Shown: positions 1 to 64,000 of the stretch, piece by piece
Numbering within the stretch: the first letter of the stretch is position 1
How the letters are laid out: each line of letters opens with the position of its first letter
Origin: Eretmocerus hayati
Lineage: Eukaryota > Arthropoda > Insecta > Hymenoptera > Aphelinidae
Reading direction: 5' to 3'
DNA length: 64,000 nt
NCBI GenBank assembly: GCA_029851415.1
Contig: CM056742.1
Location: 61,886,454 to 61,950,453 of the forward strand
The notes under the pieces: model-generated
Database searches by the model: none
What the model was told of the DNA's origin: nothing
What the model saw: the letters and a program-made list of their open reading frames with translations, nothing else
Position numbers and translations under genes: made by a program

Positions 1-1195
1 AGAACGATATGGGTCATTCTGGACCAAGGTGAACATTTTGAAAATCGACGAAATTTAAAAATGCCCCAAACATTTTTTTTCCGTTAGTACTACTAGAATA
101 TAATTGAAAAAAATTTTTTTCAGATTTTTTTGGGACCCATGGCGGGCCCTGCGGATTTCCCAAGTCCCATTTTTGAGCAGTTTTTCGCCTATTTTTCGCT
201 ATCTTGGAAAATTCGTAGCTCGGACCCAAATGCATCTTTTTCATCCTAGCTGGGCGCATTTTTTTCGGTATGACGTACACTTCCAAGAAAAAAATTGACC
301 GGTCCAAAAAATTGATATCTGGTAGGTCCCACGGTTGCATCAAAAAAGGCCCAAAAATACGACTTTGCACCACCTTTGGAGGCATATAGGTCAAAATGGA
401 AGCCTCGTAGCAAAATTTTGCAGGAGAAAAAACTTGTAGGCCTTGAAAAAACCTTCATTTTCCTTTTTGGAACGTGTCATTATCTTATCTCACGTACGAT
501 CTACAGCCGATTTAAGTTGGGCATTTTTGTAAAAACGTGAAACTTCAAGGCCAATTTAAAAAAATCGTTTATTTTTTATCGACCCCAAACCTATGAGAAA
601 ATGTTCTTTCAGGTGTCTATTTGAAGCCCCAACAATAATTTGGTTGTTCCTTTCAAATCCCGATTTTATACGAGCTGTTAAAAACAGTCGAAAATACCGA
701 AAATCGTGTCGAATTCGGGCCTTATCATGAAGCTTCGTGGACTGGGTCTTCCCTTGCTCTCGATACGTGGACTCTAATTATACAGCACTCGGCATAAAAT
801 ATTGTGGAAGATGGGACCTAGAGCTGGAAAATGGCCTCTCGTGCGATGCTTTACGATGGAACCGTCCAAAACTAGAGTAAATTGAGTAAATACAAGATAA
901 ATCGAGGAAATCGATTGTGATGCATCTCTCACTTAACTAGCCCGCGCTCACTAGCCCAACCGGCCGCTTTGGCACTCCGCGTATGCTCCGCACTGCATGC
1001 CATCCTCCGTTTATGCGGGAGTGATAAGAGATATTAACAGCTGATGCAGTATTGTCAGGTATTATCCAGTATAGATAGAGATAAGAAGGTTCTCTAATCT
1101 CCGTTACAGACTGTAGACTGTACGAGGTTTCGGTTGTTAGTGACCACCACGTAAAAATTGTATGTGTCAGTCAGCGTCCCGATCAGAAATTTTGG

Positions 1196-2020
1196 CACCT
1201 TCCCCGCGGGGTTTGCCCCGAAGATGGACCAAATGTATTGTGAAGCATATGAAGTGTAACGCCTTCCCCGCGAGGCACCCGCGAGGTATCGTCGGGGCGA
1301 TATTTGCGCAAAATTAGTGCAGTTTCCGTTGAGACCTTTAAAATAATTTCGGATATGTTTGTAATGTTATCACTAGTATGTGATTGTTTAAGTAAAGTAT
1401 GTTCAAGTAGAGTTGAAAATTCATCGAAGACCTGGGAAAGCCTCATAAGAGCTACTAATATCGAGCTTGTGTTTACTTCTACTGAGGGCAAATAGTCACT
1501 TGACTTTGCAGCGTTTGACGAAGAAATTAATTTTGCTGGACTGAGATTTGTGTGAAAAGTGAGTAGTGCTGATCAATGATATTAAAATACAGTATGTTCA
1601 CGTTAAATGCCTGTGTTGAAATTTCCATCATACACCGACAGAAGTGAGGTTAACTCTGAGACACTATGCAGGAATGTTGTGAAAGTGATCAGATACTTTG
1701 CGGGGGCCCTGCGGGGAAGGCGTTACACTTCATATGCTTCACAATACATTTGCCCTAATACCCGCGATGTTCGAGGCATGGCGTAAAAATGCTCGGGGCA
1801 ATTCCGCCATGGTTTGGGGCAACCCCGAGGGGAAGGTAATGACGGTCAGCGGCCATTCGAGATCTCCCATCTCACTCGCACCTAATAGGTTATCCCATGA
1901 GTACGAGGGAGACGACAGATCTCGAACGGTCACTGACCGTCATCCCATTGCAGTTCACCTCATGGCGTGAAGATAACAAAAGTTATCTTCACGCCATGGT
2001 TCACCTTGATCTCGAGTGTA
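1196..2020. repeat. Spacer of foldback element 1 with nested inverted repeats
   Basis: The loop between the arms is itself partly palindromic. About 70 bases around 1205-1275, including GAAGCATATGAAGTGTAACG, return inverted around 1700-1770. No protein domain is recognisable in the short open frames here. Confidence 0.65.
1961..1998. repeat. Perfect 17 bp stem, 4 nt loop hairpin
   Basis: CATGGCGTGAAGATAAC at 1961-1977 is followed by AAAA and then its exact reverse complement at 1982-1998. It lies just inside the right arm of foldback element 1. Confidence 0.9.
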
Positions 2021-3407
2021 CCAAAATTTCTGATCGAGACGCTGACTGACACATACAATTTTTACGTGGTGGTCACTAACAACCGAAACCTCGTACAGTC
2101 TACAGTCTGTAACGGAGATTAGAGAACCTTCTTATCTCTGTCTATACTGGATAATACCTGACAATACTGCATCAGCTGTTAATATCACTTATCACTCCCG
2201 CATAAACGGAGGATGGCATGCAGTGCGGAGCATACGCGGAGTGCCAAAGCGGCCGGTTGGGCTAGTGAGCGCGGGCTAGTTTAGTGAGAGATGCATCACA
2301 ATCGATTTCCTCGATTTATCTTGTATTTACTCAATTTACTCTAGTTTTGGACGGTTCCATCGTAAAGCATCGCACGAGAGGCCATTTTTCAGCTCTAGGT
2401 CCCATCTTCCACAATATTTTATGCCGAGTGCTGTATAATTAGAGTCCACGTATCGAGAGCAAGGGAAGACCCAGTCCACGAAGCTTCATGATAAGGCCCG
2501 AATTCGACACGATTTTCGGTATTTTCGACTGTTTTTAACAGCTCGTATAAAATCGGGATTTGAAAGGAACAACCAAATTATTGTTGGGGCTTCAAATAGA
2601 TACCTGAAAGAACATTTTCTCATAGGTTTGGGGTCGATAAAAAATAAACGATTTTTTTAAATTGGCCTTGAAGTTTCACGTTTTTACAAAAATGCCCAAC
2701 TTAAATCGGCTGTAGATCGTACGTGAGATAAGATAATGACACGTTCCAAAAAGGAAATTGAAGGTTTTTTCAAGGCCTACAAGTTTTTTCTCCTGCAAAA
2801 TTTTTCTACGAGGCTTCCATTTTGACCTATACGCCTCCAAAGTTGGTGCAAAGTCGTATTTTTGGGCCTTTTTTGATGCAACCGTGGGACCTACCGGAAT
2901 CAATTTTTTGGACCGGTCAATTTCTTCCTTGGAAGTGTATGTCATACCGGAGGAAATGCGCCCAGCTAGGATGAAAAAGATGCATTTGGGTCCGAGCTAC
3001 GAATTTTCCAAGATAGCGAAAAATAGGCGAAAAACTGCTGAAAAATGGGACTTGGAAAATTCGTAGGGCCCGCCATGGGTCCCAAAAAAATCTGAAAAAA
3101 ATTTTTTCCAATTATATTGTAGTAGTACTAACGGAAAAAAAATGTTTGGGGCATTTTTAAATTTCGTCGATTTTCAAAATATTCACCTTGGTCCAGAATG
3201 ACCCATATACATAACTGTGGACCAGGATCACTGAGGACCACTCTTGACCTTCTACTGTGATTCTCTTGGTCTTATCCACATCGAAACATAATGTGCGGGT
3301 GATGAAATTTGAATCTTGAGCTGAAACACAAGATCCTAGTGTCAGATTTTGATTTTGACCCGGTCATTCTCCAAAATCTGCGAAAAAACAGGGTGGGCAC
3401 ATTCACG

Positions 3408-6400
3408 CCGCCGCACTATCGTTGTCACATTCTAACTCTGGCCAAGAATTGCTTCAAAATTGGTTTCGGCCTATCGGGGTAAATCGAACGGCATTTGCTC
3501 CGTAATTGACGAGGCTAGGAGATGTGCTGATCTGATTTTGTCTCATACAGAGGAGGTAGGGGTGGGGGCGCGTTGAACGCGGAATGCGGTTGGAGATCGA
3601 TATTCCGCCGAAATGAAACGCACGCGGGGCGAGTCAGTAGTTTTACTGCCGATCTGCAATCACTTGGGGTACGTTCTAGAGGTAGATGACAGTATTGTAA
3701 GCTCAACCCCGAGTCTGAGCATCACCGCAATCAGCTCTGAGATCGGTTCTGAGCTAAGAAGAGGTGATGAATGCTACAAACTAATCAATTATACTGGATT
3801 CTGAGTTGTAGATGATTCTACTGCCAACTCTCAACCCTTCTCAGAAAATTTCTCTATCCATTCTCAGAATCTTGAGTCTGGGCACAGTTCTGAGAATTGC
3901 TGCGGGGAATTTTGAGATCGGTTCAGACTTATTTTGTGGCGGGAATGTCTCTTCAGATCTGAAGGGGCATTCGAGATGATCGATTTTAGCTCAGAATGCG
4001 ATATGCTGCCAGATGAAAAACACTCTGGGTGTATTTCTAGAGCATTGAACAGAATTTTCAGCCTGGTCTCAAGTGTCTGGGAATTGCCGCAGAGGAATTG
4101 GAGATCAATACCCAGAGGAGGCTGTCTGACCGTGCAGAATAAAAAATGAATCGTAATTTCTAGGGGGGGAAGAGAAGGTACTGCCGATCTGTAATAACTT
4201 GGAGTACTTTTTGAGAGTGGAGAGCAGTATTTTGAGTTCATCTCCATGTATGAGGATCAACGCAATCAGCTCTGAGATCGATTCTGAGCCATGGAAGGGT
4301 AACGAGCCTTGATGATTAGTCGGGGATAGTGAATTTTGAGTCGAATACAATCCGACTGCCGATTCAAAACTCGTTCAAGCATATTCTCCCATAAATTCCT
4401 AGAATTTTGAGCCCAAAAACAGGTCTGAAAATCGCTGAGAATTTGAGATAGATTTTGATTCATTTTGTGGCAGAAATGTGTGTTCAGATATGGCAGACAT
4501 CCGAGGATGATTGATTTTACCTCAGAATTCGATATGCTGCCAGATCAGGAGCACCTTGAGTGCGATTCAGGGAAATTGAATGGAATTTTGAGACTAATCG
4601 TCAGTCTAGAAATTGCCGTGGAAGAATCCCAGATCAATATTCGTCAAGATAAAGCTGCGAAACAGTGCAGATTATTCAAGAAACGGTGGGTTCTAGGTAG
4701 CAAATAAGTATACTGCCGATCTACAATGACTTGGAGTAAATTCTAAGAATGCAAATCAATATTTTGAGCCCGATCTCAGGTCGTAGAGTCATCGCAATTG
4801 GCTCTGAGACTGATCCCAGATCGAGGAAAGGTGATGAGCGCTGCGTATTCGTCGGAGATAGTGGTTTCTAGATCGGAAACTTCTCTGCTGCTACCAAGAA
4901 AAGCTCCCTCGTTTTCTTCACCATCACTCACGAAAATTTCGAGCCCAAGCACGGCTTTGAGAATTTCCGTGGTCAAGTTTGAGATAGGATTTGATCTCTT
5001 CCGAGTTGGGAAAGTCTTACCAGTACAAGATTCGATAAAGAATGGCCGATCTTAGCTCGGATTTTGATATGCTACAGAGTCGAGCGAACTCTGAGTAAAT
5101 TCCTCAAGTGCCGTTTAGAATTTCGAGCCTGATCCGATGTCGAGAAATTGCTGCTGAGAGATTTGAGAACGATATTCGCCCAGTAGAAGCTGTTTAGTAA
5201 TGCAAACTATTCAAGGAATGATGATCTTCAGGTTGAAGGAAATCATACTGCCGATTTTCAAAAACTTGCAGTACATGCAGAAAATGTTAGGGGTTATGAG
5301 AAGCCCAACCTCGTGTCTAATACTCACTGCAATCAGCGCTGGATCGAGTCTGAGCAAAGGAAAATCAACTAGTGGCGCGTATTAGTCGCAAATGATGGTT
5401 TTTGAGTCAGAGACGGTTCTACAAACCTGACATGAATCAGGGATAACTGATCTCAGCTCGGAAATTGATATGCTGCCACCACCAAAACACTTGGAGTGAA
5501 TTTGTCGAGTATTTAGCAGATTTTCGACTTCAATCCGTAGGCCAGGGATTGCTGCAACGAATTTGGGAAGAATATCCGTCCAGAAAAAGTCGTCGAGTGA
5601 TGCAAACTATTCTAAAAACGTAACCAAGTCATTGTAGATCGGCAGTATGATTATTCGTCACCTAGAACTCACCGTTTCTTGAATAATCTGCACTGTTCTG
5701 CAGCTTTTTCTTGACTGATAATAATCTGGGATCCTCCTCCGCCAACTTCTAGACTTGAGATCAGGCTCAGAATCCTATTCAATGTTGTGAAATCACACTC
5801 AAAGTGTTTGTGATTTGGCACTATATCGAATTCTGAGGTGAAATCGATCGTTCTCGGATGTCTGTCATACGTGAACAGACATTCTTGCCACAAAATATAT
5901 CAGAATCGATCCCGAATTCTTCCTCAGCAATTTTCACAGCTGTGTTAGGGCTCGAAATTCTGGAAAATCATGGGAGAATGTGAGAATCCATTATCCTCGA
6001 CTAATTACACTGCGCAGCAGGATTTGTGTCTGGAATAACGCATGGACCGGACCAAGATTGTCTTGTGTATTTTCCGACGCCGAAACCAAATTCGACCTCA
6101 TATTTGCACCTACACGTCAGAATTCTCTCTTAATGATAAAAACTGATCCTGTATAGAACAGCATTCTTCACGATTCTTGCTAATTTTAAGAACTCAAAGT
6201 CTCTTAGCCAGACAGTCCAGATAGGTGAAAACGCATATCAAAATATGTTCACCTATGTATTCTGACCCGCTGGACACAATCCTCGTGTTTTCAGAGCGCT
6301 ATATATCAACTTCGAAGCCGTATGAGCTCATTAGTCCACCTGGTATTCGGGAAGAAGTCTCATTTTGAAACAATTCTTCGAAAAATCATAAAACAGTCTA

Positions 6401-6985
6401 GAATGGATCCAAAGAGACATCTCGAATGCCCCTCCAGATCTGAAGAGACATTCCCGCCACAGAATAAGTCTGAACTGTTCTCAAAATCCCCCGCAGCAAT
6501 TCTCAGAGCTGTGGCCAGAGTCAGAATCCTGAGGATGGATGAAGGAATGTTCTGAAAAGGGTTGAGAGTTGTCAGCAGAATCATTTCTGACTCAGAATCC
6601 AGTATAACCGACTAGTTTGCAGCATTTATCACCTCTTCTCAGCTCATAACCGATCTCAGAGCTGATTGCGATGATGCTCAGACTAGGAGTTGAGCTTACG
6701 ATACTGTCAACTACCTCCAAAAGATACTTCAAGTGATTGCAGATCAGCAGTAGAACTACTGACTCGCCGTGCGTGAGTTTCGTTCCGGTGGAATATCGAT
6801 CTCCAACCCCATTTTGCGTTCAACACGCACCCACCTCTACCCACTCTGTATGAGACAAAATCAGATTAGCACATTCCCTAGCCCTGTTGATTATGAAGAG
6901 AATGCTCTTTGATTCATCCCGATAGCTTGAAACCAATTTTGAAGCAGTTTTCGACCAGAGTTGGAATGTGACGATAGTGCGCCGT
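3408..6985. repeat. Large diverged inverted repeat 2, built of ~534 bp tandem units
   Basis: The outer parts (3408-~4000 and ~6390-6985) are reverse complements with substitutions and small indels. Inner parts also pair, for example 4440-4740 with ~5630-5930, around a centre near 5190. Within the left half a unit beginning ACTGCCGATCT recurs at 3645, 4180, 4712 and 5247, giving spacings of 535, 532 and 535. Inverted copies of the same start lie near 5647 and 6750. Many short open frames exist but stops are frequent and no protein family is recognisable. This looks like an old foldback element with tandem arms or an inverted satellite; no target duplication could be defined. Confidence 0.75.
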
Positions 6986-7557
6986 TCGGGGTGGATGTGT
7001 CCGCCTATGCCTCGCCTGCGTCCAAAGCACCCAGCTCATACATTGTGGTGTCTTTGATATTCTTCTCCATATATTCCCCCTTAGTTGAAATGGATGACTC
7101 ACTAGAAGTTACTCAGAAGTATGGAGGACTAGGAATGATCCATTAGTGGGATGATTCGATGAGAATGACTCATCAAAATTTACTCCTCAGGAGAACTCAA
7201 AAATCATTTCAACAATGAACGTATCATGCAGCAGTTTCCCTCTTCATATCTCGAGACGTAGAATATTGTTTTTAATCGGATTCTTGAAATGACTAATTTT
7301 GGGTAGAGCTTTTCGAATGAATCATTCCAAACGTATCGTTTCTCGAAAGATCTACTACCTAGTGTTTCGAATCCCTGAGTCACCTTCGATGGGTCATTTC
7401 TTCAAACCAGGATCTACGTTAACACTGCAGATATGTCTCGACATATGCACCTCCAACCAACGTCTGAGGAATCCGTCTTCGATATTAATCCAGGATTGTG
7501 TGAATGAATTTGGGAATATTTGGAGAACAGAACTCGCCGGAGTTACTGAATGGATCA
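6986..7557. other. Unassigned stretch
   Basis: This lies between inverted repeats 2 and 3. A frame at 7299-7598 runs into the next repeat but shows no recognisable domain. I see no gene, RNA or clear repeat here. Confidence 0.5.
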
Positions 7558-8247
7558 AAGGACCCCGCACCAAATACATTGTTTTTGGGTCTCTGTAATT
7601 TTCATCGAGACTTGGCAGACAGATAAATCGAAATGCGCTGAACAAATGTTCAAATGAAGTCGAGTTTCTATCGGTTACGGTTATTGAGATATTTGTCCCG
7701 AAAGCTGTGGAAAATGCAGGCCATTGTGGAGGTTAGGATAGCGAATCGAACGTCAACATTGGCACAATATATACATATAGCATCTTTGCACTCGGCGCTC
7801 TTTTGCAGTTTCTGGGTGGCTTTGAGGCTGCAGTAGATAGATTTATGATTAAGAAAGAAACAAAAGAAACCTCAAAAATTGAGCTTGAATGATTTATCAA
7901 CGAAAACAAGGCCTGAATATCGTTTGCTAGCTGTCTCAAGGGAAGTCGAATATTCAAGCCTACTCGAATGCTGAGTTTCGGGTCGCGTTACTCGGTCCTT
8001 GTGTTGTTTCTTTCCAAGATGTCAGGGACTGAAATAAATACATGTCTTACTGATAAAGTATAGATTCGTTTCATTCAAATGATGTCTAGATTATTCGAGT
8101 TGAATACTACAAGGTCTTCATCATGTGCGTGGACGGAATATACACTTTTTCATGTTCTTATAAAAGGAAGGAAGAAGAGACAAGTTGATCCATTGACCGA
8201 TTGGTTGGTTAGTTGAATGATGAAACGGGCTTGTCTATACGGCTGGA

Positions 8248-8539
8248 TTCGCGTACGCGAAACTGGGGTTCTGGTGGATGACGCATGTAACGTCTTCGCC
8301 GGAAAAATCCCTAGGGAATCCTTCGCGTACGCGAAAGACCGCGGCCCCTGGGCCCAGTCTTCGCGTACGCGAAAGGGCGCATTCTTCACGAGCTTCGGAA
8401 AGCCGCCTCGTGAAAGTCTTCGCGTGCGCCAACTAGAAGATTCTCCGCGTACGCGAAGGGGCCATGGTTTCGCGTGCGCCAAAACTTTGCAAGGTACCGG
8501 TCCGAATCTGGAGAACAGGCACATTCTCGCGTACGCAAA
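8248..8539. repeat. Cluster of interspersed 14 bp palindromes TTCGCGTACGCGAA
   Basis: Exact copies start at 8248, 8322 and 8360. One- to three-base variants start at 8419 (TTCGCGTGCGCCAA), 8444 (TCCGCGTACGCGAA), 8469 and 8526, and more degraded traces lie near 8568, 8631 and 8719. Spacings are irregular (74, 38, 59, 25, 25, 57) and the intervening sequences differ. Because the motif is palindromic, both strands show recurring short peptides in shadow frames, but I do not think these are translated. The irregular spacing and variable repeats do not fit a CRISPR array. Confidence 0.85.
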
Positions 8540-8743
8540 GGGTGAACTCTTCAAGAGTTCCTGGTTTCACACACGCGACAATGGCGTGGAATTGATTCTC
8601 GCTTCAATACAAACTCATAGGAGCACCTGCTGCGTGCGCAAGCAGCTGAAATTCGAAATTCTATCTTCACATGACCTATAGGTCGGAATTGGAAATTTGC
8701 GAATGCTTAAGGTGTTTTTCGCGTGTGCTACATCTATAAATAA

Positions 8744-8768
8744 TATATATATATATATATATATATAT
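8744..8768. repeat. (AT)n microsatellite
   Basis: An uninterrupted AT dinucleotide run sits at the inner edge of the right arm of foldback element 3. Confidence 0.95.
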
Positions 8769-9517
8769 GCTACATCTTACAATAACCTAGACATCATTTG
8801 AATGAGAAGAATCTATACTTCATCAGTAAGACATGGATTTATTCCAGTCCTTGACATCTTGAGAAAGAAACGACACAAGGACCGAGTAACGCGACCCGAA
8901 ACTCAGCATTCGAGTAAGCTTGAATATTAGACTTCCCTTGAGCCAGCTAGCAAACGATATTCAGGCCTTGTTTCCGTTGATAAATCATTCAAGCTCAATT
9001 TTTGAGGTTTTTATTGTTTCTTATCATGAATCTATCTACTGCAGCCTCGAAGTCACCCAAAAACTGCACAAAAGCGCCGAGTGCAAAAGTGCTATATGTA
9101 TACATTGTGCCAATGTTGACGTTCGATTCGTTATCCTAACCTCCATAATGGCCTGCATTTTCCACAGCTTTCAGGACAAATATCTCAATAACCGTAACAG
9201 ATAGGAACTCGACTCCATTTGAACATTTGCTCAGCGCATTTCAATCTATCTCTCTGCCAAGTCTCGTTGAAAATTACAGAGACCCAAAAACAATGTATTT
9301 GGCGCGGGGTCCTGTAGCTGACCAGCATCAGGTGGATACATTCAGCCTGGCGAGCCGGTAGTCGATGGTGTCTCTCTTTGATCGTCGTTCCAAACAACCG
9401 TCGCACTTGAGCCCGGTCGACAGAGCTCAACAGAATTCTTGGATAAACCAAACTCAACTGACCTGTAGCAGTTGGACAAATCCATTGATCATTTCACCCT
9501 GGTCCAAACGGAAATTG

Positions 9518-9700
9518 ACGTGATTTCTCACCTGATTTCTTACCTGCTCCTACACATGATTTCTCACTCGATTTTTCACGTGATTTAGCACGTTACCCAA
9601 CGGACCACGTTCGTCAGGTACTTAATCACGTGGAAAATCACATGAGAGTCCACTGGAATCGATCGTGCGATTCCACGTGCGATCCACTGAAACGATTCAA
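9518..9700. repeat. Left subterminal inverted repeat of CACTA-like element
   Basis: This segment contains repeated GTGATTT.TCAC and CACGTG words and pairs with ~12130-12335. Confidence 0.75.
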
Positions 9701-11322
9701 CTGCTTGATATTGGCGGGTCTATGGGTTGGTCGTGGAAAACTAGTGATGGGTGTCTTTCTGGAAAAAATTGTCACTCAGATGAACAAGCTTTCAACTGAT
9801 GGAATGACCTGCGAAAATAAGGGACAAGAAAGAACTATCAAGTTGTTTGTTCTGCAATGCAGCGTGGATACTATCGCCCGATTCCCGATGAACGGGACCA
9901 AACAGTTTAATGGCCGTTCTGGATGTGATTGGTGTTTGCAAGAAGGTATTGTTCCAAGGGTGAATCCCAACGACAATAGTCGAGTCTATCCATATGAGTT
10001 ACCTCTGGGAAGCCGCACGCGAGAGATTACAATCCTATTCGTCGATCAAGTACTGAGGAATGATGAAGCTTTCATATGCGTGGTATATCCTTCAGCGTTA
10101 GTGAATTTGCAGGAATTCGATATCATGAATGGATTCAGTCCGGAATATATGCACACGTACTTGGCGGCTGTAGTGACTCAAATCATTGAGTATTTTATAT
10201 CCTAACTTCCTTCCATGGAGTTTGAGGAGTTGAACCAGTCATTGACAAAGATTAGAGTGCCGAATCAAATTGGCCGCCTATGAATGTAGGAGTGGATTCA
10301 AATGCAAAGAGTGGGAGAAATGGGCTCTCTATTACAGCATTCCTCTTCTGTCTAAATACATGAGGAATGGAGACCAACTAGAACACTGGTCCTTGTTGGT
10401 GGACTCTCTACATATAAGCTTCAAAACAGACATCAGTTATGAAAACTCAAATTAAATCAGTAAAATGTTACATCTATTCGTTCATGATGTGAATCAGTTT
10501 ATCCTTCTAAAGCTCTTACTTTCAATGTTCATCAATTATTGCATATCGCAGAGAGCATCTGCAATCGGTGACCATTGTGGACACACTCAGCTTTCGCTTT
10601 TGAATCTGCTTATAGGAAACTACTGGCTTCAATCCATAGCGAGAAAGGAATAATCCTTCAGATCATCAGATACTCAAATTTGTTTAGATATCGTCAGATA
10701 CTTGAAGATATTGTCTATCTGAACTGCAGTGACATCGAAAGAAGTTATTTCGACAACATATCAGGAGCCCTCAATGGGAAAGTTGTGAAATTGAACTCAG
10801 GTACTTACTTTGGTACTGGCCGGGACATCAGCGATACATTAGCTGCGGAATACGGAATTCCGAAACAAATTTTGGCTTCCAGGAGAGCTTTTATCAACGA
10901 GAGTTCATTCCGTCGTCCCCGACGAAAAAAAACACGTCCCCATTCAAGAATGCATTGGGAGAACAATGGGAGGTGTTTTTCTTCTTCGGGGGCGACGATT
11001 TATGACATCACAGAAAGGAAATGGGAGAACATGCAACTATTACGCTCGTCTGGAAAGAGGAAAATTCATTAGGATTAAACGGTTCTTGATTGATTTTGAC
11101 AACGATGTCGAGCACACTGAATGCCGATTCTTAAAAGTGCGGAAACATCAAGTTTTTGATTATGTTCACAAAGTAACCGGTACGGATGATCAAGAAAGAT
11201 TGATTAGTACGGGAGAAATCGACTATAATCGTGTCTTCATTAAAGATGTGGTTAAGCGATTCATCGTGCCTGTACCCAATGAGTTATACTATCAAGATAT
11301 TGTTTCGGAGAATATTTGGTGA
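9700..11322 (+). pseudogene. TNP2-type (CACTA-like) transposase relic
   Basis: Pieces of one transposase lie in order in different frames. At 9700-10205 the protein has LAGLWVGRGKLVMGVFL, a CSVDTIARFPMNGTKQFNG segment followed by the CDWC motif, and a DIMNGFSPEYMHTYL segment. This matches the known animal pattern of a glycine-rich start, a CxWC after an FNG motif, and an aspartate-containing YMH motif. At 10270-10455 comes KEWEKWALYYSIPLL, at 10575-10930 an F-FES-YRKLLASIHSEKG segment, and at 10966-11322 a C-terminal region. The frame changes near 10210, 10460 and 10950, so without introns the product is broken. Neighbouring CACGTG inverted repeats support assignment to a CACTA-like element. 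Family identification is from motif memory, not a search. Confidence 0.65.
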
Positions 11323-12129
11323 AGAAGAGACTATCTTGTAACGGACTTCTTCATGTTGAGCCTGTCCCATAATTGTACTGGATGCAGATATAGAATTGAG
11401 ATCATTTTGTATGTATGTACATCATTTTGAGATATGAGGGTCGACATTAACATCTTGATACAGAACTCGGATCAAAGAAAAGTGACCCGACAGTTGAATA
11501 TGCAAGGTCGACTATACGAAAGTACATACTAGGAATCGCATAATCGGCATACTAATGCCGATTGGGAAAAAGTACATGAAAAACGTCTTTTGTTCGTTGT
11601 TGACTTCGATGGTCAATCTTTGACTGAAGCGATCAGAATAAAAGATAGTGAGTATCATTGTCGACTCCCACGGAGTCTCTCGTTTCACCTTACGTGAAAG
11701 CATATCTTGCAACAGGATTCTGTAAGTGGATCATTCCATGAATATAAACTTTTTCAGTCATCCCGAAAATAAAAGAGCTATTCTTCTACTTGTGTCTCGA
11801 CTTTCTCTCTCCATGACTTTATACAACGGGTTCTTTCCCCGAAGTTATCATCAGTGTCGCATATCTGGTCTCAACATTTTGTTTACCTTGTTTCATCCGT
11901 CAGAATTGACGAGTAGTGCGCCAGATATCCACTTTCGCGGATCGATTCCGAGTATTCCCTTCAGTCTGCGTATGGAAGGGTAAATGAGAAGCGATCTCCT
12001 CGTGTTCCGATCGACAGGATAGGCACCTTATTAGCGTATTATTTCCATGATTTTGAACCGTGAATTATCTCCTGTTTTTGATACAAATGTCCTACGTGTG
12101 AATTCAATTATGCTCCTCCCCTTATGGCA
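11323..12129. other. Non-coding interior of the CACTA-like element
   Basis: Several short frames occur on both strands, but none has a recognisable domain. I see nothing else here. Confidence 0.45.
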
Positions 12130-12335
12130 CGTAAAATCCCATGTGTCACCGCACGTGCGATCTCACGTGGACTCTCATGTAATTTTCCACATGATTAAGC
12201 ACTTGACGAGAGTGGTCCGTTGGGTAACGTGCTGAATCACGTGAAAAATCGTGTGAGAATCCGAGTAGAAAATCAGGTAAAAAAGCAGGAAAGAAATCAT
12301 GTGGAAAATCACGTGATTGAGCACGGGATTTTTCA
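12130..12335. repeat. Right subterminal inverted repeat of CACTA-like element
   Basis: This is the inverted partner of 9518-9700, with many CACGTG, CATGTG and AATCACGTG words; the best-conserved part is 12168-12245. Confidence 0.75.
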
Positions 12336-12638
12336 GGTGATCTTGCACGTGGAACTTTTCATTAGGAAAGTACGTATTGTTTTCCTGACAGCCAATTTTT
12401 GATCAATCTCTCCATTCGATTGCATATTCTCTTCAGAAGGATTCCCTTCATCTCGATTATACTAATACCATAGTAGGGGAAGAGAGCGGGGAATATGAAA
12501 TCGTTCACAGCTTTTTTCACGTCCGCCCATAAGAACAGAATTGCGAGCAGATCCTGTAGAATACATTGCGAGAATAGGCAACTGCACTTCCCTGATTTTT
12601 TCACGCCTGGATGATTCCACACGTAGCATTCCTTTCGA
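12336..12638. other. Unassigned stretch
   Basis: This lies between the CACTA-like element and the CT tract beside LINE copy A. No gene or repeat is recognised. Confidence 0.4.
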
Positions 12639-12657
12639 TCTCTCTCTCTCTCTCTCT
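12639..12657. repeat. (CT)n tract at the 3' flank of LINE copy A
   Basis: A short TC dinucleotide run is followed by a longer pyrimidine-rich stretch to about 12680, where the LINE 3' untranslated region begins. Confidence 0.9.
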
Positions 12658-12683
12658 TCCTCTCTTTCTTCCTCTTCTCAAGG

Positions 12684-15567
12684 TGGTTAGAGGGCAACAT
12701 TTGCATCAAGATCCTCCAAATCTATCACCAGACACCGGACTGGTTCAGTTTACGCGAACTACGCATAACCCATGCAGGCCATCCCAGGCGGGACACGGAT
12801 TTGGGTCAAGCCCAAGAGGTGGGCCCGGCCGTGTGAAATCCATCTCCCCTCGATCTCCGATACCTAGGGCATCGGGCAATCGAGAAGGAGATCCCCCTGC
12901 ACCTTTCATCTCAGCCCGGAACCGCGTGAGCATTACTTCGGGATGAACGGCGTATCTTGCGCTCAATTGCGAGCATTTCTCTCCTCTATCTTCTCCCTTC
13001 GGCCTTTTGTCGGCATCTTCCATCTCTTTCTTCTTTGTTCTTCCTTCCCCCTTCCTGGTTTCCTCTTCAGAACATCATATTCCTCCTGGTACTATTTGGA
13101 CCTCTCCTGTTTGAATCGGCAGACTCACTGTAATTCGCCTGCTTTGAGGCGCCCCACTTCCCTCTCTTTCTCCTCCTTACAGGTCATCGCCAGCTTGATG
13201 TATCCGGTGACTCTATCCCATGTCTCCTGATTGCGGAGCGAGTACAGAACGAGATTTTCAGGTGAGAGTTGAGCAACCAGCCATTCATCCCACTCGGCGC
13301 GCTCTCTCCGGGTGTCGTGGCACGTAAACAGGGCATGTTCAGCGTCATCCCAGTTGTCCCCGCATGACTGACATGCTGGGGATGTCCTCTTCTTGAACTG
13401 GGTCAGGTAGGCACCGAAGCAACCGTGGTCACTCAGTGCCCGCATCGTCCAGTAATATATCTCTCCGTGGGTGCGTTCCGTCCATTTGACTACGTCACGG
13501 ATCAGCCGGTGCGTCCATCTGCCATTTGCGAATGGCAGATGGACGCTCCTCAAGAGTGGTTTCCTTCTCGTTGTCGCGGATGATCTCCTTGATCGTTGGG
13601 GTGAGCACACGTTCGGCTCCGACCACGCTTTGCCGATCCCAGATTCTCACTCGCTTCGCGACGAGCAGGTGGATGGGTGGCGTTCCCACCAACATGCAAG
13701 CTGCGTCTCCTGACACGGTGTGGTAGGCACGAATGCTCCCCAGAGACGCTCTCCGGTGGACAGGCCCCACCCTTTTATCGATGACGGCCTCCTTCACTCT
13801 CTCCTCCCTCACGGGTGCACCGTAGAACATGATGGAAGCACTCACGGAGTTGAGCAGTTCACGCCTCTTCTGTTTCGGTCCTCCGATGTTCGGCAGCAAT
13901 CGCTGGTGAGCCGCTCCGAACCTGCTTGCTTTCTGCGCGGCTACTTGGATGTGCTTCTTGAACGACCACTTTTCGTTGAGCCATACATCCAGATATCCCA
14001 ACTCTGTCTTGCGTGGTATCTCTCGCCAGCTGATATAGAGATGGGGTAAGTCGAATTTTCTCCGCCTCGTGACCACTATGGCTTCGCACTTTGGAATAGC
14101 CAGCTCTAGGAGCCTGCTGATCATCAACTCGTAGACTCAGGCCAGGGCCTCGTTCGCGCCTCTTCCCAAAAGCTCTTCGTTGTCGGACCAAACTATGAGT
14201 CCCGCGTCGTTCGCAGAAGCCACTCTCATCACACTTCCTGGCAGTCCGATGGACAGTAAACTGACGTACTGGGTGTTCCAGTTGAACGGCCCGAAAACTG
14301 ATCCTTGTCTGATTCTGGCAGACAGCTCTCGAACATTTTGTCTCTCGCCGGTGTCGTAAGCAAGGGTCCTATCCCGCACTCATTTGCTCGTGACTGCTAA
14401 CAGGTAGGGTGGCACTTCACCTGCCTGGGATGCGTGCACTCGCTCCAAGCTCGCACAGTTGAAGGCGTTCTTCATGTCTCACGCGATGATCGCGCAGAAA
14501 TCCCCTCTCCCTTGGTATGGTCTCCCTACTGCCGTCTAGACCCGCTCCTGGACTATCTCAATCGCGTGAACAGTTCTGCGACCTTTCCGAAATCCAAAGT
14601 GTATTAGTGACAGCCCGCCGCTCTCTTCGTAAGCTTTATCTACCCTGTTTAGCACCATCCTCTCGTACATTTTTCCGATGTTATCGAGTATGCTGAGAGA
14701 GCGTTGACCTCCTTGACCTTTAGGTATCAGGACTAGCTTCTGGCGTTTCCACTTGTCCGGGAAAGCTCCCGCGCTCAGACAGGTGTTGAAGAGATCGAGG
14801 AGTGAATCTGGCTTGTATATAAAAACCAGTTTCAGAGCCTCGTTTGGGATGCCGTCCAGGCCAGGGGCCTTCCCGTTCAGCATACTCTTCGCCACTATAA
14901 GTAGCTCTTGCATAGTGAAGGGTGGGATGGGGTCTTCGCTCTCGGGGGGGAATGTCACTCTGGGTTCTCCTACTAGAGAGAGGTCTCCCACGATGCTGCG
15001 CAAGGTTACTGCCTCGGTCAGTGCTGGGTTGCCCCTCCGTTCACCATGTCGAACAATTCACCCAAGCATTTTTTTCGCTTCTCTGGATGGCTAGAACGTG
15101 AGCCTTCTCGGCTCCTTTGTACGCTCTGTCATGTTCCACCAGCGATGGTCGGTGCAGCTTCCTTGATCACCACGCGGTCCTCCTCTTCTTGTTGCTCGTT
15201 CTTTGTAGAGCCTTTATCTCATCGGTGATCCAGTACTCTGGTCTCCTCCAGGAACATGGTGTTGGTTTGCGAGGCGAGGATGCATTACAGGCTCTTGTGG
15301 TGGTCTTCGTTACCATATCCACAGCCTCGTCCGCAGTGGAATTCATCGGGAGATCTTCGGCAGTTACTATCGATTTCCGGAATTTGCCCTCGTCTAGCTT
15401 GCGTACCTGCCACCCCTTCGGTCGTGGTGTACATGTCGTCTGTCTCTGTCTGTCAGTCCTAAGCCAAAACCGGGTATGTCGATGGTCACTCAGTGTTTCC
15501 GTAAGCGACTGGCTCATGAACGTCAGGTCGAGGACCGATGACGAACCTCTTTTCCTGGACCGTCTCT
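12684..15567 (-). pseudogene. R1-clade-like LINE, copy A (endonuclease/reverse transcriptase ORF2 relic)
   Basis: Read on the minus strand, the order is endonuclease C-terminus (15517-15167, starting LSDHRHTRFWL), reverse transcriptase (15003-14137), thumb/connection (14127-13495) and a C-terminal CCHC knuckle (CQSCGDNWDDAEHALFTC) near 13380-13325. The RT has NGKAPGLDGIPNEALK, FGFRKGRRTVHAI and GSVFGPFNWN, all typical of the R1/LOA group. The catalytic box reads SANDAG instead of YADD. The RT frame contains several stops between 14536 and 14128, and the frame changes near 13530. The copy lacks ORF1 and most of the endonuclease, as expected for a 5'-truncated insertion. Bases 12684-13120 form its 3' untranslated region, shared with copy C. 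Confidence 0.85.
13511..13546. repeat. Perfect 16 bp stem hairpin inside LINE copy A
   Basis: GCGTCCATCTGCCATT is followed by TGCG and then its exact reverse complement. Copy B has unrelated coding sequence after the first arm, so the second arm replaced about 30 bases of the original LINE and coincides with the frame change in copy A. Confidence 0.85.
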
Positions 15568-16993
15568 CTCCCTCTTTTTTTTCTAGGTGATTGTAGGGGG
15601 AATACGCTGCGACGTAGCTATGGAGAGATTCCGGTCAGACGATCACGCCTGGCCGATACTTCTCAAAGCTTCCGGGCTCGAATCCGCATCGATGCGACCA
15701 TCCGTACCGGATAAACCCTCTCTCCCTTCACCATTGGCGTTGGCCATCGGACAAGAGAGAGATCCACCAACTTACCAATCCGGCCCCGGCACCGCGTGAG
15801 CATTACTTCAGGGCTGGTGGCGTCTCGCGCTGAGGATCGAGCGTTTCTTTTCTCACGACTCGCAGGTGTTGTTTACCCTCCATCGATCTTCTTCCATCTC
15901 TTTATTCTCCTCTCTTCTTTCTCCTTTCTTCGATCTTCACTCTTCTCTCTCCTTCCTCCCCTCTCCAGTGCATCATGTTCCTCCTGGCACCATTTGGACC
16001 TCTCCTGTTTGAAGTCGCAGACTCACTGTTATTCGCCTATTTCGAGGCGCCTCACTCCTCTCTCTTTCTCCTCCTTACGGGTCATCACCATTTTTATGTA
16101 TCCAGTGACTTTATCCCATGTCTCCTGGTTCCGGAGCAAGTACGGGCCGAGATTCTCAGGTGTTAGTTGAGCACCAAGCCATTCATCCAGCTGGGCGCGC
16201 TCCCTGCGAGTGTCACTGCACTTGAACGGGGCATGCTCAGCGTCATCTCAGTTGTCTCCGCATGACTGACATGCTAGGAATGTCCTATTCTTGAACCGGG
16301 TCAGATAGGCATCGGAGCAACCGTGGTCACTCAGTGCCTGCATCGTCCAGTGATCTATCTTTTCATGAGTGCGTTCCGCCCACTTGGCTACGTCACAGAT
16401 GAGCCGATGCGTCCATCTGCCATCTGCAAATGACGAATCCCACTCAGTTTGCCACTGTTCAAGGGTGGTTTCCTTCTCGTTGTCGCGGATGATCTCCTCC
16501 ATCGTTGGGGTGAGCACTCGTTCGGCTCTGATCACTTTTTGCTGGTCCCAGATTCTCACTTGCTCCGCGACGAGCAAGTGGAGGGGTGGCATACCCGCCA
16601 ACACGCAAGCTGTGTCTCCTGACACGGTGCGGTCGGCACGAATGCTCCTCAGAGCCGCTCTTCGGTGGACAGGCCCCATCCCGTTCTCGATGACGGCCTT
16701 CTCTACTCTCTCCCCCCACACGGGTGCACCGTAGAGCATGATGGGAGTGCTCATGGTGTTGAGCAGTTTGCGCCTCTTCTGTTTCGGTCCTCCGATGTTC
16801 GGCATCAGCCGCTGGAGCGACACACCGACCCTGCTCGCCTCCTGGGTGGCCTACTGGATGTGCGTCTTGAACGACCTTTTGTCATCAAGCCATACGCGGA
16901 GGTATTCCAGCTCTGTCTTGCGTGGGATCTCTTGCCCAATGATGTAAAACCGGGATGAGTCAAACTTCCATGTCGCACAATTCACCCCAACAC

Positions 16994-17001
16994 TTCTCTT
17001 T
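16994..17001. repeat. Target site duplication, left copy (TTCTCTTT)
   Basis: The same TTCTCTTT occurs at 19737-19744, immediately outside the other end of the foldback element. A preceding C on both sides makes an alternative 9 bp reading possible. Confidence 0.85.
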
Positions 17002-19736
17002 GGGGTACCTGAAGCTAGCGAACACTAACTCACAAATCGGGCCCAAACCAATTTCACTTTTTATTACTATTTCATTACTAATTTATTACCAAAGAAAAAA
17101 ATTTATTACCGGTCATGGGCCCGAAATACGAGAGTTTTCGCTAGCGGAAGCTTACGCTAGCGAACACGTGGCCGGGGAAAGATCGTACGGTAATGTGCAA
17201 TAGCTCATTTTTTATTACTTTTTTATTACTCTCAGAATATGTCCTGAAAATATGCGTGTGATATGATTCAGCTGAAATATGATGGTTATCGCTAGCGTAA
17301 GCTTACGCTAGCGAACACCATATACAGGCGCAGCTTCGAGGACACTCAGAACTACACGGGATTCTATTACTTTTTTATTACTCTCGAAAGGTATAGTCGA
17401 GATAGTCCCGAGACCAAGAGGAAACCGATATTTGGGCCTGAGGCTGGACGAGAGCTAGAGCGGGGCGAGATGAGAAATATATGATAGACTGAGCTACCTC
17501 TGTACAATAACGTGCGAATGAAATGATTCCATCGCATACGGAAACCTGTCTGACGATGAGCAGGGTACAGATGAGTCTTCAGAGATAATGGGGAATCGAT
17601 AACGAATCAGCAAACTCGATCATAGGGCCCAAAACAGGGGAGACCCTGCTTAAAGTTATTATAGTCGCAGTCGAGACGTCGCGGGGGGATGCAAAGAGTC
17701 CCAATGGACCCGAAACTCTGAGAAACCTCAGATCGAGTGATCAGGTACCATCAACTGAGACCAGAGAATTTATTACCAGCCAGCACCCTCGGCTATGGGG
17801 CCCAAAACGGGGCGGCAACGAGCTTTGAGCAGTTATCTGCGCAGTTATGACGCCACTGTGGGTTGTAGGATGTTCCAATGGACCCGAAACTCTACAGAAC
17901 CCTAGATCAAGAGGTTATGTACCATTGATGATGCCCAGAGAATTCATGACCAGTCAGCACCCTCGGCTATGGGGCCCAAAACAGGGCGAAATCGAGCTTT
18001 GAGCAGTTATCTGCCCAGTTATGACGCCACTGTGGGTTGTAGGATGTTCCAATGGACCCGAAACTCTACAGAACCCTAGATTGACCTTGGGCCTCCCAGA
18101 TGATCGACAGATGTCTTAACTGTCTCATGGATATTTGAGCCCATTTCTTCCCATTCCAACTCTCGGCGTCATCTAAGCGGGTGACCCGTCTGAGCTACGC
18201 GACTCACAACTCTCTCGAAAATTCCTCTGATTCTCGGGCCCGATGACCAAAGGCTCAGACCAGTGTTTAATTATATAGGCATTCCTGATAATGGATCAGG
18301 ACCCGAACTAAGATTTCATGGAGTTATGAATCCGTGACAGTTGCATACAGCTCTAGGGGTCGTTCGACCTGCGTGATTCGCTACATGTGCATGAGTTTGC
18401 TCATTCTGGGGCCCCATCACCGTGGGTGCTGACTAGTAATAGATCTGATAAACATGATTGACGGTTGACGAATATCTGGAGTGAGGTTCCATGGAGCTGT
18501 GAGCCAGTCTGAGACGACTCCAGCCGAGGTACGCTCCAGATTCTGTGAGCCATGACTGAATGCTAGTTCGAACTGATGACTCGGAACCATAGCCGAGGAC
18601 CCGGGTGCTGACCGGTAAGAGATTCTTTGGGCATTGCAGATGATATGTGACTAATTCATCTGAGGTTCTGTAGAGTTTCTGGTCCATTGGAACATCCTCC
18701 AAGCCACAGTGGCGTCATAACTGGGCAGATAACTGCTCAAAGCTCGATTTCGCCCTGTTTTGGGCCCCATAGCCGAGGGTGCTGACTGGTAATAAATCCT
18801 CTGGGCATCAGAGATAGTACGTGACTACTTGATCTAGGGTTCTTTAGAGTTTCGGGTCCATTGGAACATCCTACAACCCACAGTGGCGTCATAACTGCGC
18901 AGATAACTGCTCAAAGCTCGTTGCCGCCCCGTTTTGGGCCTCATAGCCGAGGGTGCTGGCTGGTAATAAATTCTCTGGTCTCATTCGATGGTACCTGATC
19001 ACTCGATCTGAGGTTTCTCAGAGTTTCGGGTCCATTGGGACTCTTTGCATCCCCCCGTGACGTCTCGACTGCGACTATAATAACTTTAAGCAGGGTCTCC
19101 CCTGTTTTGGGCCCTATGATCGAGTTTGCTGATTCGTTATCGATTCCCCATTATCTCTGAAGACTCATCTGTACTCTGCTCATCGTCAGACAGGTTTCCG
19201 TATGCGATGGAATTTTTTCATTCGCACGTTATTGTACAGAGGTAGCTCAGTCTATCATATATTTCTCATCTCGCCCCGCTCTAGCTCTCGTCCAGCCTCA
19301 GGCCCAAATATCGGTTTCCTCTTGGTCTCGGGACTATCTCGACTATACCTTTCGAGAGTAATAGAAAAGTAATAGAATCCCGTGTAGTTCTGAGTGTCCT
19401 CGAAGCTACGCCTGTATATGGTGTTCGCTAGCGTAAGCTTACGCTAGCGAAAACCATCATATTTCAGCTGAATCATATCACACGCATATTTTGAGGACAT
19501 ATTCTGAGAGTAATAAAAAAGTAATGAAAAATGAGCTATTGCACATTACCATACGATCTTCCCCCGGCCACGTGTTCGCTAGCGTAAGCTTTCGCTAGCG
19601 AAAACTCTCGTATTTCGGGCCCATGACCGATAATAGATATTTTTCTTCGGTAATAAATTAGTAATGAAATAGTAATAAAAAGTGAAATTGGTTTGGGCCC
19701 GATTTGTGAGTTAGTGTTCGCTAGCTTCAGGTACCC
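17002..19736. mobile_element. Foldback element 5 (2.7 kb) inserted in LINE copy B
   Basis: The ends read GGGGTACCTGAAGCTAGCG on the left and GGGTACCTGAAGCTAGCG on the reverse-complemented right end. Arms are 17002-~18077 and ~18664-19736, nearly identical by eye, with an ~590 bp spacer that shows no coding domain. The arms contain repeated blocks of GCTAGCGTAAGCTTACGCTAGC and, further in, tandem units of about 174 bp containing CAGCACCCTCGGCTATGGGG (at 17781 and 17955, with a diverged third unit upstream). An 8 bp (possibly 9 bp) target duplication in a known LINE sequence proves transposition. That size fits hAT, P or Mutator-like transposases acting in trans, but no transposase is present. 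Confidence 0.92.
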
Positions 19737-19744
19737 TTCTCTTT
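19737..19744. repeat. Target site duplication, right copy (TTCTCTTT)
   Basis: This matches 16994-17001. Removing the element and one copy restores continuous LINE sequence homologous to copy A near 15045-15090. Confidence 0.85.
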
Positions 19745-19952
19745 GCTGCTCCGGATGACTAGAACGAGAGCTTCCTTTGCTTCTTTGTACGCCCTGTCAT
19801 CTTCCGCCAGTGTTGGTCGTTTCAGTTCCATTGATCGCCACGCGGTTCTCCTTTTCGTATTGCTTGTTCTTCGTAGAGCTTTTATCTCGTCGGTGATCCA
19901 GTACTCTGGTTCCCTCCAAAAGCATGATGTTGTCTTGCTAGGCATCGATGTA

Positions 19953-19966
19953 TCACAAGCCTCTCT
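19953..19966. repeat. Target duplication of LINE copy C, left
   Basis: TCACAAGCCTCTCT occurs here and again at 20682-20695, flanking copy C. A length of 14 bp is normal for LINE target-primed insertion. Confidence 0.7.
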
Positions 19967-20681
19967 TTTCTCTGTAGTTAGAGGGCAAAATCTGCCTCAA
20001 GATCCTTCGGATCCGTCCCAGACACCGGACTGGTTCAGCTTACGCGGACTGCGCATAGCCCACGCAGGCCATACCAGGCGGGGCACGGGTTAGGGTGGGG
20101 CCCACCGAGAGGTGGGCTCGGCCGTGTAATATCCCTCTGCCCTCGATGTCCGATACCTAGGGCATCGGGCAATCAAGGAGGAGATCCACCTTCATCTACC
20201 ATCCCAGCCCGGAACCGCGTGAGCATTACTTCAAGACGAGCGGCATGTCTCGCGCTCGATTGCGAGCATTCCTCTCCTCCATCTTCTCTCTTCGGCCACT
20301 TGTCGGCATCTTCTATCCTCATTCTTCACTGTTCCCTCTCTTTCTTCTTTCTTCTCTCGCCTTTCTTCTTCCTTCCCTCTTCAGTGCATCATATTTCTCC
20401 TGGAATCATTCGGACCTCCTCTGTTTCAATCGGCAGACTCACTGTAATTCGCCTGCTTCGAGGCGCCTCACTTCCCTCTCTTTCTCCTCCTTACAGGTCA
20501 TCGCCAGCTTGATGTATCCGGTGACTCTATCCCATGTCTCCTGATTGCGGAGCGGATACGGGACGAAGTTCTCAGGTGTTAATTGAGCACCCAGCCATTC
20601 ATCCAACTCGGCGCGCTCTCTTCGGGTGTCACTGCACTTGAACAGGGCATGCTCAGCGTCATCTCAGTCGTCCCCGCATAC
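19967..20681 (-). pseudogene. R1-clade-like LINE, copy C (3' end fragment)
   Basis: This fragment carries the same 3' untranslated sequence as copy A (for example CAGACACCGGACTGGTTCAG and CCGCGTGAGCATTACTTC) and the final coding part up to the zinc knuckle. It is strongly 5'-truncated. Flanking 14 bp repeats show that it inserted into copy B. No functional product is possible. Confidence 0.8.
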
Positions 20682-20688
20682 TCACAAG

Positions 20689-20728
<40 letters not shown>
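20689..20728. repeat. (CT)n microsatellite at the 5' flank of LINE copy C
   Basis: About 40 bp of CT dinucleotides extend directly out of the right target duplication of copy C. Confidence 0.95.
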
Positions 20729-20731
<3 letters not shown>

Positions 20732-21409
20732 CTATGATTTCCCCGCGCGGTAACGGGTCATGTGCAGGCTCAGCGGTACAGACCGCTCCTCCCACCGACA
20801 CACATTCATACATCCACATATTCAACGCGAATATTTGACCATCGAAATGATTTTTGATCATCCAAGTGATATTTCTAGCTCATCCTCTTGAAACATGAAA
20901 AACACAGCATACTCCTTTCACTGTTTCAGCTATACTCCACCTAAACTCCTCTCCCTCCTTCGTTCGCGCTGGCTATACTTCAGCTCTCATACCGCCTATC
21001 ACGTCTCTGAAGTTAGCTCAGGCGAGTCATGCCAAAACAAAAATAACTATGCCAACAATCATTATTCTCTCATCGCTAATTCATTATCACACTGCGGATT
21101 TTATTGCTCTTCCCGTTCTCGAGAAATCGAATCCTGGGCTGACGGAAGCTGAAACTAGGCCAAAAATCGACGGAAGAGCCGTGTTGCGTTGTAACTTTTT
21201 CATTGCTCTAAGAATCTACGAACAAAATGACGTCAATTCTGGAAATGGCAGAGTTATGACGATTATGGGCTGGAATCATATGGAGCTAGCCCAAGGATGG
21301 AGTAAAAAGGAAATCTGCAGGTATGAGACTCGACCGATATTTTGTTAATTTCTTATCGCTCGAAGAAAACACGAACAAAATGGCGCCAGTTGGAGGAACG
21401 GCCGAGTTA
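20729..21409. other. Unassigned stretch with weak ~155 bp repetition
   Basis: Sequence near 21223 (ACAAAATGACGTCAATTCTG) resembles that near 21377 (ACAAAATGGCGCCAGTTGGA), suggesting diverged tandem units leading into the foldback arm. I see no gene. Confidence 0.45.
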
Positions 21410-22060
21410 TGGCGGATGGAGTGAACGGAAATCAGTGAAACTCGTCAGAATAGTCGGAATACTCAGTTTGGGAAACGGATAGTGGTAAATTTATGACCAA
21501 TACCGACAGCCACACACGTGTCAAATATCTGGAAGATGACCATTGATGTGGAGACTGCCCCCTCTCAGATTTCTGGAACCCTCAGAATCTATTACCGCCT
21601 GGGAAATGGACAGAAACCAGTGGAGCTCGCGGAAATGATCGAGATATCGAGTGTGGAGTGGAATCATGATGAATTTTGTCGGGAATGCACGTGTCGAACA
21701 TCGGGAACACGATCATCAATCCGGGAATTTCCCTCTCTGAGATTTTTGAAACCCTCAGAATCCATTACCGACCGGGATGTGGACAGAAACCAGTGAAGCT
21801 CGCGGAATTAATCGAGATATCGAGTTTGAAGTGGATTCATGACGAATTCTGTCAGATACACACGTGCCAAACATCCACAAGATGATCATCAATGTGGGAA
21901 TTGCCTTCTCTGAGGATTCTGGAAACCTCAGGATTCATGACCACTCGAAAAGTGGACAGAAAACGGCGAAACTCACGGAAATCATCGGGATATCGAGTTC
22001 AGAGTTGATTCACGACAATGTCTGTCAATCTGGCCCATGTCAAACATCCACAAGATGATC
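21410..22060. repeat. Left arm of foldback structure 6: ~4 copies of a 173 bp repeat
   Basis: Units with GTGTCAAACATC-like words start at 21518, 21691, 21864 and ~22037, exactly 173 bp apart. The same units occur inverted at ~38990-40270. The recurring peptide frames are not conserved across units because 173 is not a multiple of three. Confidence 0.85.
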
Positions 22061-22497
22061 AACGATGTTGTTGTGTGGTGATCGCATGGAATTCGGTTTT
22101 GGTATTGAACTTGCTATACAGCGCGACAATCTTGGAACACGTGTGAACGATCGAGTGATAAGATAAAGGAACACCCTTGAGCCTTGAGTTTTATGATCGC
22201 GCTCGGCGCCGACTTTCTGTGCGTGGCCGAGTTGCGTCGCCGTGATTTTGAGAGATCTCATGAGCCGCTGGTTGCCCTGTGTACCCGGGTTGACTAAAGG
22301 TGAGTTCAATGCGGCCTGTCGTTCCGTGCCTTTAATGCGGCTGCAATGTTTCCGAGACTGTGCGTTTGTATAGCGTAGCTATCTGTGCTATAAATAGGTC
22401 ATATACTCCAACTTTTGCTGTCACTCAGTTTTCGTCGCATGTTGGCCCTCTCTCTCTCTCTCGTTTGAATAGTGGTCAGCAGCCATTATGGCTTGAT
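22061..22497 (+). other. Interior of foldback structure 6, left of the retrotransposon
   Basis: This is single-copy-looking sequence within the window, with a candidate promoter near its right end and a short CT run at ~22452-22464. No protein domain is visible. Confidence 0.4.
22389..22430 (+). promoter_or_regulatory. Candidate RNA polymerase II core promoter (TATA + initiator)
   Basis: TATAAATA at 22389-22396 is followed by TCACTCAGTT at 22421-22430, which offers two initiator-like TCA motifs. The A residues lie 34 and 38 bases after the start of the TATA box, slightly longer than the usual 30-31. It points toward the SIAH-like pseudogene, but the LTR retrotransposon begins about 70 bases downstream and would separate promoter and gene. 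The call rests on motifs only. Confidence 0.45.
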
Positions 22498-22501
22498 GGC
22501 T
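22498..22501. repeat. LTR retrotransposon target duplication, left (GGCT)
   Basis: GGCT directly precedes the TGTGAC terminus here and directly follows the GTCACA terminus at 36307-36310. Confidence 0.8.
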
Positions 22502-23041
22502 TGTGACAATTCTATCAGATGCATATAGCTCTGATTCGTGGTTTGCCGATAAAATAAGTTAGAGCCAATTCCTCCGAATTCTAGCTCAGGTTCGTGTGAA
22601 ATGTGTTGAGAGGTGATTGATTTAAGACCCGGACTAAGTGCAATGAAGGGGTGATTACGACATCACCACCATAAGGAAAAATGAACTGTGATGCGAAAAA
22701 AATTGAAATAAAACGGTTCAGGGGTGGAGAAGCGGACGCTTTCGCTTCGTAATTTGCAATATGAAGAAAGTGAAAATTCGCGCAGCGACCTTCAACAAAG
22801 AATACAGCAATGTTGTATCGACGAGGGAACCAGCAGGGTCAAGCCCCGGGATGTCCTACCAGCGGTTGCACCTGGTTTAATAGGGCAGGCCGGAATTATA
22901 TGCTATACATATACATACGTAAACATACAGAGACAAAATTGAACATAGATATAAGAAACGGAAGATAAAGATCTACAGGCACTACTTTTATTTATCAATT
23001 ATACGTACTTCTAAAAATTATAGCGAGGAGCGAAGCTGGTT
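22502..23041 (-). repeat. 540 bp tandem duplication of the terminal part of the 3' LTR
   Basis: This block repeats 23042-23581 almost exactly, joined at AGCTGGTT/TGTGAC. In element orientation the last 540 bp of the LTR are present twice. The target duplication abuts the outer copy. At two sites (7-A run near 22698, T near 22989) the outer copy agrees with the 5' LTR while the inner copy differs. Confidence 0.9.
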
Positions 23042-24325
23042 TGTGACAATTCTATCAGATGCATATAGCTCTGATTCGTGGTTTGCCGATAAAATAAGTT
23101 AGAGCCAATTCCTCCGAATTCTAGCTCAGGTTCGTGTGAAATGTGTTGAGAGGTGATTGATTTAAGACCCGGACTAAGTGCAATGAAGGGGTGATTACGA
23201 CATCACCACCATAAGGAAAAATGAACTGTGATGCGAAAAAGATTGAAATAAAACGGTTCAGGGGTGGAGAAGCGGACGCTTTCGCTTCGTAATTTGCAAT
23301 ATGAAGAAAGTGAAAATTCGCGCAGCGACCTTCAACAAAGAATACAGCAATGTTGTATCGACGAGGGAACCAGCAGGGTCAAGCCCCGGGATGTCCTACC
23401 AGCGGTTGCACCTGGTTTAATAGGGCAGGCCGGAATTATATGCTATACATATACATACGTAAACATACAGAGACAAAATTGAACATAGATATAAGAAACG
23501 GAAGATAAAGATCTACAGGCACTACTTTCATTTATCAATTATACGTACTTCTAAAAATTATAGCGAGGAGCGAAGCTGGTTAGTTGAAGAGTGGAAATTT
23601 CTCTTAGAAAAGGCGGCGGCGACAGATGACAGTTGAGCGTGCAACAGCATGTACTGTAGCTGTTGGCGAAGCGGCGCTTGGTGTGGGCAGCACGGATGAT
23701 GAGAATTGCGCTTGCGCGCCAACGATTGCCTCGCTGCGACGTAAGGCGTCTGTGTGATGCTTGGGCCGAGGGCCACAGAGCAAGGGCCAGGGGCCGCTGA
23801 TTATTCCGTGCTGACTTGGGCCGAGGGCCACAGAGTGAGTCTAGGGCCGGAGTCGCTGAGGTTTGCTTGGGCTGAGAGCCCAGTCGCAACTGCCACTTTT
23901 TGGTTGCGCCTGGAGGTGGTTTGTTTTGGTGGCGTTGGCGGCGGCGGTGATGAGTGGGAGGCAGCGCCGGGTGGGGAGGCAGCACGAGCGCATCTAGCGT
24001 TCGTGATGTGAAGCACGCTGCTACTGGCGTCGGTATTATAGTTATCGATTTTACTCGCTCCTCGCTAGTGTACATTTACTTTTATTTGCTAGGTTTATTC
24101 TAATTAATTTAGCAGGCTCCTCGCTAGTGTACATTCATTTTTACTTGCTAGGCTTATTCTAATTAATTCAGCTAGCTTTAGTGTACATTTATCCTTACTT
24201 GCTAGGTTTATTCTAATTAATTTAGCAAGCTCGGCAAGAGGATAATCTAATTTAGTATATTAATTTTATTTAGGTGAATGAGGGTGTTTCCATCTTATAT
24301 TTTAGGAGAGGCGATGGCCGTCACA
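23042..24325 (-). repeat. 3' LTR of the gypsy element (1284 bp)
   Basis: It matches 35023-36306 end to end. Near its start in element orientation are three tandem units with GTGTACATT...CTAGG.TTATTCTAATTAATT (plus-strand positions 24068, 24127, 24181), a layout typical of U3 enhancer repeats. A 174-codon ATG-initiated frame lies in sense (24075-23551) and a 72-codon antisense frame is repeated, but neither has a recognisable domain and I do not call them genes. Confidence 0.95.
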
Positions 24326-24335
24326 CCCCCACACT
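24326..24335 (-). promoter_or_regulatory. Polypurine tract for plus-strand priming
   Basis: On the minus strand GTGTGGGGG directly precedes the TGTGAC start of the 3' LTR, the expected position and composition. Confidence 0.7.
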
Positions 24336-24547
24336 AGAACGAAGCCAGGTATAACAAGAAAGTATACCGGGCTCGTACGCTGCGTATGATGGGTTGTAAA
24401 ATCGACTATAATGATGAACTTATAAAGATAATTGATCAGCCGTTGCAATACAATCTGAATAGTATTATATGTGAATCTGATGATTCACTTACGATATTCC
24501 GTTCTTAACCTAAGTTGCAAATTGTGAGTAAGTATTACATATGACTA

Positions 24548-27500
24548 CTATTCGCCTTGAGTTTTGGAATTTTTTCTCGATTTGATATTTACGTTTTCGC
24601 AATCTATGTGAGATATTCTCAACCTATTGGTATGAACTATTTTGGTGGTCTTGTTCAATTGAATTTTGACATTGTATTTGTTGAATATTTCTAGAATTCT
24701 GTGGGGACCTGTGTATTGATGACCTAATTTTCCAGGCTTAGGGCCTACAAGCAGAAAGACATGGTCACCAACCTTGAAATTGACTGGATTGAGATGTCTG
24801 TCATAGTATTTTTTGGACTTATATTTCGAAGCAACAAGGTTCTGATAAACAAGATTTCTAATGCCATGCAGGCGTGTGACCAAATTTTTTATATAGTCCT
24901 GATAAGTAGGCAACAGGTCAGAATCTTGTAAAGGGTGAGCTGAAGGTAATCTGGCCAGCTTACCAAATACAACTTCATAGGGAGTGTGTTTTATTGACTC
25001 TTGAATGGCCGAGTTATGACATAGGCAAAAGATTTCGACCCACATATCCCATTGTGAATCCTTTTCTGAATATTGTTTGAGAAATTCCCCCAAAGCGTGG
25101 TGAGATCTCTCCAAAGATCCGTTCGACTGCGGTCGGAAGCTAGCGCATTTTATCTTCTTAATGCGAAATCGTTTAGCTACCTTGGATAGTAATTTGCTCA
25201 AGGAATTACGACCTTGATCGGTTAAAATGACTCTGGGTGAGCCAAAAATGCATACAAATCTTCTTATGAAAGCATCAGCAATACTTGATGCTGTGGCATC
25301 TTGTAAGGGTACGGCTAGACAGAATTTTGAAAGTTGGTCTTGCATTGTGAGAATGAATTGGTTGCCATTGGCTGTTTTTTCTAGTGGTCCGACTATATCC
25401 AAGGCTATCTTGTCAAATACTGTCCCAGGCGTGTCAGTAATCATCATTGGTTGGCGAGTTTTCAGCCTAACCAATTTTTTTAGCTGACAGTCTAGGCATT
25501 GCTGTATTCTGCGTTGAATGTCCTGCTTTAAATTTTCCCAATAGTATGTCTGTCGGATTCGATTGAAAGTTTTTGACACGCCCTTGTGCCCACCTACTGG
25601 TGAGGCGTGTAATTCATAGAAAATCTCATCACGATCTTTCTCTTGTACGTATTTCAGTGAGTTTTTGCAAACGATGATTTTGATTTTGGTATTTCGAAAA
25701 ACGGCAACTAAGGAATTTCTTACTTCCTGCCAGGGAACATTATAAACATTTTCGCTTTTAGCTATAGATATTTCGGTAAGATTCTTGTCGATCATCATTT
25801 CTCTCAGCTTGAAGAAGGTTTTGTAAATGCTGTTTTCCACGATGCACTGTGATTCTGGGTCATCAGTTTTTAGACAGAGACAGAAGATGTATTTGTTGTT
25901 TGACCGTTTCAAAAATGATACTTCTCGATAGTTGATAACTTGAGATGGAGGTATTTTATTTCGTTCTAATAGGTTGTTGGCTCCAACGTCACATGGTTTT
26001 CCAGATGTTGTCACAAAACATAGGATGTTATCATCCCGATACGATAAGAGATCTTTTGTTTCAATGATTGTGCCGGAAGGGCATTCTAGATTGGTACTTG
26101 GTTGAGGTCGATCGCTCCAATCGCTCAAGTTTTCCGATCCGTCTGAATTGTCATTTTCTAATGGAGTCTCATCTTCAGCCTCATTGGCTTCAGATCCAGA
26201 GCCTGACGGGTGCGGAGAACTCGATCGATCGGCGGCGTTATCTTTGGCGTTGCCGCATGATTTGGGAATCCTCTTGGGTACCGGTGAATCGTTATGAGTG
26301 GCTCGTTTGATTTTTTCATTTGATTTTGATGTCTTTGTTTTGGAAAATGTCCGTTTTCGGTCTTTCGAGATTTTTGGGGGTTCTGGGTCGACGTTGTCGT
26401 GTTTTTCCAAAGCTTGTTGCCTCGTGACTACTGTTACTTGTTCAATAGGATTTCGAGACAGGGCATCGGCGTTATTATTGAATCTTCCCTGACGGAATTT
26501 TATTTCGTAATCAAAAATTGAAAGCTTGAACCTCCATTTCAATATTCGTGGGTTAAGATCTGCATTCTTGAACCAAATTAGAGGTTGATGATCAGTATAG
26601 ACTGTGAATTTTCTACAGAATAGGTAAGTTTTGAAGGCTTGGACGCAATGCAAAATTGCATAGCATTCCTTGTCATAAGTGTCCCATAGAAGTTGGGGGC
26701 CGCGCAGAGCTTTAGATGTGTAAGCGATTGGTCTTTCTTCATTAATTTTCGTCTGGAACAGCACCCCTCCCACCGCGTACCCGGAGGCATCGCAGCAGAT
26801 GCTCATTGATTGAGACAGGTCAGGAAAGGCTAAGAGAGGGGCCGTGCATAGCGCGTTTTTGAGCGTTTGAAACGATTGTTCACAATCTTCAGACCAAATG
26901 AACGATTCATTTTTCTGTAAGAGCTTCGTCAAGGGTTTAGCTATTTTCGCAAAATTGTCAATGAACCGGCGGTAATAGCCAGCTAGTCCTAAAAATTGGC
27001 GTATATTCTTCACGGTTTTAGGTCGGGGGAACTCTTTCACTGCTTCGATTTTCTTCGGGTCTGGGTTCAGTCCGTTTTCATTCAACACGTGACCTAGATA
27101 TACTACCTCTCGTTTGAGCAATTCGCATTTATCAGGCTCGAGTACCCAGTTAGCTTTCCTGAAGAGACGCATAACTTCGCGGAAAAGATAATCATGAGTT
27201 TCAAGATCACGAGCGTATATAATCGTATCATCCATGTACACCATAACCCCTTTATTCAATAGAGGTTCTAACGTAAGGTTCATTGCCCTCTGATATTCTA
27301 CGGCGGCATTTTTCAGACCGAAGCACATACGGGTCCATTCAAATTTTGAATTCAATCCCGTGAAACTAGTGAGCGGGGCACTATCCGGGTGCATTTTTAT
27401 TTGTAAGAACCCCGATTTGCAATCTATCACGGTGAAATACTTTACTCCGTGTAGTTTATCGAAGATATCTAGAATATTGGGCAAAGGGTATGACATAGGC

Positions 27501-28990
27501 ACTGTTTTGTCGTTCAAAGGTCGCGGATCGACCACTACACGCCACCTCTTCTCACCATTCGAGCCTGGTTTCTTTGGCACCACCCACAAGCTTGAATTAT
27601 AGCTACTTCGCGAGGGCCTAATGAGACCTTGTTTTAGTAAATCATTGAGTTGTCTTTCGACTTCATCCTTCAACGCGTGAGGTATGCGATACTGCTTTGT
27701 ATTTACAGGAATATTGTCAGTTAAAATAATTTTATGTTCAACTACATTGGTGGCGGGTAAGGGTTCTCCTTCTAGATGAAATCTATCTGAGAACTCTCTG
27801 ATAAGCTCGGTAGCATGCTCTTTCTCATTGCCGGACAGATGGTCCATTCTAATTAGGTTGAGCACCTTGAGTTGGCGCTCAGTGTCATTTTGAGTTGAAA
27901 TAGAAAAGCACTGTTCATCATCATTATCGCTCGAATCTGTCCCTTCAATTTCTTCCCAAAATTCTTGTTCCACGGCGCGATTTAAAATCCTATCTTTGTA
28001 GTCTGGGAGAGTGTCATTCAGTTCGGACAAGTTCAAAAAGTCTTCACAGTTTTCTACGATGTCTAATGGTGGCTGGTAGATAGGTTCTATTCTCTTGTTG
28101 AGACGGATCTTTTTGACCCCTATTTGCAGAATTTGCCGTTTGAATTTAATAACTGCTTCGGCTTGCGTGAGAAAAGCAGAACCCAATATACCTTCGGCTG
28201 GGATTGGGAGATCGTCTGATACTACTTGGAATTCGACGGGCATATCAAACAAATCCAACGTGACCGCACCTATGGTTGTGAATAAATCGTTACCTATACC
28301 CTTCAAACGGACGGTACGTTGGGTATCTATCGGTGAATTTTGATCAACGTATTTCCTCTTTATGACGTTACCTTCAGAACCCGTGTCAATAAGGAATTGC
28401 TTGGTGGTTTCTAGTCTAGAGTTGATGATATCCACGTAAAGCAGAGAATTTTCATCAGTGGCAATTTCAATGTTATATACGTTATTTGAGGACATTGAAC
28501 CCTTTTTGAATCGGAGTTTTTGATCATGAATTTGAATTATGTTTGCACCAAAGTCGATGACACTATCTGTTCCGGCTAAGAATCTAGCGCCAAAGATGCC
28601 GTGATGTGGTATTGGAAAATTGTCTTCTAAAACATGGAATTTCACCTTGAAAATCGAAAATTTTATCCATACAGTTCCTAAAGAGGATATTCTATCTTCA
28701 GTAACACCGTATAAATTTACAGGTTTATCTATGTCAACCAATGCGTCTGGCGGTAGAGCACCAATTTTTATCAAATTACCTTGAGAACCAGAATCTATCA
28801 TCATATTAAGCTCTGAATTGAAGAATTGGAAACGTAAGCATGGTATGTTCGCGACAGAAGTTATTCCATTGGCAAAAGTTCGCAGAGAGTATCCGAGAAC
28901 TGTGCAGTGTTCAGAGCGCGCGCTGGTGGTTGGGGTGCGTCTCGACTCGCGCTCAAATTCGAGGCACCCTGTGAGTTTTCCTGTCTCCAA
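24548..28990 (-). CDS. pol: Ty3/gypsy Pol polyprotein with two tandem retropepsin domains
   Basis: The 1480-codon open frame is uninterrupted. Residues ~35-160 form a retropepsin-like domain with MIDSGSQGNLIK (DSG at 66-68) and HHGIFGARFL. Residues ~175-290 form a second with LIDTGSEGNVIK (DTG at 202-204) and AEGILGSAFL. Then come reverse transcriptase (VVDPRPLND, FTVIDCKSGFLQIKM, VYMDDTIIY), RNase H (CCDASGYAVGG, YTDHQPLIW, NNNADALSRNP) and integrase: an HHCC zinc domain (GGHKGVSKT, CLDCQ), a DDE core (ALDIVGP, LTDQGRNSLS, NGSLERSHH) and a GPY/F-like module (YTGPHRIL). All catalytic residues I can check are present. The frame starts without an ATG and lies in -1 relative to gag, overlapping it by 130 nt, so Gag-Pol is probably made by ribosomal frameshifting. 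Confidence 0.95.
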   Translation of the reverse strand: METGKLTGCLEFERESRRTPTTSARSEHCTVLGYSLRTFANGITSVANIPCLRFQFFNSELNMMIDSGSQGNLIKIGALPPDALVDIDKPVNLYGVTEDRISSLGTVWIKFSIFKVKFHVLEDNFPIPHHGIFGARFLAGTDSVIDFGANIIQIHDQKLRFKKGSMSSNNVYNIEIATDENSLLYVDIINSRLETTKQFLIDTGSEGNVIKRKYVDQNSPIDTQRTVRLKGIGNDLFTTIGAVTLDLFDMPVEFQVVSDDLPIPAEGILGSAFLTQAEAVIKFKRQILQIGVKKIRLNKRIEPIYQPPLDIVENCEDFLNLSELNDTLPDYKDRILNRAVEQEFWEEIEGTDSSDNDDEQCFSISTQNDTERQLKVLNLIRMDHLSGNEKEHATELIREFSDRFHLEGEPLPATNVVEHKIILTDNIPVNTKQYRIPHALKDEVERQLNDLLKQGLIRPSRSSYNSSLWVVPKKPGSNGEKRWRVVVDPRPLNDKTVPMSYPLPNILDIFDKLHGVKYFTVIDCKSGFLQIKMHPDSAPLTSFTGLNSKFEWTRMCFGLKNAAVEYQRAMNLTLEPLLNKGVMVYMDDTIIYARDLETHDYLFREVMRLFRKANWVLEPDKCELLKREVVYLGHVLNENGLNPDPKKIEAVKEFPRPKTVKNIRQFLGLAGYYRRFIDNFAKIAKPLTKLLQKNESFIWSEDCEQSFQTLKNALCTAPLLAFPDLSQSMSICCDASGYAVGGVLFQTKINEERPIAYTSKALRGPQLLWDTYDKECYAILHCVQAFKTYLFCRKFTVYTDHQPLIWFKNADLNPRILKWRFKLSIFDYEIKFRQGRFNNNADALSRNPIEQVTVVTRQQALEKHDNVDPEPPKISKDRKRTFSKTKTSKSNEKIKRATHNDSPVPKRIPKSCGNAKDNAADRSSSPHPSGSGSEANEAEDETPLENDNSDGSENLSDWSDRPQPSTNLECPSGTIIETKDLLSYRDDNILCFVTTSGKPCDVGANNLLERNKIPPSQVINYREVSFLKRSNNKYIFCLCLKTDDPESQCIVENSIYKTFFKLREMMIDKNLTEISIAKSENVYNVPWQEVRNSLVAVFRNTKIKIIVCKNSLKYVQEKDRDEIFYELHASPVGGHKGVSKTFNRIRQTYYWENLKQDIQRRIQQCLDCQLKKLVRLKTRQPMMITDTPGTVFDKIALDIVGPLEKTANGNQFILTMQDQLSKFCLAVPLQDATASSIADAFIRRFVCIFGSPRVILTDQGRNSLSKLLSKVAKRFRIKKIKCASFRPQSNGSLERSHHALGEFLKQYSEKDSQWDMWVEIFCLCHNSAIQESIKHTPYEVVFGKLARLPSAHPLQDSDLLPTYQDYIKNLVTRLHGIRNLVYQNLVASKYKSKKYYDRHLNPVNFKVGDHVFLLVGPKPGKLGHQYTGPHRILEIFNKYNVKIQLNKTTKIVHTNRLRISHIDCENVNIKSRKNSKTQGE

Positions 28991-30378
28991 TTTTCATTAA
29001 TTTTCTTCTTACGACACTCGTCCATTGTATGACCGTTGTTCTTGCAATAACGACAAAATTTCACGGATGACCGGCTTTGCTGGCAGTCGGCTGCTGTATG
29101 GCCGGACTTTGAGCATAATTGACACGATACTTCAGGTTTTCTTTCGGTTTCATTGTCACGAGTGATCTGATTTTTAAGTTGATAGCAATTATTGGCGGAA
29201 TGGCCGGTTTTATCACACAGTTGACAAGTAATTGAAGGGAGTTGACTTATTTGATTGCGTAATTTATAACATGAATTGGCTGCATGACCTTCTCGGTCGC
29301 AAAATTGACATATGACCTTCGAACTCAATTGAAGTTTTACCTGAAAACAATTATCGGCTTTATGACCAGGTTTGTTACACACTTGACATGGTTCAGAACG
29401 TTGGCGAATCGGGCAATCAGCGATTATATGACCGGAGTTTTTACAGTAACCACAATTTAATTCAGTTCGCAAAGTGCATCTACTAGTATCGTGATCATTT
29501 GAGCGGCAAGTTTGACAGAAATATACGGCTTTCCTCAACTCGCGAGCCTTAATCAGGGGTTCAGATCTGGAATCTATTTCACCCCTCAAAGCATTTCGGG
29601 CTTCAATTGTTCTTTCGGCTTTGATGGCATTTTCGAAGAGTGTGGATATATCGTCTGAATGTTGGAGTTTGATTTCTATTTCACTTTTGAGACCACGTTT
29701 AAAACAGTCAATAGCGGTTCTATTGACACTTTCTTTGAAACTCTCTGTAACTCTTCCTGAGGTCACTCGTTCGGCTTCAAGCAATTGACGAGCTATGTCT
29801 CGGATGCGATTGGCAAAAGCTAAGACTGTATCGTTTTCGCGCTGAAATTCTTGACCAAGTTCACCTTGTAATTGGGTGACTGTTTTCGCGGGAGCATAAA
29901 TTGTTTTAATGTAATCTTTTAATGCTTCTACGTTTGTAAATGATTTTCCGTGAATAGCTGTTCGGGCTTCACCAATAAGCTTCCCTCGTAATAATTTGGT
30001 CAGGTTGGCTTCGTTTGAAGTTCCAACCATTTCTTTTGCTTCATCGCATCCTTCAAAGAAGACACTAAGTGACGGTTTTTTACCATTGAATTCTGGCACT
30101 ACTTTGAGCGCGTCTTTGAGTGTAATCGCCATTTCAAGGATTTGATCTTCGGCTGGATGTAGAATGACTTGATCCACGACGTTCACAACTTGGTTATTTT
30201 CGTTGAAATTATCCTGCTCGCGGATAGTTATATCAGCTTCAGAGTCTCCACTACTTGACGTTTCGGAACTTTCAGAAGAAGGATCCAAGACTTGTCGAAA
30301 AGGATAAAAGGCGTTTACTTCTTCACTAGCGCTATTACTACTTCGAGCGAGGTTTCGAGTAATGCGCTGCCCGTTCAT
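28861..30378 (-). CDS. gag: Gag with seven CCHC zinc knuckles
   Basis: From the ATG at 30378 the product is 505 residues. The middle (about residues 85-280) has the helical, Leu-rich character of a retrotransposon capsid, including FANRIRDIARQLLEAE and AIDCFKRGLKSEI. The C-terminal third holds seven perfect CX2CX4HX4C knuckles at about residues 288-301, 309-322, 331-344, 357-370, 385-398, 419-432 and 442-455. Most Gag proteins have one or two; seven is the number in the cellular nucleic-acid-binding protein CNBP. The open frame extends upstream of this ATG without another ATG, and the start lies inside the tail of the 232-codon ORF (41 nt overlap). The sequence shows it as the packaging and nucleic-acid chaperone protein of the element. 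Confidence 0.92.
   Translation of the reverse strand: MNGQRITRNLARSSNSASEEVNAFYPFRQVLDPSSESSETSSSGDSEADITIREQDNFNENNQVVNVVDQVILHPAEDQILEMAITLKDALKVVPEFNGKKPSLSVFFEGCDEAKEMVGTSNEANLTKLLRGKLIGEARTAIHGKSFTNVEALKDYIKTIYAPAKTVTQLQGELGQEFQRENDTVLAFANRIRDIARQLLEAERVTSGRVTESFKESVNRTAIDCFKRGLKSEIEIKLQHSDDISTLFENAIKAERTIEARNALRGEIDSRSEPLIKARELRKAVYFCQTCRSNDHDTSRCTLRTELNCGYCKNSGHIIADCPIRQRSEPCQVCNKPGHKADNCFQVKLQLSSKVICQFCDREGHAANSCYKLRNQISQLPSITCQLCDKTGHSANNCYQLKNQITRDNETERKPEVSCQLCSKSGHTAADCQQSRSSVKFCRYCKNNGHTMDECRKKKINENWRQENSQGASNLSASRDAPQPPARALNTAQFSDTLCELLPME
28975..28981 (-). promoter_or_regulatory. Candidate -1 frameshift site in the gag/pol overlap
   Basis: Minus strand reads G GAA AAC in the gag frame near the start of the 130 nt overlap. 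Slipping back one base gives GGA AAA in the pol frame. It is not a canonical X XXY YYZ heptamer because the P-site pairing would be imperfect. No better heptamer was found in the overlap by eye. Confidence 0.35.
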
Positions 30379-31036
30379 GAATTTGTGACAGTGAATAGTA
30401 AAAACAATATAATTTTTTGATAAAGTTGAAGACTTTGGGATGTTCACACAAAGATTCGGTTGATGAGCTCAGCATAAACCAGCGATAGAAATCCGTCGGG
30501 TAAATTTTGAACCGAGAGCAGTTGTAAATCTTTGAATTTTCGGCGTATTCTTTAAGAGTTCTGAGAAGTCTGTCCAAATAAAATATCCTCTCAAATTTCA
30601 CAATTTCAATCTTCTCCAGCAGTAAGGGTATCCTTGAATAGACACCTTGTTCTAAATCAAAGAGCGTACACCGATCAACGAAATATCCGTGCTGATCTTT
30701 CTTTAGGGATCGATCTAAGAATGGGCTTTGCACGAGTTTTTCGGCAAATTTTATAAGATTTTTTGTCAAAATATTATTCAATCCTAAGAATGTAATAGGG
30801 CTAATTAAATTACTTGGAGATTTCAGATATTGAATTATTCCAAACTTACTATTAACAATCTGAATCGATCCGCTATGTAAATCTCTGTGGAAAAAGTACA
30901 CCTTGATTTTACAATAGTTCGCAGAATCGGATTCTAAGATATCCAAAATTTGATGACAATAAAAATAATGTTTTTCAAAAATAGCTTCTTCTGCCAAATT
31001 TTGAAGAGATGGGACCTTCAATGATAACTCATTCAT
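30338..31036 (-). CDS. Accessory ORF, 232 aa, immediately upstream of gag
   Basis: The ATG-initiated frame has no recognised domain. It is rich in aromatic and Leu/Ile residues, with predicted helical stretches such as LNNILTKNLIKFAEKLV and RIFYLDRLLRTLKEYAE, and has no signal peptide or clear membrane span. Its start overlaps the stop of the 92 aa ORF in an ATGAATGA arrangement and its end overlaps the gag start by 41 nt, each step moving the reading frame by +1. Its absence of stops inside a young element suggests it is, or recently was, functional. Function unknown. Confidence 0.65.
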   Translation of the reverse strand: MNELSLKVPSLQNLAEEAIFEKHYFYCHQILDILESDSANYCKIKVYFFHRDLHSGSIQIVNSKFGIIQYLKSPSNLISPITFLGLNNILTKNLIKFAEKLVQSPFLDRSLKKDQHGYFVDRCTLFDLEQGVYSRIPLLLEKIEIVKFERIFYLDRLLRTLKEYAENSKIYNCSRFKIYPTDFYRWFMLSSSTESLCEHPKVFNFIKKLYCFYYSLSQIHERAAHYSKPRSK

Positions 31037-31307
31037 TAGTTAAGCTTAAGTCTCGAAATTTGTTCTCCAGATCTTGGATTGTAAGGAAGTTATCGTGAAG
31101 TTGACACTCGATCGATACTGCAGTTTCTGTGATACTCAATTGTTCACGAGTTAATGCTTTTATCTTACTTTGACAGTAAGAGAGTTGTTGTTCAGCCTCT
31201 TCTACACGTATCCGTAAGGTTTGGCAAAGGATGAATAGGTGCCTGTTCCTGCCTTGAATTTCTCGACACTTGCCTTCGCAGTGGTTGGAAGATGGATTAT
31301 TATTCAT
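31029..31307 (-). CDS. Accessory ORF, 92 aa, coiled-coil-like
   Basis: The ATG at 31307 lies inside the end of the previous ORF (ATGAATAA overlap, 8 nt). After a short CEGKC segment the protein is almost entirely a charged helix with heptad-like spacing (LRIRVEEAEQQLSYCQSKI, NFLTIQDLENKFRDL). I infer a small oligomerising coiled-coil protein. It matches no family I recognise. Confidence 0.6.
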   Translation of the reverse strand: MNNNPSSNHCEGKCREIQGRNRHLFILCQTLRIRVEEAEQQLSYCQSKIKALTREQLSITETAVSIECQLHDNFLTIQDLENKFRDLSLTNE

Positions 31308-31563
31308 TCGAGCGATCGAAAGAATATGAAAATACTAAATTTACTATTCTAGAATTTAAAATTGGTGCTTGGCGAACCGCAGGTGCAATGGTTTGCTCCA
31401 CCCAGGAATTGAATTCTTCAATATCGTCGATCTTTTCGGTGACTGATGTGATTTTATTGCTGATTCTATCAACTCGCTTGAGTAATGATTTGACGTTATT
31501 GATTTGATGTCTTTGCTCCGATAGAATGGAGTCCTGATCGATGTGAAATTTTTGATAATTCAT
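31300..31563 (-). CDS. Accessory ORF, 87 aa, coiled-coil-like
   Basis: From the ATG at 31563 the frame encodes a helix-prone protein (INNVKSLLKRVDRISNKI, SVTEKIDDIEEFNSWVEQT). The frame is open further upstream to 31617, but without an ATG. It overlaps the next ORF by 8 nt. The size and coil character resemble the 92 aa neighbour, so the pair could form a hetero-oligomer, which is inference. Confidence 0.55.
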   Translation of the reverse strand: MNYQKFHIDQDSILSEQRHQINNVKSLLKRVDRISNKITSVTEKIDDIEEFNSWVEQTIAPAVRQAPILNSRIVNLVFSYSFDRSNE

Positions 31564-31613
31564 AGACTTAAAATAAATGCTGGCTTGAATTCCAAGCGGT
31601 GACCTTTCCCAAT

Positions 31614-31889
31614 TCAAGATTCTATGATACTATACGTTGCGAGGAACTCAAGATTAGAAAATGAATATCCCAGAAAAGGGAGTAGAAATTCACTCCGAAA
31701 GTGTGAGGTAAATTGGGGTGCTGAATTGAGATCGAAAATTTTCAATCGATTCTTTTTATTCAAACAAAAATACGAATATTCATCCAACGTCAGGTACACA
31801 TAATGTTGTACTTCGGATAAGTAGATCTTACAGGAACTATCAAAATTATTCTTGTACAAACTTTGAACTTTGATGGCGAACGTTTTCAC
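31614..31889 (-). CDS. Open frame, 91 codons, no ATG
   Basis: The frame lies between the long non-coding gap and the 87 aa ORF. It has no methionine codon at all and opens with AAAATATAG/GTG, which could be a weak 3' splice site. The translation is rich in Tyr, Phe and Leu (VQHYVYLTLDEYSYFCLN) without a known domain. It could be an exon, a relic or chance. Confidence 0.3.
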   Translation of the reverse strand: MKTFAIKVQSLYKNNFDSSCKIYLSEVQHYVYLTLDEYSYFCLNKKNRLKIFDLNSAPQFTSHFRSEFLLPFLGYSFSNLEFLATYSIIES

Positions 31890-32822
31890 CTATATTTTGT
31901 AGAAACGCAGCAGTGCATACAAACTTATGTCGTAGGAATAGGAACTATGTAAAACTCCACGTGGAAGGATTTTAAACTATTAAACACAAGTATCTTGCAC
32001 TCAGGCGAACGTCTCAGAAACAATGAATCTTTCGCAAAAATGCTTCAGCCATCAGCTAGTGATGGATTGTACTTTTGCCGATATAATAGGAACTATCAAA
32101 ATTCAGTATAAACTTAATCTTCCTTACGACTTTCTCTAAAATGACTTGAAACAAAGGACGCAATAGCACTTATATATCATTTATTACTTAATTACGACAA
32201 AATAGGCACTTTGTTAATGGCACTTTGGAATGTTCAGCAATTAGTTTCTGCGTGACCCAACGGTGTGACGACTCAAAAAGGTTACTTCTTTTGGTTTCGG
32301 TATTGATGAATTGAAATAAGCTCACTATTGCAGTTTAGGCTGTTAGGTGGTACAATTGTGAGGTGAGAAAAAAAAAGGGGAAATGCCTCTAAGATTTGTC
32401 AATAAGGTTACGAGTTATGAATTGAAAACTAAAAATAGATCAGTGAACTTATTCTATAAAGGTAGAATCAATTATCCGAATAAGATATAGACGATTCGCT
32501 TTAATTGCGAAAGCCTCAAAACTTATAAATGTACCACGTAGCTTGCAACTGCTACACAAAAGTCTTGTCAAGGCGATGCTAGCGTTTGCTTCTCACCAAT
32601 TCATAAGCTTGGTAACGGGCTCTCGTTAGGTCACGAAACCGATTGCTATTATATTATCGCAGTCTTTCAATTGCTATTATTGCAGTCTTTCTCACTTTGT
32701 ACTATAATCTTTGTATATTTCTCAGGACGAAGGAGAGGATAGAAAAATGAAAATGTGTTTGAAGTGGTTATAGGTGGTTATATGAGATGATGAATATGCG
32801 AGAGCTCGAAATTGTTGAGTGC
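31890..32822 (-). other. Non-coding gap inside the accessory region
   Basis: No frame longer than about 60 codons is present in sense. The short phrase AGGAACTAT recurs near 31833, 31940 and 32088. It may be an intron or internal leader for the downstream ORFs; nothing decisive is visible. Confidence 0.4.
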
Positions 32823-34565
32823 CTATTGGTCAGGGAAGCAACGATCCCACTTGCTCCAATCGAGTGGGTTTTCAAATTCACTCGATTTTTTCATTTGGAG
32901 CACAAAACTCTTATCAGCTTCGACTGAACTGTTTGGAGAGGAAGTTGATGACTCAGAAGAGTTTGATGAGCTGTCAGAGGATGAAGAGGAAGTTGATGAA
33001 TCAGAAGAGTTTGATGAGCTGTCAGAGGATGAAGAGGAAGTTGATGAATCAGAAGAGTTTGATGAGCTGTCAGAGGATGAAGAGGAAGTTGATGAATCAG
33101 AAGAGTTTGATGAGCTGTCAGAGGAAGAGGCCGGTGGAGGATTGGAGAGATGAGCGGGTGATAAAGATCTCTCTCTTTTTTCAGGTGTCAAGGGGGGACT
33201 GAATGGTCGAGCTAGATAATCGAATTCTTCCTGTATTTTTTTAAAAAGTGGAAAATGATTGTATTCCGGGTCGTTGTCTATGGTGTATCGGGCACAAGGA
33301 GTCGGTTTTGTTAGGTCGTGTTGAGCGAGGTGGGATGATGTCTCGTTTTCAGTCAAGGTGGCTACTTCTACACGTGAAGATTCGGCAATAGTCAATGATC
33401 GGGCTTGTGAAGGAGAACTCAAAATTCGACTGGAATTACAAGGAGCAGTCGGCGGGGTCACGAGACCTAACTCCCATGCAAGTTCAAATTCCTGTAAAAT
33501 CTGGGGGAACGCGTCAGCCGGTTCAAAATCAAGTTTTTCTGGAATGAGTTCGTTGTTATGCGAGACTACGTCAAGGAGAGGGTTAGCTTTCTCCTTTCGT
33601 GGAGCTGGTCGAGGACGGTAAATCGGTGAGAACGATGTCTTTTTAGGTATTTGTAGCTCCCGGGCTTCTTTTAGGCTAGGCCTATTTGCGTACTCTCGAA
33701 TGGAGTCCTCCCTAGTCCACTTTTTCTTCGTCGCGGTCTTTCGACGAGCGTTGTATTCATCGAGATTAATTTTCTTTCGAGGTTCACAGGGAGCTAGATC
33801 GGGTGAACGAGAAGGTGAAATTGAGATTTGATTGACTCGTTGTGACCCAAGAACGGAGTCGAGTTGTGAGTCTCGAGAAGGCAATACGGATGATTGAGGA
33901 TGAGTCTCTGATTTTGCAGGTGATGATGAGAATGAATTGTTAGTAAGTTGGTGAGATTTAGAGGGACCAGCGAGTATGTCTATAGCGATGTCAAGCGCCA
34001 CAAGGCCCTTATCATCGTGGGTAATCTTATCAAAATGAGTCTTTTCTGAGCTAACAGATCCTTGCAGGGCTTGAAGAGCACCTGAAGTAATTGTCTCACA
34101 GCGCTTAAGTTCACAATTGGAATTATTTTTTTCAGGAACTACTATAATACTTTTTACGGTAGGTGACTGACCTCTAGAACAAGAATCTTTTCTCGATAGA
34201 CGACTGGCTATTCTAGGATCGCGAGATGACGTAGATTGGAATTGAGGCTCGGGTAAGTGCAGAAATCCATTGGCTCTAGGTGTTAAATCCTGCGGAGGCT
34301 TCGAGGTCTCTGGATAATCCGGAGCACAGAACTTTTTGGATGGATTGATGATCTTGTGATGTGAGCGACGTTCAGCAAAAACTAATAGGTAATCGTCGTC
34401 GCCTCTCTTGAGGTCTCTGTACGAGAGTTTGTAGTCGATCCCTAGGCTGTATAAAAGTCTCTGTAACCGCTGGAGACGCGGTTTCAATTCAACTCGTTCC
34501 TTTTTGCTTGGCCGAGAAACGTGGCGAACCACTGACGGTGATCGTTCTCTCTTGCCTCGATCCAC
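32823..34565 (-). CDS. Accessory ORF, ~580 codons, Ser-rich, no ATG (probable spliced exon)
   Basis: The frame opens after a TAA near 34600 and contains no ATG until its last few dozen codons, so it needs a spliced or non-AUG start. Minus-strand sequence at the start reads TTTTCTCTCCAG/TGG, a good 3' splice acceptor with the junction at 34565/34564. The N-terminus is basic (KPRLQRLQRLLYSLGIDYKL), the middle is polar and probably disordered with many SP/TP sites, and residues ~485-555 are four repeats of a 16-residue Ser/Asp/Asn/Thr unit. The C-terminus is NPLDWSKWDRCFPDQ. I do not recognise a family. The plus-strand acidic frame opposite the repeats is a shadow. Confidence 0.6.
   Translation of the reverse strand: MDRGKRERSPSVVRHVSRPSKKERVELKPRLQRLQRLLYSLGIDYKLSYRDLKRGDDDYLLVFAERRSHHKIINPSKKFCAPDYPETSKPPQDLTPRANGFLHLPEPQFQSTSSRDPRIASRLSRKDSCSRGQSPTVKSIIVVPEKNNSNCELKRCETITSGALQALQGSVSSEKTHFDKITHDDKGLVALDIAIDILAGPSKSHQLTNNSFSSSPAKSETHPQSSVLPSRDSQLDSVLGSQRVNQISISPSRSPDLAPCEPRKKINLDEYNARRKTATKKKWTREDSIREYANRPSLKEARELQIPKKTSFSPIYRPRPAPRKEKANPLLDVVSHNNELIPEKLDFEPADAFPQILQEFELAWELGLVTPPTAPCNSSRILSSPSQARSLTIAESSRVEVATLTENETSSHLAQHDLTKPTPCARYTIDNDPEYNHFPLFKKIQEEFDYLARPFSPPLTPEKRERSLSPAHLSNPPPASSSDSSSNSSDSSTSSSSSDSSSNSSDSSTSSSSSDSSSNSSDSSTSSSSSDSSSNSSESSTSSPNSSVEADKSFVLQMKKSSEFENPLDWSKWDRCFPDQ
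32941..33130. repeat. 48 bp minisatellite, ~4 copies, inside the Ser-rich ORF
   Basis: A unit starting GAAGTTGATGAATCAGAAGA repeats every 48 bp almost without change, keeping frame (16 codons) in the minus-strand ORF. Confidence 0.95.
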
Positions 34566-35000
34566 TGGAGAGAAAAGGAACGAGGTTCTTGAAGAAAATT
34601 ACTTCGATGATATTTTATAAGGAGAAAGATAGCGGGAAGTCGTTAAAGATAGAATTAGAACTTGAAGAAGAGTTCAAGAGCAATACTCGGGTGATATGAA
34701 GGTATCTCAATTTTGATTGCCAAAATTATGAAAATTTCGAGCTAAATTTGACTGATTGGTCTGGAAACGTTTTGATAAAAGATGCGTTTGATATGAGAAG
34801 TGTGACTAAACGTGACGGAACTGAGGTCGTTCTTTCGCGATAGATGAAAATTCAGGAGTTTGAATATCTCTGATTTGATGAATTATATTGATTTTAGAGA
34901 GATATCAGAAGACCGGCGAATAAAATATATATCTTTTCTCTGAAGTCGATTGGACCGACAAGACCTCAACCGGGCAGAATGAATTTTTCCTCAACACATC
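34566..35000 (-). other. Untranslated leader of the gypsy element
   Basis: This lies between the primer binding site and the Ser-rich frame. No long sense frame is present. If that ORF is spliced, the donor must lie here or in the 5' LTR; I could not single out a convincing donor. Confidence 0.5.
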
Positions 35001-35018
35001 CCGATCCGGGAGCCTCCA
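35001..35018 (-). promoter_or_regulatory. Candidate tRNA primer binding site
   Basis: On the minus strand TGGAGGCTCCCGGATCGG begins four bases (TTAA) after the 5' LTR end. TGG is complementary to the CCA end of a tRNA. I could not assign the tRNA from memory. Confidence 0.55.
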
Positions 35019-35022
35019 TTAA

Positions 35023-36306
35023 TGTGACAATTCTATCAGATGCATATAGCTCTGATTCGTGGTTTGCCGATAAAATAGGTTAGAGCCAATTCCTCCGAAT
35101 TCTAGCTCAGGTTCGTGTGAAATGTGTTGAGAGGTGATTGATTTAAGACCCGGACTAAGTGCAATGAAGGGGTGATTACGACATCACCACCATAAGGAAA
35201 AATGAACTGTGATGCGAAAAAAATTGAAATAAAACGGTTCAGGGGTGGAGAAGCGGACGCTTTCGCTTCGTAATTTGCAATATGAAGAAAGTGAAAATTC
35301 GCGCAGCGACCTTCAACAAAGAATACAGCAATGTTGTATCGACGAGGGAACCAGCAGGGTCAAGCCCCGGGATGTCCTACCAGCGGTTGCACCTGGTTTA
35401 ATAGGGCAGGCCGGAATTATATGCTATACATATACATACGTAAACATACAGAGACAAAATTGAACATAGATATAAGAAACGGAAGATAAAGATCTACAGG
35501 CACTACTTTTATTTATCAATTATACGTACTTCTAAAAATTATAGCGAGGAGCGAAGCTGGTTAGTTGAAGAGTGGAAATTTCTCTTAGAAAAGGCGGCGG
35601 CGACAGATGACAGTTGAGCGTGCAACAGCATGTACTGTAGCTGTTGGCGAAGCGGCGCTTGGTGCGGGCAGCACGGATGATGAGAATTGCGCTTGCGCGC
35701 CAACGATTGCCTCGCTGCGACGTAAGGCGTCTGTGTGATGCTTGGGCCGAGGGCCACAGAGCAAGGGCCAGGGGCCGCTGATTATTCCGTGCTGACTTGG
35801 GCCGAGGGCCACAGAGTGAGTCTAGGGCCGGAGCCGCTGAGGTTTGCTTGGGCTGAGAGCCCAGTCGCAACTGCCACTTTTTGGTTGCGCCTGGAGGTGG
35901 TTTGTTTTGGTGGCGTTGGCGGCGGCGGTGATGAGTGGGAGGCAGCGCCGGGTGGGGAGGCAGCACGAGCGCATCTAGCGTTCGTGATGTGAAGCACGCT
36001 GCTACTGGCGTCGGTATTATAGTTATCGATTTTACTCGCTCCTCGCTAGTGTACATTTACTTTTATTTGCTAGGTTTATTCTAATTAATTTAGCAGGCTC
36101 CTCGCTAGTGTACATTCATTTTTACTTGCTAGGCTTATTCTAATTAATTCAGCTAGCTTTAGTGTACATTTATCCTTACTTGCTAGGTTTATTCTAATTA
36201 ATTTAGCAAGCTCGGCAAGAGGATAATCTAATTTAGTATATTAATTTTATTTAGGTGAATGAGGGTGTTTCCATCTTATATTTAAGGAGAGGCGATGGCC
36301 GTCACA
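35023..36306 (-). repeat. 5' LTR of the gypsy element (1284 bp)
   Basis: It is nearly identical to 23042-24325 (about six differences by eye), with the same TGTGAC/GTCACA ends and the same three tandem units near 36049-36216. It lacks the 540 bp duplication seen at the 3' end. Confidence 0.95.
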
Positions 36307-36310
36307 GGCT
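36307..36310. repeat. LTR retrotransposon target duplication, right (GGCT)
   Basis: This matches 22498-22501. Confidence 0.8.
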
Positions 36311-36932
36311 CTACCAGTGTTATGATTTTTATTGCTCGAGACAAAACGTTGGGATTTTCCTCATCTTCGATGGGGGTCCTTCTACCAGGAGGGTCTCTGT
36401 GAGAATTTGTATCAGATAAGTATTGAAGTTAATGTTCGTTATACATATTTCTTAGGACCGTTTTTCCCCAAAAATGGTTCTAACAAACCGAGCTCCATAT
36501 GCTTTATATCTCATGGGAACGAATAGCAAAAGTAAAGATTTCTCATTCCTCCTAAACTATCACTCTGATTGCTTCCAATTTTTGTCATCCATCTAAGCAT
36601 GTATCTGAGCAGCTTCATGCACAGTTATAGATCTCCAAGTGTATTGGTTCAGAAGTTTGGTCCCTCAAACTTCTATATCGAAATGACCACATGCATTATC
36701 ATCTCCTATCCTACTATTGCTTGTCCTTAATTATCCTCATCCGCGCACAGACTATCAAAAATATTCTTATGAACTAGTCTCTGTTGAATTATTTTACGGT
36801 AATAAAATTACTCTCATTCTTATGATGGATCTTATACTTGTTACTCTCTCCCCTCTCTCGTTACAGTAGTGTCTGTCGCGTAGAACTCTAGATGAGAACG
36901 TGGGACAACCCATATATAACCTATTAGATTAA
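36311..36932 (+). other. Interior of foldback structure 6, right of the retrotransposon
   Basis: No coding domain is visible. A strong 3' splice-site-like sequence (CTCTCTCCCCTCTCTCGTTACAG, ending at 36866) lies on the plus strand about 70 bases before the SIAH-like open frame. Confidence 0.4.
36844..36866 (+). promoter_or_regulatory. Candidate 3' splice site upstream of the SIAH-like sequence
   Basis: A pyrimidine run ends in TTACAG at 36866. An in-frame TAA at 36930-36932 separates it from the SIAH-like frame, so direct joining does not restore one reading frame. Confidence 0.35.
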
Positions 36933-37415
36933 GATACTCCGGCGGGAGGTGATATCGCAAGTAACGCCCCTTTGATCGATTTGGCCGTTCCGGAGCTTGA
37001 TATACCTAACGTAGTGAACGATCACCCTCTTTCACCTACATCTATAAAATTATCTCTTCATCTCAACCTTTGGTCTCCTGAACCGGATGGCTGTGTTCGT
37101 GTCCCTCTCTCCTTTGTCGCGTCTTCTGTGAATGTTATCCGTTCGATATATGCCTGTTTCTTCTGTGAAGATTTAATTCATCCCCGTCATTTCGAGTGTA
37201 CTAAAGGCCATCTATCATGTCCGGTTTGTGTCCACAAGATGGAGATTCGCCCCCTCTGTCGCGGTGATGTGGCGCGTTATCGCAATATTTCCCTGGAATG
37301 ACAGATGAGAGATCTACCGTTCCCGAGCCGTTATTATTATCGTGGATGTAGAAGATATCCTAAATTTCCGGAATGGTACGCGCATGTCAGTTCTTGTAGA
37401 TATAATCCGTCTTGA
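36933..37415 (+). pseudogene. SIAH/SINA-like E3 ubiquitin ligase fragment (RING + zinc finger)
   Basis: The frame contains CFFCEDLIHPRHFECTKGHL followed by SCPVC and RPLCRG. This is the RING pattern of SIAH/seven-in-absentia ligases, but the first cysteine of the last CxxC pair is replaced (RPLC). After RNISLE an in-frame TGA (37299-37301) interrupts, then the same frame continues with PFPSRYYYRGC and KFPEWYAHVSSCRYNP, matching the start of the SIAH zinc-finger domain, before a second TGA at 37413. There is no ATG at the beginning and no substrate-binding domain recognised downstream. SIAH proteins transfer ubiquitin to substrates; this copy cannot. It sits inside a foldback structure, so it may be a captured gene fragment. 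Confidence 0.75.
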
Positions 37416-38985
37416 TGCAAGACTGGAGGCGTTCCGTGTGAGCCCCCCCCCCCCCTTTTTTGGCGGATTGCGTTACCTATTATCTTATATTCACTTTTTG
37501 TATCTGCGTCGAGAAGTTGTGCGATCCTCCATTTTCTCTCTGTATATAACAATATTACAAGAATATGTCCGACGAGTTTGCGCACTTTTTTGCTTTCTTT
37601 TTGTGTGCATGAATATCGCTAAATTATGTTATGATGAATGTTCGCGATTTTTCCTGTCTGTTTCATGTGAATGTGGTGTCATATAGACCCTAGTATATAT
37701 GTATTTGTGTAGATGTGTGTTTCTGATTGGAAGATTGTCTCTTCTACGGTTTTGTTTCACTCATTCCAGCCTTATCTCATTCACTTAAAAAGTGTGTGAG
37801 AAAGAGAGAGACGAGAAGAGAGGAGAAATACAACTGTTTGACTACCCAAACATTAAACATGTCTATCGATCTATTGTTCTACTTATCTTTCAGATTCTTG
37901 GTAATAATCGATTTCAAGGAATTATATTCTTTTTTTCTCATGATACATTGATTCCAGATACTCATGTATCTATATTCACTAAGACTCTTGACCATAGTAG
38001 TTCAGCCCGTTGATGTTTTTGAGGAGAAAAAATACTCTTTCATGACTTTCTTTAGAAATGAGATGACTTCTCATTAGAGTCGCTTCGTGTGCAGACTTTG
38101 TTGGCCATATTCGTCCATTTCACCCAATTTGATCGAAATAGTAAGTTTGGGAGAAAAATGAAGTTCATTATGCACACTCTGCTTATCCAGATCGTCTTTT
38201 GCGCGCAGTATGCGAATTCAATTGATTACGTGTATGACTTATTTTTCCAACTACTCGTAGAAGGATATGAGATACCTTACCGTTCTGAAGGAGATTAAAC
38301 GGTGAATGTTACAGAATATGAAATGCAAAAGTGTATCTCTTTAGTTAGTGCACCCTGCATATTTGTTACAATGATAATCGAGCGAGACTTTTGTTCATAG
38401 AGAACGATGATGTTAAATTGGTCTTCGATATGTCAACAAGATTGTACTTATTGGAAATTAAATTCGCATTGAAACAACAGTTCGAAAAAATTCAACACTT
38501 TTTTGTGAGGAAGCTGTTCAGATATAGCTCCTTACTTACATTCAGAATTCCAATCGAATGATGAAAAGGTCTCGGGCATACCAAATACTAGTGGAATACG
38601 CCACGATTGATATGTATATCCCTTCAGTATTTACGAAATCCATGTCCCCGATAACAAAGGATATCCTTGGATTTTACATCAATTTTTCAGGTGAGAACAG
38701 GGTTTCCTGCTCTATAAAGCATTTCGAATTATTGGGATCTCATCGGGGCTCAATTTGGACCTAGGACTTCGATAGATTGAGTCCTTATACATCGAATATA
38801 GGAACTTTGGTTATTTCAGATAGTTGATTCCAAAGCAAAGAACGAGAGTGAGTAATGAAGTAAATATACTATGTTCGGAAAATAGCTAAAAAATAGAAAA
38901 ATCGACTTTATTTCAAAAACCCTCGACCGATTCTTTCATTTTTTTCCAAAATGATCTACTTATGACCCCAAAACATATCCCAGAG
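37416..38985. other. Unassigned interior of foldback structure 6
   Basis: Just after the pseudogene is a 13 C run (37443-37455). Small frames at 37342-37686, 38089-38298 and 38558-38764 have no recognisable domain. Part of the sequence after 37416 could be further decayed SIAH-like sequence (GGVPCEP), but this is weak. Confidence 0.4.
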
Positions 38986-38989
38986 GAAA

Positions 38990-40270
38990 ATCCCATGTTC
39001 ACCCAACTCGGCCTTTGTCGGCTGAATGACTCCCCGTGCGGGCGTTGATGAATCCTGAGGGTTTCAGGAATCTCGGAAAGGGCATTGTCTACATCAATAA
39101 TCATCTTCCGGATGTTTGGCACGTGTGTGTCTGACAGAACTCGTCACGAATTCACTTCAAACTCGATATCTCGATGATGACCGCGAGCTCCACTGGTTTC
39201 TGTCCACTTCCCGGGCGTTAATGGAATCTGAGGGTTTCAAAATCATTAGAAGAGGCAATCACTACATCAATCATCATCTTCTGGATGTTTGACACGAGTG
39301 TGTCTGACAGAATTCGTCATGAATCTACTCTGAACTCGGTATCTCGATGATTTCCGCGAGCTCCACTGATTCCTGTCCATTTTCCGGGCGGTGATGATTT
39401 CGACGAGTTCCGAAAATCTCAGAAGGCGCAAATCCCGCATTGATGATCATCTCGTGGATGTTTGGCACGAGCCAGATTGACAGAGCTCTCCATGAATCCA
39501 CTCGGAACTCAATATCTCGATGATTCCTGCGAGTTAGACCATTTTTTGTCTACTGCCTATGCGGTCATAAATCCTGAGGCTCTCAAAATTCTCGAAGGAG
39601 GTGATCTCCACATTAACAATAATCTCGTGCATGGTTGGCATGTGTATGTTTGACGGAACTCGTCATGAATCCACTCCGAACTCAATATCTCGATGATTTT
39701 CGCGAGCTCCACTGGTTTCTGTCAATTCGCTGGTCGGTAATGAATTCTGAGGGTTCCAGGAATCTCAGAGGGGGCAATCTCTACATCAATGGCCATCTTT
39801 TGGATGTTTGGCTCGTGTATCGCTGACAGAATCCGTCATGAATCCACTCCGAACTCGATATCTCGACGATTTCTGCAAGTGACACCGTTTCTTGTCCACT
39901 CCTGGGGCGTTAATAAATTCTGAGGGTTTCAGAATTCTCAGACGGGGTAATCTCTACATCAAGAATCATCTTGTGAATGTTTGGCACGGAAGTGTCTGAC
40001 AGAACTCGTCAAGAATCCACTCCGGACTCGATATCTCGATGATTCCCGCGAGCTCCACTGGTTTCTGTCTACTTCCCGGGCATAATGAATTCTGGGGGCT
40101 AAGGGAATTCCAGAGGGGGCAATCTTCACATCAATGATCATCTTTCAGATGTCTGGCACACGTGTGGCTGACAGGAATGGTCAGTGATTCACCACTATTC
40201 GTCTCCCAAACTGAGTATTCCGAATATATTTACGAGTTTTGCTGATTTCCGCCCACTGCACCCGCCATGT
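38990..40270. repeat. Right arm of foldback structure 6: ~7 copies of the 173 bp repeat, inverted
   Basis: The word GATGTTTGGCACG (or variants) occurs at 39111, 39284, 39457, 39630, 39803, ~39976 and 40148, a constant 173 bp period. The units are the reverse complement of those at 21410-22060, and the outermost pair matches at ~21410 and ~40270. The arms differ in copy number (about 4 and 7). Confidence 0.88.
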
Positions 40271-40499
40271 ACAATTATACTAGGGAGGAAAAATACCCCG
40301 CCACTTCATGCGTGCTAAGAAACGACGAACACTTTTCAAAACACTGATCGAGATCTGTGCTCCGTGCGAGAATAGCATATCCTACAGCAGCTGTTATCCA
40401 GTTGCAGCTGGGCACAATTCTAAAATGATGCTGATGAAATTTTCGAACAGTATATAGATAGCCGCTATTGCTTTCTCGAAGAGAAAGTATTGTATCGGT
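40271..40499. other. Unassigned stretch
   Basis: Sequence between the foldback arm and the next tandem array; nothing recognised. Confidence 0.4.
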
Positions 40500-42620
40500 T
40501 TTTTGACCCCTGAATTCCACCCATAGACAAATGAAAGTTAGTCTATCTTATTTTTCTCGCTGAGATCTATAAAATACTACCCCTATACACCCCCCCCCCG
40601 ACATGCACAACGCTCTCTGTGAAATATTTTCAAACACGCATTGCTTATGCCCGTATGTATGTGTGTCTGTATGTTGTCTCCTCTTTGTCACGTGATATCC
40701 CCTGAACCCCTGAATCAATCTTCTTCAAACTTTGAGGGTTTGTTTTAAATTGATCAACGATGAGCTCAGCCTATTGACAGCTCTATACTCTCAATACTCC
40801 CTCTCCCACGTTCAACTGATTGCCTAAATTTCAACACCATTTTCAGACCTTGTTGGTCCAAATGTTCTAACACCTCCGATTCTCAATATAAAGAGTCACT
40901 CATTGTTGTCCAAGTATTCTTTGATCGTTCTAAAGAGATTGGTTGATACGGAGTTTTGATAAAAATTTTCATTTTTTCAGAATGAACTTTTCCATTTAAC
41001 GTTCTATGTCACTCGAAATTTGGCCAACGCCTTTATGGATCTCTCTGAAATTCTGACAAATTATTCAGCTTTCTTGGGTGGCGGGCCCAATCATTTTTGA
41101 CGATTTTTTGCCGATCCATATAGATACAAATAATCTTTTTCATATGAATTTTACTCTGCTCCCTCAAATTTTTCCATGAAGAATCTTTGAACTTCCCTGT
41201 TTTGACCCCCTAGCTCAATCCCCACCTGAATGGACATTGATCTATCTTATTCTACTCGCCAGGATCTATCAAATGGTAACCCTATACATCGATTTTCCAA
41301 TACATAGCACAGTCAGTGAATTATTTTAAACTAAACCTTGTTTGTGGCCATATGTGTCTGTGTATGCATATTTCCTTCTCTTTGTCATCCTATCTCCCCT
41401 AAACCCTTCTACCAACGTCCCTAAAAATTTCAGGATTTCTGCTCAATGTATCAGTGATGTTTCCATTTCAGTGGCATCTTTCTACTCCTTATAATCCGTA
41501 TATCAAGACAAATTGATTACCATACATTCAGAATTATTATTGGACCATACTTGTCCTAACGCTCCAGCATCCAATCATCAACATGTAAACCTTTCTGTGA
41601 TCGACTTAAAATATCTCAATTCGTTCTTAAGAGATTTGTTAATACGAAATGTTGATCATATTCCCCTTCATAATGTAATTTTTGCTTTCTTGAAGAGGAA
41701 GTATTGGATCTTTGTGGAAATTTTTCCATGGAAATTTTTCGAATTTCTCATTTTTCGCCCCTTACTTTGGATCTTATCCTAGTCAGGGTTGATCCATCTT
41801 ATTCAGCTCGCCGAGATCTTTGAAATGATACCCTCATCAATTTCTCCTACAATGCACAACGTTCTGTGTAAATTATTCTAAAGTACATCTTGCCCGTGTC
41901 CGTATGTGTGTGTGTGTGCGTGTGTCTGTATGTTGTCTTTTCATTGTCACGTGATATTTCCTGAACCCTCCGACCAATTTCTATAAAACTTCGAGGGTTT
42001 GTTCTAGATTGACCAGTGATGAGCCATTTATCAACAACTTCATACTATCCATACTATCTCTCCAACAGTAGATTGATTACCTGAAATTCATCATCATTTT
42101 CGCACTATGTTTGTCCAAACGACATACCATCTGATATTCAGCACATGAATATTTCGAATATCATTTTAAAATATTCCGTGGTCATTCTAAAGAGATTGGT
42201 CGTTACGGAATTTTCATAAGAATTTTCACTTTCATATAAAAATTTTTTCAACTTTACCTTCTATGTTACTCCAAATTTGGCGAACGCCTCTATGGATCTC
42301 CCTTAAATTTTCAGGCATTGTTCTTCTCTCTTGGGCAATGAGCCCAGTCATTTTTGAAGATTATCCGCCAATTCATTTTGACACGAATGATGTTTTTCAC
42401 GTAAATTTGATTCTTCTGCTTGGATTTTTCCATGGACATTTTTCGAATTTCTCATTCTTTATCTCTTGATTCCACATCCACCTGAATGGAAGCGAGTCCA
42501 CTTCATGATGCTCCCCGAGATCTATGAAATAGTACCCCTATACAATCATTTCTTAGTACATAACGCTGTCGGTAAAGTTCTGATATGCTATAGATGAATT
42601 GTTATCATTTAGTTGAGAAA
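40500..42620. repeat. Diverged long tandem repeat, ~550-710 bp units
   Basis: A block with CGAGATCTATGAAATAGTACCCC and a following TGTCACGTGATAT.CCTGAACCC recurs starting near 40527, 41235, 41786 and 42486. Units share long blocks but differ by indels. Small frames have no domain. A TG-rich stretch lies near 41905-41930. Confidence 0.65.
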
Positions 42621-43380
42621 ATTATTCCGTGCAATAAATGTGTGAGCGACAAAAATTGGATTTGGATTTGAATCTATGTTCAATGGTAATTGATACAGTT
42701 CTTCATGAATTGAAATACCTGAACAATCCACAGGGAACGAGGAAGCATTCTGCAAATCCCCTCTTGCAGCGTATTTCGGAATGTAGCTATGCACAATTTC
42801 ATCTAGTAGATCGAGATCCACACATTGGATAAGTAGTGAGTAGGGTGAGTTTCTACTTTCTGAATGAGTGGTATACTACTTTTTTTCAGTTGAAATGACT
42901 AATTCAGATTCAGAGTGCACCACACGTAGATCTATCATACATCAGTACATCAAATTTCATATGCATATATTGATCGGTGAAGGAATGATGGAAGGTCGAA
43001 TCGAGTTAAATTATCATATGGTTCTCCAGAATGTTTTGTTTTGACATGAATCTGTTCCTGGTCTCTCATTCGGTCAGCGTGTCAGGGAAATGAAACATGC
43101 GCACCATTTTATATCCCTAATATGTTCTCAAACATGGCGCCGGAAGATGGGGACTGTGCCACGGCGGGTCGCAACGGTAGAAAAGTGTTAGGTGCGTGAT
43201 CATGGAAGATACCAATTGGATAGTTTTGGGCTAGTCTCTAGATCATTTTCCAGAAAGAATTCAAATCATCGGTCGGGGATTTTTGAAATAATCGTCATTC
43301 TTGTGTTATTCAAATCCACGCGTTTTGATACTTCAACGATCCGTTTCCAATCACTCGAGCTATGATCTTTCACATCAGAA
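42621..43380. other. Unassigned stretch
   Basis: Short frames only, with no domain, RNA or clear repeat recognised. Confidence 0.4.
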
Positions 43381-43800
43381 TAACTCTCAGAACTGATAAA
43401 ACAACAATATCTCCATGTATATCCATCCACATCATTCGTTGGCCGGGCCTAAATCCGCCAGAGATGAAGCCGTGGTGATATACCTTGAGATTAGTGTTAG
43501 TGAGGAGGAATACCCACGTTATTTTGATCAAAAGTCGTTCAAAAGAACATTTAGTCAGGATACAGTGTCATTCATACACCAATGATCATAACACAAGAAC
43601 TGACCAGACAACAATATTTCCACGTATATCCATCCATAGCATTCGTTGGTCTGGTCCAAGCCCGCCAGAAATGAAGATGTGGCGATGCAGATTGAGGTTT
43701 AGCGTGAGAGAGAGTACATTTTTCTGGTCAGAAGTCGTTCAATACGAACATTTAGTCAGGATTCAGAGCCATCCCAAGATGATCCATATTTGTCACATTC
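43381..43800. repeat. Two tandem copies of a ~207 bp repeat
   Basis: ACAACAATAT.TCCA.GTATATCCATCCA occurs at 43401 and 43608, and the two units align along most of their length, ending in GAACATTTAGTCAGGAT.CAG. Confidence 0.75.
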
Positions 43801-44599
43801 CATGTAATAATCGTGTACATTTCAACGCGTATGTGATGTCAGAATCCCCATAGAGCGATGCATATTACAGATATAGGCGAATATTCGTTTGATCGGAAAC
43901 AGACCCCAAGAGGTAAATCCACAACTGAACTATACTTTTTGAACAAATTATACATCATTCTTGAATTCACTAAGGTATTAATCGTATCCCACAGTCATGT
44001 TTGAACATCAATGACATCCTCCGATCACCAATTGGGATATTAGAACTTTTCACTCGTCACCTTCTTTTGTTGTGAGCTCTCTCTCTCGACCTTCTCCAGT
44101 TACCCCCTCCCCCCTTCTTTGTGGCAACTCCGAAACTCTTTCGGGGTGAAAATTCCACTCATGCTCGAGTGAATCTCCCTCTTTCCAATTTGCCACAACG
44201 GGAGGGGGGCTCACTCGGAATGGTTAAGAGAGCGAGTAGGGCTGAGAACAGAACCTTCTTGAATCAAAGTTACATCACTCTTCCTGTTCAATCGTCACAC
44301 ATCCTTCTAGATGAAATCTCAAATCGAGAGTACACGAACAACTCCTGAACTTTGATAGAAGAAAGATCAGGAAAACAACAAGTGATAGATAATCAATTCC
44401 AAATGTAATCCATTTAACTCACATACAACTCGTAGTATGAGATTTGGGCATTCGGGATGATCGTGATAAGTCTTATCGTTCGTCGACATTTGAAGAACTC
44501 TGTGATATATAGCCTCAAAAGTCTGCTCGCTATGGAAAATTATGGCTCTTTTTCGAAATTGAAATCCCAACTTCCACAAGTATTGGGCGCTGGTGATAA
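43801..44599. other. Unassigned stretch
   Basis: A C-rich stretch lies near 44102-44115. Short frames here have no recognisable domain. Confidence 0.4.
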
Positions 44600-47110
44600 T
44601 CCTGCTAGAAACAGCCCATTGGAAACAATTGAAATCCTATTGGATTGAATTGGATCGAACGGAATCCTATCCCTCCAATAGATCGATGCGATTGGGCCAA
44701 TGGTACATCCAATCAGAATAAATCGGACTCTATTTCAACGTATCTCGAACTGTTCCCAATATGACGCAGAGATATTGGATAAATAGTGTTCTAAAGGTTT
44801 CAATGCGACGTGTGGCTGTTGGAATCTTCCAAGTAATGTATAACGATGACAGGGATTCACCGCTCCTACTCAATTCGAGATGATTTAATTAGATTTAGAG
44901 ACGATCCAATGCTACTCAAAAAAGGCATCGATGGCAATATTTTTCAATGCAAAATCGTCTATTGATTCAATCGAGGGACCCTCGCGAACAACATTGATGC
45001 CATGATTGCCTAATCGTTTCCAAGGATGAAGAACGACATTCGACCATCCAATCATGATCAACAGACATGGATCAAATTCAATCCAATATCGTTTAGTCGG
45101 CTCCAATCGCTGACTAATTTACTTCTCAATGTCATCTAATGATACCTAGGGCTATTCATCGCTCGGGATACGAATAAGTAAAGAAAAAACAATGCCGCTA
45201 TTGTAGGATCGTTCCCAAGGGCTGGGAGGTAATTAAGGAGGTGTTGACCGGATACTGACCTATTGCATTCATTTCTGCAATAGTATTCAATCCACAAGAG
45301 TCAAATTCGTCCTGATATACCTCAATCGGTTTCAATAGTCGACTAATTTACTTCTCAATGTCATTTAATGATACCTACGACTATTCATCGCTCGGGATTC
45401 AAATAAGTGAAGAAAAAACAATGCCACTATTGGAGAATCGTTCCCAAGGACGGGGAGGTATTTTAGGTGTTGACCGGACTCTGGCTTATTGCATTTTTTT
45501 CTGCAAGAGTATTCAATCGACATGAGTCAAATTCATCCTAATATACCTCAATCGGTTTGAATCGTCGACTAATTCACGTCTCAATGTCATTTAATGATAC
45601 CTAAGACTACTCATCGCTCGGGATACGAATAAGTATAGACAAAACAATGCCGCTATTGGGGGATCGTTCCTAAGGGCGGGGAGGTAATTAAGGTGTTATG
45701 ACCGGATACTGACTCATTGCATTTTCTTCTGCAATAATATTCAATCGACATGAGTCAAATTCATCCTAATATACTCCAATGGGTTCCAATAGTCGACTAA
45801 TTTACTTCTCAATGTCATTTGATGATACCTACGACTATTCATCGCTCGGGATTCGAATAAGTAAAGATAAAACAATGCCACTATTGGGGAATCGTTCTCA
45901 AGGGCGGAGAGGTATTTTAGGTGTCGACCGGACTCTGACTCATTGCATTTGTTTCTGCATCAGTATTGGATCGACATGAGTCGAATTCTTCCTTATATAC
46001 CTCAATCGGTTTCAATCGTCGACTAATTTACTCCTCAACGTCATTTAATGATACCTACGGCTATTCATCGTTCGGGATACGAATAAATATGGACAAAACA
46101 ATGCCGCTATTGGAGAATCGTTCCCAAGGGCGGGAAGGTAATTCAGGTTGTGACTGGATACTGACTCATTGCATTCGTTTCTGCAATAGTTCGCAATCGA
46201 CATGAGTCAAATTCGCACCAATCGACTGCAATCGGTTCCAATGACTGACCAGGCGGCTCTTCAATGTCGTTCAATGGTACGTACGGCCATTCATGGCACC
46301 ATCTTTAGGCTATGAACTAAACGACGCCGCTATTGGTCAATCGTCCCCAAGGGTATTCATCATATTAGACTGTGCTGACGTGTACTGACCTGATCACGTT
46401 CATTTTTCCAATAATATTCATTCGAAATGGGTCAAATTCATTCCAAACGACCTCAATCGGTTCCAATGACTGACTAGATGACTGTTCAATGTGGTTTAAT
46501 GGTACTTACGGCCATTCATGGTGCTCATCAATCAATCGTCCCCGAGGGTATTCATGATATTCAACAGTATTTGACGCGTACTGGCCCGGTTGCGTACATT
46601 TTTCCAATAATATTCAATCGACATGGATCAAATTCGCACCAATCGACTTCAGTCGATTCCTATGACTGACTAGGTGACTCTTCAATGTCGTTCAATGGCA
46701 TGTACGGCCATTCATGGCGCTAATCAGACATGGCGATGAGCTATTGGTCAATCGTTCCCAAGGGTGTTCATGATATTAAACAGTATTCCACGCTTGTTGA
46801 CCTGATTGCGTTCATTTTCCCAATAATATTCAATCGACATGAAACAAAATCGATCCAATAGACTTCAATCGGCGTCGATTGCTAACTAGTTCACTCTTCA
46901 ATGCCATTGAATGGTACACACGGCTTTCTATGTCTCTGATTACAAATAGTTATCAATGATACGATGTCGCTATTGGTCCATCGTTTCCAAGAGTGCTCGT
47001 GATAGTAGACAGTATTTGACGGGTACTGACCTATCGCGTTCATTTTCCCAATGATATTTAATCGACATGAATCAAAATCGTTCCAATCGACTCCAATCGC
47101 CGTGAATCGC
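44600..47110. repeat. Left arm of foldback array 8: ~227 bp tandem units
   Basis: GCTCGGGAT.CGAATAA occurs at 45161, 45390, 45616, 45844 and 46070 (spacings 229, 226, 228, 226). More diverged units with CGCTATTGGTCAATCGT follow near 46320, 46735 and 46965. Common words are CAATCGACATGA and CAATCGGTTCCAAT. Confidence 0.82.
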
Positions 47111-47149
47111 TGACTAGTTCACTTTCTCCGGGGAACGACCACATGACCG

Positions 47150-48890
47150 ATTGAATGATATTAAGGAGTGGTCGAGTTGGAAATTGGAAGATATTGAAGT
47201 GTTCGAATTCGATTCATTTTCGTTGATGATGGTTCATCGGATCAACTCCATTAGGTTGACTTCTGTTGCATAAAGACTATAAAGTTCCATGATAACCCGT
47301 AGAGGCGGTAAATGATACTTAAAAGTGAGCAAGTTGTCGATTGAAGCCATTCGAATCAATTGAACCGAATTTGACTCATGACAATTGGATAGAAATGTGA
47401 TTGGTTGAAAGCAATTAAGCTCATACCCGTTACACACAGTCTGATATCACTTCTCACCATTGGGAGCAATTTGCCAATGGTGCCATTATTGCATTCTCCA
47501 CATTCAGTGATGCAAGAGATAAATGGTCGTGTAGGAGATTTGATAATACTAAGGTGTAAACAAATTGGCGACTGGAACTGACTGAAGGAAATTGAGGGCG
47601 ATTGGGCCGAACTTGGTTTATGTCAATTGGATATTATTGGTCACATTAATTTATTTGGATTGATTTCTATTGCACGAAGGTTAATGTTACTTTTGACAGC
47701 TGAGAACGATGGGCCAGTAGTGGCATCATTCTATTCGTGGTAATTTGTGAATCAAGTGTTGAAGAAGCGGTAGGGATGGTTGGATAATATTAAGGAAAGT
47801 CGATTGGTACATCTTCCACTTGTTTCGAATATAGTTGAATGCAATCACATCACTTCACGTCGCACACAGTACAGTTTCATTTCTTTCCTTTGGAAGCGGT
47901 TGGCCAATATAGCGCCATCATTCAGTTTGCGATATTTGGTTATGCACGAAGTGAATAGTCGCGCAGGCGACTGAATAATATTAAAGAGCGAGTGACTTGG
48001 CGATTGAAACCAATTGAAGTCGATTAAACCGGAGTTGGTTCATATCAATTTGATATGATTGGTCGTATGAACTCCTTGATTCACATTATTGCATAGAGTC
48101 CAAAGTCACTTTCCACCATTGGAAGCGATTGGCCATCACCACCATCATTCTGTTCGCGTCATCAAGTAATGCAAGGAACAAATAGCCGTATAGGCGATTG
48201 AATGATATTGCGGAGTAAGCGACTTGGGGATTGGAACCGATTAAAGTCAATTAAACCGAACATGGTTTATGTCAGATGGTTATGATTGGTCGTATGAACT
48301 CATTTAGATTGATTCCTATTGCATGAATTTCATTGTCACTTCTGACTATTGGGATCGATTCGCCAATAGCGGTTTGATTCTGTTCGTGACATTTCGCATT
48401 TCAGGAAGTGGACAGCCTCATAGGTGATTGGATAATATTGTGAGAGTCTTATCAGCGAATGAAACCGATTGAACTCGATTGAATCAAACATGTACTATGT
48501 GGATCGGATATGATTGGTCATCATATGCATTGATTTGGCTCAATTTCAGTTGCATGAATTTCAATGTCACTTTTCACCATTGGAAGGGATTGGCCAATAC
48601 CCCCATCATTCCGTTTGCATCATCGAGTAGTGCAAGAAATGAATAGCCGTTTAGGTGATTGGATTATATTGAGGGTGAGCGGGTTGGCGATTGAAACTGA
48701 TCGAAGTCGATTCAAACGGGCTTGGTTCATGCAAATGATTACGATTGATCGGATGAACTCATTCAGATTGATTCCTACTGTATTCAATTCAATGTCACGT
48801 CCGACCATTGGAAGCAATCGGCCAATAAACCAACATCATCTTATTGGCAACTTTCGATAATGCATGAATGGAGTAGTCAAGCAGGCGATT
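47150..48890. repeat. Right arm of foldback array 8: inverted ~230 bp units
   Basis: Units containing GGCGATTGAATAATATT, GATTGAA.CCGATTGAA and CACCATTGGAAGCGATTGGCC are the reverse complement of the left-arm units (for example CCGCTATTGG and CAATCGGTTTCAATCG). The switch of orientation is near 47130. All small frames are shadows of this repeat. Confidence 0.75.
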
Positions 48891-49240
48891 GAATAATATT
48901 GAAAAACTTTCACGAAACTCTGCCCTGCCAAGTGTCCAAAAACTTTTCGAAAATCTCTCTGAAACCTCCCAGAAGCCTGTCGGTGAGAGTTGAAATGAAA
49001 CTTTCTCGTCTCTACAGGGAAAATTTCGATGAAAGCTGTCAGAACGCTTCCGGGAACGTTTCACAAAACTTTGCCCTGCCTAAAAGTGTCCGAGAACTTT
49101 TCGAAAAACTTTCTGAAACCTTTCAGAAGCCTTCCGGTGAAAGTTCCAATGGAACTTTCAAATGCTCACAGAACAAATTTCGGTAAAAGCGTCCAGAAAC
49201 TTTCGGGCAACTTTTTATGTGAACCTTGCATTGCCAAGTC
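48891..49240. repeat. Two tandem copies of a ~152 bp repeat
   Basis: Units with CTTTGCCCTGCC...AAGTGTCC and AACTTTTCGAAAA occur near 48910 and 49064, followed by a third partial unit. Confidence 0.7.
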
Positions 49241-50900
49241 CAGATCACGCATGCTCGTTATTTGTACCAGGGCCATCCTCGCGACTGTGCATGCGACAGT
49301 CGACATCAGGCAGTCTGTATAGGGTCAAGTCTGGGCATGTTTGGGGAAGTCGGCCATTTTGATGGTTTGTTGACTATCCCTAGTTCCCTTGTGCAAGAGT
49401 GAATTTCGCATTGATCATTCAGTTCGAAGTCAATTCTGCAAATCATCGAGTGCTGAGAGTGTCGGTCCTCTTGATTGGAGCCTGCTTGCCGATCCGTAGT
49501 GGGAATCTATTTGTGCAATTCGAGAACATTCTTGTGTATCTTACATGTCTTCTGATTTTCCTGTTACTCGCTTCCTGGCGGAGTGTCATCATCACGGCGA
49601 GGGGAAAATAACCTCTGAACTCTGAGACTTATAGAAGCAGTTTCCTCGATAAATTTGTAGAGCTGTGGAATTTGCGGATCAGATGAGTATATCTCTGTCT
49701 ACTAACCTTGTTAAGTCTCAAGTCTTGAGCAAAGAGCAAGACCCTTTGTGTCAAAGAGAAGATATATTTTTAGGGAAATTGGTGTCAGCATATGTATCGT
49801 AGATGAATTCTACCACTTGTGATAATAGTGCAATTATACACCTTGTCATACACAATATTTACAAAGCTTCCTGGAGTCGTCAGTGATGGTTCCAGGATTC
49901 TGTGGAGGTGAGTCTTATAGTACACTTTTCCTATTCAACACAACTGATAAGCGTAGACTTTTATTCCATTCTTGGATGCTTTGTTATCATCATCGAATGA
50001 ATGAGTGCTTCTTACAAATTGTCATTGCAGAATATTCTCAAGTCCTTCATCACAGCACAAACTCACAGTAGTCAAGATCAATTGATCTTGACTACTGTAA
50101 TCTTGTGCAATACCCATATCTCAGGCTGTATTCAAAGTCCTTTCTTGATGAATTTATTAGCTAACCGATCCTATATAGAAACAGTGAAAATATCAAAGAC
50201 TGTTAGGGAGCTTGGAGGAGTTCCGCTACCAGACTAGGGCTACAATAAGAAGTATACTTTCCATATATTATGTCAGTTATTTTGGAGTTACAATTCTTTG
50301 GGAAGAAATGGAGTCAAGTATGGAGATTATGCTTCTGTGTTTTGGGCTTTCTTACGCCATGAACAGTCAATATATCCGAGAAGATACTCTCAAGAATAAT
50401 AGAATATGTAAAAAATCCTCATTGAGCCAAATCTATATGACACTTTGCCGTAAAATCTGAACTAGTTTCTTACCCCAATTTTGGAGTCTAATCCAGTTCA
50501 GATATATTACCTATTAAACGTCAATTCTCGATTCTGCTAATCTTATCAAATCCGTTATAGGGAAAGTCAATATTATAACTAAATGGTTCAACAACAACTA
50601 CTCAAGCTACTATAAGGGGAGTGAACAGATTCTAACTACGCTAGGAATGATTTTATTACCATATCCCATTTTCATTCAAGGAGGAGAATACTAAAAAGTA
50701 CCCAGTTTTCTTTACTCAGTCCCCACAATTAGAAGAATGAATTGGGTCTGAAATTCAGATGAACACAACGGATGTACAATACATTGACAGTTTGACCAAC
50801 ACGGCTGCTTTTTGGCTGTGAACGAAATCACTTAATGCCGGCTCTTTCCTCAGATTTGCCATGAGCGGATACTTCTAACTTTAAGATAGTTTTAGCTCTG
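49241..50900. other. Unassigned stretch with small frames
   Basis: A 70-codon plus-strand frame (49399-49611) has a hydrophobic Leu/Ile-rich stretch that could span a membrane, but its start is an ATG with no other support and no family is recognised. A GTGAGT/TTGCAG pair near 49908 and 50030 could mark a small intron; there is no coding evidence around it. Confidence 0.35.
50065..50098. repeat. Perfect 34 bp palindrome without loop
   Basis: ACAGTAGTCAAGATCAA at 50065-50081 is followed directly by its exact reverse complement at 50082-50098. Confidence 0.95.
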
Positions 50901-50969
50901 GTTCTAGAGGAAATTGCATTGGATCTCTATCATTGAACTGTTTGTAAGAGAATTCAGGAGATTATACGA

Positions 50970-51326
50970 TTATATTATTATCGGTCTCACAATGTCCCCT
51001 ATTCCCCCGTCCACTCCTCTATCCACCTCATCAGCGTCGCTTCTTCTCGTTGTCAGTGGGTGTTTGCGTATGGCACCCATCGCTCGAGTGTTTTCTACTC
51101 CGTACCATTCCCTTGGCGGAGGCGGATTCAACTCAGATTCGGCGGAATTCGCACGATTTCCCTCGGCATACAGGTCAGGCGTTTCTTCATCGTCATCGCT
51201 AGTCGTCCAGTTCCTTGCTACTAGTCGAGATGGGTATAAGTTACCAATCTCGCTGTTGACCTCCCCCTCGGCCGCGAGGGGGTCTGCATCGAGCATCACT
51301 GGTGCTTTATCGCACTCGCTCTTCAC
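50970..51326 (-). pseudogene. Start of pol/protease region of a decayed LTR retrotransposon
   Basis: The frame overlaps the end of the Gag pseudogene by about 20 nt in a different frame. Its content is acidic and proline-rich (NWTTSDDDEETPDLYAEG) and no protease motif is reached before the sequence loses similarity. The position after gag and the frame change suggest the N-terminal part of Pol. Confidence 0.4.
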
Positions 51327-53838
51327 TTCGAATTTTGGGGAACAGGAGGGGTTCTCCCTGCGCCCCCGCGGGCCCTTTTCCCGAGTACTTCAACGCCCAT
51401 TTACAATCTGGGCATGTCTTTACTGGATACCCATCCTTGCCGCAACCTCGGCATTTCTCGTTTCTTCTTGGACATTCGTGCGAAGCGTGGCCCGTAGCGT
51501 GGTAAGTATAACATTGCCGGGTTGGACACTCACGCGAGAGATGTCCAGTTTCACTGCCGTTGAAGCACGCACCTCGTGTCAACTGTTCCTGACGTTTCTG
51601 CATACTTTCGGCGCTCACAGGCCTCGCATTCCTCTGCATTCCAGACGCCCCTGGCATTTGCCAATACGGGTGGGGCGGATATCCCCACGGATAGCCCCAT
51701 GGTCCCGCTTGTGGTGCTGGTAGGGTCGGTGGCGGAGGTGCGGAAGGTGTGGGCGCTGGAGTGCTGGCGGATTTAGTGGCGTTGGTCGTCACTGCAGTGG
51801 TCTCCGCTGCTTCACCTGCACTCGTCCCATTCTCAGTCTTCTTACCTCCCCTTCCCTTGACTTTATGGCCACCATTGGCGTTGGCAGGGTTCGCTAGGGT
51901 GGTGGCCGGCGGCGGCTTAGACTCCAGTGCCTTCGCTTCAGGTTTATTTCCGACCGTCAATCCAGCGACCTGCCCGGTGGCTTCTTCCAACTCGGTGGCG
52001 GCCACTTTCCTTGGATCGCTACTCGAACCTTGGTAGGCCACCCCCGGGATGCGGGATTTGTCCTGCGATGGCGGAGCTATGTATCGCGCGTCCCACTCTA
52101 ACTGTTTCTCAAACTTTTTCCCATAGTATTGGATCTCCGTCAGCGTTCACACGTCCTTAGTTTCTGAATATCGTCGGACTTCCGGTCTCAAACTGCGTAT
52201 CACGATATTAAAGACTACTTCCTTGCTCGGCGGATGCTTGAAGTGTCCTACGATAAGGCGGATACAAGTGAGATACGGCGTGATTTGTTCGTTTTTCTCC
52301 TGCGTACGGCGATATAACTTCTCCATTAAATCCTTATGGTCTACGTGCCCGACATACTGATTGCGAAACATTTGCTTGAAATCTTTCCAGGTCGCGATTC
52401 CCCTACGGTGTGAACGATACCACGTGCGCGCTCGATTGGTCAATATGCTCGGCATGGCTGCTCAGACCTCCGCGTCAGATAGGTCGATCGTTTCCATGCA
52501 TTCTTTCACGGAGGCTAGAAACTCTTCAGCCTTATCTTTACGGCCTTTTGGTTTCCCATCGAACGGAATCTTCCAGCTGGCAATCGTCTTCATCATTTGT
52601 ACAATGCGCTCCGACTTCTTCTGCTCCCCCGAAACTACTCTTCTGCCCTTGGAGCGGGACCTTCTCGATACCGGTGTCTCCATCTCCCATTCGTCGCTGC
52701 TGGAGGACCCCGAAAACCAGTCACCGCGAGTGCTTTGGTCTTTGGCCTGGGAGTGGCGGATTCCGGGCGGAGCTTTCTCCTGCATCGAGGCTTGTTGCAT
52801 AGGACCTGGTTGCGCTGATTTGCCATGCATTGGCAGTGTGGTTCTCACCTGTTCTCGGCGATCCTCACGTGGGCGCTGGCGAGTCGCGTCCGCTTACGCT
52901 CCTTGCGACGGCTCCTGAATCCTGGCGCCTACCGGCGTCTGGACGATAGGTGGAGCTTGCGTGTTCGACGGCACCTGGTTGGTGGTCTGGCTACCACGCA
53001 GGCCCTGCAACCGGTCACGTTGTTGGCGGATGTATTCCGTGTCGTCACCCGAGCTGTCGTTACTTCTTCCCGCTGTCGTTCTCTGGTCTCGTTCTGTCTC
53101 CGAGTCTCTTACTTCTCGTATTGACGCTGTAGGAGTCACATGTGGTGGCATGAACGGAGGCACGAACGGCGGAATACTCCAGCCTCCCATCGCGGTTGGG
53201 TTTGGCAGGGTCGCAGTAGCCCATCCGGCGAAGGGCGTGTTCTGGCACATTTGGCGAAAAGATTCGGCAGCAGTGACCCAATGCTGGTACCCGGCTGGCA
53301 TCACGTGACCCGGTGTCGCGATTGACCTGTGCGAACTAGTTACAGTCGCGGTCGCGGAGGTGCTGGCCATGGTTGTCACATTCGCACTCTGTGTGACCCA
53401 AGTTGTCGACGTAACGACCACGGGATCTTCCAGTTCGTACTCGAATTCTGCTTCCGGTTCGCTGTCGTCTTCCAGTTCAGCTCCATCTATCTCTTGTATC
53501 GCTCGCCTAGCTGCTGGCGAGAGTGGACTGGGTTCCTTCGGGAGCTCGTCGATCGCGGCGTCCCACGGGACTTTTTCGCTAGGGTTGATTGTCAAGAGGT
53601 CGTATCGTAGCAAACGGATTCTCGTCGCGTTAAGAGTGCCCCCTAGATTGAGCCCCGCTTCGCTCAGGCGGGCGATAACCCCTTCATAACTAAGGTTCGC
53701 AACTAGCTTAGCCACGCCTACATATCGCTGGTCTTTTCCGAGTATTTCGGCAATCTCCGGTGTAATCGTCATCTTCCTCCGTAGACCCTCCGATGGGATC
53801 GACATCGGTGGTTTCTTTCCGACCATTTTGCTGCCCAC
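51307..53838 (-). pseudogene. Long Gag of a second LTR retrotransposon, with stops
   Basis: Four open segments (53838-52894, 52848-52462, 52455-52147, 52041-51307) all lie in the same minus-strand frame, so this was one Gag of more than 800 residues, now cut by about three stops. The N-terminal segment is a long, polar, Pro/Thr-rich region. The 52455-52147 segment is a capsid core of the Retrotrans_gag type (TNRARTWYRSHRRGIATWKD, FKQMFRNQY). The last segment has a Pro-rich linker and three decayed knuckles: CFNGSETGHLSREC, CYTYHATGHASHEC and CRGCGKDGYPVKTC, each with one ligand replaced (C to G/Y, H to Y). No LTRs were found nearby. It is unrelated to the Gag at 28861-30378. Confidence 0.75.
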
Positions 53839-54500
53839 GCGACGACGCTAAACTTGTCGCAGAATAATTCAGGTATTCACTCCCTCGACGAGATAGCCGA
53901 ATCCCCAAAACCCACTGGCGGGCCCTGCTGAGACGATTGTCTCGGCGGACTCCTTGTTCAGGTTTTGAATCCACGACGAAAAATTTGGGAAATTGGCAAG
54001 GATAAGAATATGGGAGTCCCCCTCCACCTCTACTTACTCTACTATTACAAGAATGGCATGCAATGTAATCAGATGGCGACGGAGCGTCGTGTATCTTTCG
54101 CAGATGTCCGCATTTGGTATGGGAACGTTCCAGCTCCTCGAGTTATTCCGCGCGAGTCGAACAGTGCCCTACGATTTCATACATTGCTCGACCTTGTTTT
54201 GCGATGTGAGGCATGTTCCGTTGATCTATCCGATGGTAGTAGTGCAGATTCTAGAGGAAATAGTCCGAAACCCGGAAGCTCCGAAGCGTACTACCCCCAA
54301 GGCGAAATCGGAAATTTCGAAGATACCCTCTACCGGTTTAATCAATGGAATAAATTTTCCGCAACGCTTATCGCAACGAGCAAATTAGCAGGAATCGAAT
54401 CGCGTGGTTCAATCACGTCATCGGCGATGAATTATCATAACTTCACTCGACGTCGAAACGGAAACGACTACCGATACAGGTGCCTCACGAGTTTCAGTTT
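53839..54500. other. Unassigned stretch upstream of the Gag pseudogene
   Basis: It may include the 5' leader of the decayed LTR element. A 185-codon plus-strand frame (53965-54522) starts without an ATG, has no recognisable domain and runs into the minisatellite, so I do not call it a gene. Confidence 0.4.
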
Positions 54501-55320
54501 GAGTACCCACATGGTGGGGTAAATATTAGTGGGATCCCCCGGGGTTCAATGACGCCGAAGGGTGAAGTGGCCGTGCTGCCACCTATGGCGGATCGCGAAG
54601 TACTCCTCAAGAGCTATCCAACCAGGACCCACACGTCGGGTGTTGTCTCAATAAGAAACCCGCGCGCGCCGTGGCGCTAGTGAGCGCCCCGGTGGCGAAA
54701 CGCACTCTATCGCCCCGAATAGTATTCACGAAGTCATGTCCAACGAGTACCCACACGGTGGGGTCCACGTCAAGAAGGAGCTCGCGCGCCAGGTGGCGCT
54801 GGTGTGCGCAACGATGGCGGAGCGCCCTCTGGTGGTCTGAATAGTACTCGCCGGGACGTATTCAATGAGTACCCACACGGTGATTCTCGCGTCAATAGGG
54901 AGCTCGCGCGCCAGGTGGCGCTGGTGTGCGCAACGATGGCGGAGCGCCCTCTGGTGGTCTGAATAGTACTCGCCGGGACGTATTCAATGAGTACCCACAC
55001 GGTGACTCTCGCGTCAATAGGGAGCTCGCGCGTCAGGTGGCGCTGGTGTGCGCGACAATGGCGGAGCGCCCTCTATCGGTCCGGAAAGTACTCGACAAGA
55101 GGTTTTCAACGAGTATCCACACGGTGGGGTTCGCGTCAATAGGGAGCTCGCGCGCCAGGTGGCGCTGGTATGCACGACAATGTCGGAGACCCCTCTATCG
55201 GTCCGAAAAGTACTCGTCAGGAGCTCCCAATCAAGTACCCACACGACGGGGTTTTTCACAAACGGGTCACTGAGCGCGAGCGGGGGCGAATGCGCGGCAC
55301 TATGGGGGCGGGGGGTGATG
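54501..55320. repeat. GC-rich minisatellite, ~7 copies of a 122 bp unit
   Basis: GAGTACCCACACGGTG (or variants) starts at 54501, ~54622, 54745, 54867, 54989, 55111 and 55233. Each unit also has CTCGCGCGCCAGGTGGCGCT and GGCGGAGCGCCCTCT. The 54867 and 54989 units are almost identical. The many open frames are a result of GC content. Confidence 0.92.
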
Positions 55321-55324
55321 TCAT

Positions 55325-55537
55325 TTATTGACACAGAGTGTTCGGGAGTAAGCGCGCAGGTTCGCACGCGAATAATATTAAATCATCGGCATACACCGAT
55401 GGCCCGACATTCACTCTAAATCCGCGCAGGACCGCGTCGATGCTCTCGCGCGCACGCGCAGTGTCCGCAGATCCATTCCGGACGCTCCCGGGCGTCAACC
55501 GTGATCCTGGCAGGATCGCCATGTAACGTGGAGGCAA
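55325..55537 (-). pseudogene. Reverse transcriptase fragment with YADD box
   Basis: The short minus frame contains GPSVYADDLILFACEP, which looks like the catalytic palm motif of a non-LTR reverse transcriptase. Nothing else of the enzyme is recognisable around it. Chance cannot be excluded for such a short match. Confidence 0.35.
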
Positions 55538-56345
55538 GATGGGTCAGGGGTAATCTGAAACATCCACCTGAAGAACTAAACCCACCCCGCAGTTACCTCA
55601 TTCATTTTAGGCCGGATCGGGTCAGGGCCAGGTACCCTGCACCACGAAGGGCGAGACAGTGGGGCAAATTGGAAGCACCTGAAAAACGCGAATGTATTCT
55701 GCGGACACTGGTATAATTCGATCCACAACAAATAATCACTCTCAACGTTCAGAAAAATACAAATGGATTTATTGCTATTAGGAACCTCATTTCCTGACTT
55801 GCAGGTCGATAAAACTAATTTACAGCGCCATCTACGGCGAAAACTGTCATCAAACCGTCCATTTGTCCATAAATTCAACGAAAATCACAATACCAAAAAT
55901 TCACTTTACAGCGGAAACACCCATGTACATTGACTCGAAATCGTTCACTGCACTATTGCGGCGGAATCACCCATATACATTGTGGGCGGAGCTAACTCGC
56001 GAGGGGTTGGAGCTATTCCCCAGCCGGCGGACCCGTCCCTCTTCAACTCTCTGCGCCTTCGTCTCCGGAAGTCGGAATTATTTTACAAAATGGCCGCTAC
56101 AACGACCCGCGTGGCCTAGCATGGCCAAAACGTGCATACAAATGAGAACGGGGAGTTGGAGGGACACGGTTGCGACGCGATGAGTCGGCGGACAAGAAGG
56201 ACACACCGCGTCGCGAGCTGGGGAGTAGGCCACCCGGTAGCCCTGGACACGACTCTCCGCCCGAGGGGTCACGATGAGGGTGGATACACTCTGGGGAGAC
56301 GTAAGGCCACTCACCGCGTCCGTCGGCGTCATCCAGGTGCACTCG
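55538..56345. other. Unassigned stretch
   Basis: A phrase CGGAA.CACCCAT.TACATTG occurs twice about 60 bases apart near 55911 and 55968. Otherwise only short GC-biased frames are present, and no gene is recognised. Confidence 0.4.
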
Positions 56346-56416
56346 AAATTAGCTGCACTACTGCTGCGCTGTTGCTGCTCTGCTGCTGGGGCTGCTGCTT
56401 ATTCTGCTGCTGCTGC

Positions 56417-56456
<40 letters not shown>

Positions 56457-56470
56457 TAAATCTCTCTCTC
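56346..56470. repeat. CTG-rich and (CT)n microsatellites at the LINE 5' flank
   Basis: Interrupted CTG triplets (56355-56419) lead into two CT runs (56420-56453 and 56461-56475), each followed by ATTAAAT. Confidence 0.9.
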
Positions 56471-58119
56471 TCTCTATTAAATTATTAGATCGCTTCCAGA
56501 CTGGTTTCAGACAACATCATAGCACCCAGACAGCTTTACTAAAGTTGACCGATGACATCCGAGTAGGTATTGACAAGAAAAAGATCACCTTGCTCCTGCT
56601 TTTTGACTTCAGTAAAGCCTTTGACACAATATCACCATCAAAGCTGTTGAGCAAACTTCGAAATCTAGGCTTTTCGAGATCGGCACTCCTGTGGATAAAA
56701 TCATACTTACAAGGCCGCACCCAAAAAGTTACTTCAAAATCTGGTAGTTCTGATTGGCTCAAAACCAATCTGGGTGTTCCACAGGGTTCCGTTCTTGGGC
56801 CTTTACTCTTCAGTTTATATGTCAATGATTTACCTGGTTTGCTTGACGGGAAGTCAGTACATCATCTTTTTTATGCGGATGACCTACAAATTTATCTCCA
56901 AGTCGAGAAATCTAAGATCAGAGAGGGCATTGCTCAGCTGGGAGAAATAGGACGACTTGTTGCTGAGTGGGCCAGAAGTTCCGGCCTGTGTCTCAACGCT
57001 GGCAAGAGCAAGGCAATCTACTTCAGTTCTGAGAGGAATATCAAAGATCTGAAGAGAATGGACTTGTCAGGGGTTGAGATACAGGAAGGAAAGTTCATCC
57101 CGTTCAGTGATACGGTCGTGAGCCTTGGTGTTACACTTGACAGTGAACTGACGTGGAAACCGCACATCGACCAAGTAACAAAGAAAGTCAACAGAGCCCT
57201 CTATGGATTGCGGTTTTTAGGGCATGTATCACCAGACCTCTCCGAGTTCGCCTAGTTGAGTCCCTGGTTCAAACGCATATAGACTATTGCACGGTCGTGT
57301 ACCTCGACGCCACGGACGAACAGCGGCAACGGATACAACGACTAAGCAATTCATGTGTGAGGTACATTTTTGATCTTAGGAGAGACGAGCACATCACCCC
57401 GTTTAGGAAGCGTTTGGGTTGGTTACGTACTGATTCGCGGAGAATGTACTTCGCAGCTCTGTTAATGCACAAGATCATGCATTTAGGAGAGCCTGGCTAC
57501 CTAGCTGCGATGTTCACCAGGTACCAATCTGAACGCCCCGCACGCGGTGATGCAGAAGAGCGGGTACTCAAAGTTCCCAATATGAGACTTGAATATGGAA
57601 GAAGATCTTTCCAGGTTCAATGTGCTCATTTGTGGAACTTTCTCCCTCCGGGCTTTCGGCAGCTGGGGAAAATGTCATTATTTGAAGAGGCTATGAAGGA
57701 TTTTATGCTCACACAGTCTCCCCAGAGGATTGATGTGGAGAAGAAGCATTACTTCGATCTCTAAACTTTGAAAGGCTTGGGCTGACTTGTTGCTTGATTC
57801 GTTCATCTAGAATAAAATTATAAGTATACGTGTGACCCTTCGTCAATTGACTGAACTTTTCTGTAATATGACTGTGAGCCCTGCCATTTCTTTTTATATT
57901 TTTATATTCTTATATTATTCTATGAAGTTTGTGAATCTCCTGAGTGCTACCTGACTAGTCACAAATTGTGATATACTTAAGATTTGTCCTTGACCAAATG
58001 ACTTCATTATTTTTATTAATGTGCACTATTGATCTGTGATATATATTACCATATGTATTTGATTATTTTTCTTTTTTTGTCTTCGGACGAATAAACGGGC
58101 ATCAATCAATCAATCAATC
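56470..58119 (+). pseudogene. CR1/L2-type LINE, 5'-truncated copy (RT part of ORF2)
   Basis: The open frame begins inside the reverse transcriptase (FQTGFRQHHSTQTALLKLTDD) and continues with LFDFSKAFDTISPSKLL, LGVPQGSVLGPLLFSLYVND and the intact catalytic FYADDLQIYLQ. At about 57235-57255 the frame shifts; the remainder (to 57764) is the typical C-terminal domain (YCTVVYLDATDEQRQRIQRL, RLGWLRTDSRRMYF). A 3' untranslated region runs to an (AATC)n tail at 58101-58119. The 5' truncation point abuts a CT microsatellite and CT repeats also follow the tail, so the insertion seems to lie in CT-rich DNA. Confidence 0.88.
58101..58119 (+). repeat. (AATC)n 3' tail of LINE copy 1
   Basis: Four to five ATCA units terminate the LINE and are followed by CTCTCTCTCTCGC. 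Confidence 0.9.
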
Positions 58120-58978
58120 TCTCTCTCTCGCTGGTAAGTATCCGTGCCAGACGTGCTTCGACTCAGCTCTTACCCGAAACTCGATTAAAGAAGTTCTTTC
58201 ACTCCTGTGAGGGAGAAATCTGTTTACAGGCATTCCTCCACCAGCTGGCTCTTATCACATCGAGCACACAAGGCAAGGCTCGACATACTGGGCCAGGGTG
58301 AGAGGTTTTTGCCTGTCAATATCTTCGGCAATGATGTTTGCTGATCGACGCCATATTACCCTGCGCTTCAGTAACGAGACATCAAAACAGCTGACGATTA
58401 ACCCGTAACAGTCTTGTGAACAAACTATCTACACAATTCCGTTTTGCTGCTGAAATGTGAAGTGAATCGACCGGTTGCACTCTGAAGTGGATTATGCAAG
58501 AGCAAAGATTTAAGCCGGCAGTGTCTTTGTGTCTTTAAGTGATTGTATGTGTATGTGTATGTGTAATCAGACTCTGAAACGAGAACGTCTATCAGTGCTA
58601 CCATCATTCTTACCATATAGTGAGTTCTGCCCAAATTTTGTCTAAGAATGAGAGATATAGCCTCGTTAATACTTTTTTCGAGCATCATCATTTTAACGCA
58701 TCAGTAATCGGGAAAGACGATTTGCTGCTTTGTGCATATAAACATATTTAGACCTATCAGTCAAATCTAGCTACTATAGCAAAGCAGGTAGTAAATTATT
58801 GCGTCAATCGGTCGCGAGGCAGTACAATTGCTCACTCATGCCGCTGCCTGTCTTATGCTTCGTATAATCTATTACTTATATACTTGTCGCACAGCTGTTA
58901 AAGTTCTCGCTCAAGGTTTTCGCTGCTGTTTCATATAGACAGACGAACTTTCTCTCTCATTTTGGCATTTGATGCGGA
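58120..58978 (+). other. Probable 5' untranslated region of LINE copy 2
   Basis: No open frame of note is present between the first LINE tail and the ORF1 ATG of the second. It contains a short GTATGTGTATGTGTATGTGTAA run. The exact 5' end of the LINE could not be placed. Confidence 0.45.
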
Positions 58979-60494
58979 ATGAGTAAGAGAATATTTCCTG
59001 CCTGCAACATCGAGATTGAACAAGGTGTCAGGGCACTACGTAAATGCAAGTTGTGTAACAAGCGTTTTCATCTAGCGTGTTTGAAAGAATCTTGGCGGTG
59101 GAACGTAGACCTGCATATTTGCACCACTTGTGATAAAGATCAGTCACAGTTTCCCACACCATCAAATTTGCTGGACGCTCAAGCTCTTCCTGCCGGTTCA
59201 AAGCCTGATTGCGTCATCCCCGTCTCGCCTACTATGGAAGACGATCCACTGTTCTCAAACACACATACCTCAGAGGTAACCCCATCGCAAAACCGCAAGC
59301 GTCTCTCTGATCAACTCAACCCCCCCCCCCCCTTCACCATCAGACTCACGTGCATCTAAAGTATCGTACATGGATCCAGCAAACATGAGTGAGATGCCAA
59401 CATGGTTTGCCGATTGGCACAAAACACACTTTTTGCGATTTGAACAGTCTGTGGCCTCGCGCTTTAACTCTCTCTCTGATTGTCTAGACGTACTCGAATC
59501 CTTAGCTGCTAAAACTGATCACAAGACCCAGACAGAACTAGCTGAAGTTCGTGCAACATTGAATCATATGACCTCAAACGATCTGCTTACTGACTCGTGT
59601 GAGCTGCGCGTCTCAGGTATTCCATTGAATGATTCTAATAACACTTCACTAGCTATTCAAAATGTTTTCACGGCCATGAATGCTCAAGACTACTTGAAGT
59701 TCATTACACCAATCCGATTGTGGCCCATGCCCCCCAACACCAGCACTCAGTCCGCTCCACAATCTCATAATTCTCAACAGAGAAATTTCTTTTCAGCAGT
59801 AGTTAAGCTTATTCCACCATCAGTGCGTAATGAAATAATGGCTAGAGTAAATCGTTTGAAGAGTCATACCATGCAGTCAATTTTCAATGAAGCTGGAGGA
59901 CAGAAAGTATACGTTACGCCTCTCTGGTCACGTCCTACACACGAGCTACTTCGGGAAGCGTACATTAAATCCAAGGAGCTCAATTACTTTCGCCCCACTG
60001 TTAGAAACCTTATCGTCTGCATGCGACCAGACCGTGACTCTCGCCTCATTCCAATTCACTCCATTGCAGATTTGGTAAATCTTGAAGCTCGGAATCCTCC
60101 ACAGCATCAAAATCTAAACCACGCTGCAACCGCCCTTGGCCAGAGTCAAATGCCCCCTCAACAGTATCAGCCACACGCAAATCATATCCCAGGCCAGTCA
60201 TTCTCAAATTCATCCAAACAGACTTCGAGTAATACCATGCTCCTCAAAACTCAACAACAAAACTATAACGCCCCCCTAATACGTCAATCTTCACAGCAAC
60301 CTAACTTCAAATCACTTTCAGCTTACTCCTCAAACGCAGCCACTTCATCTTCCACCCAGCCACCCACATTCTTCCCAACATCAACAGTTTCAAAACTCTC
60401 AACAGCAGTCTCCACAAAATATCTGAAAAAAATCTGCTCAGACAAGCAACCAAAAATCAAAGCGCCACTTTACCCTCTGCCACAGCAACATTAA
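58979..60494 (+). pseudogene. LINE ORF1: PHD-like finger plus RRM-like region, split at a poly-C run
   Basis: The first frame (58979-59359, ATG start) has a PHD-like finger (KCKLCNKRFHLACLKESW, ICTTC); the first ligand of the finger seems to be missing (IFPACN). It ends just after a run of 13 C (59320-59332). The second frame (59370-60494, +1 relative) continues with a Leu-rich coil (FNSLSDCLDVLESLAAK), an RRM-like stretch (CELRVSGIPLND...) and a long Gln/Ser/Asn-rich tail. PHD-bearing ORF1 proteins are known in CR1/L2-group LINEs. A one-base length change in the C run explains the split, so it may be a slippage mutation or a sequencing error. Confidence 0.78.
59320..59332. repeat. 13 C homopolymer at the ORF1 frame break
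   Basis: Uninterrupted C run within the coding region of LINE ORF1. Confidence 0.95.
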
Positions 60495-63405
60495 CCGTCT
60501 AGTGACGCACTCGAATGATCTTGAATACTTTTTAACCTCTCATGGCTCACTTGACGCCATTGCCTTAAGCGAAACTTTCATTGAACCGGATGAGTCCACT
60601 TCCAATTTTGCACTAGACGGTTTTGATTTCCTCCATCATGATCGTGCTGGCAAAAGTGGAGAAGGAGTAGGTCTCTACGTAAAGAACTGCTACCAATCTA
60701 GAATCATAGCCTGCTCTGATCCACAGTTTGATGATACGCCAGAATACATGTTCGTTGAAGTCAAATGGAGCTGTACCAGAATTCTCATAGTAGTTGTCTA
60801 TCGGCGTCCGCATGCGGCATATCCAATTGCGCTGTTGCAGCCATCGCCCAACATACGCCACAATACCCCAATTTCATTATAACTGGAGATTTCAACTTTC
60901 CAATGCATCAAGATCACCAAGACTCCAACTACTTCCGAGATCTCCTTCTTGCACATAGTCTAGAACTTGTACCGTCGGAACCGACGCACCACACTCTTCA
61001 CGTTGATGGCTTCCGGAGTGACACCTGGCTCGACCTTTTCATCGTTCCCTCGCTGAGATTTGTCCGCTCTTACTATAAGACAGACGTGCCTTTTGCTGCA
61101 GGCCAAGACTTAATCTCACTCGAATTCAATCTCCCGTCACTCGCAACACAACCGAAAACCATTACAACTCGAAATCTGAGAAATCTAAACAAAAATAATC
61201 TCCATGCTGATCTCCAGCTGAGACTAAATCGAACGAAAGCTTGTACTAAATTGGCTTCTTCCTTGTGCTCCCATGCCTCAATTCATGCCCAGTCTTCATC
61301 AAATATCTTAATAGGGAGCTTTGATCACGTTGCTCCAGTCAAAACCGTGAAAATACATGCTCAGCAAAAACCGTGGGTCTCAGCCGATATGCGGGCACTC
61401 ATGGCCACGAGAGACGCTGCTTACAGGCGAGCTAAAACCTATGGTAAATCTTCTGATGTCTTGCAGTATCGCGACCTTCGGAGAGTTGTAAGTAACAAAT
61501 TAGACGCTGCTAAAAATGACTATCTCTCTTCTATGCTTGATGAGTCGACTGATCCTAAGACTCTCTGGAGGCAACTTGGAAGTATGGGACTCACCACACC
61601 AAAGTCTCCATCGCCACTGCGTTACTTTTCTTCTGATGCTCTCAACTGTCATTTTGCCGCTATATCCTGTCAAACCCCAGCACTTGAGCCTAGAGACGTG
61701 TCTGATGTACTCAAAACTCCTTTGAAAAATGAAATCCCAGATTCTTTTGAATTCAAACCCATCACCGGTGTGGACGTTGATAAAGCCCTAGCAAAGGCCA
61801 CTAAAAATTGTTCTGGTTCAGACCTGATCAGCACAAATATGCTCAAAATAGCCTACCCAATAATTTTACCCCACTTGATTGAACTTTTCAACTTGTCAGT
61901 GAAATCTGGAGAGTTTCCAGACTGCTGGAAAATCGCGACCATCATCCCTCTCGCAAAATGTCACCCTCCTTCCTCTCCATCGGAGACTCGCCCTGTTGCA
62001 CTGTTATCTAAAATCTCAAAACTTCTGGAGCGTATCGTGCATGAACAGCTAGCTCAATATTTAGCAAGTCATAGCCTACTCGATGAGCATCAATCGGGAT
62101 TTCGATCATATCACTCAACTCAAACTGCACTCTTAGGATTCACTGAAGAGGTTCGCCGTGGTATAGATCAACGTATGCTCACTGCGCTCATCTTATTTGA
62201 TTTCTCAGAAGCATTTGACACTGTATCACACAAATTTATCTTGAAAAAACTGCGCTCACTGAACTGTTCAGATACAGTCATCAAATGGTTTGCGAGCTAC
62301 CTATCAGGGAGACGACAAGCTGTTCGAGATGAAGATGGCGCTTCCTCAAAAACCACGGAAACCTTTGCAGGGGTTCCACAGGGCAGTGTCTTGGGCCACC
62401 TACTCTTCACCATATTCATAAATGACCTACCAAAAGTCCTTCGCTTCACCAAGCATGGGATCTATGCAGACGATACCCGAATCTATCTCCAATGCCAACC
62501 AGCTGATCTGCATGAACACATCCAGATGCTAAACGAGGACTCAAATCGAGTATACGCGTGGGCCTGTGAAAACTCTATATCCGGACAAAACAAAATTCAT
62601 CATACTTGGCAGTTCTGCATTCCTACGCCCTATTGAGCTACCAAATCTCCCACCTCTGATCATCAACGGAATCAACATTTTTCCATCGAATCAAGTAACT
62701 GACCTTGGAGTACAACTTCAGTCCAACCTCAGTTGGAGAAAACATATAAATTCGATAAGCAGCCGTGTGCATGGATCCCTCTACACTTTGCGCTTCCACA
62801 AAAAACCCTTGAATCAAAAATTAAAACAGCGTCTTGTTGAAACTCTCATCTTTCCCTACTTCGACTAGGCGTGCACTGTCTATAATGACGTCTCAGATGA
62901 ACTTAACCTCAAACTCCATCGACTCATGAACGCATGTGTTCGGTTTGTGTATGGGAGCATACCTTGGACAGCACCTGTCACGCCCTACCGCTTAGCTCTA
63001 GGTTGGCTCTCCGTAGAGAATCGTCGAATGTATCTACTGTCATCGCTAGCTTTCAACATCATATCGGCGAAACAGCCCACATATCTAGCCAAACTTTTCC
63101 GACTCAGGTCTGATGCTCGTGATTTACGCACTTCGAGCAGAAATACCCCTGGGCCCTTGCTATACACAACGCCGCGTACCAAGACTATGGAGAAATCTCT
63201 TCACATCACTGCATCCGCTTTTATTAACGCTAAGGCACCTGAGACAGTTTTTGACTTGAAACACTCACAGGGCTTCAAGAATAAAATTCGTGATATCTTA
63301 ATCCACGACGAGGCCCAGAATTGGCGGGATAGAGCATTGAAAGACGGGCTGAAGCTGAACCCAATTACAAAGGCGTCGTTACTAACAGAGCTTCCAAACG
63401 AGATC
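60450..63405 (+). pseudogene. LINE ORF2: endonuclease and reverse transcriptase, CR1/L2 type
   Basis: The endonuclease begins in a frame overlapping the ORF1 tail (CHSNINRL, GSLDAIALSETFIEPD, VVYRRP), shifts near 60840 and goes on with NFIITGDFNFP and a GQDLISLEF segment where related enzymes have GHDLI, so the usual catalytic His reads Gln. The reverse transcriptase (60765-62636 frame) has GFRSYHSTQTALLGF, LFDFSEAFDTVSHKF, GVPQGSVLGHLLFTIFIND and IYADDTRIYLQ. A second frame change lies near 62570, and a TAG at 62866-62868 cuts the C-terminal domain, which resumes in frame to 63405. It is a nearly full-length but inactivated copy. Confidence 0.87.
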
Positions 63406-63795
63406 TGAGATACTTTGAAATGCGACACCGGATGTCTGAGCATTCATTCATTTATTTATTTATTCTTTATTTATCATCTTATTCATTCACTTATCTGAAT
63501 CCTACTTACTACCTGCTTAGCACTTTTCTGAATTATCTAACTCCAAATTGTGAAATTGCTATCTATTACTATCAGAAACCCTCACGGCAAAACATGTTCT
63601 CTGTAATCTATATATGATCGGAATATCTAGTTATATTTAGTTATACATGTGTATGTGTATGTACCCAATGTTTGCCAATCGTATACTATCACAACAGTCT
63701 TTTATTTGTTATAAACATATGTATATTTTCTATCAGGGCTGAATAGGGTTCAATCCCAAAGCCTCAATAAATCACTAATCAATCAATCAATCAAT
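63406..63795 (+). other. 3' untranslated region and (AATC)n tail of LINE copy 2
   Basis: The AT-rich tail region ends in repeats of AATC at 63777-63795, the same kind of tail as LINE copy 1, again followed by CTCTCTCC. Confidence 0.85.
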
Positions 63796-64000
63796 CTCTC
63801 TCCTAGCCCAGACCGGGTCGGCCTCCAAGAGCTGGGTGCCCTGGGCGAGATGTGGTCGTGTGAGGGACCGCGTGTCAGCAAATGCTGGCACAATGTCTAG
63901 GTACTCACACTTTGTTCACTCATACCAAACTGTACCACACACGCGGCGCGAACACTGGACCCGTACTCGGTCTAACTCCTGGAGCACGCGGCGAATTTCA
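63796..64000. other. Unassigned sequence at the window end
   Basis: GC-rich sequence without a recognised feature; possibly the target flank of the LINE. Confidence 0.4.

Follow-up and report, generated by a model that had tools for sequence, protein, structure and literature searches.

Conserved accessory frames and an ATG-depleted leader ahead of gag in an env-less Ty3/gypsy element of Eretmocerus hayati, with a proposed two-RNA expression scheme

The element and its accessory frames

The window, the whole 64,000-nucleotide stretch analyzed from the genome of the parasitoid wasp Eretmocerus hayati, harbors a Ty3/gypsy retrotransposon on its minus strand (to which all stranded features below belong), with a pol gene in the Pfam order PR-RT-RNaseH-INT. 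The 5′ LTR (TGTGAC...GTCACA; 35023..36306) and the 3′ LTR (23042..24325; placed by LTR–LTR alignment and sequence) are 99.5% identical over 1284 bp, as nearly identical as had been claimed. A primer binding site (PBS), TGGAGGCTCCCGGATCGG (35001..35018), assigned by position, lies 4 nt after the LTR end, and AGCC at both outer ends (36307..36310 on the 5′ side, 22498..22501 on the 3′ side) forms the target-site duplication. The LTR pair, the PBS adjoining the 5′ LTR, and the short duplication are those of a Ty3/gypsy LTR retrotransposon. LTR comparison also identified an additional partial LTR beginning AACCAGCTTCGC (22502..23041); if it corresponds to R-U5, the RNA would start near 35562. The gag gene (28861..30378, from ORF and Pfam analysis, with its ATG at 30378) spans 505 codons and encodes several CCHC zinc knuckles. 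ORF and domain searches place pol at 24548..28993, in the −1 frame relative to gag as judged from the coordinates, and show that it encodes two tandem retropepsin-like domains, RT, RNase H, and integrase. Only 222 nt separate the pol stop from the 3′ LTR, and no env ORF lies between them, which does not fit Errantivirus, the env-bearing gypsy group. The closest pol relatives (best ten of 1537) share 45–52% identity over the aligned part. The 120 matches listed are Gypsy-type and come from Trichogramma kaykai, Formica fusca, Cardiocondyla obscurior, other Hymenoptera, and metagenome contigs, the named organisms among the best relatives listed being hymenopteran.

The distance from the 5′ LTR end (35023) to the gag ATG is 4.64 kb, in agreement with the roughly 4.6 kb originally given, and the accessory frames located there share the gag-pol orientation. 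Indeed, all frames named in the original prediction exist on that strand: a Ser-rich frame, a 91-codon frame (31614..31889), and ATG-started frames of 87, 92, and 232 codons. The Ser-rich frame, ORF1, runs for 591 codons stop to stop and, by ORF and copy comparison, comprises 579 codons after its putative split start (32823..34564). It lacks a usable ATG, its single Met codon sitting 23 codons from the stop, and the protein combines a basic N terminus with Ser/Pro-rich sequence, 16-aa Ser/Asp repeats, and a C-terminal DWSKWDRC. ORF87 (31300..31563) encodes a coiled-coil-like protein, and the product of ORF92 (31029..31307) is predicted to form a single 86-residue helix (AlphaFold2 best model, pLDDT 93, one sequence). 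ORF232 (30338..31036) extends into gag. In the window the ORF87 stop overlaps the ORF92 start by 8 nt, ORF92 overlaps the ORF232 start by 8 nt, and the ORF232 end overlaps gag by 41 nt; these overlaps are conserved across copies, at 8–11, 8–17, and 41–44 nt, respectively. As originally reported, the proteins are not recognizable: comparison with Pfam and PDB yielded no convincing relative.

Open frames of these lengths were compared with 1000 dinucleotide shuffles per test. No shuffle reached 591 open codons, the longest run being 243 in the whole stretch and 229 in the ORF1 part. Similarly, 232 codons in the last 1.56 kb were reached in 0 of 1000 shuffles (longest 184, or 197 in a second run), and while 162 of 1000 shuffles of this segment contained one run of at least 101 codons, none contained three.

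Conservation and selection across copies

The window copy (W) was compared with 12 other copies, recovered from 12 of 14 nonwindow places in the genome. ORF232 is intact in 7 of the 12, ORF92 in 9, and ORF87 in 7, the last count including copy L011, in which GTG replaces ATG; three further copies keep the ORF87 frame open to its end, starting at residue 8 or 10. ORF1 is likewise present in diverged copies, at 44–58% identity and, for L019, 32–38%. Among W, L012, and L013, dN/dS was 0.12–0.21 for ORF87 (W–L012 0.19, W–L013 0.21, L012–L013 0.12), 0.04–0.08 where not saturated for ORF92 (0.08 and 0.04 for W–L012 and L012–L013; W–L013 saturated, with pN/pS 0.09), and 0.07–0.09 for ORF232 (0.08, 0.08, and 0.07 in the same order as for ORF87), compared with 0.07, 0.06, and 0.12 for gag. 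For W against L012 and L013, bootstrapping put the upper limit of pN/pS at no more than 0.55 for each of the small ORFs, and ORF87 of W and L019 gave dN/dS 0.37 at dS 1.8. For ORF1, pN/pS was 0.30/0.81 against L014 and 0.50/0.76 against L019, both saturated, which shows only that pN is below pS.

Judged from these sequence comparisons, ORF1, ORF87, ORF92, and ORF232 are conserved proteins, and the three small ORFs are under purifying selection similar to that on gag. The test set by the original prediction was whether other copies lack the frames or evolve with dN/dS near 1; instead, ORF87, ORF92, and ORF232 recur, at dN/dS 0.04–0.21, across three lineages. The accessory cassette as first drawn stands for the four ORFs that recur in diverged copies but not for the 91-codon frame, which we dropped: outside near-identical copies it is not intact, and it is probably a chance frame.

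ATG depletion and the split ORF1 start

ATG has been purged from the sense strand of the region running from ORF1 to gag, in all frames of ORF1, in the noncoding gap, and in diverged copies. In the 4644 nt from the PBS to the gag start (30379..35022), 18 ATGs were observed versus 59.2 ± 6.1 expected, with none of 1000 shuffles as low, while its complement CAT occurs 86 times versus 91.5 expected. In W, the 4.2-kb segment that spans ORF1 and extends to gag has an ATG observed/expected ratio (O/E) of 0.29, compared with 0.97 on the opposite strand and with a mean of 0.92 (minimum 0.65) in 160 overlapping 4.2-kb control stretches from both strands elsewhere in the window. ATG is the lowest of the 64 trinucleotides in all six copies tested, with O/E of 0.29–0.35 in W, L014, L019, and L020, 0.42 in L016, and 0.50 in L011. 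The purge does not fade consistently with decay: L020, in which ORF1 and ORF232 are broken, still shows 0.34. ORF1 contains 5 ATGs versus 17.0 expected and the noncoding gap 6 versus 18.6. When the encoded proteins are kept constant, ORF1 is still short of out-of-frame ATGs in W (4 vs. 12.7), L014 (5 vs. 12.4), and L019 (2 vs. 9.4); in the small ORFs depletion is weak under this constraint (P 0.07–0.29 in W and 0.06–0.92 in L012, L013, L014, and L019). Four ATGs are retained as the starts of ORF87, ORF92, ORF232, and gag, in weak context and with short stop/start overlaps.

R-U5 (35500-35023) is not depleted (7 ATGs vs. 8.0 expected), so ribosomes entering at the cap would encounter seven short uORFs in this segment and a further two at the PBS. 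In addition, ATG is mildly scarce in gag (19 vs. 26.5, a count as low in 26 of 1000 shuffles) and CAT is scarce in pol (63 vs. 82.0; 2 of 1000 as low); trinucleotide bias is thus not confined to the leader.

The ORF1 start codon appears to be split (A/TGG, the slash marking the splice site) by a putative intron at 34565..35529. The acceptor AG/TGGA is present in every one of the 11 copies (window included) whose ORF1 start can be aligned; these represent five of six lineages, and the ORF1 protein is conserved downstream of it, not upstream. The interval end given earlier, 34565, coincides with this conserved 3′ splice site; both the ATG purge and the split start had been missed in that reading. 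A candidate donor, TTAGAA/GTACGTAT, lies in the LTR (35529..35530), such that exon 1 would end with the A at 35530, and AATAAA lies just downstream. The site A/GTACGTAT is found at the equivalent position in W, L011, and L016, the latter two being 86% identical to each other; in the L013–L015 and L019/L020 lineages no donor was identified with confidence, and the L019/L020 acceptor has a poor pyrimidine tract. Gene model P0121 of E. hayati corresponds to copy L009 and starts at an LTR ATG; it implies the same acceptor and a different donor also ending in A. From sequence, then, we infer that an LTR donor ending in A and the AG/TGGA acceptor would assemble the AUG of ORF1.

Proposed expression scheme and comparison with known systems

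This env-less Ty3/gypsy element, with four conserved accessory genes preceding gag, probably expresses its proteins by a two-RNA scheme. On the unspliced RNA, which would carry no ORF1 start codon, ribosomes would scan the ATG-poor leader and be shared among ORF87, ORF92, ORF232, and gag-pol by leaky scanning, reinitiation, or both. In the second RNA, the A of the LTR donor would be joined to the acceptor to give the junction AUGGA, and ORF1 would be made from this spliced RNA only. Splitting the start by an intron would thus hide the long ORF1 from ribosomes scanning the genomic RNA. That splicing writes the ORF1 start, that the AUG purge over more than 4 kb lets scanning reach gag, and that ORF1 may be an early Rev-like regulator, produced in advance of the structural genes, is a combined reading on which we are evenly divided. 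A role for ORF1 in RNA fate, of the Rev/Rex kind, is speculation prompted by its basic N terminus, Ser/Asp-rich composition, and spliced RNA; a role for ORF87 and ORF92 as coiled-coil proteins that partner the capsid is likewise speculative. Short uORFs are present, but the leader does not fold above the level of shuffles (z −0.20), which lends a ribosome shunt no support.

A very long leader with several uORFs in R-U5, and a gag ATG in weak context, would also suit an IRES or internal promoter that serves gag and the small ORFs in place of cap scanning. Entry near ORF87 or gag would, however, exert no selection on ATGs in ORF1 or the noncoding gap, and both are depleted, also in diverged copies; we regard this explanation as unlikely. 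We are just as skeptical that each ORF is expressed from a separate spliced RNA, in the manner of complex retroviruses, with no polycistronic scanning: splicing is usual among retroviruses and is made likely here by the ORF1 acceptor, but removing ORF1 by splicing would relieve the need for an ATG purge within it, and the 8–17 nt overlaps and the 41–44 nt gag overlap are conserved. A more plausible, if still doubtful, variant alters one step of the favored scheme, making termination–reinitiation at the stop/start overlaps the main route and leaky scanning minor. The 87/92 and 92/232 overlaps fit this route, but that between ORF232 and gag is long for reinitiation, and the weak start contexts and the ATG purge favor leaky scanning.

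We give almost no credence to passenger or chance frames without function. The 91-codon frame is truly of this kind, the ORF1 Ser repeats are low-complexity, ORF232 has no homologue in a large protein set (178 candidates), and codon-usage scores are not decisive; against this stand the low dN/dS, the frames intact in diverged copies, and the absence of any shuffle matching the open-frame tests. A further reading, in which the cassette is a module of the MDG1 type and one of its small ORFs encodes a FAST-like membrane fusogen that mediates spread from cell to cell, is very improbable. The frames resemble MDG1 sORF1/sORF2, as described in passages of the source (PMC11952523), in where they lie, in strand, and in their small size, but no segment exceeded the hydropathy cut-off (19-residue mean of 1.5) in any sense-frame piece of at least 30 codons from LTR to gag, and the proteins begin with Met-Asn (in some ORF92 copies with Met-Ser) rather than with the MG N-myristoylation motif. 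Against the two-RNA scanning scheme itself stands the length of its leader, which at 4.2 kb far exceeds the distance of 900 nt given for rice tungro bacilliform virus (RTBV) in passages of PMC5902531.

What most sets this element apart is its ATG purge, together with the split start of ORF1. If the scheme is correct, an animal retroelement solves the problem of making many proteins from one mRNA by a kilobase-scale start-codon purge, with one start codon hidden across an intron; this would be the pararetroviral strategy in animal form, combined with a switch based on a split codon. Such a switch was not found described in the literature passages on comparable systems. Counting ATGs requires nothing but the DNA sequence, and this signature could guide searches for polycistronic leaders among further eukaryotic elements. 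In addition, four families of uncharacterized, conserved retroelement proteins are added.

Ogre elements of plants carry an extra ORF between the 5′ LTR and gag. The wasp element resembles Ogre and other plant Ty3/gypsy elements in having additional ORFs there, but Ogre is a plant lineage and the host here is E. hayati, and the likeness is one of ORF position. In plant elements, such aORFs can lie upstream of gag-pol, according to passages of PMC7264820. The original view that such a cassette is unusual for an animal Ty3/gypsy element is not supported, as Drosophila MDG1-group elements (412, mdg1, Stalker) carry sORF1 and sORF2 upstream of gag. The excerpts of that source describe products of about 110 and 70 aa, transcripts reported as unspliced, and a transmembrane, FAST-like sORF2, which recent work reports to be a candidate for mediating cell-to-cell passage independently of Envelope (PMC11952523). 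Compared by these descriptions, both are animal Ty3/gypsy elements without env and with conserved sense-strand accessory ORFs between the 5′ LTR and gag. In contrast to the MDG1 group, the wasp element has four ORFs of up to 579 codons, putative splicing, and the ATG purge, and unlike sORF2 its cassette has neither a membrane segment nor an MG start.

In RTBV, as portrayed in passages of PMC5902531, leaky scanning proceeds through AUG-free ORFs over 900 nt and P4 is expressed by splicing. As in the plant pararetroviruses RTBV and badnaviruses, the wasp element has consecutive ORFs with short stop/start overlaps, cleared internal AUGs, and weak starts, and, as in RTBV, one ORF, here ORF1, would come from a spliced RNA (PMC5902531). 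The two differ in element class and host kingdom and in scale (0.9 kb vs. about 4.2 kb), and the spliced ORF lies downstream in RTBV but inside the scanned leader in the wasp element. With its AUG-poor upstream ORFs and stop/start overlaps, the wasp element would thus be RTBV-like in mechanism, not in lineage.

Organization of the element and conservation of its accessory frames

The element lies on the minus strand, is 13.8 kb in total length with AGCC at both outer ends, and comprises a 5′ LTR (36306–35023), gag (30378–28861), a pol frame encoding PR, RT, RNase H, and integrase (28993–24548), and a 3′ LTR (24325–23042). As the original prediction had it, the LTRs are nearly identical (99.5%), and the insertion is thus young; a recent burst of gypsy insertions has been reported in E. 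hayati (PMC13116730). The gap between pol and the 3′ LTR measures 222 nt and therefore leaves no room for env, and a simple pattern search of the gag/pol overlap revealed no canonical slippery heptamer. An additional 540-bp partial LTR (23041–22502, minus strand) comes directly after the 3′ LTR and still within the target-site duplication; it reads like an extra R-U5 from aberrant reverse transcription. At its beginning, in residues about 54–310, pol has two retropepsin-like domains in tandem; these share 36% identity across 100 residues (E 5e-23), carry DSGS and DTGS, and may form a single-chain protease dimer. Two such motifs are visible by eye in P0001–P0003 as well. Each LTR harbors a 174-codon ATG-started frame (36056–35532 and 24075–23551, minus strand). 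The window also contains satellite-like 173-bp tandem repeats at 39042–40206, with copies in the opposite orientation at 21409–22071, tandem repeats with a unit of about 226 bp at 45016–47123, and, by eye, frames resembling non-LTR retrotransposon proteins at 56353–57764 and 59280–63408 on the plus strand.

The accessory frames between the 5′ LTR and gag, namely the Ser-rich ORF1 and ORF87, ORF92, and ORF232 (named by their codon numbers), are beyond chance, as none of 1,000 shuffles matched them in each test. Comparison of the cassette DNA with the genome returned 21 matching rows, one of which is the window itself; 18 correspond to the 12 places whose copies (L009–L020) are compared here with the window copy (W), and two to two further places outside the comparison. 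By identity of the 1,250 nt before gag, the 13 copies fall into about six lineages: W/L009/L010, L012/L017, L013–L015, L011/L016 (86% alike), L018, and L019/L020 (91% identical).

The small frames recur intact in diverged copies. ORF92 is stop-free at full length in 9 of the 12 compared copies, with a stop in L010 and incomplete frames in L018 and L020, and ORF232 is so in 7, being broken in L011, L016, L017, L018, and L020. ORF87 is likewise stop-free at full length in 7, among them L011, in which GTG replaces ATG, and is open from residue 8 or 10 through to its end in L016, L019, and L020. Several copies, including L010, carry stops or shifts in gag. The ORF1 frame runs uninterrupted over its whole length in L009, L010, L014, and L015 and is broken by a stop in L013, L011, L016, L017, and L020; in L019 it is open for 454 codons past its start, with the C-terminal motif absent. 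In L012 nothing matches ORF1, and gag has 191 codons. The 91-codon frame (ORF91) that the original prediction had placed in the cassette failed this same conservation test and was rejected as a gene: only two near-identical copies, L009 and L010, retain it whole, and its pieces in L011 are interrupted by stops.

Selection estimates point the same way for the small frames. In pairs among W, L012, and L013, dN/dS is 0.12–0.21 for ORF87, 0.04–0.08 for ORF92 (one pair being saturated), and 0.07–0.09 for ORF232, compared with 0.06–0.12 for gag; the three small frames thus lie at 0.04–0.21, not near 1, the value that had been foreseen for passenger or chance frames. For W against L012 and W against L013, the upper bootstrap limits of pN/pS in the three small frames do not exceed 0.55. 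Within-lineage pairs contain too few changes to be informative. In comparisons with L019, synonymous changes approach or reach saturation in ORF87, ORF92, ORF232, and gag, the W–L019 value for ORF87 being 0.37; in these alignments L019 ORF232 begins one codon late and ORF87 two codons early. For ORF1, W and L014 differ with pN 0.30 and pS 0.81. By codon usage, ORF1, ORF87, and ORF92 score above their own shifted sense frames, though each of the three is outscored by one of its antisense frames, and the ORF232 score is near zero.

In the best of five models, ORF92 is predicted to form a single long helix. Compared with Pfam as families, ORF87 and ORF92 give weak, mostly coiled-coil Pfam matches, the best being Cep57_CLD_2 for ORF92 (E 0.0008, in three of five family members) and cas_Cpf1_2nd for ORF87 (E 0.0013, in two of five); the window's own proteins fall below the curated cut-offs. 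ORF232 is as unrecognizable as first noted, with no homologue among 178 candidates of a large protein set, which was searched with ORF232, pol, and ORF1, or in viral contigs, only weak hemoglobin matches in profile comparison with the PDB (E about 1), and a single-sequence structure prediction too poor to be used (pLDDT 36). The viral contigs contained no relatives of pol either. ORF1 is Ser/Asp-rich with a basic N terminus. All four proteins listed as ORF1 matches, in a search that scored only the 7,994 candidates with most words in common, are from E. hayati, and the three that are diverged show 44–57% identity over 60–71% of the query. The best PDB profile match of ORF1 (E 5.4e-05, to long chains, at positions 306–404/450) was taken as Ser-rich low complexity. 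A FAST-like fusogen in the cassette was rejected for lack of a membrane segment. In the E. hayati gene model P0124, an ORF1-like protein appears by eye to be fused to a pol piece between RNase H and integrase.

Depletion of ATG between the primer binding site and gag

The sense strand from the primer binding site (PBS) to gag contains 18 ATGs, compared with 59.2 ± 6.1 in shuffles, whereas CAT, the ATG of the other strand, occurs 86 times against 91.5. The shortage extends over ORF1 (5 against 17.0), the gap that separates the ORF1 stop from the first codon of ORF87 (6 against 18.6), and the region that begins with ORF87 and runs up to gag (4 against 19.2). It is absent from R-U5 (7 against 8.0) and pol (79 against 83.2). 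In gag, ATG is mildly low (19 against 26.5; 26 of 1,000 shuffles equally low), and the shortage of CAT in pol (63 against 82.0; 2 of 1,000) shows that another trinucleotide bias also exists. In 160 overlapping 4.2-kb control stretches elsewhere in the window, both strands included, the observed/expected ratio averaged 0.92 and was never below 0.65, and on the opposite strand of the cassette it is 0.97.

ATG is the lowest of the 64 trinucleotides in all six copies tested of the 13 at hand. Its ratio is 0.29–0.35 in W, L014, L019, and L020 and rises to 0.42 (L016) and 0.50 (L011) in two decayed copies; fading of the purge with decay is only suggested, since L020, damaged too, stays at the low level. 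Over the 1,250 nt before gag, ATG lies below shuffles in all 13 copies; for 12 of them no shuffle out of 200 had so few, and for L018 two of 200 did. When the protein sequence is held fixed, ORF1 still shows a strong purge in each of three lineages, and the effect is weak for the small ORFs, whose counts include the next ORF's own start ATG; in W, three of the four out-of-frame ATGs in the small ORFs are the starts of the next genes. Between the starts of ORF87 and gag, both included, the ATGs left in W are the four starts, one four-codon uORF, and one in-frame Met. Position −3 of the starts is a pyrimidine in the copies listed, as in CTA-ATG and CTT-ATG at L019 ORF232 and ORF87. From ORF87 onward, each frame overlaps the next, by 8–11 nt for 87/92, 8–17 nt for 92/232, and 41–44 nt for 232/gag (W, L012–L015, L019).

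A candidate split start codon and a proposed expression scheme

No ATG is present near the beginning of ORF1. The start could be aligned in 11 copies from five of the six lineages, counting W, and in all of them its reading begins at AG|TGGA, with conserved protein downstream and unrelated sequence upstream. The tract ahead of this acceptor is pyrimidine-rich, except in L019/L020. These two become unrelated just upstream of the acceptor (oriented positions 3414 and 3056), save for a single 119-nt island; this would fit an exchange of the leader module or its very rapid evolution. A candidate donor, A|GTACGTAT, adjoining AATAAA, occupies equivalent sites in W, L011, and L016, among which much of the surrounding LTR has diverged. 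Joining an LTR donor ending in A to the acceptor would create a junction reading A|UGGA. The predicted gene model P0121 corresponds to L009, to which its ORF1 portion and the final 40 residues of its LTR portion are identical. In this model, too, the acceptor above would be joined to an LTR exon whose last base is A; the model differs in using another donor and an upstream ATG within the LTR. Exon 1 of P0121 is the L009 frame corresponding to the 174-codon LTR frame. The E. hayati annotation pipeline is described as weighting transcripts highest (PMC10482854). Because the downstream partial LTR begins at sequence equivalent to 35562, the RNA may start near this point, which would make exon 1 about 33 nt long.

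We propose that on unspliced RNA ribosomes would scan the ATG-poor leader and serve ORF87, ORF92, ORF232, and gag in turn by leaky initiation, reinitiation, or both, and that spliced RNA would express ORF1. Counted against scanning are the unpurged state of R-U5 and the finding of no excess folding indicative of a ribosome-shunt structure. Given its position on the putative spliced RNA, a Rev-like role for ORF1 can be speculated on.

Relation to known systems

Within the literature and wording searched, no title or abstract described an animal LTR element with an ATG-purged leader or a split start codon. In MDG1-group elements, Drosophila Ty3/gypsy elements with sORF1 and sORF2, accessory ORFs are already known to precede gag (PMC11952523), and the wasp element is like them in this respect. 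The proposed strategy is known in plants, as rice tungro bacilliform virus is reported to use scanning through AUG-free ORFs over 900 nt, and splicing for P4 (PMC5902531); the wasp element differs from it in scale and in the split codon.
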